Below, one piece after another: positions 1 through 64,000 of a stretch of DNA of 64,000 bases (position 1 is the stretch's first letter; every line of letters starts with the position of its first letter). The DNA is from Gemmatimonadaceae bacterium (GTDB taxonomy: Bacteria > Gemmatimonadota > Gemmatimonadetes > Gemmatimonadales > Gemmatimonadaceae): NCBI GenBank assembly GCA_019752115.1, contig JAIEMN010000045.1:62001-126000 (forward strand). Direction: 5' to 3'. The notes below the pieces were generated by a model. That model was given only the letters and a program-made list of their open reading frames with translations. It was not told the DNA's origin and did no database searches. The position numbers and the translations under genes were made by a program.

Positions 1-1
1 G

Positions 2-178
2 CTGCTCTATCGCATGCTGCTCCGCAAAGGCTGGCGCATCGGGCGCGACCTCGCGTACATGGAAGCCGAGGGCGCGCTGCACGACGAACGCGCGTGGGGC
101 GAGCGCACGGGGTTGTTCCTGCGGTTCCTCTTTCCCGCCCACAGCGGCGTTGTCTTGCCGGAGGCCGTGACGGTATGA
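2..178 (+). CDS. C-terminal end of a putative alpha/beta-hydrolase (esterase), cut by the window edge
   Basis: Only the last 58 codons are present, in the frame ending with TGA at 176-178. The fragment carries GALHDERAW about 30 residues from the end. This matches the C-terminal catalytic-His region of PF00756-type esterases, where a G-x-x-H-[DN]-E-x-x-W pattern carries the triad histidine. The stop overlaps the ATG of the next gene (ATGA at 175-178), so the two are probably translationally coupled. The substrate cannot be inferred from this fragment; the family call rests on one motif. Confidence 0.55.
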   Translation: MLYRMLLRKGWRIGRDLAYMEAEGALHDERAWGERTGLFLRFLFPAHSGVVLPEAVTV

Positions 179-897
179 GTGATACGTTCACGCAGTTCTC
201 GCCCAAGGCGTTCACCTTCCTGCGCGGGCTCAAGAAGAACAACCGCAAGGAATGGTTCGAAGCCAATCGCAGCACGTACGAGACCGAATTGAAGGAGCCC
301 ATGAAGCTCCTCATCGAGGAGATCGACGTCGCGCTGGCTACGATCGCGCCGGAGATCATCGGCTCCCCCAAGAAGAGCGCGTTCCGCATTCACCGCGATG
401 TGCGCTTCAGCAAGGACAAGAGCCCGTACAAAACGCACGTGGCCTGCTGGTTCTACCATCGCGATGCCGGCCACGGCGTGGGTGGTGAGGCGGCGCATGG
501 CGGCGCGGGGTTCTACTTCCACCTCGAGCCGGGCGGTTGCTTCTGCGGCGGCGGGATCTGGATGCCGCCGCGGCCGGCGGTGGCACGCATCCGCCAGCAC
601 CTCGTGGACGATCTGGAGGGGTTCGAGGAGATCGTGAAGGCGCGCGGCTTCAAGCAGCGCTTCGGCGAGCTCTCCACCGAGGGCAAGCTCACCCGGACCC
701 CGCGTGGCTTCACCCCCGACCATCCGGCCGCCGAGTGGCTCAAGTATCAGAGCTACATTGTGAGCGCTGAACTCGACGCCGATGTGGTGACGAGCAAGAA
801 GTTGCCGCAGGTACTGGCGAAGCATTACGCGGCGATGACCCCGTTCGTCCGATGGTTGAACAGCGCGCTCGGGCTCAAGCCCGCGTCGATGCGCTAA
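175..897 (+). CDS. DUF2461 domain-containing protein
   Basis: This is a 240-residue soluble protein starting MSDTFTQFSPKAFTFL, with no signal peptide or membrane span. The pattern F-L-x-x-L-K-K-N-N-x-K-E-W-F near residues 13-27, then R-I-H-R-D-V-R-F-S-x-D-K-S-P-Y-K-T around residues 65-82 and a glycine-rich stretch leading into G-F-Y-F-H-L-E-P, is typical of the DUF2461/TIGR02453 family. Its biochemical role is unknown. An upstream in-frame ATG at 94 would run through the preceding esterase, so the ATG at 175, which forms an ATGA overlap with that gene, is preferred. Confidence 0.85.
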   Translation: MSDTFTQFSPKAFTFLRGLKKNNRKEWFEANRSTYETELKEPMKLLIEEIDVALATIAPEIIGSPKKSAFRIHRDVRFSKDKSPYKTHVACWFYHRDAGHGVGGEAAHGGAGFYFHLEPGGCFCGGGIWMPPRPAVARIRQHLVDDLEGFEEIVKARGFKQRFGELSTEGKLTRTPRGFTPDHPAAEWLKYQSYIVSAELDADVVTSKKLPQVLAKHYAAMTPFVRWLNSALGLKPASMR

Positions 898-906
898 CGC
901 CCAGTC

Positions 907-1698
907 ATGCCGAAGAACCTCAAGCTCGCTCTCGACATCCTCATTGGGGCCGCCCTGCCATGGGCGATCCTCAAGTACGGCACCGCGCCGCTCGGCACGC
1001 TCCCCGCGTACCTGACGGCGGCGCTGGTGCCGGTGGCGTGGGTGCTGCTCGATCTCTTCGTCATTTCCCGGCACTTTAACTTCATCACCACGTACAGCGG
1101 CGCGAGCGCCATCATGCGCGGGGCGCTGGCGTTCTGGTACGTGGAGGGCGCGCTCTTCGCGTTCAAGGACAGCGCGAGCTATCTGCTGGCGTTTCTGGTC
1201 TTCGGGCTGACGGCCTTCTTCGGCAGGCCCGTCACACGCTCGATTGCGTGGCAGGGGCTCGGACCGGACACGCCCGAGCGTGAAGCGCAGCTCGAGCGTC
1301 TGTTCAACGAGCCCACGGTGCTGCAGGCCATGAAGAAGGCGACCCTCATGATTGGCTTCACCAATCTGGGTGCCGGGCTCGTGAACTACGTGCTCAACTA
1401 TCGGATCGTGACGGCGCACTTCAACACGCCCGCGTTCAACGATCAGGTGGCGAATGTGAACGCCATCACCCGCGTGGTGCTGGTGCTCCCCGACATGATC
1501 GCGCTCTTCTTTGCCTTCCAGCTCATGTACAAGGCGATGTACGCGCTGCTGCCGCCGGATGACCTGCCGGGGCAGCCGGAGAGCGGCGAATTCTGGGCGC
1601 TCCTCGCGCGCCGGGAGGCCGAGGGCGTGTCCGGCGGCGCCACGGCGGTGGAGAGCCGCGCGGCGCAGCAGGCCCGGAGCGAGTTCGGCATCGGCTGA
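907..1698 (+). CDS. Multi-pass inner-membrane protein, VC0807-like
   Basis: The 263-residue protein has hydrophobic segments near residues 8-28, 35-52, 60-85, 90-108, 145-165 and 190-215, with a polar C-terminal tail. The overall layout (LDILIGAALPWAILKYG at the start, a conserved FFGRPVTRSIAWQ loop in the middle, paired helices at the end) resembles the VC0807 family of uncharacterised membrane proteins. That assignment is from memory of the family and is not firm. It lies 9 bp after the DUF2461 gene and probably shares its transcript. Function is unknown. Confidence 0.6.
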   Translation: MPKNLKLALDILIGAALPWAILKYGTAPLGTLPAYLTAALVPVAWVLLDLFVISRHFNFITTYSGASAIMRGALAFWYVEGALFAFKDSASYLLAFLVFGLTAFFGRPVTRSIAWQGLGPDTPEREAQLERLFNEPTVLQAMKKATLMIGFTNLGAGLVNYVLNYRIVTAHFNTPAFNDQVANVNAITRVVLVLPDMIALFFAFQLMYKAMYALLPPDDLPGQPESGEFWALLARREAEGVSGGATAVESRAAQQARSEFGIG

Positions 1699-1760
1699 GT
1701 GCGGTCGTGCCCCGGGCGTGATCAGGGCTGGCGCGAGGGACCCCGGCGAGGGCATTCTCC

Positions 1761-2879
1761 ATGAGCCCTCCCCCGGACCCTGCCATGGCTACGCTCGTCT
1801 CTCCGGAGTCACCAGTCGCCCCCGCGCCCGCGCGCGCCTTCCCTGCATCGACGAGTGCGCCGTGGGGTCGCCCCCGCACGCGTCGCCACGCGATCGGCCA
1901 TCACGAGCTCACGGGGCAGTATCGGATCGATCTGCGCGATCAGGCCCCGGACCTCTTCGAGGATGTGAGTGCGACCAATTGGGCGGCGCTGACCGCTCGC
2001 GATGTCGGCACGCCATACCGGACCGAGAAGTGGTCGCGTGCGCGCCGCGACTACGAGCGGACGGAAGGCAAGTCGCTCCCGATCATCGAAGGGTGGCGGT
2101 TGTTCAATACGTCGTTCCATCAGTTCTTCCTCACCGATGTGCCCGAGGCGCAGCAGCAGGCCAAGGCGGCGTTCGGTGCCGCGCTCGGACGCATGGACAT
2201 GCACGAGGCCAAGGAAGCACTCGAAGACCTCGCGCACCTGGCGATCTGGAACAAGATCATGCGCGTCGAGGACGCCGTATGGGATCCGCGCGGCAAGCGC
2301 GCACTCTTTGCCGGTCTCGATGTGAAGAAGCCGCGCATCCTGTTTCTCGGGGCAGCCGATGGCTACGAGGCGATGCAGATCGCCGCGATGTATCCCGGCG
2401 GGGAAATCGTCCTGGTGGACTACGACGCCTTCTGTGCCACCGATCGCTTCGGCAAGTTCCCGCTCGACTATCCGTTCCTCGGCGTCGACCCCACCACCGG
2501 CCATCCGCGCGCGTGGTATCGCGACGAGATGCCGATCACCTTCGAGGTCAGCGATATTCGCGATCTCAAGTACGGCCCGGAGTTCGATGTCGTGGTCTCA
2601 ATCGGCTTGCTCGAGCACTTCCCCGACGAGTACAAGCCCGAGTGCATCGAGATGCACCGCCGCTTCCTCAAGCCCGGCGGCTACGTGGTGATGACCACGC
2701 CGCGCAATCAGTTCCGCTCACGCGCGTTCTACAATCTCATGGCCGACTGGATGAACCACGGCTATCGCGAGCTCATGGATGTGCGGCAGATGGGGCGGTA
2801 CTGCTATCAGAACGGGCTCGACATTCTGCGCGCGGGCGTGATCAAGGCGCACAATGGGCTGATCATGAAGGTGCGGTAG
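1761..2879 (+). CDS. Class I SAM-dependent methyltransferase
   Basis: The 372-residue protein has a disordered Pro/Ala/Arg-rich N-terminus of about 45 residues, then a helical region and a Rossmann methyltransferase domain from about residue 190. Motif I is ILFLGAADGYEAMQIA. An acidic strand end, IVLVDYD, follows, then VVVSIGLLEHFPDE (motif IV region) and LKPGGYVVMTTPRNQF (motif VI region). The substrate cannot be told. Translation may start at the ATG at 1761 or at the internal ATG at 1785; the N-terminus is poorly conserved either way. The gene converges on the FecR-type gene, with a double hairpin between them. Confidence 0.75.
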   Translation: MSPPPDPAMATLVSPESPVAPAPARAFPASTSAPWGRPRTRRHAIGHHELTGQYRIDLRDQAPDLFEDVSATNWAALTARDVGTPYRTEKWSRARRDYERTEGKSLPIIEGWRLFNTSFHQFFLTDVPEAQQQAKAAFGAALGRMDMHEAKEALEDLAHLAIWNKIMRVEDAVWDPRGKRALFAGLDVKKPRILFLGAADGYEAMQIAAMYPGGEIVLVDYDAFCATDRFGKFPLDYPFLGVDPTTGHPRAWYRDEMPITFEVSDIRDLKYGPEFDVVVSIGLLEHFPDEYKPECIEMHRRFLKPGGYVVMTTPRNQFRSRAFYNLMADWMNHGYRELMDVRQMGRYCYQNGLDILRAGVIKAHNGLIMKVR

Positions 2880-2890
2880 CGTGGTGAGCA

Positions 2891-3008
2891 GTGAGTAACC
2901 CCTGAGAGCTCAGGGGGAAGAATTTCAGGGGGGAGAGCTCAGGACTGCACGCGGTCCTGAGCTCTCCCCCCTGACGTTCTACGCCCTGAGCTCTCAGGGG
3001 TTACTCAC
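2891..3008. terminator. Nested double inverted repeat between convergent genes, probable bidirectional terminator
   Basis: The outer arms 2891-2915 and 2984-3008 are perfect 25-bp reverse complements. Inside them the arms 2925-2945 and 2954-2974 form a second perfect 21-bp stem with an 8-base loop. The core GAGAGCTCAGG recurs in both stems, so alternative pairings are possible. The element fills the gap between the stop of the methyltransferase gene (2879) and the stop of the convergent FecR-type gene (3019), the usual place for a bidirectional terminator. It has no long T-run, so a Rho-independent mechanism is not certain; an intergenic repeat element or processing site is possible. Confidence 0.7.
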
Positions 3009-3018
3009 GTCTCACCTC

Positions 3019-4296
3019 TCACTTCTTCGCCGCCGGCGCCGCCCCTCCCTTCGCCCCATCCATAAACTCAATCCGATCATCCTTCCCGAACTGAATCGCC
3101 AGATTCGCCGCCGCTGTGAGCGCCTTGGTGGCATCACCCGAGCTCGAGAGCGCGACGCGCATCGACACGGGGCGGTTCTCGACGCTGGGGTCGGTGATGG
3201 CGGCGTTCAGGCTGAACCACCGCACGAGTTCGGGGAGCACCGCCTTGAGCGGCTGATTGTCGAAGACAAGCGAGTCGCGGGTCCACGCCATCGCGACATC
3301 GCGCGCGACACCTTCGAGCGGGGTGATCGCGCCGCCGGCGAACTTGATGGCTGAGCCGGCCGCGACATCCTGCGTCTTGCCGCTCTCGCGATCCTTCACC
3401 TGCACGGTACCTTCCTTCACATCCACCGTGACAGCGTTGTCTTCGGCGTAGCTGCGTACCGTGAAGACGCCGCCGCTGGCGGTGATCGTAGCGTTGCCGG
3501 CGCGCACCGAGAACGGGAGTGCATCCGGGCCCGCGCCCGGCGGCGTGGGGGTGAACGTCGCGGTCCCCTCGAGCGCGATGGTGCGCTGCTTGGGCGTCGC
3601 GAACTCTTCAGGCACGCGCAGCTTGCTGTCGCTGCCAATGGCGGCCTTCGTACCGTCGCGCAACGTGAGCGACCCGCGCTGGCCCTTGCCGGCCGAGAGC
3701 GTCTGCACGCCGTCCGACTTGAGGGCGCGATCGATGGCCGCATCCACGCCCGCCTTGTCGAGATACTTCTGCAGACCGATGATTGCGACCACGGCCACCA
3801 CGCCGAGCACGGTGGGGAGCACCCACTTGGGGCGACCTCCGACGCGCGCCACATGTTCCTTCGCGTGCGCCTTCTTGAGTTCGCGCGCTTCGGCCATCGC
3901 CTGTTCGTGATCGACGGGGTTGAGCGCTTCGAGCAGCTTCGCCACGGCCTGATCGGCGTTCAGCACGGCCGCATGCGTGGAGGTGTTCTGCCCTTCGCGA
4001 CGATGCAGTGAGGCGTGCTTCCGCTTCTGCACGTCGCTTTCCTGCTTCACCATCTCATCGAGAAAATCGATCAGACCCACGGGGCTCTGAAAGCGCGCGC
4101 GTGCGGCCCACGCGTTCAGCATGGCGCGTTCGGCCACGCGGCCACGGAAATGCGCGAGGTCGGGCGGCAGCACTTCGGCGGCGCGCTGCGCGAGACCGTC
4201 GTACAGCTCCTTGTAGAGGGTCGTCAGCGCCGTCTGATCTCCACTCGCCAGTTTGGCGACGAGGGCGGCATCGGGAGTGGGGAGTACGACCGTCAT
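3019..4296 (-). CDS. FecR-domain membrane protein with sigma-70-like N-terminal region
   Basis: The 425-residue protein begins at the ATG at 4296, preceded by a good ribosome site (GAGGAGGG, 9 bases upstream). Residues 10-90 (LASGDQTALTTLYKELYDG onward) resemble region 2 of ECF sigma factors, but I see no region 4. A membrane span lies at about residues 158-175 (WVLPTVLGVVAVVAIIGL). Residues 195-345 look like a FecR domain (TLRDGTKAAIGSDSKLRVP; GGVFTVRSYAEDNAVTVDV). The last part (LVFDNQPLKAVLPELVRWF) resembles the short STN domain of secretins and TonB receptors. A role as a membrane-anchored regulator of a sigma factor is inferred. The longer reading from 4452 would cross the upstream terminator hairpin. 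Confidence 0.7.
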   Translation of the reverse strand: MTVVLPTPDAALVAKLASGDQTALTTLYKELYDGLAQRAAEVLPPDLAHFRGRVAERAMLNAWAARARFQSPVGLIDFLDEMVKQESDVQKRKHASLHRREGQNTSTHAAVLNADQAVAKLLEALNPVDHEQAMAEARELKKAHAKEHVARVGGRPKWVLPTVLGVVAVVAIIGLQKYLDKAGVDAAIDRALKSDGVQTLSAGKGQRGSLTLRDGTKAAIGSDSKLRVPEEFATPKQRTIALEGTATFTPTPPGAGPDALPFSVRAGNATITASGGVFTVRSYAEDNAVTVDVKEGTVQVKDRESGKTQDVAAGSAIKFAGGAITPLEGVARDVAMAWTRDSLVFDNQPLKAVLPELVRWFSLNAAITDPSVENRPVSMRVALSSSGDATKALTAAANLAIQFGKDDRIEFMDGAKGGAAPAAKK

Positions 4297-4430
4297 GGGG
4301 ACCAACCCTCCTCGGGACTGTTTGGGGAGTGCGCGGCAGGTGGGGGCGCCGCCGAAGCGGGGGCGGCAGGTGGTGGCCGCATCCCGGATGAGGAGATCCT
4401 GTATTCCGGACCGGCCGTGCGCAAACGGAA

Positions 4431-4453
4431 AATGCCCGACATAGTCGGGCATT
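4431..4453 (-). terminator. Hairpin terminator after the zinc-ribbon gene
   Basis: Arms AATGCCCGAC (4431-4440) and GTCGGGCATT (4444-4453) pair perfectly around a 3-base loop. Read on the minus strand the stem is followed by a short run of T. It sits 38 bases past the stop of the zinc-ribbon gene and before the FecR-type gene, so it should separate the two transcripts. Confidence 0.75.
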
Positions 4454-4491
4454 CTCGTCGCTCGCCGGTTATTTCCTGCCGATTCGCCGCC

Positions 4492-5286
4492 CTACTTGCC
4501 TTTGGCGAGCTCCGAGGCGCGGCCGATGTCGGCCGAGTGCGCCTGATACTCCGGCAGATTCTTCTTGAGCTCCGCGTCCTTGGCGGCGAGGAAGCGCTTC
4601 CAGTAGCCGGCGGCGTCCGTCGTCTTGTTGCGCATCTCGGCGGTGCGGGCAGCCAGCGCGAGCCCCAGGAGATGGGTGGGCGATTCCTTCAGGATCGTGT
4701 CGGCCTGCGCCGCCGCGATCTCCGGATTCCCGACCTCCTGGGCGACCCGGCCGTAGTCGTACCGGGCGTCGAGATCCATTTCGCCGGCCAACGCCTCATA
4801 GCTCGCAAGTGCCATCGGGGCAAAGGTTTGCAGACTGTCCCGCTTCCCTTCTTCGCCGTAGCGCATGATGCGGTCGTACAGGCGACCGGCCCGTTCGCGC
4901 GGGCTCATCTGGCTGATATCGGGTGGCGCGCCACCGCCGCCGCCGTTGGCAAACGGGGCCACCGCGCCTCCGGGCATGCCGGCCGGCACCTCCTCCGTCT
5001 TGGCTGAGGTCGCCAGGAAGTAGGAGGTCACGCCCACGAGCAGCATGCCCGCGACGGTCCACGGGATCCAGCTCCCCCCGCCGGACGTCGGCGAGCCGCC
5101 GGACCGGGTGGCGGGCACTGAACCGACCGGGCTCCCACACTCATTACAGAAGCGGGCCCCCGCGGCGAGCGGGCTGGAGCAGGAGCGGCAGCGGGCCCCG
5201 CCGAGGGCGGTTCCGCACTGATTACAGAACTTTCCCGAACCCTGGGTGCCGCAGCTCGGGCAGGTGGTGTTTGCGCGCTGAGTCAT
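4492..5286 (-). CDS. Double zinc-ribbon membrane protein with a helical-repeat C-terminus
   Basis: Starting at the ATG at 5286 the protein has 264 residues. The N-terminus holds two zinc ribbons: Cys9/Cys12 with Cys21/Cys24, and Cys33/Cys36 with Cys47/Cys50, the usual CPxCG-type knuckles. A Gly/Ser linker leads to one membrane span (IPWTVAGMLLVGVTSYFL). A Gly/Pro-rich linker then leads to a helical domain of about 120 residues that looks like degenerate TPRs (YDYGRVAQEVGNPEIAAAQ). The zinc ribbons are probably cytoplasmic and the repeats extracytoplasmic. Upstream in-frame codons reach 5397, but they would run into the ccmA leader. Function is unknown; a protein-interaction role is inferred. 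Confidence 0.7.
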   Translation of the reverse strand: MTQRANTTCPSCGTQGSGKFCNQCGTALGGARCRSCSSPLAAGARFCNECGSPVGSVPATRSGGSPTSGGGSWIPWTVAGMLLVGVTSYFLATSAKTEEVPAGMPGGAVAPFANGGGGGAPPDISQMSPRERAGRLYDRIMRYGEEGKRDSLQTFAPMALASYEALAGEMDLDARYDYGRVAQEVGNPEIAAAQADTILKESPTHLLGLALAARTAEMRNKTTDAAGYWKRFLAAKDAELKKNLPEYQAHSADIGRASELAKGK

Positions 5287-5440
5287 GGGGCAGGAAGTAA
5301 TGGGAAGGAAACCCCACCGAACAGGGGGGATTACGGATAGTCGCGTCCGGAGAATACCGATAGACACCATCCGCATACCGGCGGTAACCTTCCTCACGTT
5401 CCTCCCCTGGCTCTCGTCTATCTCCTTGTCCTCTCATCAC

Positions 5441-6160
5441 GTGCACGCCATCGCGCTCCAGGACATTGCTCACCGGTTCGGCCGGCGCTGGGCGTTGCGT
5501 GGCGTTTCCATCGAGGTGCCTCGGGGGGAGGTGCTCGCCCTGCTGGGGCACAACGGGAGTGGCAAGAGCACACTGCTGCGGGTCGCGTCGACCGTCATTC
5601 GTCCCACTCGCGGCGGGGGGTCGATCTTCGGGATCGATCTGGTCCGGCATCCGGCGGCGGTGCGCGCGATGGTCGCGCTGCTCTCCACCGATCCGGGCGT
5701 CTACGGCGACCTGAGCGCCATTGAGAACCTGATCTTTGCCGCGCGCATGCTGGGCGTCGCGCATGACCCGCTCCTGATGCGCCGCGCGCTCGACCGCGTG
5801 GGGCTCGGGCGGGAAGAGCACGAACTGGCGCGCAACATGTCGAGCGGGATGCAGCGCCGGCTCTCCATCGCGCGCCTGCTGCTCCGTCAGCCGCAGGTGC
5901 TGCTGCTCGACGAACCGTACAACTCGCTCGACACCGCCGGCGCCGGGCTGGTCAACGAGCTGATTCGCGAAACGCGCGCCCGTGGCGGCACCGTGCTGCT
6001 CGTGGCGCACGATATCGCCCGGGCCGAAGGGCTCCCCGACCGGACCCTGACCATGGAAGACGGTGTCCTCGTGGACGACTCGGCCACGGCCGCCCACGAC
6101 CCGGCGGTGGTGCCGATCGATGCCGCCCGCAGCAGCAGCAAGCTCGGGGGTGGGCGATGA
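5441..6160 (+). CDS. ccmA: Cytochrome c biogenesis ABC transporter ATP-binding subunit CcmA
   Basis: CcmA is the ATPase of the CcmAB complex, which drives release of haem-loaded CcmE from CcmC in System I cytochrome c maturation. From the GTG at 5441 the protein has 239 residues. Walker A is GHNGSGKST (about residues 36-44), the signature is NMSSGMQRR (132-140) and Walker B is VLLLDEP (153-159), followed by an H-loop in LLVAHD. The start is uncertain: an in-frame TTG lies at 5426 and the open frame extends back to 5285. The gene opens a run of eight ccm genes and is divergent from the zinc-ribbon gene across about 154 bp. Confidence 0.85.
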   Translation: MHAIALQDIAHRFGRRWALRGVSIEVPRGEVLALLGHNGSGKSTLLRVASTVIRPTRGGGSIFGIDLVRHPAAVRAMVALLSTDPGVYGDLSAIENLIFAARMLGVAHDPLLMRRALDRVGLGREEHELARNMSSGMQRRLSIARLLLRQPQVLLLDEPYNSLDTAGAGLVNELIRETRARGGTVLLVAHDIARAEGLPDRTLTMEDGVLVDDSATAAHDPAVVPIDAARSSSKLGGGR

Positions 6161-6891
6161 GCGGAGGCCCGGCGATGGCCGAGCCGATCGTGATCACGGT
6201 GCAGAGCGGCTGGCGCGCCGATTTCGGCCGCGTCTTCGCCGTCGTGGCCAAGGATCTCACGGCGGAGCGCCGCACGAAGGCGAACTTCAATGCCGTCGTG
6301 GCGATGTCCGCCCTGATCCTGCTGATGTTCGGTTTTGCGCTGGGCGCCGACGCCGAGGGGCTCAAGAATGCGGCGGCGGGGGTGCTCTGGCTGGCGATTC
6401 TGTTCAGCGGGGTCCTGGCCTTCAACCGCTCGTATCAGCTGGAGCTCGAGGCGGGGGCGCTGGAGCAGCTGATGCTCTACCCCGGGGAGCGGTGGACGCT
6501 CTTCGTGGGTAAGGTTCTCGCGAACCTGGCCTTCGTCTTTCTGGTAGAGATCATCACCGTCCCCCTGACTGGCATTCTCTATCACGTGGCGTTTCCTGAG
6601 GCTTGGCTCCAGATCGTCCTGGTGCTGATACTTGGTACGATCGGGTTTGTGACGCTCGGCACGCTCTACGCCGCGATGTCCAGCCGGAGCCGGTCGCGCG
6701 AGGTACTGTTACCGTTGCTGCTCTTCCCGATGCTCGTCCCGGTGCTGTTGGCTGCGAGCGGTGCCACCGCGGCACTGCTGGTGGGGGACGCCATGGGCGA
6801 CAGTCGTGCCTGGATTCGCCTCCTGGCGGCGTTTGACGTGATCTTTCTGGTGGGCGCCACCTGGGCGTTCCCATACGTGATGGAGGGGTAG
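6157..6891 (+). CDS. ccmB: Haem exporter membrane subunit CcmB
   Basis: The 244-residue membrane protein starts at an ATGA overlap with ccmA. It has six hydrophobic segments and the CcmB-type sequence VVAKDLTAERRTKANFNAV before the first span, with FNRSYQLELEAGALEQLML after the second. CcmB pairs with CcmA and interacts with CcmC and CcmD at the cytoplasmic membrane. The overlap with the ATPase gene and its place before ccmC support the call. Confidence 0.9.
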   Translation: MSGGPAMAEPIVITVQSGWRADFGRVFAVVAKDLTAERRTKANFNAVVAMSALILLMFGFALGADAEGLKNAAAGVLWLAILFSGVLAFNRSYQLELEAGALEQLMLYPGERWTLFVGKVLANLAFVFLVEIITVPLTGILYHVAFPEAWLQIVLVLILGTIGFVTLGTLYAAMSSRSRSREVLLPLLLFPMLVPVLLAASGATAALLVGDAMGDSRAWIRLLAAFDVIFLVGATWAFPYVMEG

Positions 6892-6897
6892 GTCCCG

Positions 6898-7659
6898 ATG
6901 GCTGAATCCACCCTGCAAGGCGGCGCCATGACGCAGCCGATGCGCGCCACCTATCGCCCGCTGGAGCGGCCCGGCAAGGCGCTGTGGCTGACGATCCTGA
7001 CGTGGGTTACGCCGATCGGCGCGATTGCGGCGCAGCTGATCTGGCTCACGCAGTCGCTCCCCGATCGCGACATGGGCGACCTGCAGAAGATCTTCTACGT
7101 GCACGTGCCCGCGGCGAAGACGGCGTTCCTCGCCTTCGCGTGGGTGCTGGTGCAGAGCATCCGCTACCTGTGGAAGCGCGATGAGCGCGCCGACCTGCAG
7201 GCGGCGTCGGCCGCCGAGGTTGGCGCGGTGATGACCGGCCTCACCCTCGCGCAGGGCTCCATCTGGGGCCGGCCGACGTGGGGCGTGTGGTGGACGTGGG
7301 ACGCGCGTCTCACGAGCACCGCGGTGCTCTTCCTGGTGTTCATCGGCTATCTCGCGCTGCGCGGCCTCACGGATGATCCGGAGAAGCGCGCGCGCTGGAG
7401 CGCCGCGGTGGGCATCCTCGGCGCGCTCAACGTGCCGATCGTGTACATGTCGGTGAAGTGGTGGCGCACGCTGCATCAGCCGCCCTCGAACAGCGAGAAC
7501 CTCGATCCGTTCTACGCGCTGGGCAAGCAGGTCAACTGGCTGATGTTCACGCTGATCCTCGTGGTGTGCATCGCGCATCGCTATCGCGCGCACGTGGCAC
7601 AGCGGGTGTACGAAATGGAGCAGGATGAAGCGGCCCTGGCGCGGAGGCGCACCGCATGA
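6898..7659 (+). CDS. ccmC: Haem-handling membrane protein CcmC
   Basis: CcmC presents haem to CcmE on the periplasmic side. The 253-residue protein has six predicted spans and the family tryptophan-rich signature WGVWWTWDARLTS (about residues 128-140). The likely axial ligands are in IFYVHVPAA (His69) and in WWRTLHQP further on. Either ATG 6898 or ATG 6928 (MTQPMRATY) could be the start; the first lies close behind ccmB. Its stop overlaps the start of ccmD. Confidence 0.92.
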   Translation: MAESTLQGGAMTQPMRATYRPLERPGKALWLTILTWVTPIGAIAAQLIWLTQSLPDRDMGDLQKIFYVHVPAAKTAFLAFAWVLVQSIRYLWKRDERADLQAASAAEVGAVMTGLTLAQGSIWGRPTWGVWWTWDARLTSTAVLFLVFIGYLALRGLTDDPEKRARWSAAVGILGALNVPIVYMSVKWWRTLHQPPSNSENLDPFYALGKQVNWLMFTLILVVCIAHRYRAHVAQRVYEMEQDEAALARRRTA

Positions 7660-7799
7660 ACGGCATGGCGCAGAACTCGTGGCCGTATGTGATCGCGGCC
7701 TATGTGGTGACATGGACGGTGTTGGGGGCCTATGCCCTCTACCTGTGGCGTACGGTAAAGGATGCGTTTGCGCGCATCTCTGATTCTTCTTCGAGGTAG
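7656..7799 (+). CDS. ccmD: Small membrane protein CcmD
   Basis: This is a 47-residue reading frame starting at an ATGA overlap with ccmC and stopping with TAG at 7797-7799. It has one membrane span (YVIAAYVVTWTVLGAYALYLW) followed by a charged tail beginning RTVKDAF, the standard CcmD design. CcmD holds CcmA, CcmB, CcmC and CcmE together for release of holo-CcmE. Position between ccmC and ccmE, size and topology make the assignment firm although sequence conservation in this family is low. Confidence 0.85.
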   Translation: MNGMAQNSWPYVIAAYVVTWTVLGAYALYLWRTVKDAFARISDSSSR

Positions 7800-7805
7800 C
7801 CGGCG

Positions 7806-8294
7806 ATGAGCGATTCGATGCAAAGCACTGCGATTCCCGTGACGACCTCGTCGTCGTCCAAGCGGCCGCTCCTCATTGGCGCGATCGTCGCGCTGGTGGG
7901 TGCGTTCGGCTACCTCGCCTACGGCGGCGTGGAAGACAACCTCGTGTACTTCCTGACGCCGAGTGAACTGGTGGCGAAGGGCGGCAAGGTGGTGGGCCGT
8001 CCGGTGCGCCTGGGCGGGCAGGTGGTGCCCGGCTCGGTGGAGTGGAATGCCGAGACGCTCAATCTCAAGTTCAAGGTCACCGACGGCTCGCAGACGGTGC
8101 CCGTGTACAGCAGCGGCGCGCCGCCGCAGATGTTCCGCGCCGGCATCGGCGTGGTCGTGGAAGGCAAGCTCGGGGCCAACGGCACGTTCGACAGCAAGAG
8201 CCTCATGGTGAAGCACTCGAACGAGTACAAGGCCCCGAAGCCCGGGGAAGGGCAGCACCCCGCGCGGCTTGACAAGTCCCTGATCCGGAGCTGA
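7806..8294 (+). CDS. ccmE: Periplasmic haem chaperone CcmE
   Basis: The 162-residue protein has an N-terminal signal anchor (about residues 20-40) and the CcmE beta-barrel (LVAKGGKVVGRPVRLGGQVV; LNLKFKVTDG). The haem-binding motif appears as LMVKHSNEYK, with His137 as the covalent haem ligand and Tyr141 as the axial ligand (H-x3-Y). CcmE takes haem from CcmC and passes it to CcmF/CcmH. It ends 1 bp before the GTG of ccmF. Confidence 0.93.
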   Translation: MSDSMQSTAIPVTTSSSSKRPLLIGAIVALVGAFGYLAYGGVEDNLVYFLTPSELVAKGGKVVGRPVRLGGQVVPGSVEWNAETLNLKFKVTDGSQTVPVYSSGAPPQMFRAGIGVVVEGKLGANGTFDSKSLMVKHSNEYKAPKPGEGQHPARLDKSLIRS

Positions 8295-8295
8295 T

Positions 8296-10320
8296 GTGAC
8301 ACGAATTCTTGGGCTCGTCTCCGTCTGGGTCGCGCTGGCGATCTCGGTGTACGGGCTGGTCGCGCTGATCGGTGGGCTCGCCAAGCAGCGCACGGCGTGG
8401 GTGGCGAGTGGTCTCCAGGCCGTCTACGTGAACTTTGCGCTGTTGAGTGTGTCGGCGGCGGCGATGATCTACGCACTCGTCACGCATGACTTCAGTGTGG
8501 GGTACGTGGCGCAGGTGGGCAGTCGCTCGACGCCCACGCTCTACACGATCATTTCACTGTGGGGCGCGCTCGAAGGCTCCATCCTCTTCTGGGGATGGGT
8601 GCTGGCGATGTACAGCGCCATCGTGGTGTACACCAATCGCCGCCGACCGGGTGGGCTCGTGCCCTGGTCGGCGGTCGCGTTGCTGACGGTCGGGTTGTTC
8701 TTCTACATCCTGCTCGTGGGCCCGGCGAATCCGTGGGCGCTCATTTCGCCGACGCCGCCGGACGGCCCGGGGCCGAACCCGCTGCTGCAGAACCACATCC
8801 TGATGGCGGTGCATCCGCCGCTGCTCTATCTGGGCTATGTCGGGATGACGGTACCATTCGCGTTCGCCGTGGGCGCGCTCCTCTCGGGCGAGATTGCCAA
8901 GGATGACTGGATTCGCCTCACACGCCGGTGGACGCTGAGTGCGTGGGCGTTCCTGTCGCTCGCCATCATCGCCGGGATGTGGTGGTCGTACGAAGTGCTG
9001 GGCTGGGGTGGCTACTGGGCGTGGGATCCCGTCGAGAACGCGTCGTTCATGCCGTGGCTCACGAGCACCGCGTTCCTGCACTCGGTGATGGTGCAGGAGC
9101 GGCGCGGGATGCTGAAGCTGTGGAACGTGAACCTCATTGTGGGCACGTTCCTGCTCACGATCCTTGGCACGTTCCTCACGCGCTCGGGCATCATTTCGTC
9201 GGTGCATGCGTTCACGACCGGCACGATCGGCTACTTCTTCCTTGGCTTCATCGCCTTCTGCCTGGTCGCGTCACTCATCCTGGTGGCGGGCAACAGCGCG
9301 GGGTTGCGCAGTGAAGGGCAGCTCGACGCGATGGCGTCGCGCGAAACGGTGTTCCTGTTCAACAACCTGCTGCTGACGGGCTTCACGCTGGTCGTGATCC
9401 TCGGCACGCTGTTCCCGCTGGTCGCCGAGGCGATCAAGGGCGCGAAGGTCACGGTGGGTGCGCCGTTCTTCAACAAGATGTCGATTCCGATCTGCGTGGC
9501 CCTCCTGTTCCTGATGGGCGTGGGGCCGAGCCTGCCGTGGAAGGCCGCGACGGACGCGCAGGTGCGAAAGGCGTTTCTGCTGCCGAGCATCGTGGCGGCG
9601 ATTGTCGCGGTGCTGACGCTCGTGTTCGGGCCGAAGGATCCGTACACGGTGCTGGCGTTCGCCTTCGCGTCGTACGCGGCGACGTGCAACCTGCGCGAGT
9701 ATGGCGTGGGCATTGCGGCGCGGCAGAAGGCGCATGGCGAATCGGCACCGGTGGCGTTGGGGCGGCTCGTGGCGGCGAACCAGCGGCGCTACGGCGGCTA
9801 TCTCGCGCACCTCGGCATCATCATGACGGCGGCGGCGATCACCGCGAGCTCGAGCGGCAAGGTCGAGCGTGAGGCGACGCTCAAGCCCGGGCAGACGATG
9901 CAGGTGACCGACGATCTGTCGGTGCGCCTCAAGACGCTCTGGGGGAAGGAAGAGCCGCGGCGTCAGGTGATCGGCGCCGACGTCGAGCTCCTCAAGGGCG
10001 GCAGTGTGAATGGGCTGATCGATCCGCGCATGAATTTCTATCGCACGCAGGAGCAGCCGGTGCCGACGCCGGCGGTGCGCAGCCGGCCGCAGGGCGACAT
10101 CTACATGAACCTCATGGCGTTCACGCCCGACGGGCAGAGCGCCACGATCAAGGTGATTCTGGAGCCGTTCGTGCCGTGGATCTGGTTTGGTGGGCTGATC
10201 GTCGCGCTCGGCGCGGTGGTGAGCGCGTGGCCGACGGCGCGCACGTCGCGCCAGGCGGCGCGCGTGTCGGCGCCGCGGACGGTGCGGGCGCCGAGCGGCC
10301 CGGTTCCTGAGTTCTCCTGA
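8296..10320 (+). CDS. ccmF: Cytochrome c haem lyase subunit CcmF
   Basis: CcmF is the membrane core of the lyase that joins haem to CXXCH cysteines. The 674-residue protein has about 15 predicted spans and the signature GWGGYWAWDPVENASF (about residues 236-251). The conserved His regions NHILMAVHPP (166-175) and TSTAFLHSVMVQE follow the family pattern. The start is GTG at 8296, just after the ccmE stop. The periplasmic loop near residues 500-600 and the last span before a Pro/Arg-rich tail are normal for CcmF. Confidence 0.95.
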   Translation: MTRILGLVSVWVALAISVYGLVALIGGLAKQRTAWVASGLQAVYVNFALLSVSAAAMIYALVTHDFSVGYVAQVGSRSTPTLYTIISLWGALEGSILFWGWVLAMYSAIVVYTNRRRPGGLVPWSAVALLTVGLFFYILLVGPANPWALISPTPPDGPGPNPLLQNHILMAVHPPLLYLGYVGMTVPFAFAVGALLSGEIAKDDWIRLTRRWTLSAWAFLSLAIIAGMWWSYEVLGWGGYWAWDPVENASFMPWLTSTAFLHSVMVQERRGMLKLWNVNLIVGTFLLTILGTFLTRSGIISSVHAFTTGTIGYFFLGFIAFCLVASLILVAGNSAGLRSEGQLDAMASRETVFLFNNLLLTGFTLVVILGTLFPLVAEAIKGAKVTVGAPFFNKMSIPICVALLFLMGVGPSLPWKAATDAQVRKAFLLPSIVAAIVAVLTLVFGPKDPYTVLAFAFASYAATCNLREYGVGIAARQKAHGESAPVALGRLVAANQRRYGGYLAHLGIIMTAAAITASSSGKVEREATLKPGQTMQVTDDLSVRLKTLWGKEEPRRQVIGADVELLKGGSVNGLIDPRMNFYRTQEQPVPTPAVRSRPQGDIYMNLMAFTPDGQSATIKVILEPFVPWIWFGGLIVALGAVVSAWPTARTSRQAARVSAPRTVRAPSGPVPEFS

Positions 10321-10344
10321 TTTCTCCTGAGGGTTGAGGTCGAT

Positions 10345-10965
10345 ATGGACTGGAAGCGCGCGTTCATGGTGACGGGGGCCATCGGGGCCCCGTTCATCGC
10401 GCTGCTCGCCTTTGGGATGACCCGCGATCCGCGGCAGATCCCGTCGCCGCTGCCGGGCAAGGCGGCGCCGACGTGGACGCACGAGGTGTTCGCCCCGGGC
10501 GCGGATCCCGCGCAGCAGCGCACAGTGGGCGACACGGTGCGGCTCGCTGATCTCAAGGGCAAAGTGGTGGTGGTGAACTTCTGGGCCTCGTGGTGCCTGG
10601 CCTGCCGCGATGAGCATGCCGATCTCTCGGAAGCGGCGCAGCAGCTCGCGTCGCGGGGCGTGAAGGTGTTCGGCATGCTCTACAACGACCAGCCGGCGAA
10701 CGGCGTGCGCTGGATTGCCGACATGGGCGGACAGTCGTATCCGTCACTCACCGATCCGGGCGCGCGCACGGCCATCGATTACGGCCTCTACGGCGTGCCG
10801 GAGACGTTCGTGATCGATCAGACGGGGAAGGTGGCGCACAAGTTCATCGGGCCCGTGACCGCCACGGCGCTCATAGCGAAGGTCGATTCGGTGCTCAAGG
10901 CTGGTGGTGCGGGCGGTGCCGATAGTGCCGCCAAGACGGCCGTGCCGGCCAAGGGAGCCCCGTGA
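10345..10965 (+). CDS. ccmG: Thiol-disulfide oxidoreductase CcmG/DsbE
   Basis: The 206-residue protein has an N-terminal signal anchor (about residues 7-24) and a periplasmic thioredoxin fold. The active site is WCLAC (Cys84 and Cys87), where many CcmG proteins have WCxPC. A conserved GVPETFVID cis-proline segment is present. The likely role is to keep apocytochrome CXXCH or CcmH cysteines reduced for haem ligation. An Ala/Gly-rich tail follows the domain. Its stop overlaps the start of ccmH. Confidence 0.9.
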   Translation: MDWKRAFMVTGAIGAPFIALLAFGMTRDPRQIPSPLPGKAAPTWTHEVFAPGADPAQQRTVGDTVRLADLKGKVVVVNFWASWCLACRDEHADLSEAAQQLASRGVKVFGMLYNDQPANGVRWIADMGGQSYPSLTDPGARTAIDYGLYGVPETFVIDQTGKVAHKFIGPVTATALIAKVDSVLKAGGAGGADSAAKTAVPAKGAP

Positions 10966-11498
10966 TGCGCCGCCTTCGCCTGGCTGTGATGGCGGTGCTC
11001 GCGTTGAGTGTGAGCACCACCGCCCCGCGCGCGTTCGCGCAGGGACAGACGGTGACCGGCGCGGTGGAGACGTCGCCCGGTGGCACCACGAACGTGCCGA
11101 TCCCCGGCGCCGATACCGTGCTCGACCGCCGCGTGCGTGATGTGTCGCAGCGGCTGCGCTGCCCGGTGTGTCAGGGGGAAAGCATCCAGGAGTCGCCTGC
11201 GGAACTCGCCGCGCAGATGAAGGGCGTGGTGCGCGAACAGCTCGCGGCGGGCAAGAGCGAGCAGGATGTGCTGAATTACTTCCTCGCGAAGTACGGCGAC
11301 TGGATCCTGCTCGAGCCGCGCGCCGAAGGGATCAACCTGCTGGTGTACTGGATCCCGGTGATCTTCATGCTCATCGGTGGCGTGGTGCTCTTCATGACGG
11401 TGAAGAAGTGGATCAAGCCACGACCGGTTGCTGGCGCTGCGGACGACGTGGCGCCTGATGCCGCCGCGCCGGCGGGTGCGGAGCTCAATCACGTGTGA
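10965..11498 (+). CDS. ccmH: Cytochrome c biogenesis protein CcmH
   Basis: The protein has 177 residues from ATG 10965. It begins with a signal peptide ending near RAFAQG and carries the CcmH/CycL active site RLRCPVCQGESI (Cys66 and Cys69). One C-terminal span (LLVYWIPVIFMLIGGVVLF) anchors the domain in the periplasm. CcmH handles apocytochrome thiols and works with CcmF. ATG 10965 is chosen over the overlapping GTG at 10962 because the GGAG at about 10954 sits at better spacing for it. No CcmI-type TPR extension is present; this is the short form. A long hairpin follows. Confidence 0.92.
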   Translation: MRRLRLAVMAVLALSVSTTAPRAFAQGQTVTGAVETSPGGTTNVPIPGADTVLDRRVRDVSQRLRCPVCQGESIQESPAELAAQMKGVVREQLAAGKSEQDVLNYFLAKYGDWILLEPRAEGINLLVYWIPVIFMLIGGVVLFMTVKKWIKPRPVAGAADDVAPDAAAPAGAELNHV

Positions 11499-11508
11499 GG
11501 AGAAACTG

Positions 11509-11615
11509 CTCGCACAGAGCACGCAGAGAGCCACAAAGCACACAGGGGGCGCGCATCGAGATGTCTCGGGCGCGCCCCCTGTGTGCTCTGTGGCTCTCCG
11601 TGCACCCTGTGCGAG
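11509..11615. terminator. Long imperfect hairpin after the ccm operon
   Basis: The sequence folds back on itself over about 107 bases. The perfect inner block is 11541-11554 with 11570-11583, the outer ends CTCGCACAG (11509-11517) and CTGTGCGAG (11607-11615) pair, and CGAGA/TCTCG pair within the loop (11557-11568). It lies 10 bp after the ccmH stop. The arms consist of CACAGAG/CACAAAG-like words similar to intergenic palindromes I have seen in unrelated phyla. A terminator role is inferred from position. Confidence 0.65.
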
Positions 11616-11825
11616 CCGTTGCGTTCTTTGTTAGGACCGATCGGTACTAGTGTGTCAATGCGACCCGACATTCCTAATGAGCCCTGTACCGTAGTACTAC
11701 GTAATTCACGGGAATCTTGACGTACTTGTACGGGGTTTCCCTGATAGTACGACTGGCGCCGAAGCGTCATATCAGCACCGAGGGAAGAGGGACACGATTC
11801 TTTCAACGCTGATGTGAGGGTTACC
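11616..11825 (+). promoter_or_regulatory. Upstream region of the multihaem cytochrome operon, with a 12-bp palindrome
   Basis: This 210-bp stretch has no gene and is less GC-rich than its surroundings. It contains a perfect palindrome CGTAGTACTACG at 11690-11701. A possible -35 box TTGACG is at 11717-11722, but the best -10 candidate (GATAGT, 11743-11748) is weak and 20 bases away, so the promoter is not firmly placed. The palindrome 15 bases upstream of the -35 candidate could be an operator. The first gene begins at ATG 11826. Confidence 0.4.
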
Positions 11826-13328
11826 ATGCGCACGCTAAAGGCAACACTGGGCGGACTGTCCGCCGCCCTGCTGATGGCCGCGGCGCTCAGTGGATGTGCC
11901 GACGACAAGATCGTTTATCGGGACAAACCGCTGTTCGAGACGCCAGCCGCCACGGCGGCAGGGTTCATCGGGTACCAGTCCACGACGAGCAAGACGCCGA
12001 CCTGCGGCGCCTGCCACGTTGAGGTGCTGGGGGAGTGGAAGGAAACGAAACACGCTGGCGCGTGGGCCACCTTGCAGGCGAACGCCGGCAAGAAGGGCTA
12101 TTGCGAGGCGTGCCACTCGGTCAACAACAAGGGCAACGGCGCCGCCGATACCCTGACCGGCTGGAATACCACGAAGGACGCGCGCTATCAGGACGTGCAG
12201 TGCGAATCGTGCCATGGTGCCGGCACGACGCACATCACGAACCCCACCAAGGCCAACGTCCCGCTCGTGTCGCTCAAGGCGTCGAGTGGCTTCTCGAACG
12301 GCTGCGGTGCCTGCCACAACGGAACGCACTACCCGTTCTTTGACGAGTGGAAGCTCTCCGGCCACGGCACGCTTGCGCTGTCCAAGGGCGGGGCGTGGGG
12401 CGCGCGGGCGGACTCCTCGTACTGCCAGGGTTGCCACACGGGCCAGGGCGCGTTGGCGAACTGGGGTGTGGCCCAGCGCACGAACTACAAGGAAAAGGCG
12501 AAGGGCCCGGGCGATACGCTCACGATCACGTGCGCGATCTGCCACGACCCGCATGCCAAGAACAACTCCGGCCAGCTCCGGTTCTCGATCTCGGTGAACA
12601 ACACCGAACTGAACCTGTGCATGAAGTGCCACAACCGTCGCAGTGTCCCCGACCCGACGTCGTCACGTGCGGCCCACTCGCCGGAAGGCGCGCTGCTCAC
12701 GGGTGAATTCGGCTGGGTGCCGCCGGGCATGGAACTGCCGGCTGGGGTCACCAAGATCACGACGACGCACGGCTCGAGCGCGAATCCGCGTCTCTGCGCC
12801 GGGTGCCACGTGGCCAAGTGGACCGTCACCGACGCAACGGGCAACTTCCAGACGAATGTCACCGGTCACCGCTTCCTCCCGACGCCCTGCGTGAATGCGA
12901 ACGGTGCCCCGACCACGGCGCAGCCGGCCGCCGGCGCGGACTGTGCTTCCGGTTCGACCCGTTCCTTCAAGACGTGCGTCGCCAGTGGCTGCCACGGCAG
13001 CCAGACAGCCGCGGCCAGCGCGGAAGCGATCGCCGAGAATCGCGTCAAGACGCTCGCCATCGAAGTGAATCGCCTCGTGGCCCTCGTGAAGGCCCAGAAG
13101 CCGACCGAGTTCAGCACGACCGACAACAAGATCACGACGGCGGAAGGCGCGGCCTTCAACTCCGGCTCGGTCTATAACGCCACCACCGGCGCGGCCACCG
13201 CCGCGGTCATCCACAACCCGTACCTCGTCGAAGCGCTGCTCACGTCGAGCATCGCGCAGCTGAAGAAGGATTACGGCGTCGCGGTGACGGCGGGGCTCGA
13301 TCTCAGCAACACGTTCCTCAAGCAGTAA
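11826..13328 (+). CDS. Nine-haem c-type cytochrome lipoprotein
   Basis: From ATG 11826 the protein has 500 residues (a GTG at 11814 gives a slightly longer form). A lipoprotein signal ends LSGC with Cys24 as the lipidated residue. Eight CXXCH motifs are visible (CGACH twice, CEACH, CESCH, CQGCH, CAICH, CMKCH, CAGCH) plus one CX4CH (CVASGCH), giving nine probable haems. The last 120 residues have no haem motif and are mostly helical. Lipid anchoring and haem number suggest an extracytoplasmic, possibly outer-membrane, electron carrier. It begins the cluster that includes the barrel and two further multihaem cytochromes. Partner and substrate are unknown. Confidence 0.85.
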   Translation: MRTLKATLGGLSAALLMAAALSGCADDKIVYRDKPLFETPAATAAGFIGYQSTTSKTPTCGACHVEVLGEWKETKHAGAWATLQANAGKKGYCEACHSVNNKGNGAADTLTGWNTTKDARYQDVQCESCHGAGTTHITNPTKANVPLVSLKASSGFSNGCGACHNGTHYPFFDEWKLSGHGTLALSKGGAWGARADSSYCQGCHTGQGALANWGVAQRTNYKEKAKGPGDTLTITCAICHDPHAKNNSGQLRFSISVNNTELNLCMKCHNRRSVPDPTSSRAAHSPEGALLTGEFGWVPPGMELPAGVTKITTTHGSSANPRLCAGCHVAKWTVTDATGNFQTNVTGHRFLPTPCVNANGAPTTAQPAAGADCASGSTRSFKTCVASGCHGSQTAAASAEAIAENRVKTLAIEVNRLVALVKAQKPTEFSTTDNKITTAEGAAFNSGSVYNATTGAATAAVIHNPYLVEALLTSSIAQLKKDYGVAVTAGLDLSNTFLKQ

Positions 13329-13454
13329 CTCGTAGCGACGGTCGGTGCGGTGATGAGCCGCACCGACCACGGTAGGTGCAGGACACGACGGTGCGTCGGG
13401 AAGGGCCGTGTCGGGCCCGCCCGGCGCACTGGAGTAATCACCCCCGAGAACGGT

Positions 13455-15557
13455 ATGCAAACAGCAGGCGTCAGCCCCGGACTCTCCGCCGGAATCCCGA
13501 TGGGACTCCCGCACGGACTCCTCACCCAGGCCGCCACCCTCGCCGACTCTGCGGCGAACGGGGCGGCGTCCGCACATGGGGGCGTGAATCCCGAACTCGT
13601 CGTGAAGAACCCGGTTCCGGGCTTCATCGGCCAGATGCTGCAGTTCGGGTTCAACCTGCCGGCCTGGGCGCAAGCGAGCCTCGCGGCCGTCGGCGCGCTC
13701 GTTGGCGCCGTCGTGCTGTTCCTGGTCTGGAAGAATCGCGATGCCATCATGGCGTGGTTCAACACGCGCTCGAATGGCTACAAGATGGGACTCCTCGCGA
13801 TGGGGAGCTTCATGGTCCTGGGTGGTGCCAGCGCGGCATACGCCGGCAACCACTACATGGAGCACAACAACGACTTCTGCATGAGCTGCCACGTCATGGG
13901 TGATGCGTGGACGGCGTTTCAGAAGTCGGAGCATCGCAAACTCGAGTGCCACCAGTGCCATCGGCAGAGCATGGTGGCCAACGCCAAGCAGCTCTACTTC
14001 TGGATCGCCGAGCGCCCGAGCGAGATTCCGGAGCACGCGAAAGTCCCCACGAAGATCTGCTCGGAATGCCATGTGCAGAGCCGCGCCGACAGCGGCTGGA
14101 AGCGCATCATTCGCACCGCCGGTCACCGGCTCCACCTGGAGAGTGACTCGAGCGCGCTCAAGGAAGTCGCGTGCGTGACGTGCCACGGTCAGGAAGTGCA
14201 CCGCTTCAAGCCCGTCGACAAGACGTGCGGCCAGAGCGGGTGCCACCAGCCGAAGGACACCAAGATCGTCCTCGGCTCGATGGCCGGGCAGACGTCGCAG
14301 CACTGCACCGGGTGTCACACCTTTACGCGCGTCATCCCCGAAAACATTTCGATCGATTCGACGCGGCAGTATCTCAAGCCCACGGGTGGCCCGAAGAGCT
14401 GCTTCGGCTGCCACAAGATGCAGGACAAACTCAAGGGCTTCAACGTCGACGACGACCGGGGCCACAAGGGCGTTTGCGGCACGTGCCACAACCCGCACAC
14501 GCAGACGGTGCCCAAGATGGCGTACCAGAGCTGCGCGCAGGCTGGGTGCCACGCCGACATCGCCACCAAGAACGCATTCCACGCCAAGAGTGGCAAGCAC
14601 AGCTCGCCCGAATGCGGGCAGTGCCACCAGGCGCACACGTGGAAGCCGATCGGCACGCAGTGCATCGACTGCCACAAGAACATCCAGAACAACGACGCCA
14701 AGCCGACTACGGCCAACCAGAAGAAATCGGCGGCCAATGACGATGGGGCCGGTGCCGACAACGCGGCGCATGCACTTCTGCGCCCGATCGCGCATCGCGT
14801 GGACACGCCGGTGCGCCGCGGTCGCGCGGCGCGGCATGTGGGCCTCGCCCATCGGGTGCGTCTTCAAGCCGCTCGACGCGCCGTAGCGCTGCGCCAGGTA
14901 CGCTGGCAGGAGCCGGCCACGGCGCAGCCCCCGGCCACGCAGAAGCCGGCCGCGACGCTCGGCAAGCCCAAGGATTCACCCACATTCTCGCACAAGACGC
15001 ACAAGGTGCTCGCCTGCAGCGGGTGCCACAGCAGCAGCAACGGCACGCTCCTGGTGAAAACCAAGACCGATTGCGCGAGCTGCCATCATGCCGCCGAACG
15101 CCCCACCGCGTGCGAAGGCTGCCATGTGGTGAAGAAGACCCTCGACAAGGCCATCACGAAGACGGTGAGCATGCGCACCAGCGCCAACACGGCGGCCAAG
15201 AGCCGTACGCTCACCTTCAACCACGTGAAGCACCGCGATCTCGACTGCAAAGGGTGCCATACGAACGGCATTCTGTTGGGTGTCACGAAGGATTGCCTGT
15301 CGTGTCACACCGAGCATCACGAGCCCGACCGCGCGTGCGCGAGCTGCCACACGCCGGCCAAGACGCTGCATCAGCGCGCCTCGCATGACGGATGCGCCGG
15401 TGCCGGCTGCCACAGCAATGCCGCCGTGCTCGCGCTGCCGCCGTCGCGCACGACCTGCCTCGTGTGCCACACGGAGCAGCAGACGCACAAACCCAAGCGC
15501 GAGTGCGCCGAGTGCCACGCGGTGACGTGGACGCCCACCGCACGCGGATCGCGGTGA
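13455..15557 (+). CDS. Twenty-haem membrane cytochrome: NapC/NrfH-like N-terminus joined to further multihaem domains
   Basis: ATG 13455 gives 700 residues. Two hydrophobic spans lie near residues 73-92 and 111-130. They are followed by a tetrahaem block (CMSCH at 142, CHQCH, CSECH, CVTCH) laid out as in NapC/NrfH quinol dehydrogenases. In all there are 17 CXXCH and three CX4CH motifs (CGQSGCH, CAQAGCH, CAGAGCH). The first eleven sites are separated from the last nine by an Arg/Ala-rich, cysteine-free linker of about 70 residues (bases 14740-14960). NapC/NrfH proteins normally have four or five haems, so this is a large fusion; a sequencing or true frameshift in the linker cannot be excluded. 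The likely role is taking electrons from menaquinol to periplasmic cytochromes. Confidence 0.8.
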   Translation: MQTAGVSPGLSAGIPMGLPHGLLTQAATLADSAANGAASAHGGVNPELVVKNPVPGFIGQMLQFGFNLPAWAQASLAAVGALVGAVVLFLVWKNRDAIMAWFNTRSNGYKMGLLAMGSFMVLGGASAAYAGNHYMEHNNDFCMSCHVMGDAWTAFQKSEHRKLECHQCHRQSMVANAKQLYFWIAERPSEIPEHAKVPTKICSECHVQSRADSGWKRIIRTAGHRLHLESDSSALKEVACVTCHGQEVHRFKPVDKTCGQSGCHQPKDTKIVLGSMAGQTSQHCTGCHTFTRVIPENISIDSTRQYLKPTGGPKSCFGCHKMQDKLKGFNVDDDRGHKGVCGTCHNPHTQTVPKMAYQSCAQAGCHADIATKNAFHAKSGKHSSPECGQCHQAHTWKPIGTQCIDCHKNIQNNDAKPTTANQKKSAANDDGAGADNAAHALLRPIAHRVDTPVRRGRAARHVGLAHRVRLQAARRAVALRQVRWQEPATAQPPATQKPAATLGKPKDSPTFSHKTHKVLACSGCHSSSNGTLLVKTKTDCASCHHAAERPTACEGCHVVKKTLDKAITKTVSMRTSANTAAKSRTLTFNHVKHRDLDCKGCHTNGILLGVTKDCLSCHTEHHEPDRACASCHTPAKTLHQRASHDGCAGAGCHSNAAVLALPPSRTTCLVCHTEQQTHKPKRECAECHAVTWTPTARGSR

Positions 15558-15561
15558 TCCC

Positions 15562-17151
15562 ATGCGTGCGCTTCCACTCCCCAGGATCGCCGCCGCGCTG
15601 ACGGCGCTGGCGGTCCTCCCGCTGCATGTCGTGGATGCCCAAGGCGTCCTCGTGCGCGGGACCACGACGGCGAATTTCATCGAACTGCGGGCGATGGTGC
15701 CGGACTCGGTGCCCTTCGCGCAGACCACGCCGGGGCTCTTTGCCCTGCGCCTGCTGAGCAATGGGCTCACCGTGGCGTGCGGCGAAGGCGACGCCTACTG
15801 CAAGTACTATCGCAGCGGCGCAATCACCAGCGCGGTGCCGATGATCCAGGATCTCGACATCAGCGCGTGGGGCCTCGGCCGCGGACTCAGTGTGCACGGC
15901 AGCGTGCGCATCCGCGAGGCGGCCGGTGCCAACGCGCAGCTCTGGCCGCGCGCCAACGATCGCTTCGATGCGCTCACGGCGTATCTGCAGTTCGATCGCC
16001 CCACCTATACCGTGCGCGCCGGTCGGCAGTACACGGGTACCGGACTGGGCGTGTACAACTTTGACGGCGCGTCGCTCACGTGGCGCCCAATGCGCAAAGT
16101 CACGCTGGACGGTTACGCCGGGTACAGCCTGGTGCAGGGGGTGAATGAATCGCTCACCACCAGCGAACTGGCGACGCTCGACGAACTGCCCCCCGATCGC
16201 AACGCGTACCTGCTGGGGGCCCAGCTCCGGGCGCGCCCCACGGCCAGCACGGCCTTTCACACCGTCTATCAGCGCGAACTGCGCGACAATCGCTCGGCGC
16301 TCTATTCCGAACGGCTCGCGATGGACGGCAGCTGGCGGGTGAAGGGCGGCAGCGTGGAAGGGGCGTGGCAGCAGGATCTCGCCATGGGCACGACCAACGA
16401 GCTTCGGCTCCGCCTGCGCGCGCCGTCGGTCAAGCGCACGACCTTCTCGGTGGAAGCGCGCCGCTATCGGCCCTTCTTCGAACTGTGGACGATCTGGGGC
16501 GCGTTCTCGCCGGTGGGCTTTGATGAAGGGCGGGCACAGCTCGGGTGGATCAGCCCGAGCGGCGCGTTCTCGGCGGATGTGCATGGGGCGCGGCGCCGGT
16601 GGCAGGATACCGATGCCGGATTGAGCTTCGCCCCGCTGCGCCGCGATGGCTGGCGCGCCGGTGGCGCGGCCGGGTGGCGGTTTGCACCAGCGTGGCATAT
16701 GAACGGCAGCTACAGCGCCGACATTGGCGCCGGCGCGTCGCGTACCGAAGGCGATCTTGGCCTGCACTACACGCGTGGTACGGTGTACGTGGGCGCCAAC
16801 GCGACGGCCTTCCAGAGCATTTATGAGTTCCGCGTCGGGACGGGCCGCGTGGTCGGCTTTGGCGGCGACGCCGGCTGGCAGATCGCGCCCGACCTGCGGC
16901 TCAATGCCTCAGCCACGGCGTATCGGCAGATGGCGAAGAACGCGCTGCCGAGTACGGACTGGACGCAGCGGCGCGCCACGATGCGGCTCGAGTGGACGGT
17001 GGGTGGCGATCCGGGCGTGCGCGGGCTGAGTGCCGCGGCGCGCAAGATGGCGGCCCGTGAGCGCGGATCGCAGGAGCTGGCGCGCTTTGGCGGCATGACG
17101 ACGCGCACGCTGCCGGCCGCCTCGTCGTCGGCGCCGGAGCGTCAGCCATGA
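15562..17151 (+). CDS. Outer-membrane beta-barrel protein of the cytochrome cluster
   Basis: The 529-residue protein has a signal peptide ending near VVDAQG. The rest is rich in alternating aromatic/polar strands of 9-12 residues (YTVRAGRQYTGTGLGVYNF; VTLDGYAGYSLVQG; GTVYVGANATAF), typical of an outer-membrane barrel. No haem motif is present. Two cysteines occur in an early loop (VACGEGDAYCKYY). It is 4 bp after the 20-haem gene and overlaps the start of the 16-haem gene (ATGA, 17148-17151). A barrel between periplasmic multihaem cytochromes matches the logic of porin-cytochrome conduits such as MtrCAB, but I see no sequence similarity to MtrB; the conduit role is inferred from context. Confidence 0.7.
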   Translation: MRALPLPRIAAALTALAVLPLHVVDAQGVLVRGTTTANFIELRAMVPDSVPFAQTTPGLFALRLLSNGLTVACGEGDAYCKYYRSGAITSAVPMIQDLDISAWGLGRGLSVHGSVRIREAAGANAQLWPRANDRFDALTAYLQFDRPTYTVRAGRQYTGTGLGVYNFDGASLTWRPMRKVTLDGYAGYSLVQGVNESLTTSELATLDELPPDRNAYLLGAQLRARPTASTAFHTVYQRELRDNRSALYSERLAMDGSWRVKGGSVEGAWQQDLAMGTTNELRLRLRAPSVKRTTFSVEARRYRPFFELWTIWGAFSPVGFDEGRAQLGWISPSGAFSADVHGARRRWQDTDAGLSFAPLRRDGWRAGGAAGWRFAPAWHMNGSYSADIGAGASRTEGDLGLHYTRGTVYVGANATAFQSIYEFRVGTGRVVGFGGDAGWQIAPDLRLNASATAYRQMAKNALPSTDWTQRRATMRLEWTVGGDPGVRGLSAAARKMAARERGSQELARFGGMTTRTLPAASSSAPERQP

Positions 17152-18713
17152 TCGCGACCATGATCACGCCCATGATCACCACGCTCAGAAAGGTCTGGTC
17201 GCTTTTCGGCTTTGCGGCCCTGCTGGCGCTGGCCGTGGCTTCTCCGCTCGACGCGCAGGGGCAGCCGGAGAAGTTCCCGCACGCCAAGCACGAGAAGCTC
17301 TTCCCGCAGTGCGCCGGCTGCCACGCCGGTATGACCACGGGCGAGAAGGCAAGGATGTTCCCGGACACCGCGCTCTGCGGTGAGTGCCACAATGCCCGCG
17401 ATCAGAAGAAGGTCGCCTGGCGGGCGCCGGTCCGCACGGCGAGCAATCTCAAGTTCGACCACAACGCGCACAACGATGTGGCGGCCACTGAGGGCACAAC
17501 GTGCAGCACCTGCCATGCGAGCACCGGTGGCAAATGGATGCATGTCGAGCGAGCCAAGCCCGAGCAGTGCATCAGCTGTCACTCGCACAAGGTCAGTACG
17601 CACCTGGCGGCGGACAACCGCTGCAGTACCTGTCACGTGTCGCTCCCGCAGGCCACGGGGCTCACGGTGGCGCGCATCGCGGCGTTCCCCGAGCCGGCGT
17701 CGCATGACGCCAAGGGGTTCGCGACGGCGCACGCGAACGCCGCGAAGGCCTCACCGGCACAGTGCGCGGTGTGTCATGCCAAGGAGACGTGCGCGACGTG
17801 CCATGTGAATGCGAGCGCGGTGGCGAATCGCTACCAGCTGGCCGCCGATGCACGCGTGGCGAGTCTCACGCGCGACAAGCCGTCGCGCTATGTCACGCCG
17901 GCGTCGCACACCAAGGGCGACTTCCTGGCGGCGCATGGTGGGCTGGCGCAAGCGAGCGGCGCGTCCTGCGCGACGTGTCATGCCCGCAGCAGCTGCCAGG
18001 CGTGCCACACCGGCCCGCTCGGTGGCCGCACGGTGACGGACATGCCGGTGCCCGAAGCAGGCGGGGCGAGCGGGGTGCGGCTCAACGCGACGTCGTTGCC
18101 ATGGAAGACCGTCTCCGGCGGCGCGGCCACGGCGCCGGCGATGGTCGCGAGCCGCTTTGCGATGCTCACGCCGATGCGCCCCGACAGCGTGAAGGGGACG
18201 CTCCCGAAGCAGGCGCAGGTGCATCCGGTGGGCTTTGCCCGCACGCACGGTGTGCAGGCGGCCACCGATCGCCCAAGCTGCGAAGGGTGCCACACCAAGC
18301 GCTACTGCGCGCAGTGCCACGCGGGCGAGAGCACGCGGCGCTTCCATCCGGCCAACTTCGCGGCGCGCCATGCCCCTGAAGCCTACGGTCGCGAGACGGA
18401 CTGCGCGCAGTGCCACAGCCGCGAAGTGTTCTGCCGCAGCTGTCACATGCAGCTGGGAATGACCTCCAAGGGCAAGGTCGGCGGCGGATATCACAACGGC
18501 GCGCAGATCTGGATCATCCAGCATGGCCAGGCCGCGCGGCAGGAGCTCCAGAACTGCACCAGCTGCCACCAGCAGCGCGACTGCATGCAGTGCCATTCGA
18601 ATCTGGGACGCAACATCAACCCGCACGGCCCGGGCTTCAACGCGGAGAAGGCGTGGAAGGCCAATCGACTCACGTGCCTGCGGTGTCACCTGAAAGATCC
18701 TCTGGGACGGTGA
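17148..18713 (+). CDS. Sixteen-haem periplasmic c-type cytochrome
   Basis: The 521-residue protein has a signal peptide ending near SPLDAQG and 16 CXXCH motifs: CAGCH, CGECH, CSTCH, CISCH, CSTCH, CAVCH, CATCH, CATCH, CQACH, CEGCH, CAQCH, CAQCH, CRSCH, CTSCH, CMQCH and CLRCH. Several closely spaced pairs (for example CAVCH with CATCH, and CTSCH with CMQCH, 7-8 residues apart) recall the packing of cytochrome c3/c7-type domains. A haem-free stretch lies around residues 285-360. It overlaps the barrel gene by 4 bases and is probably translated together with it, so it may be the cytochrome that docks at or enters the barrel. Confidence 0.87.
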   Translation: MIATMITPMITTLRKVWSLFGFAALLALAVASPLDAQGQPEKFPHAKHEKLFPQCAGCHAGMTTGEKARMFPDTALCGECHNARDQKKVAWRAPVRTASNLKFDHNAHNDVAATEGTTCSTCHASTGGKWMHVERAKPEQCISCHSHKVSTHLAADNRCSTCHVSLPQATGLTVARIAAFPEPASHDAKGFATAHANAAKASPAQCAVCHAKETCATCHVNASAVANRYQLAADARVASLTRDKPSRYVTPASHTKGDFLAAHGGLAQASGASCATCHARSSCQACHTGPLGGRTVTDMPVPEAGGASGVRLNATSLPWKTVSGGAATAPAMVASRFAMLTPMRPDSVKGTLPKQAQVHPVGFARTHGVQAATDRPSCEGCHTKRYCAQCHAGESTRRFHPANFAARHAPEAYGRETDCAQCHSREVFCRSCHMQLGMTSKGKVGGGYHNGAQIWIIQHGQAARQELQNCTSCHQQRDCMQCHSNLGRNINPHGPGFNAEKAWKANRLTCLRCHLKDPLGR

Positions 18714-18720
18714 GGACACG

Positions 18721-19185
18721 ATGACCATCACCCTGCGTACTGCCGCGAGCCTGACTGCGCTCGCTTTCCTTGGCGCCTGTGCGGGCCCTGACACACCGAA
18801 CACGCTGCCGCTTGGCGCGGGCGGTTCGTCAGGGGCGTCGTCGCCCAAGCTGCCGCTGGCCGTCATGGCCGCGCTCAACTCAGGCAACAGCGCGATGCGT
18901 GCCGACGATTATCCGCGCGCCATTGCCCAATACCGTGCCGCCACCGCCGGCGCCCCCGATCACCCCGCGCCCTGGTTCGGCCTCTACATGGCGGCGAAGG
19001 AAGCCAACAACGTCGCACTCGCCGACAGCGCGATGGTCGTCGTACGGCGCCTCACCGCCGACTCGTCCGTGCTCCCCGCCCACAAGGAAGTTGCCGACGC
19101 CGCGATGCCGCCGCATGCGGGGCCGGTTATGCCGGCGGGGCACCCGGCTACGGGGAAGGATGGGGGACCGGTGGGGAAACCTTAG
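18721..19185 (+). CDS. Small lipoprotein with a TPR-like segment
   Basis: The 154-residue protein has a lipoprotein signal ending LGAC (Cys20). A Gly/Ser linker leads to a helix pair NSGNSAMRADDYPRAIAQY and PAPWFGLYMAAKEANNVAL, which looks like one or two tetratricopeptide repeats. The tail is rich in Pro, Gly and His. It starts 7 bp after the 16-haem gene and ends the cluster. A scaffold or assembly role for the cytochrome complex is a guess from position. Confidence 0.65.
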   Translation: MTITLRTAASLTALAFLGACAGPDTPNTLPLGAGGSSGASSPKLPLAVMAALNSGNSAMRADDYPRAIAQYRAATAGAPDHPAPWFGLYMAAKEANNVALADSAMVVVRRLTADSSVLPAHKEVADAAMPPHAGPVMPAGHPATGKDGGPVGKP

Positions 19186-19186
19186 G

Positions 19187-19305
19187 GCGTATACGAACAG
19201 CGTATACCAACGGCGTATACATGTTCGGGACGAGCGGCTCACCGCGGTTCCCGAACACGTATACGCCTTTCGTATACGCCTCACGTATACGCCTCATGTA
19301 TACGC
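19187..19305. repeat. Array of seven GTATAC boxes at 13-bp period, forming a long hairpin
   Basis: Three GCGTATAC boxes start at 19187, 19200 and 19213. Four GTATACGC boxes, their reverse complement, start at 19259, 19272, 19285 and 19298. Spacing is exactly 13 bp within each group. Between them GTTCGGGA (19223-19230) pairs with TCCCGAAC (19249-19256) around an 18-base loop. All three left boxes pair with the first three right boxes in one register, giving a 106-base stem-loop with regular mismatched blocks. It starts right after the stop of the lipoprotein gene. It may be a terminator, a protein-binding array, or a repeat-derived element. Confidence 0.85.
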
Positions 19306-19522
19306 GTTTGGCTTCCACCGTTCCTACCCACCCGTCGGGCAATCTCGGACACCCGCCTGCCGCATTCCCCCATAGGCGACCGTGCGTCCGAACCCAACCT
19401 TGCACTGTCACACACAAGCGGACCATCCCCTCCGGTGCTGACACTCCTCCCAGCAGTTCCCCACTCCCCGGCTCCGGCCGCCCCTTAGAAAAGCGGCCGC
19501 CCCTACCCCCGTAGGAGGCCTG
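19306..19522 (+). promoter_or_regulatory. Leader of the hydrogenase operon
   Basis: This 217-bp stretch, with the hairpin array before it, makes a 337-bp gap without a gene. It is C-rich on the plus strand and holds no convincing reading frame. A strong ribosome site AGGAGG (19513-19518) lies 4 bases before the ATG of the hydrogenase small subunit. I could not place a sigma-70 or sigma-54 promoter with confidence. Confidence 0.4.
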
Positions 19523-20677
19523 ATGTACAATCCCACCCAACTGCCCTGGCGCAAAGACGAGTCCCTCGTCGAATACCTCGAACAGACCGGGGTGCCACGG
19601 CGGGATTTTCTGAAGTTCTGCGCGGAAATGGCGGTGATGCTCGGGCTCGCCTCGGCGATGACCCCGAAGATTGCGAAGGCGTTGGCCTCCATCAAACGCC
19701 CGCCCGTGGTGTGGCTGTCGCTCCAGGAATGCACCGGCTGCGTCGAGTCGATCCTCCGCTCGTCGACGCCCTCGATCGGTGACCTGCTGCTTGACACGAT
19801 CTCGCTCGACTTCCAGGAGAACCTGATGGCCGCCGCCGGCTTTGCCGCCGAGAAGGCGCTCAAGGATTCGATGGAAGCCAACAAGGGCAAGTACATCCTC
19901 GTCGTCACCGGGTCGATCCCGCGCAATGAAGGCGGGATCTACACCACGATCGCCGGTCGCACGGCCGAAGATCATCTCAAGGAAGCGGCCGCTGGCGCCG
20001 CCGCCATTGTCGCCGTGGGCGCCTGCGCGCACTGGGGCAATGTGCAGGCCGCGAAGCCGAATCCCACCGGCGCGGTGGGCGTGCGCGACATCATCACCGA
20101 CAAGCCGGTCGTGAACATCGCCGGCTGCCCGCCGATCGCCGATGTGATCACGGCAACGCTCGTGCATGTGCTCACCTTCGGGAAGATCCCCGAACTCGAT
20201 CGCGAAGGGCGGCCCAAGTTCGCCTACGGCGCGAAGATTCACGATCAGTGCCCGCGTCGCGCCAACTACGACGCCGGCCAGTTCGTGGAGAAGTTCGACG
20301 ATGAAGCGGCGCGCAACGGCTACTGCCTCTATCACGTCGGCTGCAAGGGCCCCGAGACGTTCTCGCCGTGCCCGATTTTCATGTGGAACAACAAGGAGAG
20401 CTGGCCCATCGGCGCCGGGCATCCGTGCATTGGCTGCACCGAACCGCACTTCTGGGACACGATGACGCCGTTCTACAATCGCCTGCCGAACACCGCGGGC
20501 ATTCCGGTGGAACGCACGGCCGACATCGTAGGTGGCGTCATGACCGCGGCCGCCGTGGGCGGCATCGCCCTCCACGCCGCCGCGACGACCGCGTCGCGCA
20601 TGGGCAAGAAGCAGCTCCCCGTGCACCCGCAGCATGGTGGGTCCGGTCAGGGCGGCAACTCTCCGACTTCCAACTGA
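19523..20677 (+). CDS. hupS: [NiFe] hydrogenase small subunit (group 1, membrane-bound)
   Basis: The small subunit carries electrons from the NiFe site through three Fe-S clusters. The 384-residue protein has a Tat signal (VPRRDFLKF, Arg26-Arg27). The proximal [4Fe-4S] ligands are in ECTGCVES (Cys70, Cys73), VGACAHWG and IAGCPPIAD. Medial and distal cluster ligands lie in YCLYHVGCKG, FSPCPIFMWN and GHPCIGCTEP. A C-terminal span (residues about 340-360) would anchor it in the membrane, facing the periplasm. The proximal motif has Gly where oxygen-tolerant enzymes have a supernumerary Cys (CTCC). Next to it lie the large subunit and a cytochrome b. Confidence 0.95.
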   Translation: MYNPTQLPWRKDESLVEYLEQTGVPRRDFLKFCAEMAVMLGLASAMTPKIAKALASIKRPPVVWLSLQECTGCVESILRSSTPSIGDLLLDTISLDFQENLMAAAGFAAEKALKDSMEANKGKYILVVTGSIPRNEGGIYTTIAGRTAEDHLKEAAAGAAAIVAVGACAHWGNVQAAKPNPTGAVGVRDIITDKPVVNIAGCPPIADVITATLVHVLTFGKIPELDREGRPKFAYGAKIHDQCPRRANYDAGQFVEKFDDEAARNGYCLYHVGCKGPETFSPCPIFMWNNKESWPIGAGHPCIGCTEPHFWDTMTPFYNRLPNTAGIPVERTADIVGGVMTAAAVGGIALHAAATTASRMGKKQLPVHPQHGGSGQGGNSPTSN

Positions 20678-20688
20678 GGATCTGAACC

Positions 20689-22398
20689 ATGGCGGTAACC
20701 AAGTTGGTGGTCGACCCGATCACCCGTATCGAAGGCCATCTTCGCATCGAAGTGCAGGCGGAGAACGGCAAGATCAACAACGCGTGGGCCAGTGCGACGC
20801 AGTTCCGCGGGCTTGAGCTCGTGCTCAAGGGCCGTGATCCGCGCGACGCCTGGGCCTTTGCGCAGCGTATCTGCGGCGTGTGCACGGTCGTGCACGCGGT
20901 CGCGTCGCTCCGCTCGGTCGAGAACGCGCTCGACATCAAGATCCCGGCGCAGGCGCATCTGATTCGCAACCTGATGCTGGGCATGCAGTACATCCACGAC
21001 CACGTCGTGCACTTCTACCATCTCCACGCGCTCGACTGGGTGGATGTGGTGAGCGCGCTCAAGGCGGATGCGGTGGCCGCCGAGAAGATCGCGAAGGGCA
21101 TGTCCGATTGGCCGAACAACAATGCGGTGCGCTTCAAAGCGGTGCAGGATCGCGTCGCCGGCTTCGTGCAGAGTGGCCAGCTGGGCATCTTCACGAACGG
21201 CTACTGGGGCCATCCGGCCTACAAGCTTCCGCCCGAAGTGAACCTCATTGCGGTGTCGCACTACCTCGAGGCGCTCGACTGGCAGCGCGATGTGGTGGCA
21301 CTCCACGCGGTGTTCGGTGGCAAGAATCCGCACCCGAACTTCATCGTGGGCGGCATGGCGTCGCCGATCAATCTGGAAGCGCGCGCCACGATCAACGCCG
21401 ACAAGCTGACCGATGTGAACGCGCTCATCAAGCGCGCGCAGGAATTCGTGGAGAAGGTGTACTGGCCCGATCTGGTGGCCATCGCCGGCTTCTACAAAGA
21501 CTGGGCGGCGATCGGTGGCGGCACCGGCAACTATCTCTGCTACGGCGACCTCCCGAAGACCCCGAACGGCGACGACTTCTACTTCCCGAAGGGCGTCGTG
21601 ATGAACAAGGACCTGTCGAAACTGGTGCCGTTCGATCAGGCCGGTGTCACCGAGCAGATCCACAGCTCGTGGTACGAGTACAGCGGCGGCAACGATTCTG
21701 CGTTGCACCCGTGGGATGGCGAAACGAAGGCAAGCTACACCGGCCCGAAGGCGCCCTATGAATACCTGCAAGATGAGAAGAAGTACTCGTTCATGAAGTC
21801 GCCGCGCTACAACGGCAAGCCCATGGAAGTCGGCCCGCTCGCGCGCATGCTCGTGGGCTACGCCGCCGGCCAGAAGGACATCAAGGCCATTGTAGACACG
21901 ACGCTCAAGGCGCTCAATGTGGGCCCCGAGGCGCTCTTCTCGACGCTCGGCCGGACCGCGGCGCGCGGCATGGAGTCGCTACTGTACGCCAAGCTGATGC
22001 GCGAGTGGTATGACGATCTCGTGACCCGCGTAAAGGGTGGCGACACCACCACGCACAACGGCGAGAAGTGGGACCCGAGCACGTGGCCGAAGGAAGCCAA
22101 GGGCTTCGGCTATCTCGAGGCACCGCGTGGCGCGCTGGGCCACTGGGTCAACATCAAGGACGGCAAGATCGAAAACTATCAGGCCGTCGTGCCGAGCACG
22201 TGGAACTGCTCGCCGCGTGACAAGGACGGCGTGATGGGGCCGTACGAAGCGGCACTCGTGGACAACCATCCGCTGGCCGATCCGGAACGTCCGATCGAGA
22301 TCCTGCGCACCATTCACTCGTTCGATCCGTGCCTCGCCTGCGGCGTGCACGTGCTCGACGCCACCGGCCGCGAGATCACTCAGGTCAAGGTGCAATAA
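20689..22398 (+). CDS. hupL: [NiFe] hydrogenase large subunit
   Basis: This is the catalytic subunit of uptake hydrogenase, oxidising H2 at a NiFe(CN)2CO site. The 569-residue protein has the N-terminal ligand motif RICGVC (Cys62, Cys65) with DPITRIEGH before it. The C-terminal motif is DPCLACGVH (Cys548, Cys551). Cleavage after His554 by the maturation protease would remove a 15-residue peptide beginning VLDATG. All four NiFe-ligand cysteines are present, so the enzyme should be active. It lies 11 bp after the small subunit gene. Confidence 0.96.
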   Translation: MAVTKLVVDPITRIEGHLRIEVQAENGKINNAWASATQFRGLELVLKGRDPRDAWAFAQRICGVCTVVHAVASLRSVENALDIKIPAQAHLIRNLMLGMQYIHDHVVHFYHLHALDWVDVVSALKADAVAAEKIAKGMSDWPNNNAVRFKAVQDRVAGFVQSGQLGIFTNGYWGHPAYKLPPEVNLIAVSHYLEALDWQRDVVALHAVFGGKNPHPNFIVGGMASPINLEARATINADKLTDVNALIKRAQEFVEKVYWPDLVAIAGFYKDWAAIGGGTGNYLCYGDLPKTPNGDDFYFPKGVVMNKDLSKLVPFDQAGVTEQIHSSWYEYSGGNDSALHPWDGETKASYTGPKAPYEYLQDEKKYSFMKSPRYNGKPMEVGPLARMLVGYAAGQKDIKAIVDTTLKALNVGPEALFSTLGRTAARGMESLLYAKLMREWYDDLVTRVKGGDTTTHNGEKWDPSTWPKEAKGFGYLEAPRGALGHWVNIKDGKIENYQAVVPSTWNCSPRDKDGVMGPYEAALVDNHPLADPERPIEILRTIHSFDPCLACGVHVLDATGREITQVKVQ

Positions 22399-22400
22399 CC

Positions 22401-23195
22401 ATGGCGCCGACCATTCAACCCCATGCGGGGCCGCACCGGACGCTCGAACCGCCGGTCGCCCCAGATGCGCCCATCGGCCGGTTGCTTCAGCATCCGGTGC
22501 CACCGGGTCAAGGTGAGTACGAGTGGATCTACCTGTGGCAGTTGCCGCTCCGCATGATGCACTGGGCGGCGGCGGTGAGCATCGTGACGCTGGTGATCAC
22601 CGGCTTCTGGATTGGCCGCCCGTACTTCATGGGCAGTGCGCAGAGCACCAGCACGTTCGGAACACAATACATGCGGCTCGGTCACTTCCTGGCCGGCATG
22701 CTCCTCACGGTGACCGGGATCGTGCGCCTGTACTGGCTGGTGGCGGGCAACCGGTTCGAGCGCTTCCCGGCGCTCTTCCCGGTGCGGCCGCGTGACCTCA
22801 AGAACCTCGTGAAGCAGGCGCGGTTCTACCTGTTCATGCCGCCGAAGCACATGCCTGAGTACATCGGCCACAACCCGATGGCGCAGGTGAGCTATACCAC
22901 GGTGTATCTCGCGGCCGCCCTCATGGTACTCACGGGCTTTGCGCTCTACACCACCACGCATCCGAACGGCTGGATGTACGGCGTGTTCTATCCGATCACG
23001 ACGTTCCTGGGTGGCCTGCAGAACGTGCGCCTCGTGCATCATGTGGCCACATGGTTCTTCCTGATCTTTACACCGGCCCACGTGTATCTCGCGATGCGCG
23101 CCGACGTGATCGAACGAGGCGGCGGGATCTCGCAGATCATCAGCGGCGGCAAATTCGTGCCGATTCACGAAGACTTTGAAGACGCTGAGGGCTGA
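22401..23195 (+). CDS. hupC: Hydrogenase b-type cytochrome subunit
   Basis: From ATG 22401 the protein has 264 residues and four predicted spans. The family start YEWIYLWQLPLRMMHWAA carries a likely haem-ligand His, and further candidates sit in MRLGHFLAGM and RLVHHVATWFF. It passes electrons from the small subunit to the quinone pool. The start at 22401 is just after the large-subunit stop; the open frame extends upstream to 22329, but that would overlap hupL. A Pro-rich tail of about 40 residues precedes the first span. Confidence 0.92.
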   Translation: MAPTIQPHAGPHRTLEPPVAPDAPIGRLLQHPVPPGQGEYEWIYLWQLPLRMMHWAAAVSIVTLVITGFWIGRPYFMGSAQSTSTFGTQYMRLGHFLAGMLLTVTGIVRLYWLVAGNRFERFPALFPVRPRDLKNLVKQARFYLFMPPKHMPEYIGHNPMAQVSYTTVYLAAALMVLTGFALYTTTHPNGWMYGVFYPITTFLGGLQNVRLVHHVATWFFLIFTPAHVYLAMRADVIERGGGISQIISGGKFVPIHEDFEDAEG

Positions 23196-23200
23196 CGGAC

Positions 23201-23782
23201 ATGCTGTCATTCGGACCACGCGGAACCGGTACCGCCATCCTGGGTCTGGGCAACCCGCTCCTCGCCGACGACGCCCTCGGGCTCGTCGCGCTGGAGCGGC
23301 TGCGGGACCAGTACGAGCTCGATGATGCCATCTCGATTCACGACGGTGGCACCTGGGGCATGCAGCTGATGCCCATGATCGAAGACTCGGCGCGCGTGCT
23401 CTTCCTCGATGCCATCGACAAGGGCGAGGCGCCGGGCACGGTGATCCGGCTCGAGGGCGAGGCGATTCCGGCCACGCTCGCAAACATGATCTCGCCGCAC
23501 CAGCTGGATCTGCGCGAAGTGCTGGCCATGACGCGGCTGCGGGGGACGTTCCCCGAAGACGCCGTCGCCCTGGGCGTGCAGCCGGAAACCACGATCACCC
23601 GCGTCGCGCTGTCGGCCAGTGTGGCGGCGCGCGTGGATGACGTGGTGCAGGCGGCCGTAGCCCAGCTCGAAGCGTGGGGCCACACGGTACGGCGGCGGGA
23701 CCCGGCGGAAGCCGACGCGGCGGCACGCGCGCGGTCGGCGATGGTGACCGGCGGGATCGCCGACGTTCTCATGTCGGCGTAA
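23201..23782 (+). CDS. hupD: Hydrogenase maturation endopeptidase (HyaD/HybD type)
   Basis: The protease trims the C-terminus of the large subunit after nickel insertion. The 193-residue protein has the family motifs LGLGNPLLADDALG (Asp nickel-probe region), FLDAID and MISPHQLDLREVL (the His used in Ni sensing). A charged tail of about 30 residues extends beyond the usual 160-residue family length. It sits 5 bp after hupC. Confidence 0.92.
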   Translation: MLSFGPRGTGTAILGLGNPLLADDALGLVALERLRDQYELDDAISIHDGGTWGMQLMPMIEDSARVLFLDAIDKGEAPGTVIRLEGEAIPATLANMISPHQLDLREVLAMTRLRGTFPEDAVALGVQPETTITRVALSASVAARVDDVVQAAVAQLEAWGHTVRRRDPAEADAAARARSAMVTGGIADVLMSA

Positions 23783-23801
23783 CGGGAGGCTCGGGGGCAT
23801 C

Positions 23802-24110
23802 ATGCATGAACTGAGTCTGGCCCTCGAGATCGCCCGAGTGTTGGAAACGACGATCCCCGCGCCGCAGCTCCCCCAGATCATCACGGTGAATCTGGAGGTG
23901 GGCGAAGACGCGGGGATCGAGATGGCCAACCTGCAATTCTGCCTGGACGCGTTGTTGGGCCAGCCGCCGTTTGCCGGCGCCACCGTGACGGTGACGTCGG
24001 TGGCCGGCGGCAATTTGCGCGTGGGCTATCTGGAGTTGGACGACGAACGAACGGGCGCCGCAGTGGGCGCGCAACCGCACGAGGCGAACGATGGCAGTTC
24101 GGCGCATTGA
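23802..24110 (+). CDS. hypA: HypA-like nickel metallochaperone lacking the zinc-binding cysteines
   Basis: HypA delivers nickel to the hydrogenase large subunit with HypB. The 102-residue protein starts MHELSLALEIA, keeping the Met1-His2-Glu3 nickel site, and has the family strand NLQFCLDALL (only Cys47). The zinc domain with two CxxC motifs, expected around residues 70-95, is absent; the segment instead reads SVAGGNLRVGYLELDDERTG. The gene is complete, has a ribosome site (GGGAGG) and overlaps hypB by 20 bp, so this is not a sequencing truncation at the end. Zinc-linked structural control must be lost or replaced. Confidence 0.8.
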   Translation: MHELSLALEIARVLETTIPAPQLPQIITVNLEVGEDAGIEMANLQFCLDALLGQPPFAGATVTVTSVAGGNLRVGYLELDDERTGAAVGAQPHEANDGSSAH

Positions 24111-24801
24111 AGTCCGCGAGCGGGTCATGGCCCGCAACGATGAACTGGCGAACGTGGTGCGCGGTCGCCTTGACGCCGCCGGCGTCGCCGCGTTCAACCT
24201 CGTCTCGTCCCCGGGCGCCGGAAAGACGACGCTGCTCGAGCGCACCCTCGATGACATCGGCGCACGGATGCGCATGGCCATCGTGACCGGCGACGTGCAG
24301 ACGGAGAACGACGCCGACCGCCTGGCGTCGCACACGGATCAGCTGGTGCAGGCCGTCGTGACGAACGGCGGCTGCCATCTGGATGCCCTGCAGGTCACCG
24401 ATGCCCTCGAGGCGGTGGATATTTCGGACCTCGATCTGCTGATTCTGGAGAACGTCGGCAATCTGGTGTGCCCGGCGAGCTGGGATCTGGGGGAGCGGCA
24501 TCGCATTACGCTCTGCTCGGTGACCGAGGGCGAGGACAAGCCCCTCAAGTATCCGAAGGCGTTCGCACAGGCGGAGCTGGTGCTGCTCACGAAAGTGGAC
24601 CTGTTGCCGTATCTCAAGCTTGACATTGCGAAGCTGGAAGCGAATGTGCGGAAGGTCAGCCCGAACGCTCGCATTCTGCGCGTCTCAGCGGACTCCGGCG
24701 AAGGGATGACCGACTGGTATGCCTATCTCGAGGCAGCCGCCAACGCCGCACGGGCCCGACAGGGCGACGCTCACTTTGCAGACCTCCCCGCTTCCGTTTG
24801 A
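24091..24801 (+). CDS. hypB: Hydrogenase nickel-incorporation GTPase HypB
   Basis: The 236-residue P-loop GTPase has SSPGAGKTTLLE (about residues 39-50), the metal-site segment NGGCHLDA, ILENVGNLVCPASWDLGE, and the guanine-specificity motif LLTKVDLLPY. It lacks the N-terminal CxxCGC and poly-His nickel stores seen in some HypB proteins. It overlaps hypA by 20 bp and the UbiD-like gene by about 26 bp. Genes hypC, hypD, hypE and hypF are not in this window and must lie elsewhere if the enzyme is matured. Confidence 0.93.
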   Translation: MAVRRIEVRERVMARNDELANVVRGRLDAAGVAAFNLVSSPGAGKTTLLERTLDDIGARMRMAIVTGDVQTENDADRLASHTDQLVQAVVTNGGCHLDALQVTDALEAVDISDLDLLILENVGNLVCPASWDLGERHRITLCSVTEGEDKPLKYPKAFAQAELVLLTKVDLLPYLKLDIAKLEANVRKVSPNARILRVSADSGEGMTDWYAYLEAAANAARARQGDAHFADLPASV

Positions 24802-26542
24802 TGATCTGGCGAGCTTCCTCCAGGCGCTCGAGCGCCGGGGGGAGCTCCACCGCATTCGCTGCGAAGTCGATCCCTATCTCGAAGTCTCCGAAATCACGCA
24901 ACGCGTGATTCGGCAGGGTGGCCCGGCGCTGCTCTTCGAGCGCGTGAAGGGCGCCGACTTTCCGCTCGCGACGAACATTTACGGCACGATGGACCGGCTC
25001 GTGCTCGGGATGGGCATCGAGCCGCGCGCGCTGGGTGAAGCGCTCATTGGCCTCATCGAGCGGCTCAATCCGCCCTCGCTCGACGCCTTCTGGAACAACC
25101 GCGACCTCCTCTGGCGCGGGCGCAACCTGCGCGTGAAGCAGGTCCGGAGCGCGCGAGTGCAGGAAGTAGTGGAAGCGCCGCGGCTGACGCGCATGCCGCA
25201 CCTCACCGGCTGGCCGCGCGACGGGGGCCCGTTCATCACCTGGGGCCCGATGCTCACGCAGGACCCGCGGAACGGGCGCCGCAACATCGGCCTCTATCGC
25301 TGCCAGATCTACGACGACACGACCACCGGTGTGCACTGGCAGTCACTCAAGGGCGGCCGCGCGCATCACTTCGAAGCCGAGCGGATGAACATCCCGCTCG
25401 AAACGGCGATCGTGCTCGGCGGTGATCCGCTCACCATGCTGGCGGCCATTCTCCCGCTCCCCGAAGGCTACGATGAGCTGGCGTTCGTGGGGTGGGTGCG
25501 TGGCACGCCCACGCCCATGGTGCAGGCCAAGACCATGCACATGATGGTGCCGGCCAACGCCGAGTTCATCGTGGAAGGCTACGTGGGCGCGCATGAGCGG
25601 CGCAGCGAGGGGCCGTTCGGTGACCACTACGGCCACTACTCCGAAGCGGCCGACTTCCCGGTGTTCCACGCCACGGCGGTCACGCGCAAGCAGCACGCGA
25701 TCTATCCTGGCACGGTGGTGGGGAAGCCGCCGCAGGAAGACAAGTTCGTGGGGATCGCCGCCGGCGAGATGATCGGGCCCCTGGTCAAGCTCATCCAGCC
25801 GAGTGTGCGCGACCTGTACGCCTATGACGCGGCGAGCTTCCACAACCTGGTGGGGGTGAGCATGGTGGAGCGGCATCCCACCGAAGTGCTCAAGATCGCC
25901 ATCGGGTTGAATGGCACCGGGCAGATGGCGCTCACCAAGGTCATGGTGATGGTGCTGGAGGACATCGACTGCCGCGACTTCCGCGCCCTCTTCCGCGAGC
26001 TGTGGCACCGCTTCGAGCCGCGCGAGAAGATGCTCATGATGCCGATCGCGCCGCTCGATACGCTCGACTACACGAGCTACATCATGCATGTCGGCAGCAA
26101 GGTGATCTTCGATGCCACCGGCCCCGTCATCGAGACCGAGCCGCCGCCGCGCGCCATCGCTGACCCGCGCGGCTGCGACGCGCGCATCACCGATCATCGC
26201 CTGTACGAAGGCTTCCTGGTCGTGGTCGTGCAGCGCGATCCGCGTGACGTGCTGGAGAAGCTCATTCGCTGGGAGCCGCTCGGGAAGATCCGCTTCATTG
26301 CGGCGGTGAGCGATGACGTGATGCTCGACGACGACTCCAGTCTGCTCTGGGGCGTCTTCAATCGCTTCGATCCGGCGCGCGACATGATCTTCGGGTCACA
26401 GACATTCATCGGCGCCAAGCCGGTATACGATGGCCGCATCGGCATCGACGCCACCATGAAGGAGGGATATCCGCTGCCGGTGACGATGCCGCAGCCAATC
26501 ATCGATCTCGTCGATCGCCGCTGGCAGGAATACGGTTTGTGA
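24776..26542 (+). CDS. mqnL: UbiD-family decarboxylase, probably MqnL of the futalosine menaquinone pathway
   Basis: UbiD enzymes use prenylated FMN to decarboxylate aromatic acids. The protein is 588 residues from TTG 24776; the open frame extends to 24719, but that start lies deeper inside hypB. The N-terminus FDDLASFLQALERRGELHRI is the usual UbiD beginning. Other family segments are IGLYRCQIYDD, EGPFGDHYGHYS and YPGTVVGKPPQEDK. The neighbour is a UbiA-like prenyltransferase overlapping by 4 bases, the pairing expected for menaquinone synthesis. Substrate assignment is from context. No UbiX flavin prenyltransferase is in the window. Confidence 0.75.
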   Translation: MQTSPLPFDDLASFLQALERRGELHRIRCEVDPYLEVSEITQRVIRQGGPALLFERVKGADFPLATNIYGTMDRLVLGMGIEPRALGEALIGLIERLNPPSLDAFWNNRDLLWRGRNLRVKQVRSARVQEVVEAPRLTRMPHLTGWPRDGGPFITWGPMLTQDPRNGRRNIGLYRCQIYDDTTTGVHWQSLKGGRAHHFEAERMNIPLETAIVLGGDPLTMLAAILPLPEGYDELAFVGWVRGTPTPMVQAKTMHMMVPANAEFIVEGYVGAHERRSEGPFGDHYGHYSEAADFPVFHATAVTRKQHAIYPGTVVGKPPQEDKFVGIAAGEMIGPLVKLIQPSVRDLYAYDAASFHNLVGVSMVERHPTEVLKIAIGLNGTGQMALTKVMVMVLEDIDCRDFRALFRELWHRFEPREKMLMMPIAPLDTLDYTSYIMHVGSKVIFDATGPVIETEPPPRAIADPRGCDARITDHRLYEGFLVVVVQRDPRDVLEKLIRWEPLGKIRFIAAVSDDVMLDDDSSLLWGVFNRFDPARDMIFGSQTFIGAKPVYDGRIGIDATMKEGYPLPVTMPQPIIDLVDRRWQEYGL

Positions 26543-27450
26543 GCGCGCCCCACCCGCGAGTCCCGATGGACGGGCAGGTGATTGCCGGCGAGCATGTCGT
26601 CGTGCGGTTTCTGAATCTCGTCAAGTTTCCGCACACGCTCTTTGCACTGCCCTTTGCGCTGGTCGGTGTGGTGGCGGCGTCGTGGCACGCGCCGGTGACG
26701 CCGCGGTTGGTGGGGCTCGTGGTGCTGGCATTCACCTCCGCGCGCTGGGCGGCGCTGGCCTTCAACATGGTGGCCGATCTCCGCTTCGATCGCGCCAACC
26801 CACGCAATGCCAGGCGCGAACTGGCACGGGGCGCGCTGTCGGTGCGGCAGGCCTGGACGTCGATCGCCGTGGCGGCAGTGCTCTTCTTCTGGAGCGCCTG
26901 GGAGATCAATCCGCTCTGCTTGGCGTTGAGCCCTCTCGCCCTCGTCTGGATCATGGGCTACAGCCTGGCCAAGCGCTGGTTCGACTTCACGCAGCTCTGG
27001 CTCGGCCTCAGCCTCGCGATCGCGCCCGTGGGCGCGTACCTGGCCATCGTTGGTGCGTGGAGTACCCCCTGGTGGGTGCTCTGCACCATCGGCCTCGCGG
27101 TGACCGCGTGGGTGGCGGGGTTCGACATCTTCCACGCGCTCCCCGACGAGGAGTTTGACAGGGCGCACCAGTTACACAGCACCGTCACGCGGCTCGGGAA
27201 ACGCAACGCCCTCCGCCTCGCGCGCCTGCTGCATGGGGCGACTATTCCGCTCCTCGCCGTCTTCGGCTGGGGAGCGGGCTTTGGCTCCTGGTATTTCGGT
27301 GGGGTCACCGTCGCCGCGGTGCTCCTCGCGTGGGAGCACCGCCTCGTGCGGCACGATGATGTGTCGAAGGTGGGGCCCGCGTTCTTTCAGTGGAACGCGA
27401 TTCTGTCGGCCACCGTCTTCGTGAGTGCGCTGATCGACCGGCTGGCTTAG
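26539..27450 (+). CDS. mqnP: UbiA-family prenyltransferase, MqnP-like
   Basis: The enzyme attaches a polyprenyl chain to an aromatic quinone precursor in the membrane. The 303-residue protein has eight or nine spans. The first Asp-rich motif is FNMVADLRFDRANPRN and the second GFDIFHALPDEEFDRAHQLHS, matching the MqnP/UbiA-like pattern. The start is GTG 26539, overlapping the UbiD stop. With the preceding gene it links quinone synthesis to the hydrogenase operon. Its stop overlaps that of the convergent ferritin-like gene by 4 bases. Confidence 0.8.
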   Translation: MSAPHPRVPMDGQVIAGEHVVVRFLNLVKFPHTLFALPFALVGVVAASWHAPVTPRLVGLVVLAFTSARWAALAFNMVADLRFDRANPRNARRELARGALSVRQAWTSIAVAAVLFFWSAWEINPLCLALSPLALVWIMGYSLAKRWFDFTQLWLGLSLAIAPVGAYLAIVGAWSTPWWVLCTIGLAVTAWVAGFDIFHALPDEEFDRAHQLHSTVTRLGKRNALRLARLLHGATIPLLAVFGWGAGFGSWYFGGVTVAAVLLAWEHRLVRHDDVSKVGPAFFQWNAILSATVFVSALIDRLA

Positions 27451-28436
27451 GCCATGGCGGGAGCCAGCTGCGACACATCATACAGCTGGAGCAGGCGCGT
27501 GATGCGATTATTCGCGTGCTCGAGAACCGTGATCCCCTTCCATGTCACATCGTGGCCATCGACGAGCCCGTGGCTCGTCCACTGCAGCGTGGCCACACCG
27601 GGCGCCTCGGTCACGCTATCAATGCTCGTGGTCACAGTGGGGAAGGCGTGGCGATACGCATCCCAGAAGCGACGCGCGCCGTCGGCGCCCTGCTCCGGCG
27701 TGGCCGCACGCGGGCTGCTCAGCGTCGCGGTGCCGGCAAAGAGCGACACCATCCAGTCCACCGTGCCATCGGCTTCGAGCGACTGCAGCGCGTTGCGGAA
27801 CGCTTCCACGATGGTGGCGTGCGTCGTGCTTCGCGTGCGGACCATGTCGGGGCGATTCTGCTCCACGAACGCCATGACCTTGCGTGCCGCGGCTTCGAGG
27901 GGGTTCGCCACAAACGTATGCAGCGCCTCGGCGGCCGCGCTCACCGACCCGGCGAGCGACTGTTCGCCAAAGCCCGCGGCGCGCAGTTGCTCGGAGATCC
28001 ACGCATAGTGCCGCGCCTCTTCTTCGGCGGCGCGCTGCACGATGGGCGCCACGTCAGCCGGCCACGTCTTGCTGGCAAAGCGCGTGTACTTCTCCCGCAC
28101 TTGCCCTTCCACCACGCGCAGCGAGAGCAGTACGGTGGCATCCTTGCGCGTGGCCAAGCCGATGGCGCCACCCATCGCCTGCACGGCAATCTTGAAGGGG
28201 CCGGTGATGTGGGGCAGCTCGATGGCCATCGCACCGCGGCCGCGGACCACCTCGGCGAGCGTTTCGGCGCGCCGCTGGTGTTCGGTGCGGAAGCCGGCGA
28301 GCGCTTCCCGAACGGCGGCATCCTGCACGCTGTTGATCGCGACCGTGTAGGTCTCGACGGCGTCACGATCGAGCTGGATCAGGTCGTTCAGATCGGCAAT
28401 CAGCGTTGCGCCATCGGCGCGCCACGAATTCGGCAT
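27447..28436 (-). CDS. Ferritin-like (DUF2383-type) domain fused to a SnoaL/NTF2-like domain
   Basis: From ATG 28436, with ribosome site GAGAGGA 4 bases upstream, the protein has 329 residues. Residues 5-165 are long amphipathic helices with ferritin-like patterns (LNDLIQLDRDAVETYTVAI; EEEARHYAWISEQL) resembling PF09537-type four-helix proteins. Residues about 220-325 (GARRFWDAYRHAFPTVTTSI; VTWKGITVLEHANNRITR) resemble the SnoaL-like fold. The pairing of a possible diiron carrier with a small-ligand pocket is uncommon. Function is unknown. It is divergent from the UbiB-like gene across 119 bp. Confidence 0.6.
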   Translation of the reverse strand: MPNSWRADGATLIADLNDLIQLDRDAVETYTVAINSVQDAAVREALAGFRTEHQRRAETLAEVVRGRGAMAIELPHITGPFKIAVQAMGGAIGLATRKDATVLLSLRVVEGQVREKYTRFASKTWPADVAPIVQRAAEEEARHYAWISEQLRAAGFGEQSLAGSVSAAAEALHTFVANPLEAAARKVMAFVEQNRPDMVRTRSTTHATIVEAFRNALQSLEADGTVDWMVSLFAGTATLSSPRAATPEQGADGARRFWDAYRHAFPTVTTSIDSVTEAPGVATLQWTSHGLVDGHDVTWKGITVLEHANNRITRLLQLYDVSQLAPAMA

Positions 28437-28555
28437 ACGTTCCTCTCCCCTCACGGTGGTCTGGGCGAAATATTGGGAGACGCGCGGCGCAGGGCCATAC
28501 GGAGAACACCGACGACATCACGGCCGTCGGCTGAATCGCACCTCGAGGTGAGAAC

Positions 28556-30199
28556 ATGAGCGGCGGGCACTGGTCACGATATGCGCAGCTGGTGCAGCTG
28601 GCGTTGCGACACGGACGCCGCGACCTGTTGGCGCATGCGCAGGCCACCGACCTGCTCAGCCGTGACTTCCCCGACGAGCCACCATCGCGCGACGAGGAAG
28701 CGCGGGCTGAAGCACTCGCGCACGAGCTCGAGCGTCTCGGGCCCACGTTCGTGAAGTTCGGTCAGCTGCTCTCCACGCGCGCCGACCTGTTGCCGCCCGT
28801 CTATCTCGCCGCACTCGAGCGGCTGCAGGACCAGGTGGCCCCGTTTCCCTTCGCCGAGGTGCGCGCCACGGTGGAGCGGGAGCTGGGGTGCCCGCTGAGC
28901 GAAGCGTATCAGTGGTTCGAAGAAGTCCCGGTCGCGGCGGCGAGCCTGGGTCAGGTGCACCGCGCCGCGCTCCCTGACGGGCGCAAGGTGGCGGTGAAGG
29001 TGCTGCGCCCGGGGATCCGTGAACGGATCAAGGGCGATATCGCGGCGATGCAGAAGCTGCTGCGGTTTGCCCAGCGCGTGAGCGAAACGGCGTACCGCTT
29101 CGACTTGCTCTCGGCGGTGGAGGAGTTCCGCCGCGTCGTCGGGCGCGAGCTCGACTATCGCGCCGAGGCGGTGTTCCTGGACCGGCTGGGCACCAACCTG
29201 CGCGAGTATCCCAGTCTGGTCGTCCCGCACCCCATCATGTCGCACACGCGCTCGCGCGTGCTCACGATGGAGTGGATGGACGGGCGGAAGGTGACTGAGA
29301 TCCCGCTGGATGAGCTCGTCGCGATGAACGGCGCGCAGCTCGCCCAGGATCTCTTCCGCGCCTATCTCAAACAGATCCTGGTGGACGGCTTCTACCACGC
29401 CGATCCGCACCCCGGGAATGTGCTCCTCATGCCCGATGGGCGCCTCGCGCTCCTCGACGTGGGCATGGTCGCCATGGTCCCCGACATGTTCCGCGACCGG
29501 CTGCTGCGCCTGCTGGTGGCCCTCGCCGAAGGGAAGGGCGATGTGGTCGCCGATGTGTCGATCGAGGTGGGCGAGCTGACCGAGTTCTTCGAGGAGCGGA
29601 AGTTCCGGCGGTTGATCCGGGATGTCGTGGCCAACTACTCGGCCACCCCGGCCGCCAGCGTGAAGGGCGGCATGCTCTTTTTCGTGCTGGGGCGGGCGGC
29701 AGCGGATGCGGGGCTGCGCATGCCCCCCGAGTTTGCCCTGTTCGGGAAGACGCTGATGAACCTCGAGCATGTGGGCATGACATTGGACCCGCAGTTCGAC
29801 CCGAACGAGGCGGTGCAACGGTATGCCAACGACATCTTCGGGGAGCATCTGCGTCAGGGATTCTCCGCTCGCGCGATGCTGAGCACGGTGGCAGATCTCG
29901 ATGCACTCCGGCGGCAGCTGCCGTCGAAGCTGCAGCGGCTCTTGGACCAGTCGGAAGACGGGATCCCGGTGCGCATCCGCATCGCCGAGACCGACCGGTT
30001 CATTCGCGGCATCGACCGCATCGCGAACCGCATCACGGTGGGGCTCCTCGTTGCCGCCCTGATCGTGTCGGGGACGATGTGGGTCAACTACTCGGGCTTC
30101 ACGATCTTCGGGTTCCCCGGCATGGTGGTCGTGGGGTACGCGCTGGCCGCCGGTGGCGCGCTGGTGCTCATCCGCAACGTGATGACGAGTAACGACTAG
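28556..30199 (+). CDS. ubiB: UbiB/ABC1/AarF-family kinase-like protein
   Basis: These atypical kinases support quinone biosynthesis, probably by ATP-driven handling of lipid intermediates. The 547-residue protein has the family KxGQ motif as KFGQ (residues 67-70), the alanine-rich loop VAAASLGQVH, the lysine in KVAVKVLRPG, the catalytic-type segment YHADPHPGNVL and LLDVGM in place of DFG. Two C-terminal spans (TVGLLVAALIVSGTMW; MVVVGYALAAGGALVLI) anchor it. A ribosome site GAGGTGAG lies just before the ATG. It is close to the presumed menaquinone genes, which agrees with a quinone role. Confidence 0.88.
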   Translation: MSGGHWSRYAQLVQLALRHGRRDLLAHAQATDLLSRDFPDEPPSRDEEARAEALAHELERLGPTFVKFGQLLSTRADLLPPVYLAALERLQDQVAPFPFAEVRATVERELGCPLSEAYQWFEEVPVAAASLGQVHRAALPDGRKVAVKVLRPGIRERIKGDIAAMQKLLRFAQRVSETAYRFDLLSAVEEFRRVVGRELDYRAEAVFLDRLGTNLREYPSLVVPHPIMSHTRSRVLTMEWMDGRKVTEIPLDELVAMNGAQLAQDLFRAYLKQILVDGFYHADPHPGNVLLMPDGRLALLDVGMVAMVPDMFRDRLLRLLVALAEGKGDVVADVSIEVGELTEFFEERKFRRLIRDVVANYSATPAASVKGGMLFFVLGRAAADAGLRMPPEFALFGKTLMNLEHVGMTLDPQFDPNEAVQRYANDIFGEHLRQGFSARAMLSTVADLDALRRQLPSKLQRLLDQSEDGIPVRIRIAETDRFIRGIDRIANRITVGLLVAALIVSGTMWVNYSGFTIFGFPGMVVVGYALAAGGALVLIRNVMTSND

Positions 30200-30232
30200 A
30201 GATTCTGATCGACCAACTTTACCGGAGCAGCC

Positions 30233-30781
30233 ATGTGGGCACGTGAACAGATTGTCGAGGCGATTCTCGAGAGTGGCCCGTTCATCGGGGAGCGCAAGTA
30301 TGTGGAGCGCGGCGGCTACACCGTTTCGCGCGAGCCTCGGCTGTTCAAGGTGCTGCACGACAACAATCTCGTGCGCGTGGTGTTCCCCACCGACTGCAGC
30401 GTGGTGAGTGAAGGCGCCGTGGTGTGCATCACCACGCTCTTCGACATGGCCAAGGGCGAGAACATCTACGGCCACATCATCTGCGCCGGCCCGGGGGTGA
30501 ACACGCTGCTCAAGGCGAAGGACAACCCGATGCCGCCCGCCCCGCCGCAGGCGCCGCCCAATGGCGAGCGCGAAGTGCGCCGCTTCGTGGCGTGGAAGGA
30601 AGCGAGCTGGGTGAAGTTCCTGAACGACGAGCTCGACCTCGGCACGGACGTCGCCGGCCAGATCTGGATGGCCAACTTCTGGAAGGCGCTCGACCGGATG
30701 TTCGGCTACGGCTACCTGGTGAACTACGATCCGGATGTCGTCATCGCCGAGGCGATGAAGCAGGTCGCGATCGGGCGCTGA
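30233..30781 (+). CDS. Hypothetical protein of unknown family
   Basis: The 182-residue protein has a good ribosome site (GGAG, 5 bases before ATG). It has no signal peptide or span. The first 85 residues look like alternating strands (YTVSREPRLFKVLHDNNLVRVVF; AVVCITTLFDMAKGENIYG). A Pro-rich linker (NPMPPAPPQAPP) leads to a helical C-terminus containing DELDLGTDVAGQIWMANF. It follows ubiB by 33 bp on the same strand. I do not recognise a family. Confidence 0.7.
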   Translation: MWAREQIVEAILESGPFIGERKYVERGGYTVSREPRLFKVLHDNNLVRVVFPTDCSVVSEGAVVCITTLFDMAKGENIYGHIICAGPGVNTLLKAKDNPMPPAPPQAPPNGEREVRRFVAWKEASWVKFLNDELDLGTDVAGQIWMANFWKALDRMFGYGYLVNYDPDVVIAEAMKQVAIGR

Positions 30782-30800
30782 CCCGCGGTGCCGCGGGCGT

Positions 30801-31787
30801 TCAGCGCTTGAGGATCCAGCCGAGCGCGAAGCCTGCGGCGGCCGCCGCCGCCGCGACGCCGGCGAGCGTGGCGGTGGAGTGCCCGCTCGGCGCGACCGGC
30901 GCCGGTGCCGTGGGCATGGTTGTCGTGAGTGGGGCGAGCGTTTCGCCGGTGACACGCGGCTCGAGCGCCTGCACGAATTCATCGGCCGTAGCGTAGCGCT
31001 CTTCGGGGGCGCGGCTCAGCGCCTTGCGGATGACCTCGGCCACGCGATTCGGCACGCTCGGGCGCACGGTGGTGACGACACGTGCTTCGGTCGTCATCAC
31101 CTTGGCGATCACCGCCTGCGCGGTGGGGCCGGCATGCGGCACTTCACCGGCGAGCATTTCGAAGAGCAGCGTACCGAGCGCGTAGATATCGGCGCGGCCA
31201 TCGATCTCGCGTTCGCCGGCGGCCTGCTCGGGGCTCATGTACTGCGGCGTGCCGATCGACATGCCCGTCTGTGTGAGCCGCGTGCCACCGGCTTTGCGGA
31301 GTGCGAGCGCGATACCGAAGTCCACGACGATCGGCTGCCCGTGCTGCAGGATGATGTTCTCGGGCTTGAGATCGCGATGAATGACGCCGCGCGCGTGCGC
31401 GTAGGCGAGCGCATTGCCGATCCCCACCGCGATGCGCACCGCTTCATCCACCGAGAGCTGCCCCTCGCGCTTGAGGCGGGCGCGCAGCGTTTCGCCCTCG
31501 AGCAGCGGCATGACGTAGTACAGCAACCCGTTCGCTTCGCCGCTGTCGATGAGCGTGAGCAGGTTGGGGTGCTGCAGCGTGGCCGTGACCTTGATCTCGG
31601 TCAGGAACCGTTCGGCGCCCAGTACAGCGCCGAGCTCCGGGTTCAGGACCTTGAGGGCGACGTTGCGGTCATGCTTCAGGTCGCGCGCCTGGTACACCGT
31701 GGCCATGCCGCCCTTGCCGACGTGTCCTTCGACGAGGTAGCGACCAGCGAGGGCGGTTCCGAGTTCGGCGGTGTGGCTGCGGGGCAT
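30801..31787 (-). CDS. Short transmembrane Ser/Thr protein kinase without a sensor domain (K1)
   Basis: The 328-residue protein starts at ATG 31787. The Gly loop is VGKGGMATVYQARD, the catalytic Lys is Lys46 (VALKVL), the HRD motif is VIHRDLKPEN (Asp139), DFG is at about 156-158 and the APE segment is YMSPEQ. All catalytic residues are present. After a Thr/Pro-rich linker a single span (LAGVAAAAAAAGFALGWIL) ends the protein with only KR beyond it, so there is no extracytoplasmic sensor. Its sequence diverges most from the others in the array. It is divergent from K2. The upstream in-frame extension to 32723 is antisense to K2 and rejected. Confidence 0.88.
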   Translation of the reverse strand: MPRSHTAELGTALAGRYLVEGHVGKGGMATVYQARDLKHDRNVALKVLNPELGAVLGAERFLTEIKVTATLQHPNLLTLIDSGEANGLLYYVMPLLEGETLRARLKREGQLSVDEAVRIAVGIGNALAYAHARGVIHRDLKPENIILQHGQPIVVDFGIALALRKAGGTRLTQTGMSIGTPQYMSPEQAAGEREIDGRADIYALGTLLFEMLAGEVPHAGPTAQAVIAKVMTTEARVVTTVRPSVPNRVAEVIRKALSRAPEERYATADEFVQALEPRVTGETLAPLTTTMPTAPAPVAPSGHSTATLAGVAAAAAAAGFALGWILKR

Positions 31788-31816
31788 GACGTGTGGGATA
31801 GGGGCGGGACGCGAGA

Positions 31817-31847
31817 ATTGTAGCCGGTTCCGGCCCTGCGGCGCCAA
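31817..31847 (-). promoter_or_regulatory. Candidate sigma-70-type promoter of the short kinase gene
   Basis: On the minus strand TACAAT (31817-31822) is a good -10 box, 29 bases before the ATG at 31787. TTGGCG (31842-31847) is a possible -35 box. The 19-base spacing is long, so the -35 is tentative. The site is in the 198-bp gap between two divergent kinase genes. Confidence 0.4.
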
Positions 31848-31985
31848 TTCGGGCGGGGCCGTGTGGGGATCATCCATCGCCGGCCCGGCCGAGAATCCGC
31901 CCCGCAACCCCGTCGCCGGCCCCACGGAACCACGGGTCGGATCGTATCTTCGCAAGGGCTGACCCGTGTCCCCTCCCTGCCCGCC

Positions 31986-34646
31986 ATGACCATGCTCGAC
32001 CGTCTCACCCGCGCGCTCGCCGATCGGTATCGCGTCACCCGCGAGCTTGGCGCCGGCGGCATGGCGACCGTGTATCACGCGGTCGACCTCAGGCACGACC
32101 GCGATGTGGCCATCAAGGTGCTGCACCCTGATCTCGGGGCAGCGCTCGGCGCCGATCGCTTTCTCGGCGAGATCCGCACCACGGCCCGCCTGCAGCATCC
32201 GAACATTCTGGCGCTGCTCGACAGCGGCGAAGCGGATGGGCTGCTGTACTACGTCATGCCGCTGGTCGATGGCGAGACGCTGCGCGAACGGCTCGAGCGC
32301 GAGAAGCAGTTGCCGCTGGAGCCTGCGCTGCGCATCGCGACGGAAGTGGGGGAAGCGCTGGCGTATGCGCACCGGCAGGGCGTCATCCATCGCGACATCA
32401 AGCCGGAGAACGTGCTGCTGCACGACGGGCGCCCCATGGTGGCCGACTTCGGCATCGCGCTCGCGGTGCAGACGGCGGGCGGGCAACGCATGACGCAAAC
32501 AGGGCTCAGCCTCGGGACGCCGCAGTACATGAGTCCCGAGCAGGCGATGGGCGAACGCACCATCGACGCGCGCAGTGATGTCTATGCGCTCGGCGCGGTC
32601 ACGTACGAGATGCTGACCGGTGAGCCGCCCTTCACCGGGGCCACGGTGCAAGCCATCGTGGCCAAGGTGCTCACCGAGCGTCCGGCGAACCCCACGGCGG
32701 TACGCGACACAATTCCGCGGCATGTGGAAGCCACGGTGCTCAAGGCGCTCGCCAAGCTACCGGCGGATCGCTGGACGACGGCGGGTGAGTTCGTGCACGC
32801 GTTGCAGCATGCCGAGGCGACGGCGACGCTCACGACGATGACGGCCGCGCCGGGCCTCGCGCGTCCGGCCCGTGGCGCCTCATGGGCGCGCGTCGCGCCC
32901 TGGAGTGTGGCCGTGGTGGCGCTTGGCGTGGCGGCGTGGGCTCTCTGGCGCACCGGGGCGAGGGACGACGTGCCCGCGCAGCCGATGCTGGTGGAGGCGC
33001 ACAACGTGGAGGTGCAGCAGCTGGCGTCGCTCGCGGGGCTGCGCAGCTTTGCGCTGTCGCGCGATGGGACGCATCTGGCGTGGCTCGGGCGCGATTCGGT
33101 GGCCGCCACACGGGTCTTCCTTTCCACGCTGAGTCGTGGGGATGTGCGCGCGATTCCGGGGACGGAGGACGCGCTGGGCGTTGCGCTCTCCCCCGACGGC
33201 AAGTCGGTGCTCTTCCTCCGCTCGCGCCAGGTCTTGGTCGTCGATGCGAACGGCGGGCAACCGCGACAGATCATGACGGGCCGTTTCAGCGGCGTGACGA
33301 TCACGCGCGATGGTTGGATCATCGTCGCCGGGCCGGATGGGGTGCAACGGGTACGGCTCACCGGAGGCGAGCCGGAGACGCTCGTCGCCAGCGCGGCCGA
33401 CTCCGGCGCGATGTACAGCGCACCGCACCTGATCGAGGAAACGCACACGCTGCTGCTGTCTCGACTCCGCCACAACGTGCCCGATCTGGTGGCCCTCCCG
33501 CTCGACGGCGGCGGAAAGCTGACGGAGCTGGGGATCAGCGCGGCGCGGGGGCTGTATCTGCGCGGCGTGCTGGTGTTCGTCGGACCCGATGGCATCTTGC
33601 AGGGCGTCCCCTTCGATCCGCGGAGCCTCAAGACGACCGGTGATCCGCGCATCATCGGCGAGACGCCGATCACCATGCGCGGCTCCCGCTACGACCTGGC
33701 GGACAATGGCCTGCTGGCCATTTCGACGCAGGATGCCACGCTGGGCGAACTCGTGCTGGTGAATCGGTCCGGCACCGCGCGGCTGCTGAGCGGCAAGAGC
33801 GCCTACTTCGGGCCGCGCTTCTCTCCCACCGATGCGCGGGTCGTAGTGGGCGAACTCAGCTCGCTGACGACCACGCGCGAAGGGGATCTCTACAGCATCG
33901 ATACGGCGACCGGGGTCAAGCTGCGCGTCACCACCGACGGCCAGAATTCGCGACCGGCGTGGACGCCCGACGGGCGCTCGCTGCTGCTGGCCAAGCGAAA
34001 GCCGTCCAACATCCTGTTCGCCGCTCGCATGCCGGCTGACGGCACGGCGCCGGCGACGACGCTCGTGGACCGCCCGGGCGGTATCTACGAGCTCGCCCTC
34101 ACCGCCGATGGGCGCACGCTGGTGTGGCGCGAAGATGCCAACTCGCAAAGCACGGGCCGCGATATCTTTGCCATGCCCGTCGATTCGCCGGCGGCGATGC
34201 GCCCCATCGCGCAGACACGGTTCAACGAGCGCAGCATTGCCACCAGCCCGACCGGCGACTGGCTGGCGTACGTGTCCAACGAATCCGGGCGCGACGAGGT
34301 GTACATTCGCCACCTCGCAGCCGGCGCCCCAAAGTTTGCCGTGTCCCGACGCGGTGGCGAAGAGCCGCGATGGACACGGTCCGGTGAAATCTTCTTCCGC
34401 TCCGGCGACTCCGTCCTCGTCTCGCGCGTGACGCTCGGGGCGCGCCCCACCGACGCCCCACGGATCACCGAACCGACGTTCCTGTTCGCCGCGCGTTACC
34501 AGCTGCTCGGGCTCGAGTCCACCTGGGACGCCGCGCCGGATGGCCGCTCCTTCGTGATGGTGCGATTGACCGATGCGCAGCGCTCGCCGGTGCTCCTGTA
34601 TGCGAACTGGCTGGAGGCGTGGAAGCGCGCCGCTGCCGCGAAGTAA
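31986..34646 (+). CDS. Transmembrane Ser/Thr kinase with PD40/TolB-type beta-propeller (K2)
   Basis: The 886-residue protein starts at ATG 31986 (MTMLDRL). The kinase domain has LGAGGMATVY, Lys44, VIHRDIKPEN (Asp137), DFG at 154-156 and YMSPEQ. A span at about residues 305-325 (VAPWSVAVVALGVAAWALW) is followed by about 560 residues of propeller-like repeats of the SPDG/SPTG type, including SPTGDWLAYVSNESGRDEVY. It is the only propeller kinase here on the plus strand. Its kinase domain differs more from the tandem copies than those do from each other. The ligand for the propeller is unknown. Confidence 0.9.
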   Translation: MTMLDRLTRALADRYRVTRELGAGGMATVYHAVDLRHDRDVAIKVLHPDLGAALGADRFLGEIRTTARLQHPNILALLDSGEADGLLYYVMPLVDGETLRERLEREKQLPLEPALRIATEVGEALAYAHRQGVIHRDIKPENVLLHDGRPMVADFGIALAVQTAGGQRMTQTGLSLGTPQYMSPEQAMGERTIDARSDVYALGAVTYEMLTGEPPFTGATVQAIVAKVLTERPANPTAVRDTIPRHVEATVLKALAKLPADRWTTAGEFVHALQHAEATATLTTMTAAPGLARPARGASWARVAPWSVAVVALGVAAWALWRTGARDDVPAQPMLVEAHNVEVQQLASLAGLRSFALSRDGTHLAWLGRDSVAATRVFLSTLSRGDVRAIPGTEDALGVALSPDGKSVLFLRSRQVLVVDANGGQPRQIMTGRFSGVTITRDGWIIVAGPDGVQRVRLTGGEPETLVASAADSGAMYSAPHLIEETHTLLLSRLRHNVPDLVALPLDGGGKLTELGISAARGLYLRGVLVFVGPDGILQGVPFDPRSLKTTGDPRIIGETPITMRGSRYDLADNGLLAISTQDATLGELVLVNRSGTARLLSGKSAYFGPRFSPTDARVVVGELSSLTTTREGDLYSIDTATGVKLRVTTDGQNSRPAWTPDGRSLLLAKRKPSNILFAARMPADGTAPATTLVDRPGGIYELALTADGRTLVWREDANSQSTGRDIFAMPVDSPAAMRPIAQTRFNERSIATSPTGDWLAYVSNESGRDEVYIRHLAAGAPKFAVSRRGGEEPRWTRSGEIFFRSGDSVLVSRVTLGARPTDAPRITEPTFLFAARYQLLGLESTWDAAPDGRSFVMVRLTDAQRSPVLLYANWLEAWKRAAAAK

Positions 34647-34679
34647 CGTGCCCGCGGTTCATCACCTGGAGATGCTTCG

Positions 34680-35219
34680 ATGACCAGAACCCTTCGGTTG
34701 GCCACGATGGGACTGCTGCTGGTTGCCGCGCGGCCTGCGGCGGCCCAGATGTACCCGCCCAGCCAGCGCACCACGATCGTGCAGCACGTGGCGCTCACCA
34801 CGGTCACGCTGGAGTACGGCCGCCCGGTGGCCCGCGGCCGCACGCTCTGGGGCGCGCTGGTGCCGTGGGACAGCCTCTGGCACCCCGGTGCCGACTCGGC
34901 CTCGCGCCTCACGGTCGATCACGACGTCACGATCGAGGGGAAGCCGCTGCGTGCGGGGACGTACTCCCTGTGGCTCATTCCGCGCGAGCACGCCGCGTGG
35001 ACGGTCATTCTGAATCGTGATGCGTTGGTGGATCACAAGTCGTACAGCGGCCCGTCGCGCGATGCGCTGCGGGTGGACGTGCTGCCCGACTCGCTCTCGA
35101 TGATGGAGAGCATGGCGATCTACTTCCCCATGGTGCTGCGCGACGAGGCGCAGCTGCGCATTCACTGGGGCGTGCAGGGGGTGACGGTGAAGGTGAAGGC
35201 GGCGTGGCGGGAGGGGTGA
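34680..35219 (+). CDS. DUF2911 secreted protein
   Basis: The 179-residue protein has a signal peptide ending near ARPAAAQ. The mature part has the DUF2911 pattern: LEYGRPVARGRTLWGALVPWDSLW..., then GADSASRLTVDHDVTIEGKPL and LRAGTYSLWLIPREHAAWTVI. The family is periplasmic or secreted and of unknown function. It lies 33 bp downstream of K2 on the same strand and may be co-transcribed with it, so it could be a partner or target of that signalling branch. Confidence 0.85.
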   Translation: MTRTLRLATMGLLLVAARPAAAQMYPPSQRTTIVQHVALTTVTLEYGRPVARGRTLWGALVPWDSLWHPGADSASRLTVDHDVTIEGKPLRAGTYSLWLIPREHAAWTVILNRDALVDHKSYSGPSRDALRVDVLPDSLSMMESMAIYFPMVLRDEAQLRIHWGVQGVTVKVKAAWREG

Positions 35220-35266
35220 GCCGCGCTGCTCCGCGATGTACCCGTGGCCACGCCCCCGGGATGGCC

Positions 35267-38008
35267 TTACCGCGCCGCTCCCTCACTCTTCACGCGAGCC
35301 GTCCAGTTGGTCAGCACGCGGATATGAAGATCATCGCCCACGCCCCCCGCCGAATTAGAGGTGGTGACGAGCACCGCATCCCCCGACGGGAAGAGATCGT
35401 AGCTGAAGGTTCCCTCTGTGCGATAGAACGGATCCGGCGCGAGCGAATCACGTGCCGTCACCGCCAGCGGTGCGAATGACAACGTCGCGCGCGCAAAATT
35501 CCTCGACGCGCGGAAGAGCAGGCGCCGTCCGTCGGGATACCAGACGGGCTCCACGCCGCCGTGCTCGGACACGCGCAGGCGCGGGCCGCGGCCATCGGTG
35601 TCGAGCACGTAGATCTCGTTCACGCCCGATTCGTCCGACTGATACGCGACCCAGCGTCCATCGGGTGACATCGCCGGGTTGAGCTCGCGCGCGGCGGTGG
35701 CGGCAATGGCGAGCGGCCGCCGCACCCGCAAGTCGGCGAGCGTCGACATATAAATATCGGGGTTGAACGACGTTCCCCCGATGCGCACCGCGACGCGGCT
35801 GTTGGTCCGCGCCAACGACAGGTACTGGAAGCCGAATCCCTTGCCGGCGGCACCGGCATCGAAGTTCGTGCGCAGCAACGTGGAATCTGGGCCGCTCCGG
35901 TCCCACGCGCGTGAGATGACCAGCACGGAATCCACGCCGAAGCGCCGCAGGTGCACGACGCGACGTCCATCCGCACTCCATTCGCCGCGGAACGACGCCG
36001 AATCATCGGTCAGGCGCGTGAACGTATTGGTGGCAAACTCGTAGATCGACAGGTTGCCAAGATCGGGCGAGGCGTCGCGCCGCACGATCGCGCGCTGTCC
36101 ATCCGGCGAAATGCGCATGTCGCGGAACACGCCACCGGCATCGGTGAGTGTCGTGGCTCGCCCGCCCGAGAGGTCGTAGCGGACGAGCGCGTCGGGCGCC
36201 ACCGTCACGGCGCCCGTCAAGGCGGGCTGGTACATCAGCGTCCCGTGGTCCGTGACACCGTAGCTGAATTGTCCGCCGCCACCATACGCCACCCGGTCGA
36301 CTATCCTCACCGGGGCGCCCCCTGCGCGACGCGAACGAATGTCGAACGACACCGCGTACAACCCATCTCGGCGGCCGAACAACACGTAGCCGGACGCATA
36401 TCGGGGATTCGATCCCGGGAGATCGAGTGGCTGTATGACGCCGCTCGCAATCTCGAGCACGCCAACCCGCTGCGCGTCAAGGCGACGCACCACCCCGCTG
36501 CCTTCGATAAAGTTGATCAGTGCGTAACGGCCGCCCGGCAGTGCCGAAGGATAGTTCACACCGACGGCGCGCCCATTGAGCGTTGGCACGATACGCTGCA
36601 TCGCTCGCCCGGGGGTCGCGATGGCCAGGACCGTGTCGACTTGGAAGAGCAACCGTCCGTCGTCGGTCCAGGTGGAGGCGCCGATGCTGGTCCGTGCCAC
36701 CTCGATCGGCGTGCCCCCGTCCACCGCAATCGTGAAGAGCACTTCGCCGGCGTAGTACGCAATCTGTCGCCCATCCGGAGAGAAGGTGGGCCATGTCGCG
36801 CCGTTCGTGCCAGGCACCCGTCGGAACTCGAGATCGTCGCTGCGACGCAGATAGAGCGAACGCTGGGTGCCGGAACCGACCAGCAGGACGGCCGCCAGGT
36901 ACTGTCCATCGGGGGAGATGGCGACCTTCCAGCCGCCCGCCACGCCGGCAATTCTGGCGCTGTCGGCCAGCCCGATCTGGAACACGCTGCTTGCCTCACG
37001 AGCGGCCGGCGCGTCGGTGCGGCGCATTCGGTCCACGCCAAGGCCGATCGCGATCACCGTACTCACCGCCGCGAGGGCGGGCCAAATCCAACGCGTTCCG
37101 ACGGCAGGCGGCCCGCCACGCGCGGCGCGCGACGGTCGAGCGCGCGGCGCTTCCCCAAGCAGGGTGGCGCGAAATTCGGCGGCGCTTGCCACGCGATCGG
37201 CGGGCAGCTTCTCCAGCGCCACGTGCACCGCATCCGCGACATGCGCGGGAACGTTGCGCCGGAGCGAATCGAGTGGTGCCGGATCACCGCTCAGCACCTT
37301 GGCGACGATCGCCTGACTCGTCGGTCCCGTGAACGGCGGCTCCCCGGCGATCATCTCGTAGGTCACCGCGCCCAGCGCATAGAGATCGGCGCGCGCGTCG
37401 ACGTTCCGCTCGCCCATGGCCTGCTCGGGGGCCATGTACTGCGGCGTGCCGAGACTCAAGCCGGTCTGGGTCATACGCGTGCCGCCGGCGTTGGTCACCG
37501 CGAGGGCAATGCCGAAGTCGGCAACCAGCGCGTGCCCACCCTGGAGCAGGATATTCTCGGGCTTGATGTCGCGATGAATGACCCCGCGGTCGTGCGCGTA
37601 CTGCAAGGCGTCGGCGACTTCCCGCGCCAGCGTGATGGCGTCGGGAATGCGGAGTTGCCGTTCACGCTCGAGCCGATGGCGCAGCGTTTCGCCTTCCACG
37701 TACGGCATCACGAAGAACAGCTGCCCGGCCGCTTCCCCGCTGTCGAACAGCGGCAGGATGTGCGGGTGCTGCAGGCTCGCGGTGGTGCGGATCTCGCTCA
37801 GAAAGCGTTCGGCGCCGAGCACCGCGGCCAGCTCAGGGTGCAGCACCTTGATGGCGACCTCACGCGCGTGGCGCACGTCGCGCGCGAGATAGACCGTGGC
37901 CATGCCACCGGCGCCGAGCTCGCGTTGGAGCTCATAGCGGTCGGCGAGGGCGGCGCGGAGGCGCGCGTCGGAGGCGGGGCTGCTCACGGTGCGTTCGTCA
38001 CGGGTCAT
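35267..38008 (-). CDS. Transmembrane Ser/Thr kinase with beta-propeller (K3)
   Basis: The 913-residue protein starts at ATG 38008 with a short extra N-terminus (MTRDERTVSSPASD). Kinase landmarks are LGAGGMATVYLARD, Lys54, VIHRDIKPEN (Asp147), DFG at 164-166 and YMAPEQ, in the near-identical form shared with K5-K10. A span (WIWPALAAVSTVIAIGLGV) precedes a propeller with repeats such as SPDGRQIAYYAGEVLF and SPDGRWVAYQSDESGVNEIY. Upstream codons to 38266 run antisense to the neighbouring ATPase end and are unlikely to be translated. Confidence 0.9.
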   Translation of the reverse strand: MTRDERTVSSPASDARLRAALADRYELQRELGAGGMATVYLARDVRHAREVAIKVLHPELAAVLGAERFLSEIRTTASLQHPHILPLFDSGEAAGQLFFVMPYVEGETLRHRLERERQLRIPDAITLAREVADALQYAHDRGVIHRDIKPENILLQGGHALVADFGIALAVTNAGGTRMTQTGLSLGTPQYMAPEQAMGERNVDARADLYALGAVTYEMIAGEPPFTGPTSQAIVAKVLSGDPAPLDSLRRNVPAHVADAVHVALEKLPADRVASAAEFRATLLGEAPRARPSRAARGGPPAVGTRWIWPALAAVSTVIAIGLGVDRMRRTDAPAAREASSVFQIGLADSARIAGVAGGWKVAISPDGQYLAAVLLVGSGTQRSLYLRRSDDLEFRRVPGTNGATWPTFSPDGRQIAYYAGEVLFTIAVDGGTPIEVARTSIGASTWTDDGRLLFQVDTVLAIATPGRAMQRIVPTLNGRAVGVNYPSALPGGRYALINFIEGSGVVRRLDAQRVGVLEIASGVIQPLDLPGSNPRYASGYVLFGRRDGLYAVSFDIRSRRAGGAPVRIVDRVAYGGGGQFSYGVTDHGTLMYQPALTGAVTVAPDALVRYDLSGGRATTLTDAGGVFRDMRISPDGQRAIVRRDASPDLGNLSIYEFATNTFTRLTDDSASFRGEWSADGRRVVHLRRFGVDSVLVISRAWDRSGPDSTLLRTNFDAGAAGKGFGFQYLSLARTNSRVAVRIGGTSFNPDIYMSTLADLRVRRPLAIAATAARELNPAMSPDGRWVAYQSDESGVNEIYVLDTDGRGPRLRVSEHGGVEPVWYPDGRRLLFRASRNFARATLSFAPLAVTARDSLAPDPFYRTEGTFSYDLFPSGDAVLVTTSNSAGGVGDDLHIRVLTNWTARVKSEGAAR

Positions 38009-38103
38009 CCCAAGGTACGGCCGACGCGACGCGGTCGCCAACGTCGCGTGCGGTGTGCGGCTTGCGCGTCCGATCGTTGACGCGGAGTGACTGGCTTGGC
38101 CGC

Positions 38104-39363
38104 CTACAGCACGCGCCACCAGGGCACGGAGAGCACGCGGTCGGCAAGCCACCGCGTCTCGGTGCCGCCGTGCAACAGCAGCCCACCGACCGCGGCTGGA
38201 TACTCGCGGAGGAACAGCCGCAACCCGTCGGCGTCGTTGTAGGTCGGACGCTCCCCGCTCTTGCACTCGATCGCGAGCAGTCGGCCGTCCGGTTGCTCCA
38301 CGACGACGTCCACTTCGTCCTGGGTGGTGGTGCGCCAGTGCATGAGCGACGGCTTCTGCAACTGCGCGTCGCGCCAGACGAGGAGATCCTGCACGATCAG
38401 GTTCTCGAAGTGAAAGCCGGTGAGTGGCGGTGTGCCGGCGAGATGCCAGGCCAGTGCCGTGTCGCTCCAGTACACCTTCGGCGTTTTGGTCAGGCGCTTG
38501 CCGCGGTTGACCGCGTACACCTCGAGGCGAACGAGCTGGTACGATTGCTCAAGGAGATCGAGGTAGCGAAAGGCCGTGGTCGGCGCGATGCCGGCTTCGT
38601 TCGCCCACGCCGAGCGGTTGATGAGCTGCCCGATGCGATGCGCGGCGATGCGCATGAGGCGACGCAGGTCCAGCGGATTGCTCACGGACGCGAGATCGCG
38701 CAGGTCCCGATCGAGATAGGTCTCGAGGTACCCCTGAAACCATAACGCGCGTTCGTCGGCCGTGGTCTGTTCCACAGCGGGTGTGGGATACCCACCGATA
38801 CGGGCGTGGTCGCGCCAATCGGCGGCAACGGCCGGCATCGACTGCACCTGATCCAACCAGTCGGTCGTGCTGCTCGCGAAAAAGTCGGACCACGTGCCGG
38901 CGACCCCCTGACCGAGCTGCTCGCGCCGGGACATCGGCCAGAGCGTGGTGTAGGCGGCGCGACCGGCGAGCGATTCGTTCACGCGGCGCATCTCGAGCAG
39001 GTTGGCGGACCCCGTGAGGACGAATTGCCCCACGGCTCGCTGCCCGGCGTAGGCACGTTCGTCGACGATCTCCTTGAGGGCGAGCACGAGGGCCGGGTCT
39101 CGTTGGATCTCGTCGATGATCACCTTGGGCGCCGACCGAAGGAGGGCGTGCGGATCGCGTTGCGCCTGCTCGCGAATGTCCGCGCGGTCGAGCGTGAGGA
39201 AGAGGTACTCGCCAAGACTCGGCAGCGTGCGGACGAGCGTACTCTTGCCCGTTTGCCGCGCCCCCATCAGCACCGAGACGGGCATGACCTGCGTGCTGGC
39301 GACCAGGTGCTGAGCGCCAAATCGAGGGAGATTGGCTCCGATTCGGCCTGCCGGTGACGTCAT
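38104..39363 (-). CDS. DUF4143-type AAA ATPase (first copy)
   Basis: The 419-residue protein has an AAA_14-like ATPase domain with Walker A GARQTGKSTLV near residues 34-44, Walker B KVIIDEIQRDP and sensor FVLTGSANLL. A C-terminal DUF4143 domain follows, with IECKSGERPTYNDADG and the end VPWWRVL. The DUF4143 part has a nuclease-like E-x-K pattern (WRTTTQDEVDVVVEQ...IECKS), known from PD-(D/E)XK folds. The cellular role of the family is unclear. A 20-bp palindrome spans the start codon. A paralogue lies at 56618-57859. Confidence 0.85.
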   Translation of the reverse strand: MTSPAGRIGANLPRFGAQHLVASTQVMPVSVLMGARQTGKSTLVRTLPSLGEYLFLTLDRADIREQAQRDPHALLRSAPKVIIDEIQRDPALVLALKEIVDERAYAGQRAVGQFVLTGSANLLEMRRVNESLAGRAAYTTLWPMSRREQLGQGVAGTWSDFFASSTTDWLDQVQSMPAVAADWRDHARIGGYPTPAVEQTTADERALWFQGYLETYLDRDLRDLASVSNPLDLRRLMRIAAHRIGQLINRSAWANEAGIAPTTAFRYLDLLEQSYQLVRLEVYAVNRGKRLTKTPKVYWSDTALAWHLAGTPPLTGFHFENLIVQDLLVWRDAQLQKPSLMHWRTTTQDEVDVVVEQPDGRLLAIECKSGERPTYNDADGLRLFLREYPAAVGGLLLHGGTETRWLADRVLSVPWWRVL

Positions 39364-39378
39364 AAAATGTTTTATGAC
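39359..39378 (-). promoter_or_regulatory. 20-bp palindrome over the start codon of the first DUF4143 ATPase gene
   Basis: GTCATAAAATGTTTTATGAC has perfect 9-bp arms around two central bases. The start codon of the ATPase gene (39361-39363 on the minus strand) is inside one arm. There is no Shine-Dalgarno sequence ahead of it. The AT-rich palindrome stands out in this GC-rich region and could be a self-regulatory operator or overlap the -10 of a leaderless promoter. Confidence 0.65.
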
Positions 39379-39395
39379 ATGGGGTTATGCAAATC

Positions 39396-39431
39396 GTCCA
39401 TGTTGTGGACGAATTTCATCCACTGGATGAA
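39396..39431. repeat. Two adjacent small hairpins between the K4 gene and the ATPase gene
   Basis: GTCCA/TGGAC (39396-39400, 39406-39410) pair around 5 bases. TTCATCCA/TGGATGAA (39415-39422, 39424-39431) pair around one base. They lie in the 132-bp gap after the K4 gene and before the ATPase. They may be part of a terminator or of the ATPase control region. Confidence 0.5.
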
Positions 39432-39495
39432 CGATACCGGTCGCTCAGGCTGACGTCAATCGCCGACCGGGCGGCGCGCAGGGTGTCGAGGCTGA

Positions 39496-42126
39496 TCAGC
39501 GCGAGCCGCTGTTGACGCGCTCGTGCAGTTCGCGGATCCAGTTGTGCACCAGGACAATCTTGGTGTCGCCCGGAACACGCCGAGTGAAGACCACCTCTCG
39601 CTCGCCGGCTGAGACATCATACGCCCGGTTCGATTCCGAGCCGAGGTTCGCATTGACGGACTTCAGATCCAGTATGGTGCGGCGCGTCGGCGCAATCGTT
39701 CCATCGGCACCGAGATCGGCAGCGAGCAGCGTGGTCCCGCGCCGATAGTACAGCGTGCGCCCTTGCTTGGACCAGAATGGCGCTGCGCCGCCGTCCTGCG
39801 AGATGGTGATGCGTGGACCATCGGCCGGAAACGGCCGGACGTAGACTTCGAATCGTCCCGACGCATCCGAGACGTATGCCAACCACTTGCTGTCGCTGGA
39901 AATGGCCGCGCTCAGTTCGACACTCGGGCCGGAGGCCACCGGAACGGGAGCCGCCGTATCGCGAGGGCGCACGGCAAAGAGATCGTTTGGCGCCGCGCGA
40001 GCGGCTGGCGTGCGGAATACGATCCACTGCGCATTCGGCGAGAGTATCGATTCCGCGGCATCACGATCCTGCATCAGCGTGTCGATTGGCCCCGTGCCGT
40101 CGGCCCGGCGCGTCTGGAATACCGACCGATTCGGACTGCCCATGAACACGATGCGCTGCCCGTCGGCCATCCAATCACCGCGATAGGCGTCTCCGAGTGG
40201 TGTGATGGCGCCAGAGCCGCGCGTGTAGGTGAGCAGGCGGCCGCGGCGCGTCTGCAGCAGGATGCGAGATCCATCCGGAGAAAACCGCGGCTGAAGATAG
40301 GCATCCGCGGGGAGAGCGAGCGTCGCCTCCGCGCCCGATGTCTGACGGATGACCACCTCATTGAGCAGCGCTCCTTGCAGCACGAGCAGCGTGCCGCTTG
40401 CGGAGACCACCGCCTGCGGCCCATTCGCCCGATCGCCCATGATGTTGTCGGCCAGCACGACCGGTGCGCGCGCCGTGGTCAGGGCCTTCGCCTCGGCCGG
40501 CAACGCCAGCATCGTGCTCGAGTCGGGATCCAACGCCAGGAGGGTATTCTCGAGGACCGCAATCGGCACCAGTCGGGGATATGGGAGCACGCGGATTTCG
40601 CCGCTGGCGAGAGATACCGTCGCGAGCGTTCCGCTCGGTCCGAGCGCCGAGTCCGACATGCTGATCACGATCGTCTGGCGATCCGGGAGCAGCACCGGAT
40701 GGCGGCCGGTCAGGCGGCGGTCGGGGGGCGTGATGATCCTCAGCGAACCAGTCTCCGTGGCAATCGCGGCCACCCATCTCGTCGATCCCAGCAGCAGGGT
40801 GTCGCCATTGCCCCAGGTGAGTCCGTTGTACTGGATGCCGCTGGCCAACGTCGTGACGCGGCGCGCATCGCCGCCCGAGAGCGGCAGTTGGCGCAGCTCG
40901 AATCCGTCCCGATACAACAGCCGGGAACCGTCTCTCGAGAAGAGCAGGTCCTTCACCTCGTGATCGATGATCACGCGCGGCGTGAGATCCGCCGTCTGGC
41001 GAAGCATCACCCGACTGCCGTTCTCATCCTGCACCAGATACGCGAGCCGCTGACCATCAGGTGAAATGGCGAGGCCACCCTGAATCGCAAACGACGGATT
41101 CTCGGTGGGTGCCAATGGAATGGGCAAGCGCACAACCGGTGCACTGGCTGCGCCGGCGTCGGGCGTGGATTGCCACCGCGCCAGCGCGACGAGTAATGAC
41201 GCAAGCGCCACCAGCCAGGGAACAAATCGAATCCAGCGCGCTGGGCGACCGCCCGCCGATGGCATCGCGGTCGCGGCCGCCGTACTCGCAAGCGGCGTGG
41301 CCAGCGCCTGCGCAAACGCCCGCGCACTCGCAAAGCGATCCGCCGGCAGCTTCTCGAGCGCCCGCCGCACCGCCGCGTCCACCGCGGGTGGCACATTCGG
41401 GCGGAGCATCGTGAGCGGCCGCACGGTGTCGGTGAGCAGCTTGGCCACGATGGCCTGCGCACTCGCCCCCGTGTGCGGCGGCTCGCCGGTGAGCATCTCG
41501 TACGTCACCGCGCCGAGTGCATAGAGGTCGGCGCGCGGGCCCACCGCCTTGTCGCCCACCGCCTGCTCCGGGGCCATGTACTGCGGCGTCCCGAGCGACA
41601 ACCCGGTCTGCGTCAGCCGCGCGCCGCCGGCCGTCTGCACGGCCAGCGCGATGCCGAAGTCCGCCACCAGCGCATGCCCATCCTGCAGCAGGATATTCTC
41701 GGGCTTGATGTCGCGGTGCACGATGCCCTGGGCGTGCGCATGCTCGAGCGCATCGGCCACCTCCCGCGCCACGCGCACCGCGTCGTCGATGGCCAGCTGC
41801 TGGTCGCGCTCGATCTGCGCGCGCAGCGTTTCGCCGCGCACATACGGCATGACGTAGTAGAGCAACCCGTCCGCCGCCCCGCTGTCGAGCAGCGGCAGAA
41901 TGTGCGGATGCTGCAGCCGCGCGGTGGTCTTGATCTCGGCGAGGAACCGCTCGCCGCCGATGGCGGCCCCGAGATCCGGGTGCAGGACCTTGATGGCGAC
42001 ATCGCGGTCGTGGCGCACATCGCGGGCGAGATACACCGTGGCCATGCCGCCGGCGCCGAGCTCGCGAGCGAGCTCGTACCGATCAGCAAGCGCGGCGGCA
42101 AGACGGTCACGGGGCGTGTCGCTCAT
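39496..42126 (-). CDS. Transmembrane Ser/Thr kinase with beta-propeller (K4)
   Basis: The 876-residue protein starts at ATG 42126, which overlaps the stop of K5 (ATGA), so translation is coupled. Landmarks are LGAGGMATVYLARD, Lys46, IVHRDIKPEN (Asp139), DFG at 156-158 and YMAPEQ. Its kinase domain is less like the tandem group than K5-K10 are (DVRHDRDVAIKVLHPDLGAAI). A span (FVPWLVALASLLVALARW) precedes a propeller with SPDGQRLAYLVQDENGS and SSDSKWLAYVSDASGRFEVY. The C-terminus LVHNWIRELHERV resembles the common NWFxELR ending of the group. Confidence 0.9.
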   Translation of the reverse strand: MSDTPRDRLAAALADRYELARELGAGGMATVYLARDVRHDRDVAIKVLHPDLGAAIGGERFLAEIKTTARLQHPHILPLLDSGAADGLLYYVMPYVRGETLRAQIERDQQLAIDDAVRVAREVADALEHAHAQGIVHRDIKPENILLQDGHALVADFGIALAVQTAGGARLTQTGLSLGTPQYMAPEQAVGDKAVGPRADLYALGAVTYEMLTGEPPHTGASAQAIVAKLLTDTVRPLTMLRPNVPPAVDAAVRRALEKLPADRFASARAFAQALATPLASTAAATAMPSAGGRPARWIRFVPWLVALASLLVALARWQSTPDAGAASAPVVRLPIPLAPTENPSFAIQGGLAISPDGQRLAYLVQDENGSRVMLRQTADLTPRVIIDHEVKDLLFSRDGSRLLYRDGFELRQLPLSGGDARRVTTLASGIQYNGLTWGNGDTLLLGSTRWVAAIATETGSLRIITPPDRRLTGRHPVLLPDRQTIVISMSDSALGPSGTLATVSLASGEIRVLPYPRLVPIAVLENTLLALDPDSSTMLALPAEAKALTTARAPVVLADNIMGDRANGPQAVVSASGTLLVLQGALLNEVVIRQTSGAEATLALPADAYLQPRFSPDGSRILLQTRRGRLLTYTRGSGAITPLGDAYRGDWMADGQRIVFMGSPNRSVFQTRRADGTGPIDTLMQDRDAAESILSPNAQWIVFRTPAARAAPNDLFAVRPRDTAAPVPVASGPSVELSAAISSDSKWLAYVSDASGRFEVYVRPFPADGPRITISQDGGAAPFWSKQGRTLYYRRGTTLLAADLGADGTIAPTRRTILDLKSVNANLGSESNRAYDVSAGEREVVFTRRVPGDTKIVLVHNWIRELHERVNSGSR

Positions 42127-44819
42127 GGCATTGCCTTTGCCGCCGCCATCTTCCGGCGCAGTTCCGTGAACCAGTTCAGAATGACGACCAGGCGATTGGG
42201 CGTCTCCTGGGCACCCGCCGCCATCACGAACTCGCCGGACCGGCGATTGAAGTCGTAGGAGCGATCGCGAGCCCCTTCGCGATACAGGTTCACGAAGAGT
42301 TGGTCGCGCTGCTGCACGGCAATGGATCGCCCGAGTGACAGCGTTGCCGCCATCATGTTGACGCCGGCCGAGTAGTAGATCGTGCGACCGTCTCCCGACC
42401 ACATCGGTGCGTTCCCGATGTTCTCGGAGATCAGCTGGCTCAGCGGCAAACTGTCGGCGGGCGCCACGTACACCGCATACTCACCGCTCCGATGCGAGAC
42501 GTACGCCACCCAGCGACCGTCGGGGGAGAAGTTCGGCTGCACGTTGTCGTCGTCGGGCACGCCGTACGTTCCGAGCGTGCGACCGTCCGTCAGCGACGCC
42601 ATGGTCAGGATGTGCAGACCGGGTTCCCCCGTGGACAGGGCAATCCGGCGACCGTCGGGCGCGAGCGAGAAGTTGTGGATCTGCCGCGCCTGCAGCGGGA
42701 CCAGCTGGGCGGTGTTCAGTCCATCGACCCGCTGCCGCAGCAGGCGATCCGCCGGACGCATGGTACGCCGCCCGTTGATGCGCACCGCGTCCTCCTCGAG
42801 CCAGAACACCTCGGCGCCATCGGCGCTCCATTCGGGCGACCGACTGCTGCCGTTCTGCGTAAGTCGTTGCACCTGACCCGTGGCCCGAGTGAGCACAAAG
42901 ATATCGGTGCCGCCGTCCTTGCCGGCCGCTTCGTAGGCGAGTCGATCGCCCGTCGGCGAGACGCGCAGATGGCCGAGCCCCCCGGCATTGGCCGGCAACA
43001 CCCCCACCTGCTTTCCCGTGCGGTCGAGTACCCGGACCACCTGACGATCTTCGGTGGCGATCTCGTAGATGAGCGAGCCGTTGCGCGCCACGTCCAGCAT
43101 CGCGCCGAAGCCACTCATGTTCACGTCCGTCAGCACCACGACCGGCTGCCCCGAGGTCCGCAGGGTCACCGGATCGAACGCGATCGCACTGACCGTGTTG
43201 CTGCCGCTGACGAACAGGAGGTAGCCCGCCTCGACATAGCGCGGGTCGGTGCCGTCGAGCCCCAGCGGTACAAGGGCCGAGTCGGCGAATCGCAGCGCCG
43301 TCAGACGCTGGGTGCGCTCGGCGATGTTCTGCATCGTGAAGACCACGCCTTTGTTCTCGGGCAACAGATGCGGCATCGCGGCGACGGCATTCAGGCTGTC
43401 CTTCACGATCGGTTCCGCCGTACCACTCGCGCTGACACGCCAGACCTGACGCCCTCTGGCAAACACCAGGGCGCTGCCGCTTTCCCACGCGATGGCCGAC
43501 CCCGTCATCGACTCCAGCAGCCGATTGGGGGTGCCGCCGGTTTTGGGGACGACAAAGAGACCCGAGCTCAAGCGGCTGAAGGCGAGCCGCTCGCCGTCGG
43601 GGGAATACGTGAGGCTGTAGGCCGCGGTCGTCCCCGGCACCGGGGTGACCGTCAGTTCGCTGAGTTGACGTCGATAAATGGTGATTCCATCGGCGGACGC
43701 CACACGAAACGCGATCTCGCGGCCGTCGGGACTGATCGCAAAACCGCGGCGACCGGCGCTTGGCGCGATGGTCAGCCCCGCGACCGGCGGTGGCTCCACG
43801 ACGAAGCGTACGGGCTCCGGCTCGGCGCTGGCCGCTGATCGGACACCGCGCTGCATGAGGTACATCGCGCCGGCGCCGGCCAGCAGCAGCGCCGAGGCGC
43901 GCATGATCGCCGCCGCGCGCGACGCGCTGCGGGTCGTGCGCGGCTCGCGCGTGGTGCGCGCTGAAGTGCCCGCATCGGCGAGCAGGGGAGCGGTGCTGAT
44001 GAGGGCGTCGGCGAACGCGCGCGCGGTGGCCGGTCGGTCGGCGGGGAGTTTCTGCAGGGCCGCCGCTACCGCCACCGCCGCGTTCATGGGTACGGTGGCG
44101 CGAAGCTCCAGCAGCGGCGCCGGCGTCGTGGTGAGCACCTTGGCCACGATCGCCTGACTCGTCGGCCCGGTGAACGGCGGCTCGCCGGCGAGCATCTCGT
44201 ACGTCACCGCCCCGAGCGCGTACACATCGGCGCGCGCGTCGACGGTGCGCTCGCCCATCGCCTGCTCGGGCGCCATGTACTGTGGCGTGCCGAGACTCAG
44301 TCCCGTTTGCGTCATGCGCGCGCCGCCCGCATTGGTCACGGCGAGGGCGATGCCGAAGTCGGCGACCAACGCATGGCCGCCCTGCAGCAGGATGTTCTCC
44401 GGCTTGATATCGCGATGAATGACGCCGCGGTCGTGCGCGTATTGGAGCGCGTCGGCGACTTCACGGGCCAACAGCACCGCATCGGCAATCGGCAGCTGCT
44501 TTTCGCGCTCCAAGCGCGAGCGCAGCGTCTCGCCATCCACGAACGGCATGACGTAGAACAGCTGCCCGGCCGCTTCGCCGCTGTCGAACAGCGGCAGAAT
44601 ATGCGGGTGCTGCAACGATGCCGTCGTGCGGATCTCGCTCAGGAACCGCTCGGCGCCGAGCACCGCCGCGAGCTCCGGGTGCAGCACCTTGATGGCCACT
44701 TCGCGCGCATGGCGCACGTCGCGCGCGAGATACACGGTGGCCATGCCGCCGGCGCCCAGCTCGCGCACCAGTTCATAGCGGTCCGCCAGGGCGGCGGCGA
44801 GCGCGACAGGAAGAGTCAT
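42123..44819 (-). CDS. Transmembrane Ser/Thr kinase with beta-propeller (K5)
   Basis: The 898-residue protein starts at ATG 44819. Landmarks are LGAGGMATVYLARD, Lys44, VIHRDIKPEN (Asp137), DFG at 154-156 and YMAPEQ, in the group-standard form. A span (MRASALLLAGAGAMYLM) leads to a propeller with SPDGREIAFRVASADG, SPDGERLAFSRL and SPDGRWVAYVSHRSGEYAVY. The end LNWFTELRRKMAAAKA is shared with other members. It is the first gene of a two-kinase unit with K4 and has the shared upstream motif at 44828-44857. Confidence 0.91.
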   Translation of the reverse strand: MTLPVALAAALADRYELVRELGAGGMATVYLARDVRHAREVAIKVLHPELAAVLGAERFLSEIRTTASLQHPHILPLFDSGEAAGQLFYVMPFVDGETLRSRLEREKQLPIADAVLLAREVADALQYAHDRGVIHRDIKPENILLQGGHALVADFGIALAVTNAGGARMTQTGLSLGTPQYMAPEQAMGERTVDARADVYALGAVTYEMLAGEPPFTGPTSQAIVAKVLTTTPAPLLELRATVPMNAAVAVAAALQKLPADRPATARAFADALISTAPLLADAGTSARTTREPRTTRSASRAAAIMRASALLLAGAGAMYLMQRGVRSAASAEPEPVRFVVEPPPVAGLTIAPSAGRRGFAISPDGREIAFRVASADGITIYRRQLSELTVTPVPGTTAAYSLTYSPDGERLAFSRLSSGLFVVPKTGGTPNRLLESMTGSAIAWESGSALVFARGRQVWRVSASGTAEPIVKDSLNAVAAMPHLLPENKGVVFTMQNIAERTQRLTALRFADSALVPLGLDGTDPRYVEAGYLLFVSGSNTVSAIAFDPVTLRTSGQPVVVLTDVNMSGFGAMLDVARNGSLIYEIATEDRQVVRVLDRTGKQVGVLPANAGGLGHLRVSPTGDRLAYEAAGKDGGTDIFVLTRATGQVQRLTQNGSSRSPEWSADGAEVFWLEEDAVRINGRRTMRPADRLLRQRVDGLNTAQLVPLQARQIHNFSLAPDGRRIALSTGEPGLHILTMASLTDGRTLGTYGVPDDDNVQPNFSPDGRWVAYVSHRSGEYAVYVAPADSLPLSQLISENIGNAPMWSGDGRTIYYSAGVNMMAATLSLGRSIAVQQRDQLFVNLYREGARDRSYDFNRRSGEFVMAAGAQETPNRLVVILNWFTELRRKMAAAKAMP

Positions 44820-44827
44820 TGCGGTAG

Positions 44828-44857
44828 AACATGCACCGCGCGTCACGCGAGCGCACG
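44828..44857 (-). promoter_or_regulatory. Two-part motif upstream of K5 (leaderless promoter candidate)
   Basis: On the minus strand CGTGC (44853-44857), 15 bases, then GGTGCATGTT (44828-44837), ending 8 bases before the ATG at 44819. The same arrangement with the same 15-base spacing precedes K6, K9 and K10. The distance to the ATG would put transcription start at or next to the start codon. Confidence 0.6.
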
Positions 44858-44891
44858 GGCTGTCACGCACAACGGGCGTCCGCGCGATGCG

Positions 44892-45275
44892 CTACACCAG
44901 CTGCAGTCCTGCGTGCGTGAAGTCTTCGAAATCGACGCCGTTGTTGGTCGCCAATGGCGCGCCGGCGGCGATGGCGATCGCCGCGATCATCGCATCCACG
45001 CGCGTGCTGCGTTTGCGTCCGGCGTGATTGAACAACTCGGCGGCGATGTGCGCGTGTGGCTCACCGAACGGAACGACGGCCTGCAGGAAGGCCCGGATCG
45101 TCTCGACCTGGCGCGCCGAGACCGGGCCGCAAAGGAACTCGTACCACACCACCGCGGGCGCGATGAGCGGTTCGCCGGCAACAATCCACGCCCGCAGGCG
45201 GCGGCCTTCAGGGCTGCCGGGGACCAGGCCGAGGATCAGGTAGTTGGTGTCGAGGCAGATCACCGGCCGCGCCAC
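44892..45275 (-). CDS. vapC: PIN-domain toxin, VapC-like
   Basis: The 127-residue protein has the PIN start ICLDTNYLIL with its first Asp, a central Glu in VVWYEFLCG, then RVDAMIAAIAIAAGAPLATNNGVDFEDF with the Asp residues of the metal site. Such proteins are ribonucleases that often cut tRNA. It overlaps the antitoxin gene by 16 bp, the usual VapBC arrangement. It lies between K5 and K6. Confidence 0.87.
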   Translation of the reverse strand: MARPVICLDTNYLILGLVPGSPEGRRLRAWIVAGEPLIAPAVVWYEFLCGPVSARQVETIRAFLQAVVPFGEPHAHIAAELFNHAGRKRSTRVDAMIAAIAIAAGAPLATNNGVDFEDFTHAGLQLV

Positions 45276-45505
45276 ACGCCGCGATCCGCGCGGGCCTGCG
45301 CGAGAAAGTCCGCGGCGGTATCGGCCGAGAGGCCCGCCTGGTCGCGATGCAGGGCGTCGAGCAGCGCGAGCGGATCAGGGGCCGACGCCGTTTGCGCCAC
45401 CACGCGCCGGATCACCTCCGCCTGCGAGACCTGCCACTGCTCGGCCAAGGCGCGAATCCGCGTGACGGTGGCCTCGTCGAGGGCGAAGGTGGTGCGGTGG
45501 GTCAT
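45260..45505 (-). CDS. vapB: Ribbon-helix-helix antitoxin, VapB-like
   Basis: From ATG 45505 the protein has 81 residues. HRTTFALDEATVTRIRALAEQWQVSQAEVIRRVV is the typical ribbon-helix-helix DNA-binding fold; the tail (ADFLAQARADRGVWRGR) would wrap the toxin. A second ATG at 45514 is in frame, but a likely -10 box (TATTAT, 45518-45523) sits too close to it, which favours 45505. It should repress its own promoter. Confidence 0.82.
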   Translation of the reverse strand: MTHRTTFALDEATVTRIRALAEQWQVSQAEVIRRVVAQTASAPDPLALLDALHRDQAGLSADTAADFLAQARADRGVWRGR

Positions 45506-45512
45506 TATTGCC

Positions 45513-45533
45513 ATACCATAATATGTACCATAA
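45513..45533 (-). promoter_or_regulatory. Promoter/operator of the vapBC pair
   Basis: TACCATAA occurs twice, at 45514-45521 and 45526-45533, spaced 12 bp apart on the same face of the helix. A -10-like TATTAT (minus strand, 45518-45523) overlaps the first copy. Direct repeats in a short AT-rich gap just before an antitoxin start are the expected layout for self-repression. Confidence 0.5.
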
Positions 45534-45551
45534 CTCAGGTGAGTTCAATGG

Positions 45552-48203
45552 TCATGGGAGCGGCAAACGTCCCGCCTCTCGCTGCTGCCGAGCCGTGAAC
45601 TCGCGCGCCCAGTGGTACGCGATGACCGGTACGGCGCGTGAACCGACGGCCCTCACGAGGTAGAAGGTGTTGCCATCCGGCGAGATGTCCCAGAACGGCG
45701 ACGTGCCGGCGGGTTGTATCCGGTACTCGCCGCTCACGACGACCTGCGGAGGCCGCGGGCGTCCGTCGGCGCCGATCACGACTTCGACGAGGCGTGTGCG
45801 CTCGCGCACGTAGAGCACGGGGCGGCGCCGGTCCCAGCGCGGTTCGCTGGACCAGACGTCGCTGACGGCGATGGGGGCACCGGGCCCCGGGAACGGTCGC
45901 AGGTAGACGCGATTCTCGCCCTGCTCATCCGAGACGTACGCCACCCAGCGGCCGTCGGCCGACAGCACCGGCATGCGTTCGTGCGCCGTCGTGGCCGCGA
46001 TCGGGCGCGCGTTCGCCACGGAGTCGATGGGGGCAACGTACGCGTCGATCCCCGTGGGGCCGGTGGCGCTCGTGCCGACGAGCAGAAAGCGACCATCGGG
46101 GGACACGGAGAGCGCGGAGATGAAGTGGCCGGCGGGGAGTGGCAGGCTGTCGGGAGTACCGCCGCGTTCGGTGTGCAGCCGGCGGAGCACCCGGCCCTGC
46201 GACTCGGTGTAGTAGAGCGTGCGACCGTCGGGGGCCCACGCCGGAGCGGCCGTGTAGAAGCTGCGAATGGCCGGATCCTGGACGTCGCCTCGGTTCAGCA
46301 GGGTCGTGATACGGGTCTCCAGATCGAGCAGGCGGAGCGGTCCGGTGCCGTGCAGGAGCAGCCGCCGACCGTCGGGCGCGAGGTTCATCTCGATTAGGCG
46401 GGGTTCGTCCGCCGTCACGAGCGACACGCTCCCGTCCCGACGCACGGCGACCACCTCGCGCCGTTCCAGGCCCCGCCGCGTGATCAGGGTGCCGGAGGGC
46501 GACAACGCCGCGTAGGCGCCACCAGTCTGGGCACTCTCGATGCTGTCGATGACCTGCACCGGCGCGCCGGTCACCACCAGCCGAACCGGGTCGAACGGAA
46601 CCGTCAGGATCGCGTCCGCCGTGGCATACAGCAGGTGTCCGTCGACGACACCGAGCGGCATCGTGCCCGCGACACCGAGGTCGATGACGCGGCGATCCGC
46701 GAGGCGCAGTGCCTTCACTGTGCCGAGGCCACCGAGGACGACGCCGCCAGCCATGGCCACCGGCCAGCGCATGCCCGGGTTGTCGAGCGACAGCAGCGTG
46801 CCACCATTGGCAGGGATCAGCACGGTGCGATGACCGCGCTCCTCGAGCCCGCTGAGCATCGTGACCAGCGTGTCGCGATCGGTCCACGCAAGACCGCGTG
46901 GCGATCCGGGTGGGAGCGCCGCGAGCGACACGGGTGCGCCTTCATCGACGCGCACCTTGAACGCGCCCTGCCTCGTGACGTAGCCGAGCCAGGCGCCGTC
47001 GGGGCTGAACGCCATCCCCTCCACCGACGGAACCCGCACGAGGCGCCCGGCGCTCTGGCTGATGCGACGCAAGACGATCGCGGTGCCGGCGCTGTCGCTG
47101 GCCACCGTCGCGACCAGTTGTCCGTCATTGCTGATGGCGACTTCGCGGCGCGTCCGCGCCTCGAGCATCATGCCGGGAGGCGCACTGACGTCGGCGCGAA
47201 TGACGCCCAGATCGCCCGCGGCGTCCGGGCTTCCCGTGCCGCGCCGCGCCAGCGGCCAGGTGATGGCGCCGGTGATCGCCGCTGCGGTGAGGGCCACGAT
47301 GACGATGGTGCGGCGAGCGAGTCGGGTCGTGCGCGCCGGCGTGTCGTTCGTGCGAACGATTCGCGGCGCGCCACCAACGGCCGTGAGGCCCTCCCCGAAT
47401 GCGCGCGCACTGGCCGGCCGGTCCGCCGGCAGCTTCTCGAGCGCGAGGTGCACCGCGTCTGCCACAGTCGCCGGAACATTGCGTCGCAGCACATCAAGAC
47501 GTTGCGGCTCGGTGCTCATGACCTTCGCGACGATCGCCTGACTCGTGGGCCCCGTGAACGGCGGCTCGCCGGCGAGCATCTCGTACGTCACGGCGCCCAG
47601 CGCGTAGACATCAGCGCGCGCGTCGATGGTGCGCTCGCCCATCGCCTGCTCGGGGGCCATGTACTGTGGCGTGCCGAGACTCAGTCCCGTTTGCGTCATC
47701 CGCGCGCCACCGGCGTTGGTCACCGCCAGCGCGATGCCAAAGTCGGCGACCAACGCATGGCCGCCCTGCAGCAGGATGTTCTCCGGCTTGATATCGCGAT
47801 GAATGACGCCGCGGTCGTGCGCGTATTGGAGCGCATCGGCGACTTCTCTCGCCAACAGCACCGCATCGGCAATCGGCAGCTGCTTCTCGCGCTCCAACCG
47901 CGAGCGCAGCGTTTCCCCGTCGACGAACGGCATGACGTAGAACAGCTGGCCCGCCGCTTCGCCGCTGTCGAAGAGCGGCAGGATATGCGGATGTTGCAGA
48001 CTCGCCGTCGTGCGGATCTCGCTCAGAAACCGCTCGGCGCCGAGGACCGCCGCCAACTCGGGATGCAGCACCTTGATGGCCACCTCGCGCGCGTGGCGCA
48101 CGTCGCGCGCGAGGTAGACGGTGGCCATGCCGCCCTGTCCAAGCTCGCGGAGGAGCTCGTAGCGGTCGGCAAGGGCGGTGCGCAGCGCGTTGGGGAGACT
48201 CAT
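45552..48203 (-). CDS. Transmembrane Ser/Thr kinase with beta-propeller (K6)
   Basis: The 883-residue protein starts at ATG 48203. Gly loop LGQGGMATVYLARD (Gln in place of Ala, shared with K10), Lys44, Asp137 in VIHRDIKPEN, DFG at 154-156 and YMAPEQ are present. A span at about 299-317 (TIVIVALTAAAITGAITW) precedes the propeller, with repeats SPDGAWLGYVTRQGAFKV, APDGRRLLLHGTG and SADGRWVAYVSDEQGENRVY. It has its own upstream motif at 48210-48239. The end differs from the NWFxELR pattern (YHWAREFTARQQREAG). Confidence 0.91.
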   Translation of the reverse strand: MSLPNALRTALADRYELLRELGQGGMATVYLARDVRHAREVAIKVLHPELAAVLGAERFLSEIRTTASLQHPHILPLFDSGEAAGQLFYVMPFVDGETLRSRLEREKQLPIADAVLLAREVADALQYAHDRGVIHRDIKPENILLQGGHALVADFGIALAVTNAGGARMTQTGLSLGTPQYMAPEQAMGERTIDARADVYALGAVTYEMLAGEPPFTGPTSQAIVAKVMSTEPQRLDVLRRNVPATVADAVHLALEKLPADRPASARAFGEGLTAVGGAPRIVRTNDTPARTTRLARRTIVIVALTAAAITGAITWPLARRGTGSPDAAGDLGVIRADVSAPPGMMLEARTRREVAISNDGQLVATVASDSAGTAIVLRRISQSAGRLVRVPSVEGMAFSPDGAWLGYVTRQGAFKVRVDEGAPVSLAALPPGSPRGLAWTDRDTLVTMLSGLEERGHRTVLIPANGGTLLSLDNPGMRWPVAMAGGVVLGGLGTVKALRLADRRVIDLGVAGTMPLGVVDGHLLYATADAILTVPFDPVRLVVTGAPVQVIDSIESAQTGGAYAALSPSGTLITRRGLERREVVAVRRDGSVSLVTADEPRLIEMNLAPDGRRLLLHGTGPLRLLDLETRITTLLNRGDVQDPAIRSFYTAAPAWAPDGRTLYYTESQGRVLRRLHTERGGTPDSLPLPAGHFISALSVSPDGRFLLVGTSATGPTGIDAYVAPIDSVANARPIAATTAHERMPVLSADGRWVAYVSDEQGENRVYLRPFPGPGAPIAVSDVWSSEPRWDRRRPVLYVRERTRLVEVVIGADGRPRPPQVVVSGEYRIQPAGTSPFWDISPDGNTFYLVRAVGSRAVPVIAYHWAREFTARQQREAGRLPLP

Positions 48204-48209
48204 GGAGTG

Positions 48210-48239
48210 AACATGCAGCGCCGAGCCGACGCGTGCACG
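48210..48239 (-). promoter_or_regulatory. Two-part motif upstream of K6 (leaderless promoter candidate)
   Basis: On the minus strand CGTGC (48235-48239), 15 bases, then GCTGCATGTT (48210-48219), 6 bases before the ATG at 48203. One base differs from the other three copies. The further upstream word CAGCCCGTGC is also shared with K5. Confidence 0.55.
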
Positions 48240-48306
48240 GGCTGCATCGCGTCAGTGTCCCACCTATCCGTCGCGCGCACTGCACCGAACTCCCGGCCGC
48301 TCGTGC

Positions 48307-51042
48307 TCAGCGCTGCGCCCCCGCCCCCGCAGCCTTGGCGGCGGCGAGGCGCGCGCGCACCTCGTCGAGCCAGTTGAGGACGTACGTGTACTGGCGCCCG
48401 GCGTCGCCGGGCGAGAGCGCACTGCGCCGTCGCGCCATGAGAAAACGCCGGCCATCGGGGGCGACGTCGTAGCGCGCGATCGCGATATTGCCGACGATAT
48501 CGGCGGGGACGGTGAACAGGTCGCGGCGGCGCTGCACCTGCAGCGCGCCGCCGGCTAGCTGCATCTCGGCTGACACCAGCCGTTCCCGTCCGTCGATGTA
48601 AAACAACTCGCGCCCGTCACGCGACCACACCGGATCGCTCCCGCCTCCGGTGGAAATGGTGATGCGGGCGTCGGCCACGTTGGGAAAGGGGCGTACGTAC
48701 ACCTCGCTCGAGCCGGATTCGTCCGAGCGATACGCGAGCCAGCGCCCATCGGGCGAGAGTGCCGGGTGACGCTCGTCGGCGGGCGTCTCCACCAGCGGGC
48801 GCGCCACCCGCTCGCCGACGCGAAGCAGGCGGATATTGCCGCGGCTCACCGCCGAGGACGACGTACGATAGATCCATGCGCTCCCGTCGCCCGTGGCCAG
48901 CACGCTCGAGACGTCCGTGGTGTCCTGTACCTCGACCCGCGGGGCATCGCTCCCATCGGCCCGCTGACTTACGACCGACCACGGCGCCACTGACGCGTTG
49001 ATGTAGGCCACCCGCTGGCCGTCCGGCGTCCAGATCGGGCGCTGCGGCCGCATATCGTCGCGCGTCAGCTTGCTGCGCGCCCCATCGGTGAGACTGCCAA
49101 TCCACAGACCGGCCGCCGACGACTCGTATACTTCCGCCACCACCCGGCGACCATCGGGCGAGAGGCGCATGGACACGAAGTCGGCGCGCCAGCCGGTATC
49201 GGCCACCGTCACGGCACCGTCCCGTGAGAGCCAGACGAGCTCACTGAGATTCGGGCCCTTGCTCCCCGCGCGGTACACCAGGGTGCCGGTCGTCGAGAGC
49301 GCCAGATCCCACGTCGCGACGGTGACGCCATGCCAGACGTCCGTCGCCACCTCCACCTCAGGCCTGCCAATTGTCCGGGTCTGGGCGTCGAATGGCATGG
49401 CGACGAGGTGCCCATCCGCCCGCAGCACGATGAGGATTCCCGGGACCGGCACCCACGCCGCGACGCCGCGCGTCAGCACGCGATGCGGGGTGCCCGCGTC
49501 GAGTGAGGCGACCGCGATGTCGCGGGTGCTCATGTCCGTGGTGCTGCCATAGACCACGGAAAAAACCACGCCGCGTCCGTCGGCCAGCAGCTGCGGCGCC
49601 TGGTGGGACGCTTCGCGACGTGTGGTATCGACGCGAGTGACTGGTGCGGCTGCGCCGCCGGTCGCCGGAAAGCGCGCGATACCCTGCCGCGCGGACGTGT
49701 CGCTGACGTAGATGAACCCGTCGTGCCCCCATGATGCGGGACCCAGCCCCTTCCACTTGAGTCGGACCTCGGCGCTGCCGTCGAGATCCATCAGCCGTAT
49801 CGTCCCCGAACTGGGCTCGAGCACCCCGATCCGCGTGCCGTTCGGGCCAAAGAACGGATCGCGCACATTGAACACGCCAGGGATTGGGCGCGCCTCGATC
49901 GCATGGCGCTCACGCAGCCACACCTGACTGTTCAACGATCCGGCGGCTCGCGCGACCATGGCGAGCCGGGAGCCGTCGGGTGCGATGGCCAGATGACCGG
50001 TGGTCTGCGAGGTGGTCGCATCCACGAGCGAGTCCGGCATGGCGATGGTGACGCGAAGCACCGGACCCTCCGTCGGCACCGGCCGCCGGAGGCTCCACGC
50101 GGCGACGGCGAGCGATGCGGCGGTCACGATGGCCATCCCGATGAGGCGCACGTCGCGCCATCGCGTGCGCGGGGAAGGACGGGGTGCGGACGCACGACCG
50201 CGCGTGCTTTCCTCGCGCAGCGCGTTCGCGAACTGGGCTGCGGTCGCCGGCCGATCGGCCGGCAGCTTCGCAAGCGCCGCCTCCACGGCATCCGCGACGT
50301 GCGCCGGCACGCGGTCGCGCACATCCAGGAGCGCGCGCGGTCGCTCGGTGAGCACGCGCGCCACGATGGATTGACTGTTCGGGCCGACGAACGGCGGCTC
50401 GCCGGCGAGCATCTCGTACGTCACCGCGCCGAGCGCGTAGATGTCGGCGCGCGCGTCGATCGCGCGTTCGCCCATGGCCTGCTCAGGGGCCATGTACTGG
50501 GGCGTGCCGAGGGAGAGGCCCGTCTGCGTCATGCGGCTGCCGCCGGCGTTGGTCACCGCGAGGGCGATGCCGAAGTCGGCGACGAGGGCGTGCTGATCCC
50601 CCGGCGCGCCCTGCAGCAGGATGTTCTCCGGCTTGATATCGCGGTGGATGACGCCGCGCTCGTGCGCGTATTGCAGCGCGCCGGCCACCTCGCGGGCCAA
50701 CAGCACGGCATCCGCGATCGGCAGCTGCTTCTCGCGTTCCAATCGCGAGCGCAAGGTTTCGCCGTCGACGAACGGCATCACGTAGAACAGCTGCCCGGCC
50801 GCTTCGCCGCTATCAAACAGCGGCAGAATATGCGGATGCTGCAACGACGCCGTCGTTCGGATCTCGCTCAGAAACCGCTCGGCACCGAGCACCGCCGCGA
50901 GCTCGGGGTGGAGCACCTTGATGGCCACTTCACGCGCGTGCCGCACGTCGCGCGCGAGGTAGACGGTGGCCATGCCGCCGGCGCCGAGCTCGCGGAGGAG
51001 CTCGTAGCGGTCGCTCAGTGCGCTCCTCAGTGTGTCAGACAT
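48307..51042 (-). CDS. Transmembrane Ser/Thr kinase with beta-propeller (K7)
   Basis: The 911-residue protein starts at ATG 51042, 12 bp after K8. Landmarks are LGAGGMATVYLARD, Lys42, VIHRDIKPEN (Asp135), DFG near 156-158 and YMAPEQ. A four-residue insertion (LLQGAPGDQHALV against LLQGGHALV in sister copies) lies between the catalytic loop and DFG. A span (LIGMAIVTAASLAVAAW) leads to a propeller with SPDGRWLAYRSDESGSSEVY. The end is YVLNWLDEVRARLAAAK. It is probably the last gene of a K9-K8-K7 transcript. Confidence 0.9.
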   Translation of the reverse strand: MSDTLRSALSDRYELLRELGAGGMATVYLARDVRHAREVAIKVLHPELAAVLGAERFLSEIRTTASLQHPHILPLFDSGEAAGQLFYVMPFVDGETLRSRLEREKQLPIADAVLLAREVAGALQYAHERGVIHRDIKPENILLQGAPGDQHALVADFGIALAVTNAGGSRMTQTGLSLGTPQYMAPEQAMGERAIDARADIYALGAVTYEMLAGEPPFVGPNSQSIVARVLTERPRALLDVRDRVPAHVADAVEAALAKLPADRPATAAQFANALREESTRGRASAPRPSPRTRWRDVRLIGMAIVTAASLAVAAWSLRRPVPTEGPVLRVTIAMPDSLVDATTSQTTGHLAIAPDGSRLAMVARAAGSLNSQVWLRERHAIEARPIPGVFNVRDPFFGPNGTRIGVLEPSSGTIRLMDLDGSAEVRLKWKGLGPASWGHDGFIYVSDTSARQGIARFPATGGAAAPVTRVDTTRREASHQAPQLLADGRGVVFSVVYGSTTDMSTRDIAVASLDAGTPHRVLTRGVAAWVPVPGILIVLRADGHLVAMPFDAQTRTIGRPEVEVATDVWHGVTVATWDLALSTTGTLVYRAGSKGPNLSELVWLSRDGAVTVADTGWRADFVSMRLSPDGRRVVAEVYESSAAGLWIGSLTDGARSKLTRDDMRPQRPIWTPDGQRVAYINASVAPWSVVSQRADGSDAPRVEVQDTTDVSSVLATGDGSAWIYRTSSSAVSRGNIRLLRVGERVARPLVETPADERHPALSPDGRWLAYRSDESGSSEVYVRPFPNVADARITISTGGGSDPVWSRDGRELFYIDGRERLVSAEMQLAGGALQVQRRRDLFTVPADIVGNIAIARYDVAPDGRRFLMARRRSALSPGDAGRQYTYVLNWLDEVRARLAAAKAAGAGAQR

Positions 51043-51054
51043 AGTCGGTCGTCT

Positions 51055-53796
51055 TCATCGGCTCGTCGCCCCCAACGCACGCACCTCCGCGAACCAGTTG
51101 CGCACCAGCACGAGACCCTCGCCCCGCACCGGATGCGTCAGCAGGAGGAGACCACCCCGACGACGCAGGGAAAACCCGCCGAGACCATCGGGTTCCACGG
51201 GGATCACTGCCCGCCGATCGATTACCCGGAGTGGATCGCCGCCGAGCTGCACCTCCTCCACTGATCCCGCACTACGGAAAACCAGACGCGTGCCATCGGA
51301 AGTCCACTCGGGCGTGTTGCCGCGCTTCGTCGAGACGCGCAGCCGATCGCCGCCGTCCGGGAAGCGCATGACGTACACCTGTGGCGTCGTCATCTCACCC
51401 GACTGGAAGGCGATCCATCGCCCGTTGGGCGAGAGTCGCGGGTACGTCTCATTGGCCGCGCTGGCCGCAATGGGCCGGACGCGGTCTGGCGCACCAACTG
51501 GGGCCGCCGGATCGACCACGAAGATGTCACGCGACGTCGAGCCGAACGGACGGGCGGTCGTCGGCGGGTTGCCGGGGTAGGTGCGGATGAGAATGCGTCC
51601 TCCCGGTGCGTATGCCGCGTCGGCTACGTTGTTGGTGCCCAGTTTCGCATTCGCCAGCACGAGCGTCGGGGGCGCGCTGGCATCCGCCAGGCGCTCGGCG
51701 ACCCCGGCATCGGTCACGTAGAGAATGCGATGACCGTCAGGCGACCACGACGGCCGGATGTTCTGGCCGCCGGTGGCGATGACCCGGCGGGATCGGCTCC
51801 GCAGGTCGAGCACGACGATATCGACTCCGGGCAGCGTGTCGGTTCCGACAGCGCGACCTGGCACGGCCGCGCGGCGCTGCGCCAAGACGACCTGCGATTC
51901 GTCGGGGGAGAGGGCGAAGCTTTCGACGACCGCCTCCAAACGAAGCGAGTCCTCGACTTCGTTTGTCGCCGAGAGCCAGTACAGCCGATCGGTGCTGTCG
52001 GCCGGCGCCGGGGCGTAGGCCAGTGTGCCGTCATCGCCGATGGCCACCTGCGGACGAATGTCGCTGGTGCCGAGATAGCCGCGCGCGATGTGCACTCGCA
52101 TCAGCGGCGTGGCCGGGCCGGTGAGGTGCAGCGTCTCAAGATCGAACGGGGCGATGAGCATCGTGCCGTCGTTCTGCACGTAGGCCAGATGACCCGTCGG
52201 CAGCACGCGGCCCCACACCGCTCGCACGATCGGGACGGACTTCCCGTCGGCGCGCCGCCACGCCGTCAGCATGGCCGACTCGGGATCGAGCTGGGCGAGC
52301 GCATAGGTCTCTCCGTTCAGTCGGCGAATGACCGAAAAGAGCAGCCCCGAGCCGTCTGGCAGCGGGCTCAGGGCATCCCGAACGATCGCCCGATCCTGAG
52401 GCAACAGGGTGTCCACGGCGCCGGCAAGCGTCCAGCGGATGATGCGACTGTTCGCGGCGAGATAGAGCGACGAGGAATCGGCCCATGTGGCGTCGGTATA
52501 CTCCGACGGAATGGTCTGGGCCTGTCCGGTGGCGAGCGTGATGACCTTGAACGTGCGATCAACATGAGCGAGCAGGCGTCGACCATCGGGTGAGAGGCGC
52601 GGCGCACTGGCGCCGTCGGTACCCGGTACGGACGTCGGCTCAAGCGCCGAGAGCGATTGGAGCCAGATGCTGCGCTTGCCGCCGCCGTCAAGGGCGCCAA
52701 CGAAGGCGAGGTGCGAGCCGCGGGCGGCGAGGTCGATGCCTTCGCTTTCCAGAGACGGTGCGTACGAGGCCGGCGCAAGGGACATGCGCACACGGGTGAC
52801 GGCATCCTGGTGCTCGCTGCCCGAGGGCGTTCGAAGCCAACGCGCCATCAGACCGAGCGTCGAAATGGCGAAGGCGATGGTTGCCATTCGCCAGCCGAGA
52901 GCGGTGCGTGTGAACATACCGCCGGTCTGCGCGGGCGCAGATGCACCTCGCTTCGCGGTGGGCGACGCCGAACGCCCCTCCAACTGATCGGCGAATGCGC
53001 GCGCCGATGCCGGTCGATCGGCCGGCAGCTTCTCGAGCGCGTGGTGCACCGCGTCCGCGACGTGCGCTGGCACGTTGCGTCGCAGCACATCAAGGCGTTG
53101 CGGCTCGGTGCTCATGACCTTCGCGACGATGGCCTGACTCGTGGGCCCCGTGAAGGGCGGTTCGCCGGCGATCATCTCGTAGGTCACCGCCCCGAGCGCG
53201 TAGATGTCGGCGCGCGCATCGATGGTGCGCTCGCCCATGGCCTGCTCGGGGGCCATGTACTGGGGCGTGCCGAGGGAGAGGCCCGTCTGCGTCATGCGGC
53301 TGCCGCCGGCATTCGTCACGGCGAGGGCGATGCCGAAGTCGGCGACCAACGCATGGCCGCCCTGCAGCAGAATGTTTTCGGGCTTGATGTCGCGATGAAT
53401 GACGCCGCGGTCGTGCGCATACTGGAGCGCGTCGGCGACCTCGCGCGCCAACAGCACCGCATCGGCAATCGGCAGCTGCTTCTCGCGCTCCAAGCGCGAT
53501 CGCAGTGTTTCCCCGTCGACGAACGGCATGACGTAGAACAGCTGCCCGGCCGCTTCGCCGCTATCGAACAGCGGCAGGATGTGCGGGTGCTGCAGACTCG
53601 CCGTCGTGCGGATTTCGCTCAGGAACCGCTCGGCGCCGAGCACGGCGGCGAGCTCCGGGTGCAGCACCTTGATGGCCACCTCACGCGCATGGCGCACGTC
53701 GCGCGCGAGATACACGGTGGCCATGCCGCCGGCGCCGAGCTCGCGGAGGAGCTCGTAGCGGTCGGCAAAGGCCGCGCGGAGACGGTCGGGAAGCAT
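51055..53796 (-). CDS. Transmembrane Ser/Thr kinase with beta-propeller (K8)
   Basis: The 913-residue protein starts at ATG 53796, 6 bp after the K9 stop. Landmarks are LGAGGMATVYLARD, Lys43, VIHRDIKPEN (Asp136), DFG at 153-155 and YMAPEQ. A span (WRMATIAFAISTLGLMARWL) leads to a propeller with SPDGRRLLAHVDRTFKV, SPDESQVVLAQRRA and SPNGRWIAFQSGEMTTPQVY. A segment with NAKLGTNNVADAAYAPGGRI is unlike the other members. The end is LVRNWFAEVRALG. Confidence 0.9.
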   Translation of the reverse strand: MLPDRLRAAFADRYELLRELGAGGMATVYLARDVRHAREVAIKVLHPELAAVLGAERFLSEIRTTASLQHPHILPLFDSGEAAGQLFYVMPFVDGETLRSRLEREKQLPIADAVLLAREVADALQYAHDRGVIHRDIKPENILLQGGHALVADFGIALAVTNAGGSRMTQTGLSLGTPQYMAPEQAMGERTIDARADIYALGAVTYEMIAGEPPFTGPTSQAIVAKVMSTEPQRLDVLRRNVPAHVADAVHHALEKLPADRPASARAFADQLEGRSASPTAKRGASAPAQTGGMFTRTALGWRMATIAFAISTLGLMARWLRTPSGSEHQDAVTRVRMSLAPASYAPSLESEGIDLAARGSHLAFVGALDGGGKRSIWLQSLSALEPTSVPGTDGASAPRLSPDGRRLLAHVDRTFKVITLATGQAQTIPSEYTDATWADSSSLYLAANSRIIRWTLAGAVDTLLPQDRAIVRDALSPLPDGSGLLFSVIRRLNGETYALAQLDPESAMLTAWRRADGKSVPIVRAVWGRVLPTGHLAYVQNDGTMLIAPFDLETLHLTGPATPLMRVHIARGYLGTSDIRPQVAIGDDGTLAYAPAPADSTDRLYWLSATNEVEDSLRLEAVVESFALSPDESQVVLAQRRAAVPGRAVGTDTLPGVDIVVLDLRSRSRRVIATGGQNIRPSWSPDGHRILYVTDAGVAERLADASAPPTLVLANAKLGTNNVADAAYAPGGRILIRTYPGNPPTTARPFGSTSRDIFVVDPAAPVGAPDRVRPIAASAANETYPRLSPNGRWIAFQSGEMTTPQVYVMRFPDGGDRLRVSTKRGNTPEWTSDGTRLVFRSAGSVEEVQLGGDPLRVIDRRAVIPVEPDGLGGFSLRRRGGLLLLTHPVRGEGLVLVRNWFAEVRALGATSR

Positions 53797-53802
53797 GCGG
53801 CG

Positions 53803-56481
53803 TCAGCGAGGGCGGGGAAGGGCCTGCTGCTTGAGGATCAAGCGCTCGCGGGCGTCGCCGCCGACCTGCAGCGGGCGGGCGAGCAGGATGCGGCCATCCG
53901 GGAACAGGTCGTACAGTTCGCCGATCTGGCCGTTGAATCCGGCGGCGTTCCCGCGCATGACCGGTACCGATTTGCCGAACGTGACGACGGCGCCAGGACT
54001 GACCGCCACCCGCATAAGATCGTTGAACACGTTGCGATAGAACAGGCTGCGGCTATCGCGCGACCACCTAGGCGATCGGCCGCTTCGCCCATCTGACACG
54101 CGGAAGCGCTGGCGGTCCACGTCGGGGAAGGGGTGCACGTCGACATATGTCGCGCTCCCCTCCTCCCGGGTAATTGCGATCCAGTGTCCATCGGGGGAGA
54201 GGGCGAACTCGCGCTCGCGTTCCGGGGTGCGCACGAGTGGGCGCAGCGTGGTATCGCCGGTGAGCGACGTGATGAAGAGATCCTCGTTGCCGAGCACAAC
54301 CAGCGTCTTCCCGTCCGACGCCATACGTGTCATGGACGTGCGGGACAACGGAAAGGTTCTCACGAGTCGCGGGCCGCGACTTCCATCGGCGGGCGTCACG
54401 AACAGCTGCCGCCGATCGGTCTGGCGGACGAAATAGATCAGCGAGCCGTCGGTCGACCAGAACGGATCCCACGCGTCAGTGGCGATGCGGCGGATGCTGG
54501 TGTTGTCCAGGCGCAGCTGTTCGAGGCCGACATCCTGCCCAAGGGGCTCTCGCAGCGCGATCAACGTCTCGCCGCGCGGATCCAGCTCGAACCCGCGCGG
54601 ATAGCGACCGTTGAACGCCGAGTCGAGATGCGTCGTAACGTCATCGCGCGCCACCATCACGAGCTCCTGTTGCACGCCCGCATGGACGCCCGCGATGTAT
54701 CCGATCAGGCCGTCGGGACCACTGACCACATCGGCACTGCCCAGCGCGGACAGTTGAACGCCGTCAGCCACGGGTACAGCCGCCCCGGTCACCTGCAGCG
54801 ACGGCACGTCGAAGGGAGCGGCGACCAGTGTCCCATCGGCCAGCAACGTGAGCAGATGGCCGGGTGCGGCATACCAGGCTGCCGCGCCTTTCATGAGCAC
54901 GCGATGGGATCGAGTTCTTGCGTCCCAGACGCCAATCTGCCGATTCTCCACATCGGCGGTCTTGTTGACGATGGTGAAGAGCACACCGCGGCCACCCGGT
55001 AACGCCGAGGGGAGCGTATGGAAGAGTTCACCCGCGCTCGTATCCGGCGTGGTCACGGGCTCGGGGACGCTGCGGGCGGCCGCGCGGACGCGGTGAATGC
55101 CGGAGCCAAACATCCGGCGCACGACGTACAGCCAGCCATCGTCGCTCCAGGCCACACCGCTATCGTCCAGCAGTGAGTCGGCCACGGTCATGCTGCTGTT
55201 GGTGCTGAGATCGACGATGCGCAACGCGCCGCCGGGAAGCCGCGTGATATAGGCGAGGCGGGGTGACCCGTCGGGTGCGAAGGTCGGATTGAGCGCGCCT
55301 TCGGTGCCGGGAATTCGCGTTCCGGTGAGCCGATTGAGCGGTCGCTGCCACAGCTGTCCGAGCCCCCGGCCGCCTGGGCCAGGACCGAAGTAGACGAGCG
55401 TGCGACCGTCGGGAGAGATGGCGAGCCGGCGCGGGCGATTGGTCACCGATGGGGCGGGCAGCAGCCCCTCGCTGTCCGGAAGCGCCACCGCGACCTGCAG
55501 CGGGACCGCGTCGACCGATGGGCGCGCGCGTAGCGCACTCCAGAGGCCGAACGCCACGGCAATTGCCGCCGTGATGTAGGCGATCGTCAATGTCGGTGCA
55601 CGTGACGGGACCGCCGCCGCGCGCCCGCTCATCTGATGCGCCGGTGCCATCGCACGCCCCTCGAGCACCTCGGCGAACTGCCGCGCCGAGGCGAACCGAT
55701 CGGCGGGAAGCCTTTCGAGGGCGTGATGCACCGCCTGTGCGACGGCCGCCGGGACATTGCGCCGCAGGGTATCGAGGCGTGGCGCATCGGTACTCAGCAC
55801 TTTCGCCACGATCGCCTGACTCGTGGGCCCTGTGAACGGCGGCTCGCCGGCCAGCATTTCGTACGTCACGGCGCCCAGTGCGTAGACATCGGCGCGCGCA
55901 TCGATGGCACGCTCGCCCATCGCCTGTTCCGGCGCCATGTACTGCGGCGTGCCCAAGCTCAAGCCCGTCTGCGTCATGCGCGCGCCGCCCGCATTCGTGA
56001 CGGCGAGCGCAATGCCGAAGTCGGCGACGAGCGCGTGCCCGCCCTGCAGCAGAATGTTTTCGGGCTTGATGTCGCGATGGATGACCCAGCGGTCGTGCGC
56101 ATACTGGAGTGCGTCGGCCACTTCGCGCGCGAGTTGCACCGCGTCGGCGATGGGGAGCTGCTTCTCGCGCTCCAAGCGCGACCGCAGCGTTTCGCCGTCG
56201 ACGTACGGCATCACGTAGAACAGCTGCCCCGCCGCCTCCCCGCTGTCGAAGAGCGGCAGGATATGCGGATGCTGCAGACTCGCCGTCGTGCGGATCTCGC
56301 TCAGAAACCGCTCGGCGCCGAGCACCGCGGCGAGCTCGGGGTGCAGCACCTTGATGGCCACTTCACGCGCGTGGCGCACGTCGCGCGCGAGGTACACGGT
56401 GGCCATGCCGCCGGCGCCGAGTTGGCGCAGCAACGTGTAGCGGTCCTGCAGGGCGGTGACCAGCGGCTCCGGGGCACTCAT
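53803..56481 (-). CDS. Transmembrane Ser/Thr kinase with beta-propeller (K9)
   Basis: The 892-residue protein starts at ATG 56481. Landmarks are LGAGGMATVYLARD, Lys44, WVIHRDIKPEN (Asp137, with Trp in place of the usual Gly before VIHRD), DFG at 154-156 and YMAPEQ. A span (LTIAYITAAIAVAFGLW) leads to a propeller with SPDGRTLVYFGPGPGGRG and SPDGHWIAITREEGSATYVD. The shared NWFxELR ending is absent; it ends LILKQQALPRPR. It begins a likely three-kinase transcript and has the upstream motif at 56490-56519. Confidence 0.91.
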   Translation of the reverse strand: MSAPEPLVTALQDRYTLLRQLGAGGMATVYLARDVRHAREVAIKVLHPELAAVLGAERFLSEIRTTASLQHPHILPLFDSGEAAGQLFYVMPYVDGETLRSRLEREKQLPIADAVQLAREVADALQYAHDRWVIHRDIKPENILLQGGHALVADFGIALAVTNAGGARMTQTGLSLGTPQYMAPEQAMGERAIDARADVYALGAVTYEMLAGEPPFTGPTSQAIVAKVLSTDAPRLDTLRRNVPAAVAQAVHHALERLPADRFASARQFAEVLEGRAMAPAHQMSGRAAAVPSRAPTLTIAYITAAIAVAFGLWSALRARPSVDAVPLQVAVALPDSEGLLPAPSVTNRPRRLAISPDGRTLVYFGPGPGGRGLGQLWQRPLNRLTGTRIPGTEGALNPTFAPDGSPRLAYITRLPGGALRIVDLSTNSSMTVADSLLDDSGVAWSDDGWLYVVRRMFGSGIHRVRAAARSVPEPVTTPDTSAGELFHTLPSALPGGRGVLFTIVNKTADVENRQIGVWDARTRSHRVLMKGAAAWYAAPGHLLTLLADGTLVAAPFDVPSLQVTGAAVPVADGVQLSALGSADVVSGPDGLIGYIAGVHAGVQQELVMVARDDVTTHLDSAFNGRYPRGFELDPRGETLIALREPLGQDVGLEQLRLDNTSIRRIATDAWDPFWSTDGSLIYFVRQTDRRQLFVTPADGSRGPRLVRTFPLSRTSMTRMASDGKTLVVLGNEDLFITSLTGDTTLRPLVRTPEREREFALSPDGHWIAITREEGSATYVDVHPFPDVDRQRFRVSDGRSGRSPRWSRDSRSLFYRNVFNDLMRVAVSPGAVVTFGKSVPVMRGNAAGFNGQIGELYDLFPDGRILLARPLQVGGDARERLILKQQALPRPR

Positions 56482-56489
56482 CGTTCCAC

Positions 56490-56519
56490 AACATGCACCG
56501 CTCACACCGGGTTCGCACG
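56490..56519 (-). promoter_or_regulatory. Two-part motif upstream of K9 (leaderless promoter candidate)
   Basis: On the minus strand CGTGC (56515-56519), 15 bases, then GGTGCATGTT (56490-56499), 8 bases before the ATG at 56481. The copy matches those of K5 and K10 in the whole 10-base word. Confidence 0.6.
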
Positions 56520-56617
56520 ACGTGAGGAGCCCGTGACACGCGGGTGGGCGCTATCGGCGCTGCTGGTGCTGAGTCGTCGCCGGCACGCTGATGGCGCGCA
56601 GGTCACGTGACCGGCGC

Positions 56618-57859
56618 TCAGAGCACCCGCCACCACGGGACCGCCACCACCTTCTCCCCCAACGTCATCGTGTCGTGTCCACCGTGCAGGAGCAGCCCTC
56701 CCACGGCGATATCCGCGTACTCGGCGAGGAAGGCTCGGAGACCGGCGGTGTCTCCTACGCCCGGCGAGCGCGTCGCCTTGACCTCGATCGCGAGCACTCG
56801 GCCATCTGGTTGCTCCACGACGAAATCCACTTCGCGCTGCGTCGCCGCCGTGCGCCAGTGATGGATCATCGGTCGCTGGGAGCGCGCCTGACTCCACGCG
56901 AGCAGATCCTGCAGGACCAGGTTCTCGAGGTGCGCCCCTGTGGGGGCCGGTGATCCGGACAGATGGAGCGCCATCGCGGTGTCGGACCAGTACAGGCGCG
57001 GTCGATGTGTGAGTCGACTGGTCCGGTTCACGCTGTAGGCCGGCACCCGAATCAACTGAAACGTCATGCTGAGCAGATCGAGCCACCGAGAGACCGTGGA
57101 GGTCGGAAGTCCGGTGGTTTGCGCCCACGCCGCCTGATGCTCCACCTGGCCAATGGCGGTACACGCCGCGCGCATGAGCCGAAGCAGATCGAACGGTCGA
57201 TCGATCGCCGAGAGCGCGGGGATATCTCGCGCCACGAGGGCATCGATGTAGCCCTGCAGCCAGTCCGCCTGCTGATCGCGCGTGGCCGCGCCCAGGGCCA
57301 GGGGAACGTAGGCCGTGCGCGCGGCCAGCGCGGTCCAATCGTCCGGCTGGCCGCCGGCGGCGTCGAGGAGATCACGCCACGCATGCGGCGCGGCGTCGAA
57401 CAGGAGATCCCAGCGACCGGCGCTGCCGTCACCGGCGCGTTCGCGACGGGTGAGCGGCCAGAGCGAGATGTAGGACGCACGTCCGGCGAGGGACTCCTGC
57501 ACGCGCCGCATGCTCAGCAGGTTCGCCGATCCGGTCAGTACGAAGCGCCCCGGGCGGCGATCGCGGTCCACCGCACGCTTGATCGCGACGAGCAGCTCCG
57601 GGGCGCGCTGCACTTCATCGATCACGAGATGATCGCCGCGCGCGACCAACCCTTCCGGATCGCGTAGCGCCTGCTCGCGGGTGGCCAGATCGTCCAGCGT
57701 GAGCTGGGTGAAGTGCCGCGTGGCGTCGGCGTGACTCACCAGGGTGCTCTTGCCGGTCTGTCGGGCACCCATGATCACCGCCACGGGCTGGATGCCGAGC
57801 ACGGCCGTGAGGTGCCGCTCAGCGAGCCGAGGGCGGTAGGGTTCGTTGTCCCGTAGCAT
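56618..57859 (-). CDS. DUF4143-type AAA ATPase (second copy)
   Basis: The 413-residue protein is a diverged paralogue of the one at 38104-39363. Walker A is GARQTGKSTLV, Walker B HLVIDEVQRAP, sensor FVLTGSANLL, then MRRVQESLAGRA and LWPLTRRE. The DUF4143 part has HHWRTAATQREVDFVVEQ and VLAIEVKATR with an E-x-K pattern, and ends VPWWRVL as the first copy does. An AT-rich nested palindrome covers the region just upstream of the start codon. It lies between K9 and K10. Confidence 0.85.
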   Translation of the reverse strand: MLRDNEPYRPRLAERHLTAVLGIQPVAVIMGARQTGKSTLVSHADATRHFTQLTLDDLATREQALRDPEGLVARGDHLVIDEVQRAPELLVAIKRAVDRDRRPGRFVLTGSANLLSMRRVQESLAGRASYISLWPLTRRERAGDGSAGRWDLLFDAAPHAWRDLLDAAGGQPDDWTALAARTAYVPLALGAATRDQQADWLQGYIDALVARDIPALSAIDRPFDLLRLMRAACTAIGQVEHQAAWAQTTGLPTSTVSRWLDLLSMTFQLIRVPAYSVNRTSRLTHRPRLYWSDTAMALHLSGSPAPTGAHLENLVLQDLLAWSQARSQRPMIHHWRTAATQREVDFVVEQPDGRVLAIEVKATRSPGVGDTAGLRAFLAEYADIAVGGLLLHGGHDTMTLGEKVVAVPWWRVL

Positions 57860-57888
57860 GGGATAAAATATCCCGTGTCGTGGGACAA
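57846..57888 (-). promoter_or_regulatory. Nested inverted repeats at the start of the second DUF4143 ATPase gene
   Basis: GGGATA (57860-57865) pairs with TATCCC (57869-57874) around AAA, directly next to the start codon at 57857-57859. Outside them TTGTCCC (57846-57852) pairs with GGGACAA (57882-57888). The layout is like that at the first copy though the sequences differ. No Shine-Dalgarno sequence is present. Confidence 0.55.
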
Positions 57889-57952
57889 TTTACAAGTCTA
57901 TGAGCAGATATAGTTTAGGGCGAAGTTGGAGCCATGGGTCGGCACGACGGAC

Positions 57953-60571
57953 TCATCGCGGAATCCAGTTCAGGATCCCGTTGATACGCCGTCGCGCCGT
58001 GGGCTCGCGCACCACCACGAAGCGCTCCCCGTCATCGCTGGCGCCGAGTCCGCGAATGGGGAGCTGCGTGCGGAACAGCAGTTGCGGTGCCCCATGCGTG
58101 AACGCTCCGCCGGTGGACACCGCCACCGACATGAGGGAATCGCCGATCGCGTAGACCACTTCTCGGTCGTTCCGCGTCCAACGGGGAAAGCGACCGCCGG
58201 CGGTGGAGAGCCGCACAACGGTGCTGTCGCTGCCGGTGCTGCGCACGTAGACCTCCGGATTGCCGGAGCGATCGGACACGTAGAGCAACCACTGCCCATC
58301 GGCGCTGAGTCGGGGCTGAGTCTCGGTCGTGGTCGGTCCGGCAATCCGTCGCGCCTGTTCGGGATGCGCCAGCGGCACGAGGTACAGATCGCGGTTCGTG
58401 TCGCTGCGTCCAATCGCCGACACGGCGGCGAGGGCGCCGTCGGCCGACACGCTCAGATCGTACAGGATGAGGTCGCGCATGCCGAGCACCGTATTGGGAT
58501 CACGGCTGCCGTCGGCGGGCGCCGCGACGAAGGTCCGAATCCCGGCGCCCCCCGGATTGGCGGAGTAGGCCACCTCCCGCCCGCCCGGGAGCCATACGGG
58601 CGCCGTGTTAAGGGAGTCCCGCGTGAGCCGGAAGAGCGTCATGGAGGCGAGATTGACGGTCCAGATATCCGTACGCACCGAGAGATCCCCAATGCCGACC
58701 GCCAGCCACCGCCCGTCGGGGGAGAGCGTCGGACCGTAGTACTGGCCCAACGGCAGCGGCAGCGTGCGGCCAAGACCGGTTCGATCGAAGAGCGTCGCCT
58801 CGTTCGGCGAGGCATCGCTGGGGAGATACCAGACCGTCCCGTTTCGCGCGGCGGTGAGATACGAGCCGGCCACCAGCGGTGCCGCGGCGTCGGTGGCGAG
58901 TGTGATGGGATCGCCCGCAACACGGCTGGTCGTTCGGTCGAACGGGTAGGCGCGGATGATGTTGCCATCGCCCACGACGAGGTAACCGGCGTCGACCCAG
59001 CTGACGTTGCTGCCGCTCATGCCGAGCGGTCGCACCTCGCCGGCCTCGTTCACCAGCACCACCTCGAACTCCCGCCGCCGCCCGCGAATGGCCACGAGCT
59101 CGCGACCACCGGGGAGGAAGTGCGGCCGCAGCAGGCGTTCGGTGGAATCGCGCGGACTGACCCACGGCGTCGGCGCGCCACCCGAGGCTGGCAGGCGCAT
59201 CAGCACCCCGTTGAGCGACAGTACGATCTGACCACGCTCGCTCCATGTCCCGCCGCTCGCGAGACCGACGACGGAATCGACCAGTACCTTGCGCGTGCCG
59301 GTACGGGTCACGAGCACGAGACGCGCGCAGCACTCGAGCCCGACGAGCTCCCGCCCATCGGGGGAGAAGAACGTCGTCCCGGTGGACGTCGCCCAGGGGA
59401 TGGCACTGACCCGACGGAAGGCGGTGTCGGCCGCCTGGCGCTCACTGAGGAGGAACCCGCTCACCGAATTCTGCTCGTGCACGACCAGCCGGTTCCCGTC
59501 CGGGCTGACCATCACGCCGTTGGGCATGATGGCGTTGTCGAGCGTGACGCGCATCAGCGGCAGCGCCGCGGGGCTCGTCGCCGAGGAGCGCGTGGCGCGC
59601 GACGCTGCAAACGCGCCGACGCTCACGCCGAGTGCCACGCCGCCGAGGAGGAAGGGCAGGGCCGCTCGCCAACGGGACGCCGTCGAGCGAACACCGGCCG
59701 CGCGCCCGTGCGGTGTCGGTGCCGTTGTTCGACTGGTTCCCGCTTCGGCGCGCAGTTGCTCGGCAAACGCGCGCGCCGAAGGGAAGCGATCGGCGGGCAG
59801 TTTGGCCATGGCCGTCAGGACGGCGACATCCACCGGTTCCGGGACGGTCTCGCGCTGACTCGTCAGCGGTCGCGGGCGCTCGGTGAGCACGCGCGCGACG
59901 ATCGCCTGACTCGTCGGCCCCGTGAACGGCGGCTCGCCGGCGAGCATCTCGTACGTCACCGCACCGAGTGCATAGACATCGGCCCGCGCATCGATGGTGC
60001 GTTCGCCCATCGCCTGCTCGGGGGCCATGTACTGCGGCGTACCCAGCGAGAGCCCGGTCTGCGTCATGCGGGCGCCGCCGGCGTTCGTGACGGCGAGCGC
60101 AATGCCGAAGTCGGCGACGAGCGCGTGCCCGCCCTGGAGCAGGATGTTCTCGGGCTTGATGTCGCGATGGATGATGCCGCGATCGTGCGCGTATTGGAGC
60201 GCATCGGCGACTTCTCTTGCCAGCAGCACGGCATCGGCAATCGGCAGCTGCTTTTCGCGCTCCAACCGCGAGCGCAGCGTTTCGCCATCCACGAACGGCA
60301 TGACGTAGAACAGCTGCCCCGCCGCCTCGCCGCTGTCGAACAGCGGCAGGATGTGCGGATGCTGCAACGACGCCGTGGTGCGGATCTCGCTCAGGAACCG
60401 CTCGGCGCCAAGGACCGCCGCGAGCTCGGGGTGCAGCACCTTGATGGCCACTTCGCGCGCGTGGCGCACGTCGCGCGCGAGATACACGGTCGCCATGCCG
60501 CCCTGCCCGAGCTCGCGGAGCAGTTCATAGCGGTCGGCCAGGGCGGCGCGCAGTGCCTCGGGGAGTCTCAT
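57953..60571 (-). CDS. Transmembrane Ser/Thr kinase with beta-propeller (K10)
   Basis: The 872-residue protein starts at ATG 60571; an in-frame ATG at 60583 lies inside the upstream motif and is less likely. Landmarks are LGQGGMATVYLARD, Lys44, IIHRDIKPEN (Asp137), DFG at 154-156 and YMAPEQ. A span (ALPFLLGGVALGVSVGAFA) leads to a propeller with SPDGNRLVVHEQNSVSG, SPDGRWLAVGIGDLSV and SADGQWLLYVSDRSGNPEVY. The short C-terminus ends INGILNWIPR. It precedes the second DUF4143 ATPase gene on the same strand. Confidence 0.91.
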   Translation of the reverse strand: MRLPEALRAALADRYELLRELGQGGMATVYLARDVRHAREVAIKVLHPELAAVLGAERFLSEIRTTASLQHPHILPLFDSGEAAGQLFYVMPFVDGETLRSRLEREKQLPIADAVLLAREVADALQYAHDRGIIHRDIKPENILLQGGHALVADFGIALAVTNAGGARMTQTGLSLGTPQYMAPEQAMGERTIDARADVYALGAVTYEMLAGEPPFTGPTSQAIVARVLTERPRPLTSQRETVPEPVDVAVLTAMAKLPADRFPSARAFAEQLRAEAGTSRTTAPTPHGRAAGVRSTASRWRAALPFLLGGVALGVSVGAFAASRATRSSATSPAALPLMRVTLDNAIMPNGVMVSPDGNRLVVHEQNSVSGFLLSERQAADTAFRRVSAIPWATSTGTTFFSPDGRELVGLECCARLVLVTRTGTRKVLVDSVVGLASGGTWSERGQIVLSLNGVLMRLPASGGAPTPWVSPRDSTERLLRPHFLPGGRELVAIRGRRREFEVVLVNEAGEVRPLGMSGSNVSWVDAGYLVVGDGNIIRAYPFDRTTSRVAGDPITLATDAAAPLVAGSYLTAARNGTVWYLPSDASPNEATLFDRTGLGRTLPLPLGQYYGPTLSPDGRWLAVGIGDLSVRTDIWTVNLASMTLFRLTRDSLNTAPVWLPGGREVAYSANPGGAGIRTFVAAPADGSRDPNTVLGMRDLILYDLSVSADGALAAVSAIGRSDTNRDLYLVPLAHPEQARRIAGPTTTETQPRLSADGQWLLYVSDRSGNPEVYVRSTGSDSTVVRLSTAGGRFPRWTRNDREVVYAIGDSLMSVAVSTGGAFTHGAPQLLFRTQLPIRGLGASDDGERFVVVREPTARRRINGILNWIPR

Positions 60572-60578
60572 ACGGCAG

Positions 60579-60608
60579 AACATGCACCGTCGAGCCCGCT
60601 CCTGCACG
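60579..60608 (-). promoter_or_regulatory. Two-part motif upstream of K10 (leaderless promoter candidate)
   Basis: On the minus strand CGTGC (60604-60608), 15 bases, then GGTGCATGTT (60579-60588), 7 bases before the ATG at 60571. Same layout as the copies before K5, K6 and K9. Confidence 0.6.
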
Positions 60609-60756
60609 AATGGGCCCCGTCCACGCGCGCTGGTGCACGGCGTGGACCGGGCACGACGGGTTCACGCTCCTCGATGCCGATGCGACAGTCGCGAAGTACC
60701 CAGGGCCGGTGCGGACGGTGTAGGGGCAGGCCGATCGTTCGGCCGCATCACACTCG

Positions 60757-60984
60757 CTACGACGCCCGCTTCTCGAGGCGCTCGGCGATCCACACCTTGA
60801 TGATGGACTGCCGCGTGACGCCGAGTCGCGCGGCTTCCTGATCGAGCGACTCGATCATCCACGCGGGGAAATCCACGTTCACGCGACGCGGGGCGAGCGC
60901 GGGGCGGCGCGCCGTGGACAGGTCCAGATCGTGCGTGAGATCGACGTCTCGCTCGAACTTGCGGTCAAAGTCCTTCGCCTTCAT
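60757..60984 (-). CDS. brnA: BrnA-like antitoxin
   Basis: The 75-residue protein has a charged N-terminus and a C-terminal ribbon-helix-helix segment (RRVNVDFPAWMIESLDQEAARLGVTRQSIIKVWIAERLE). The order toxin then antitoxin, with a 20-bp overlap, is the BrnTA arrangement. It should neutralise BrnT and repress the pair's promoter. Confidence 0.85.
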   Translation of the reverse strand: MKAKDFDRKFERDVDLTHDLDLSTARRPALAPRRVNVDFPAWMIESLDQEAARLGVTRQSIIKVWIAERLEKRAS

Positions 60985-61234
60985 ACAACGCGACCTCCTC
61001 AGCGCGCGATCGGCGCACCGAAATCAGACGAATGCGGTGCGCGCGATAGGTGATCACCGCCGACCACGCCACTCCGTCGATGCGTCCCACGACCAGCCAG
61101 CGCGGCTCGTCGGTGGTCCGAGCCTGCACCTCCAGCAGACGGTCGTCCCGCCAGAGCGCCTGCGCGGCCTCGAAGTCGATGCCGTGCTTGTCGCGGTTGC
61201 TGGCGCTCTTGAGGGGATCGAACTCGAATTCCAC
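60965..61234 (-). CDS. brnT: BrnT-like ribonuclease toxin
   Basis: The 89-residue protein has the BrnT pattern: FEFDPLKSASNRDKHGIDFEAA, then RWLVVGRIDGVAWSAVITYR and IRLISVRRSRAEEVALYE. The family adopts a RelE-like ribonuclease fold. The start is GTG 61234 with a GGAG site 5 bases upstream; a nearby ATG is out of frame. It lies next to the kinase relic. Confidence 0.87.
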   Translation of the reverse strand: MEFEFDPLKSASNRDKHGIDFEAAQALWRDDRLLEVQARTTDEPRWLVVGRIDGVAWSAVITYRAHRIRLISVRRSRAEEVALYEGEGL

Positions 61235-61249
61235 CGCATCTCCAGATTC

Positions 61250-61266
61250 GGTATAAAAAATATACC
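61250..61266 (-). promoter_or_regulatory. AT-rich inverted repeat upstream of brnT
   Basis: GGTATA and TATACC (61250-61255, 61261-61266) pair around five A bases, 15 bases before the GTG start. This is the likely promoter and BrnA operator: AT-rich, palindromic and directly upstream. Confidence 0.5.
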
Positions 61267-61300
61267 TTTCTTTGATCCGGTCAAGGGTCGCCGGTCCGGC

Positions 61301-61426
61301 TTACGGCTCGCGCGCGCGGCGAACATCCCGGGCGAGATACACGGTGGCCATGCCGCCCTGCCCGAGCTCGCGGAGCAGTTCATAGCGGTCGGCAAGCGCA
61401 GCAGTGAGGCGCTCCACGGTACTCAC
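61301..61426 (-). pseudogene. Truncated N-terminus of a propeller-type Ser/Thr kinase
   Basis: From GTG 61426 a 41-residue frame reads through ADRYELLRELGQGGMATVY and LARDVRRAREP, then stops with TAA. Sister genes continue at this point with VAIKVLHPEL, so the copy ends just before the catalytic lysine. The start overlaps the stop of K11 (GTGA, 61423-61426), the same coupling seen between K5 and K4. It is therefore a remnant of a once full-length downstream kinase. BrnTA now occupies the DNA just beyond it. Confidence 0.85.
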
Positions 61427-63999
61427 CGTCGCACCTCGGGTGGAGCGGTTACGCTCTGCAGCCAGCCGCGAACCAGCACGAGATAGTCATTCTGCCGCCC
61501 GTCCGCCCGCGGCGTCCGCTGCACCGCCAGGATGCGTCCATCGGGCGCCCACGCATGGTGCGGCCGATACTGGTCGAGCACGATGTTCGGCGGCGCCTTG
61601 AACAGCCGCGTGCGTGATTCCACCGACAGTGTTCCGCCGTCAGAACGCAGTCTCGCCTCCCAGAATGCGGAGTCGGCGCTCACGTACAGCAGTCGCGTCC
61701 CATCGGGAGACCAAAGCGGCGAATGGCCGCCCTCGAGCGAAACGACGATCGGTGCGCCGCCGCCAGGATGCGGTCGTATGAACACCTCCTTGCGTCCAGG
61801 TCGGTCGGTCGCATACGCCAACCAGCGCCCATCGGGCGACAAGGCCGGTGCGTGTTCCGCGACACCCTCGTTGAGCACCGGCGTCGGCTTCGTGTCCACT
61901 CCCGGTACAAAGCGAAAGATGTTCCGCACGGTCACGCCCGGCATGCGGATCACGATCTCCTTGGCGTCCCGCGACCAGAACCCTTCCGCGAGCGCACTGG
62001 AGAGTGTGGTGAGTCGACGGGAGGTACCCGATCCATCGACGGCAATTTCCTGCAGGAAGGCGTTCTCGGCTTCCGCACTGACGTACAGCAGATGGCGTCC
62101 ATCCGGATGCCATGATGGGCGATTGGCGAGTCCATCACGTCCGAAGGGGAGCCGTGACTGTTGCCGAAGATCATACACCCAGAGATCTCCACTCTGGATG
62201 CCGCGCGACGTCGGCAGTGCCACCGCGATTCGCGTACCGTCAGGGCTCAGGGCTGGCGCGTCAAATGCCTGGGGCGCAATCCAGCCAATCGCCGTCGTCA
62301 CGCCCTTTCGATCGAGCCACACCAGCCGGCTACTGTCGCTGCCGACCGCCGCGCGTTCGTAGAGCAAGGATCCATCCGCTGCAACGGTGAACATCCCGAG
62401 CGGTGATGGAGCATCACCGGTTACTCGGGCTTCGCCGTCCGGCCGACCAGACGCCGGGTCAAAACGCTGAACGACAATCGATCGATCGCTGGGGCGCGTG
62501 TACAGGAGCCAATTCGGCGGCACGAAACGCGGCGACGTCCCGGTGCCGAACTGATCGTTGATGCCTCGATCGAGATCGAGCAGCCCGAGGAGCGACTGCC
62601 CGCCGTTGCTCACGAGGAAGCGTCTGCTGCCTGGCAGTACCTCTGTGAGCTGACGCCCACCGAGCCGGAACAGACTGTCGGCGGCCGGCGCCCCCGGCAT
62701 CCACCGATAGAGCACCGTGGCATCGTCGCGGAAGTAGATCGCGCCATCGTCGCCCCACTTGAGCGACGTTGGGGCGAGCCCCAGTTCCTGCGCCGTACCG
62801 CCATCCAGCGGGAGCACCACGAGGCGGTCTCGGCGACGAACCGCGACGCGGCGCAGATCGGTGGAGATACGCGGCGTCCCGGAGACGCCCTCCGACCCCG
62901 GTACGACCGTCGCCTCCAGCGCGTCGAGTGAGCGTTTCCACAGGACCGCCGGCCCCGCGGGTGAATGGCCCACGTATACCACGAATCGCCCGTCACTACT
63001 GAGATCGAAATCACGCCAGGTGGCGCCGCGAATGAAGTCCTGACCCGGAGCCGTGGCGAGTATCACGCGCGTGACCGATCCGTTGTCGGCCACGGTGCCG
63101 CCACGCTTCGGCCACGAGGAGAGCAGCCCAGCCACCGCCGAGACGGCCACGGCAAGCGCGCCCCACACGACCGGATCACGCCACCGCGAACGCACCGGCG
63201 CCACGGCCGTCGTGACCCGCGGTGCGGCCGCATCGCGCACATACGCCGGATTCGCCAGCGCGTCTGCAAACGCCTTGGCCGTGGCAAACCGATCGGCCGG
63301 CAACTTCTCGAGCGCCGTCTCGAGCGCCGCGTTCACATGCGCGGGCACCGTGCGCCGCAGCTTTGCGACCGGCGCCGCCGGCTCGGTGATGATCTTCATG
63401 ATGATCTGCTGCGCCGAGTTGCCGAGGTGCGGCGGCTCGCCAGCCAGCATTTCGTAGCACACCGTCGCCAGCGAGTACACGTCGCTCCGCGGCGTGAGCT
63501 CCTTGTCGGCGGTGGCCTGCTCAGGACTCATGTAGTGCGGCGTGCCGAGCGAGAGCCCCGTCTCTGTCATGCGCCCACCGGCCGCCGCGCTCACGGCCAG
63601 GGCGATGCCAAAGTCCATCACCATGGCGCGCCCGTCATGCAGGAGAATGTTCTCCGGCTTGATGTCGCGATGAATGATCCCGCGGCGGTGCGCGTAGTCG
63701 AGCGCGTCGGCCACCTCGCGGGTCAGCCGCACCGCGTCCTCCACGGCCACCTGCGTCTCGCGATGGAGCTGCTCGCGAATCGTCTCCCCCTCGATGTAGG
63801 GCATGACGTAGTACAGGAAGCCATCGGCCACGCCGCTGTCGAAGAGCGGCAGAATGTGCGGGTGCTGCAGCTGCGCGGTGGTGCGGATCTCCTGCACGAA
63901 CCGTTCGGCGCCGAGGACGGCCGCCAGTTCGGGCTTGAGCACCTTGATGGCCACGTCGCGCTCATGCTTGAGGTCGCGCGCGAGATACACGGTGGCCAT
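61423..63999 (-). CDS. Transmembrane Ser/Thr kinase with beta-propeller, N-terminus beyond the window (K11)
   Basis: The visible 858 residues begin inside the Gly loop (MATVYLARD). The catalytic Lys (VAIKVL), IIHRDIKPEN, VMDFGIALA and YMSPEQ are present. This copy differs from the tandem group (DLKHERDVAIKVLKPEL; QATADKELTPRSDVYSLATV) and resembles K1/K2 in places. A span (VVWGALAVAVSAVAGLLSSW) leads to a propeller with SPDGTRIAVALPTSRG, HPDGRHLLYVSAEAENAF and SPDGRWLAYATDRPGRKEVF. The C-terminal LVRGWLQSV replaces the NWFxELR ending. Its first 20-30 residues lie outside the sequence. Confidence 0.9.
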   Translation of the reverse strand: MATVYLARDLKHERDVAIKVLKPELAAVLGAERFVQEIRTTAQLQHPHILPLFDSGVADGFLYYVMPYIEGETIREQLHRETQVAVEDAVRLTREVADALDYAHRRGIIHRDIKPENILLHDGRAMVMDFGIALAVSAAAGGRMTETGLSLGTPHYMSPEQATADKELTPRSDVYSLATVCYEMLAGEPPHLGNSAQQIIMKIITEPAAPVAKLRRTVPAHVNAALETALEKLPADRFATAKAFADALANPAYVRDAAAPRVTTAVAPVRSRWRDPVVWGALAVAVSAVAGLLSSWPKRGGTVADNGSVTRVILATAPGQDFIRGATWRDFDLSSDGRFVVYVGHSPAGPAVLWKRSLDALEATVVPGSEGVSGTPRISTDLRRVAVRRRDRLVVLPLDGGTAQELGLAPTSLKWGDDGAIYFRDDATVLYRWMPGAPAADSLFRLGGRQLTEVLPGSRRFLVSNGGQSLLGLLDLDRGINDQFGTGTSPRFVPPNWLLYTRPSDRSIVVQRFDPASGRPDGEARVTGDAPSPLGMFTVAADGSLLYERAAVGSDSSRLVWLDRKGVTTAIGWIAPQAFDAPALSPDGTRIAVALPTSRGIQSGDLWVYDLRQQSRLPFGRDGLANRPSWHPDGRHLLYVSAEAENAFLQEIAVDGSGTSRRLTTLSSALAEGFWSRDAKEIVIRMPGVTVRNIFRFVPGVDTKPTPVLNEGVAEHAPALSPDGRWLAYATDRPGRKEVFIRPHPGGGAPIVVSLEGGHSPLWSPDGTRLLYVSADSAFWEARLRSDGGTLSVESRTRLFKAPPNIVLDQYRPHHAWAPDGRILAVQRTPRADGRQNDYLVLVRGWLQSVTAPPEVRR

Positions 64000-64000
64000 G

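Follow-up and report, generated by a model that had tools for sequence, protein, structure and literature searches.

Gene content of the cytochrome cassette

The window analyzed here, a stretch of 64,000 nucleotides, corresponds to G000:C45:62001-126000 of a Gemmatimonadaceae genome of 5.17 Mb in 83 contigs. It carries a cassette encoding three multihaem cytochromes (c9, c20 and c16), a predicted outer-membrane β-barrel and a small lipoprotein, flanked by genes for cytochrome c maturation and for a [NiFe] hydrogenase:

8296-10320 (+): CcmF-like membrane protein, identified by eye; start of the cytochrome c maturation block (8296..11498)
10345-10965 (+): DsbE/TlpA-like thioredoxin (Pfam/NCBIfam match)
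10962-11498 (+): CcmH (Pfam/NCBIfam match)
11814..13328 (+): c9, nine-haem lipoprotein cytochrome that probably begins at ATG 11826; proposed exit for electrons at the outer surface
13350..15557 (+): c20, 20-haem membrane-anchored cytochrome with an NrfH-like N-terminus and class-III/HmcA-like haem domains; its exact start is uncertain
15562..17151 (+): outer-membrane-type β-barrel, 529 aa, ~20-25 predicted strands; proposed c16 scaffold
17148..18713 (+): c16, 16-haem exported cytochrome, proposed to dock in or thread the barrel
18721..19185 (+): small lipoprotein, conserved accessory, with weak TPR similarity (E ~1e-3)
19523..23195 (+): hyaA-hyaB-hyaC, group-1 [NiFe] uptake hydrogenase with cytochrome b (TIGR00391, PF00374 and TIGR02125 over cut-off)
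23201-23782 (+): hyaD-like maturation protease, open reading frame read by eye
23802-24110 (+): hypA, open reading frame read by eye

Re-reading of the open reading frames confirmed the coordinates and gene order of the original prediction, as well as its description of the genes as close and partly overlapping. The barrel and c16 genes overlap by 4 bases (17148-17151), and the remaining gaps in the cassette measure 21, 4 and 7 bases. TlpA-CcmH genes lie immediately 5′ of c9 at many homologous loci, so that genes for haem attachment adjoin those for the haem proteins, and a homologue of the small lipoprotein is found 3′ of c16 at many loci. Homologues of the hyaD-like gene and of hypA follow hyaC at other loci where a hydrogenase is linked to the cassette. 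UbiD, UbiA and ABC1-kinase genes are situated 3′ of the hydrogenase (24719-30199), possibly providing menaquinone (quinone) synthesis beside a quinol-oxidizing conduit.

The cytochromes, their haems and the barrel

The predicted haem numbers of 9, 20 and 16 held when the motifs were counted against shuffled proteins: c9 contains eight CxxCH and one CX4CH, c20 contains 17 CxxCH and three CX4CH, and c16 contains 16 CxxCH, compared with mean CxxCH counts of 0.03, 0.15 and 0.11 in the respective shuffled sequences. The cassette thus accounts for 45 haems in total. Homologue alignments show as many conserved non-motif histidines as haems in each protein (9/9 in c9, 20/20 in c20 and 16/16 in c16, where all 16 are invariant). 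This equality favours six-coordinate electron-transfer haems, and the capacity for bis-His ligation makes c9, c20 and c16 plausible wires, short of proof. OcwA from Thermincola has enough histidines for bis-His ligation and still contains two open-site haems (PMC6703420), so a histidine count cannot exclude catalysis.

The lipobox cysteine of c9 (Cys28) is invariant among 17 aligned homologues and the +2 residue is never Asp, in agreement with the earlier assignment of c9 as a lipoprotein cytochrome. By the lipobox +2 rule, which was calibrated in E. coli, c9 is predicted to be an outer-membrane lipoprotein; the inner-membrane location that the original prediction had named as evidence against a conduit is not indicated, the Asp+2 signal being absent. 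In profile searches c9 matched 6qvm, which we take to be OmhA (E 1.7e-17), OcwA 6i5b (E 1.6e-15), and then MtrA and cytochrome c554. It also has a Pfam match to MtrC/MtrF domain II/IV. OmhA (Carboxydothermus) and OcwA are the best solved relatives of c9, and OcwA likewise has nine haems. Their hosts are Gram-positive and lack a barrel, however, and c9 differs from OcwA with its two open-site haems in having a conserved distal histidine candidate for each haem.

These relationships bear on the alternative that the cassette encodes a dedicated reductase, in which c9, as a member of an OTR/HAO/NrfA-like superfamily, reduces a soluble oxyanion or a nitrogen or sulfur compound outside the cell or in the periplasm, with the barrel only admitting substrate. 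The c9 profile matches HAO as well as cytochrome c554, and OcwA reduces nitrite and hydroxylamine (PMC6703420). Against this, all nine c9 haems have a possible distal ligand, c9 contains neither CxxCK nor a conserved His-His pair, and 45 haems with a translationally coupled barrel would be excessive for a soluble periplasmic substrate. The original prediction had left room for such an enzyme; because each haem has a conserved candidate distal histidine, we consider it unlikely.

The N-terminus of c20 bears out the earlier view of a NapC/NrfH-like membrane cytochrome: an N-terminal transmembrane helix is followed by a CxxCHxM motif at haem 1, and the profile matches NrfH (2j7a, E 5.6e-8). The motif methionine, Met183, is kept in 15/16 sequences, and the NrfH model TIGR03153 is matched in 15/16 c20 homologues. 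The scores of the window protein are well below the family cut-offs (30.3 vs. 134.2 bits for TIGR03153 and 18.2 vs. 24.1 bits for PF03264), and with 20 haems it is not of tetrahaem size. Its C-terminal part matches HmcA (E 2e-12), so that c20, unlike either NrfH or HmcA, fuses both kinds. The profiles of c20 and c9 also gave weak matches to the MtrA chain. The linker of c20 is variable, yet similarly basic in the nearest relative; a frameshift in this basic linker (residues ~470-530) was considered and rejected, as the flanking haem domains are in frame in all homologues. No other membrane-type NapC/NrfH-like protein was found in this genome, the second PF03264 match being a 6-haem lipoprotein. 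G000:C32 (L068 8828-10108, – strand) encodes a lipoprotein with six haems in which the lipobox is followed by a collagen-like GTNGTNG repeat.

c16 resembles the 16-haem cytochrome HmcA (2e84, E 9e-14), although it falls far short of the family cut-off (27.7 vs. 400 bits on NF045713). The same genome encodes two further, adjacent proteins in which repeated units contain 23 and 49 CxxCH motifs (L030 8391-10532 and 10049-14260, + strand; G000:C4 ~126.4-132.3 kb); a 4Fe-4S/FAD pyridine-nucleotide oxidoreductase is their neighbour (L030 6941-8449). This pair may represent a second haem-rich system.

The earlier identification of a barrel-type protein in the cassette is supported by residue alternation. 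In an alignment of 21 sequences (A1), dyad alternation was 0.267, compared with 0.190 ± 0.014 for shuffled columns (5.5 SD above). At the 0.4 level there were 25 peaks vs. 14.7 expected, and at the 0.5 level 20 vs. 6.9. The cytochrome alignments exhibited little or no β alternation. The 529-aa protein behaves like an outer-membrane β-barrel of ~20-25 strands. The window protein had no match in the PDB, Pfam or NCBIfam, and weak generic outer-membrane protein matches occurred among its homologues. An AlphaFold model from a two-sequence input (pLDDT 28) was not used. The original prediction had treated a TonB receptor as an outcome that would speak against a conduit; no TonB plug or receptor domain in Pfam and no transporter family matched the window barrel, and a single homologue gave E 0.02 to TIGR01783. 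The MtrB/PioB model TIGR03509 likewise did not match the window barrel and reached E 0.047 in one of 21 homologues; a TIGR03509 profile search of the organism's own genome gave no match, but neither did its controls, so this negative carries little weight. A CX6C cysteine pair near the N-terminus of the barrel (residues 73-80, window 15778-15801), perhaps forming a disulfide, is kept in most homologues and missing in family f3.

Conservation, distribution and hydrogenase linkage

Twenty loci from the same taxonomic order contain the cassette or parts of it, the partial ones reflecting contig ends and variants. Nearly all complete loci keep the c9-c20-barrel-c16 order and similar motif counts (CxxCH plus CX4CH: 8 + 1 in c9, 17-19 + 1-3 in c20; none in the barrel; 16 in c16), while barrel identity within the order falls to ~25%. 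Wider sampling revealed the cassette in other families of the class. Its recurrence in the same order at further loci and in other families indicates a real cassette and not a chance arrangement. Outside the class, one further genome gave a weak barrel match of 57 residues only. A plasmid search returned no c20 or barrel matches, and a genome-wide pattern search with c16 returned one close locus only and is uninformative on other phyla.

Among 298 genomes of the phylum, the barrel is present in 84 and c16 in 86; the co-occurrence in other genomes that the original prediction had proposed as a check is seen in 83. c9 was found in 81 (77 with the barrel) and c20 in 67 (65 with the barrel), and the cassette occurs in ~28% of the sampled genomes. 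The barrel is distributed over 57 of 119 genera, and statistics across genomes are inflated by relatedness. The barrel and c16 genes overlap by NTGA in 23 of 25 loci, and the correlation of pairwise distances is highest for this pair (0.87, compared with 0.65-0.83 for the others). Together, the overlap and the distance correlation support a barrel-c16 core.

Some carriers have no c20 or c9, and their barrel is paired with 19- or 21-haem proteins. At L022, L041 and L043 the barrel-c16 core is kept and the adjacent c9 and c20 genes are replaced by genes for ~1000-aa 19-haem and 21-haem proteins, apparently a swapping of conduit modules. Such replacement shows that the partners of the core, inner as well as outer, are modular. 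The 19-haem proteins at these loci (~955-1006 aa) are exported and encoded directly 5′ of the barrel on the – strand (L022 11191-14055, L041 11222-14242, L043 10766-13654). Two other loci contain a tandem duplication of c9 and have lost the adjacent full-length c20 (L012 6177-9385, L058 12494-16019).

The linkage of the cassette to a group-1 [NiFe] hydrogenase was absent from the original prediction, is new here and is recurrent. In the window, the large, small and cytochrome b subunits all scored over cut-off (782.6 bits on PF00374, 466.7 on TIGR00391 and 173 on TIGR02125), and the small subunit, inspected by eye, has CTGC and not the six-Cys O2-tolerant signature. A similar large subunit is present in 50 of the 298 genomes, 43 of which also contain the barrel. 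In seven genomes from three families the hydrogenase and the cassette are no more than ~2 kb apart, the hydrogenase being either 3′ and on the same strand (the window genome, G229, G087 and G161) or divergent and upstream of c9 (G305, G220 and G230); from tlpA through hypA, G229 and the window are colinear. In 11 of the 43 genomes the distance is at most 16 kb, and under a uniform-position model the chance of eleven hydrogenases falling within 20 kb is ~1e-11. The idea that this linkage is specific to the window was rejected when wider sampling found it repeatedly.

A proposed H2-linked electron conduit

We propose that the cassette is probably a porin-cytochrome conduit for extracellular electron transfer that has its own quinol oxidase and is often fed by H2. 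The NrfH-like N-terminus of c20 would oxidize menaquinol at the inner membrane, and electrons would travel along its remaining haems into the periplasm and on to c16, which would either dock in the outer-membrane barrel or pass through it. c9, as a surface lipoprotein, would then release them to an acceptor outside the cell, for example a metal oxide, a humic quinone or a partner cell. In many carriers the group-1 [NiFe] hydrogenase would supply electrons from H2 to the quinone pool. The sequences themselves show the gene set, the haem numbers, the lipobox, the conservation, the gene coupling and the hydrogenase linkage, whereas the topology, the contact between barrel and c16, the direction of electron flow and the acceptor are inferred. 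The quinol-to-outside pathway of the original prediction, with its quinol oxidase, periplasmic wire, barrel and surface cytochrome, is the reading in best agreement with the conservation of the genes, their co-occurrence, their translational coupling and the profile matches.

The layout has several precedents. The OmbB-OmaB-OmcB (Pcc) conduit of Geobacter also clusters a barrel with an exported multihaem cytochrome and an outer-membrane lipoprotein cytochrome. By published strand numbers (Pcc porins are predicted to have 18-22 strands, PMC4245776) the barrels are of similar size, whereas the Geobacter cytochromes have 8 and 12 haems vs. 16 and 9 here, the gene order differs, and the NrfH-like quinol oxidase is inside the cassette only here. 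The Geobacter ExtEFG system combines a 21-strand barrel, lipoprotein and periplasmic cytochromes and a [NiFe] hydrogenase in one transcriptional unit (PMC6148476). It is like the present locus in these parts, including the neighbouring hydrogenase, and unlike it in having 5- and 12-haem cytochromes, a Hox-like hydrogenase in place of group-1 HyaABC, and no 20-haem NrfH-like protein. PCC3 from Leptothrix and Sideroxydans clusters a barrel, extracellular and haem-rich periplasmic cytochromes and an inner-membrane redox protein (PMC5566968); the last is a 5-TM cytochrome-b-like protein vs. the 20-haem NrfH-like cytochrome here (PMC5566968). MtrCAB, MtoAB and PioAB share the overall layout, and the MtrC/MtrF domain match of c9 and the weak MtrA matches of c9 and c20 are points of likeness. 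Nevertheless the cassette is not MtrCAB, as originally judged, because the barrel has no significant TIGR03509 match and the cytochromes, with 16, 20 and 9 haems, are not decahaem MtrA or MtrC; DmsE/MtrA-type models scored far below cut-off. The suggestion of a new type of complex has to be softened, since the porin-cytochrome principle is ordinary; the parts, their distribution and the hydrogenase link are what is new.

The same hardware could be run in reverse, with c9 collecting electrons from Fe(II), Mn(II) or a cathode and c20 reducing the quinone pool. Porin-cytochrome systems are reversible in principle, and MtoAB, PioAB and PCC3 have been proposed for Fe(II) oxidation (PMC5566968). However, menaquinol oxidation is the normal role of NrfH-type modules, the closest relatives of c9 are terminal reductases, and the linked H2-uptake hydrogenase provides a donor that an uptake system does not need, so we regard electron uptake as improbable, about on a par with a dedicated reductase. 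It is more improbable still that the barrel is an unrelated transporter or porin placed by chance in a periplasmic cytochrome operon: homology to known conduit barrels could not be shown, but c16 is present in 83 of the 84 barrel genomes, the NTGA coupling and the top distance correlation join the same two genes, and the barrel has neither a TonB plug domain nor a transporter family match.

A bolder form of the conduit proposal, which we put forward tentatively and hold to be doubtful, is that c20 reaches across most of the periplasm and passes electrons directly to barrel-bound c16. Hydrogenase, menaquinone and the 45-haem assembly would then form a self-contained, carrier-free chain from H2 to the outside. 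This chain would be ancestral in the class, and its barrel would have no relationship to those of known conduits.

Gemmatimonadota, though poorly cultured, are frequent in soils and sediments. No published description of the cassette was found in the literature searched; a mention in the supplements of a 2026 karst study or of the MHCscan conduit lists is possible. For Gemmatimonadetes, the same literature contains a single MtrCAB cluster (PMC8805035) and homologues of CbcL/ImcH (PMC6295460). Hardly any such machinery has been described in this lineage, to which the cassette would contribute a conduit that includes its own quinol oxidase with 20 haems. The cassette also supplies concrete genes and carriers for testing. 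If the proposal is true, Gemmatimonadota would be candidate H2-driven reducers of metals, humic substances or electrodes.
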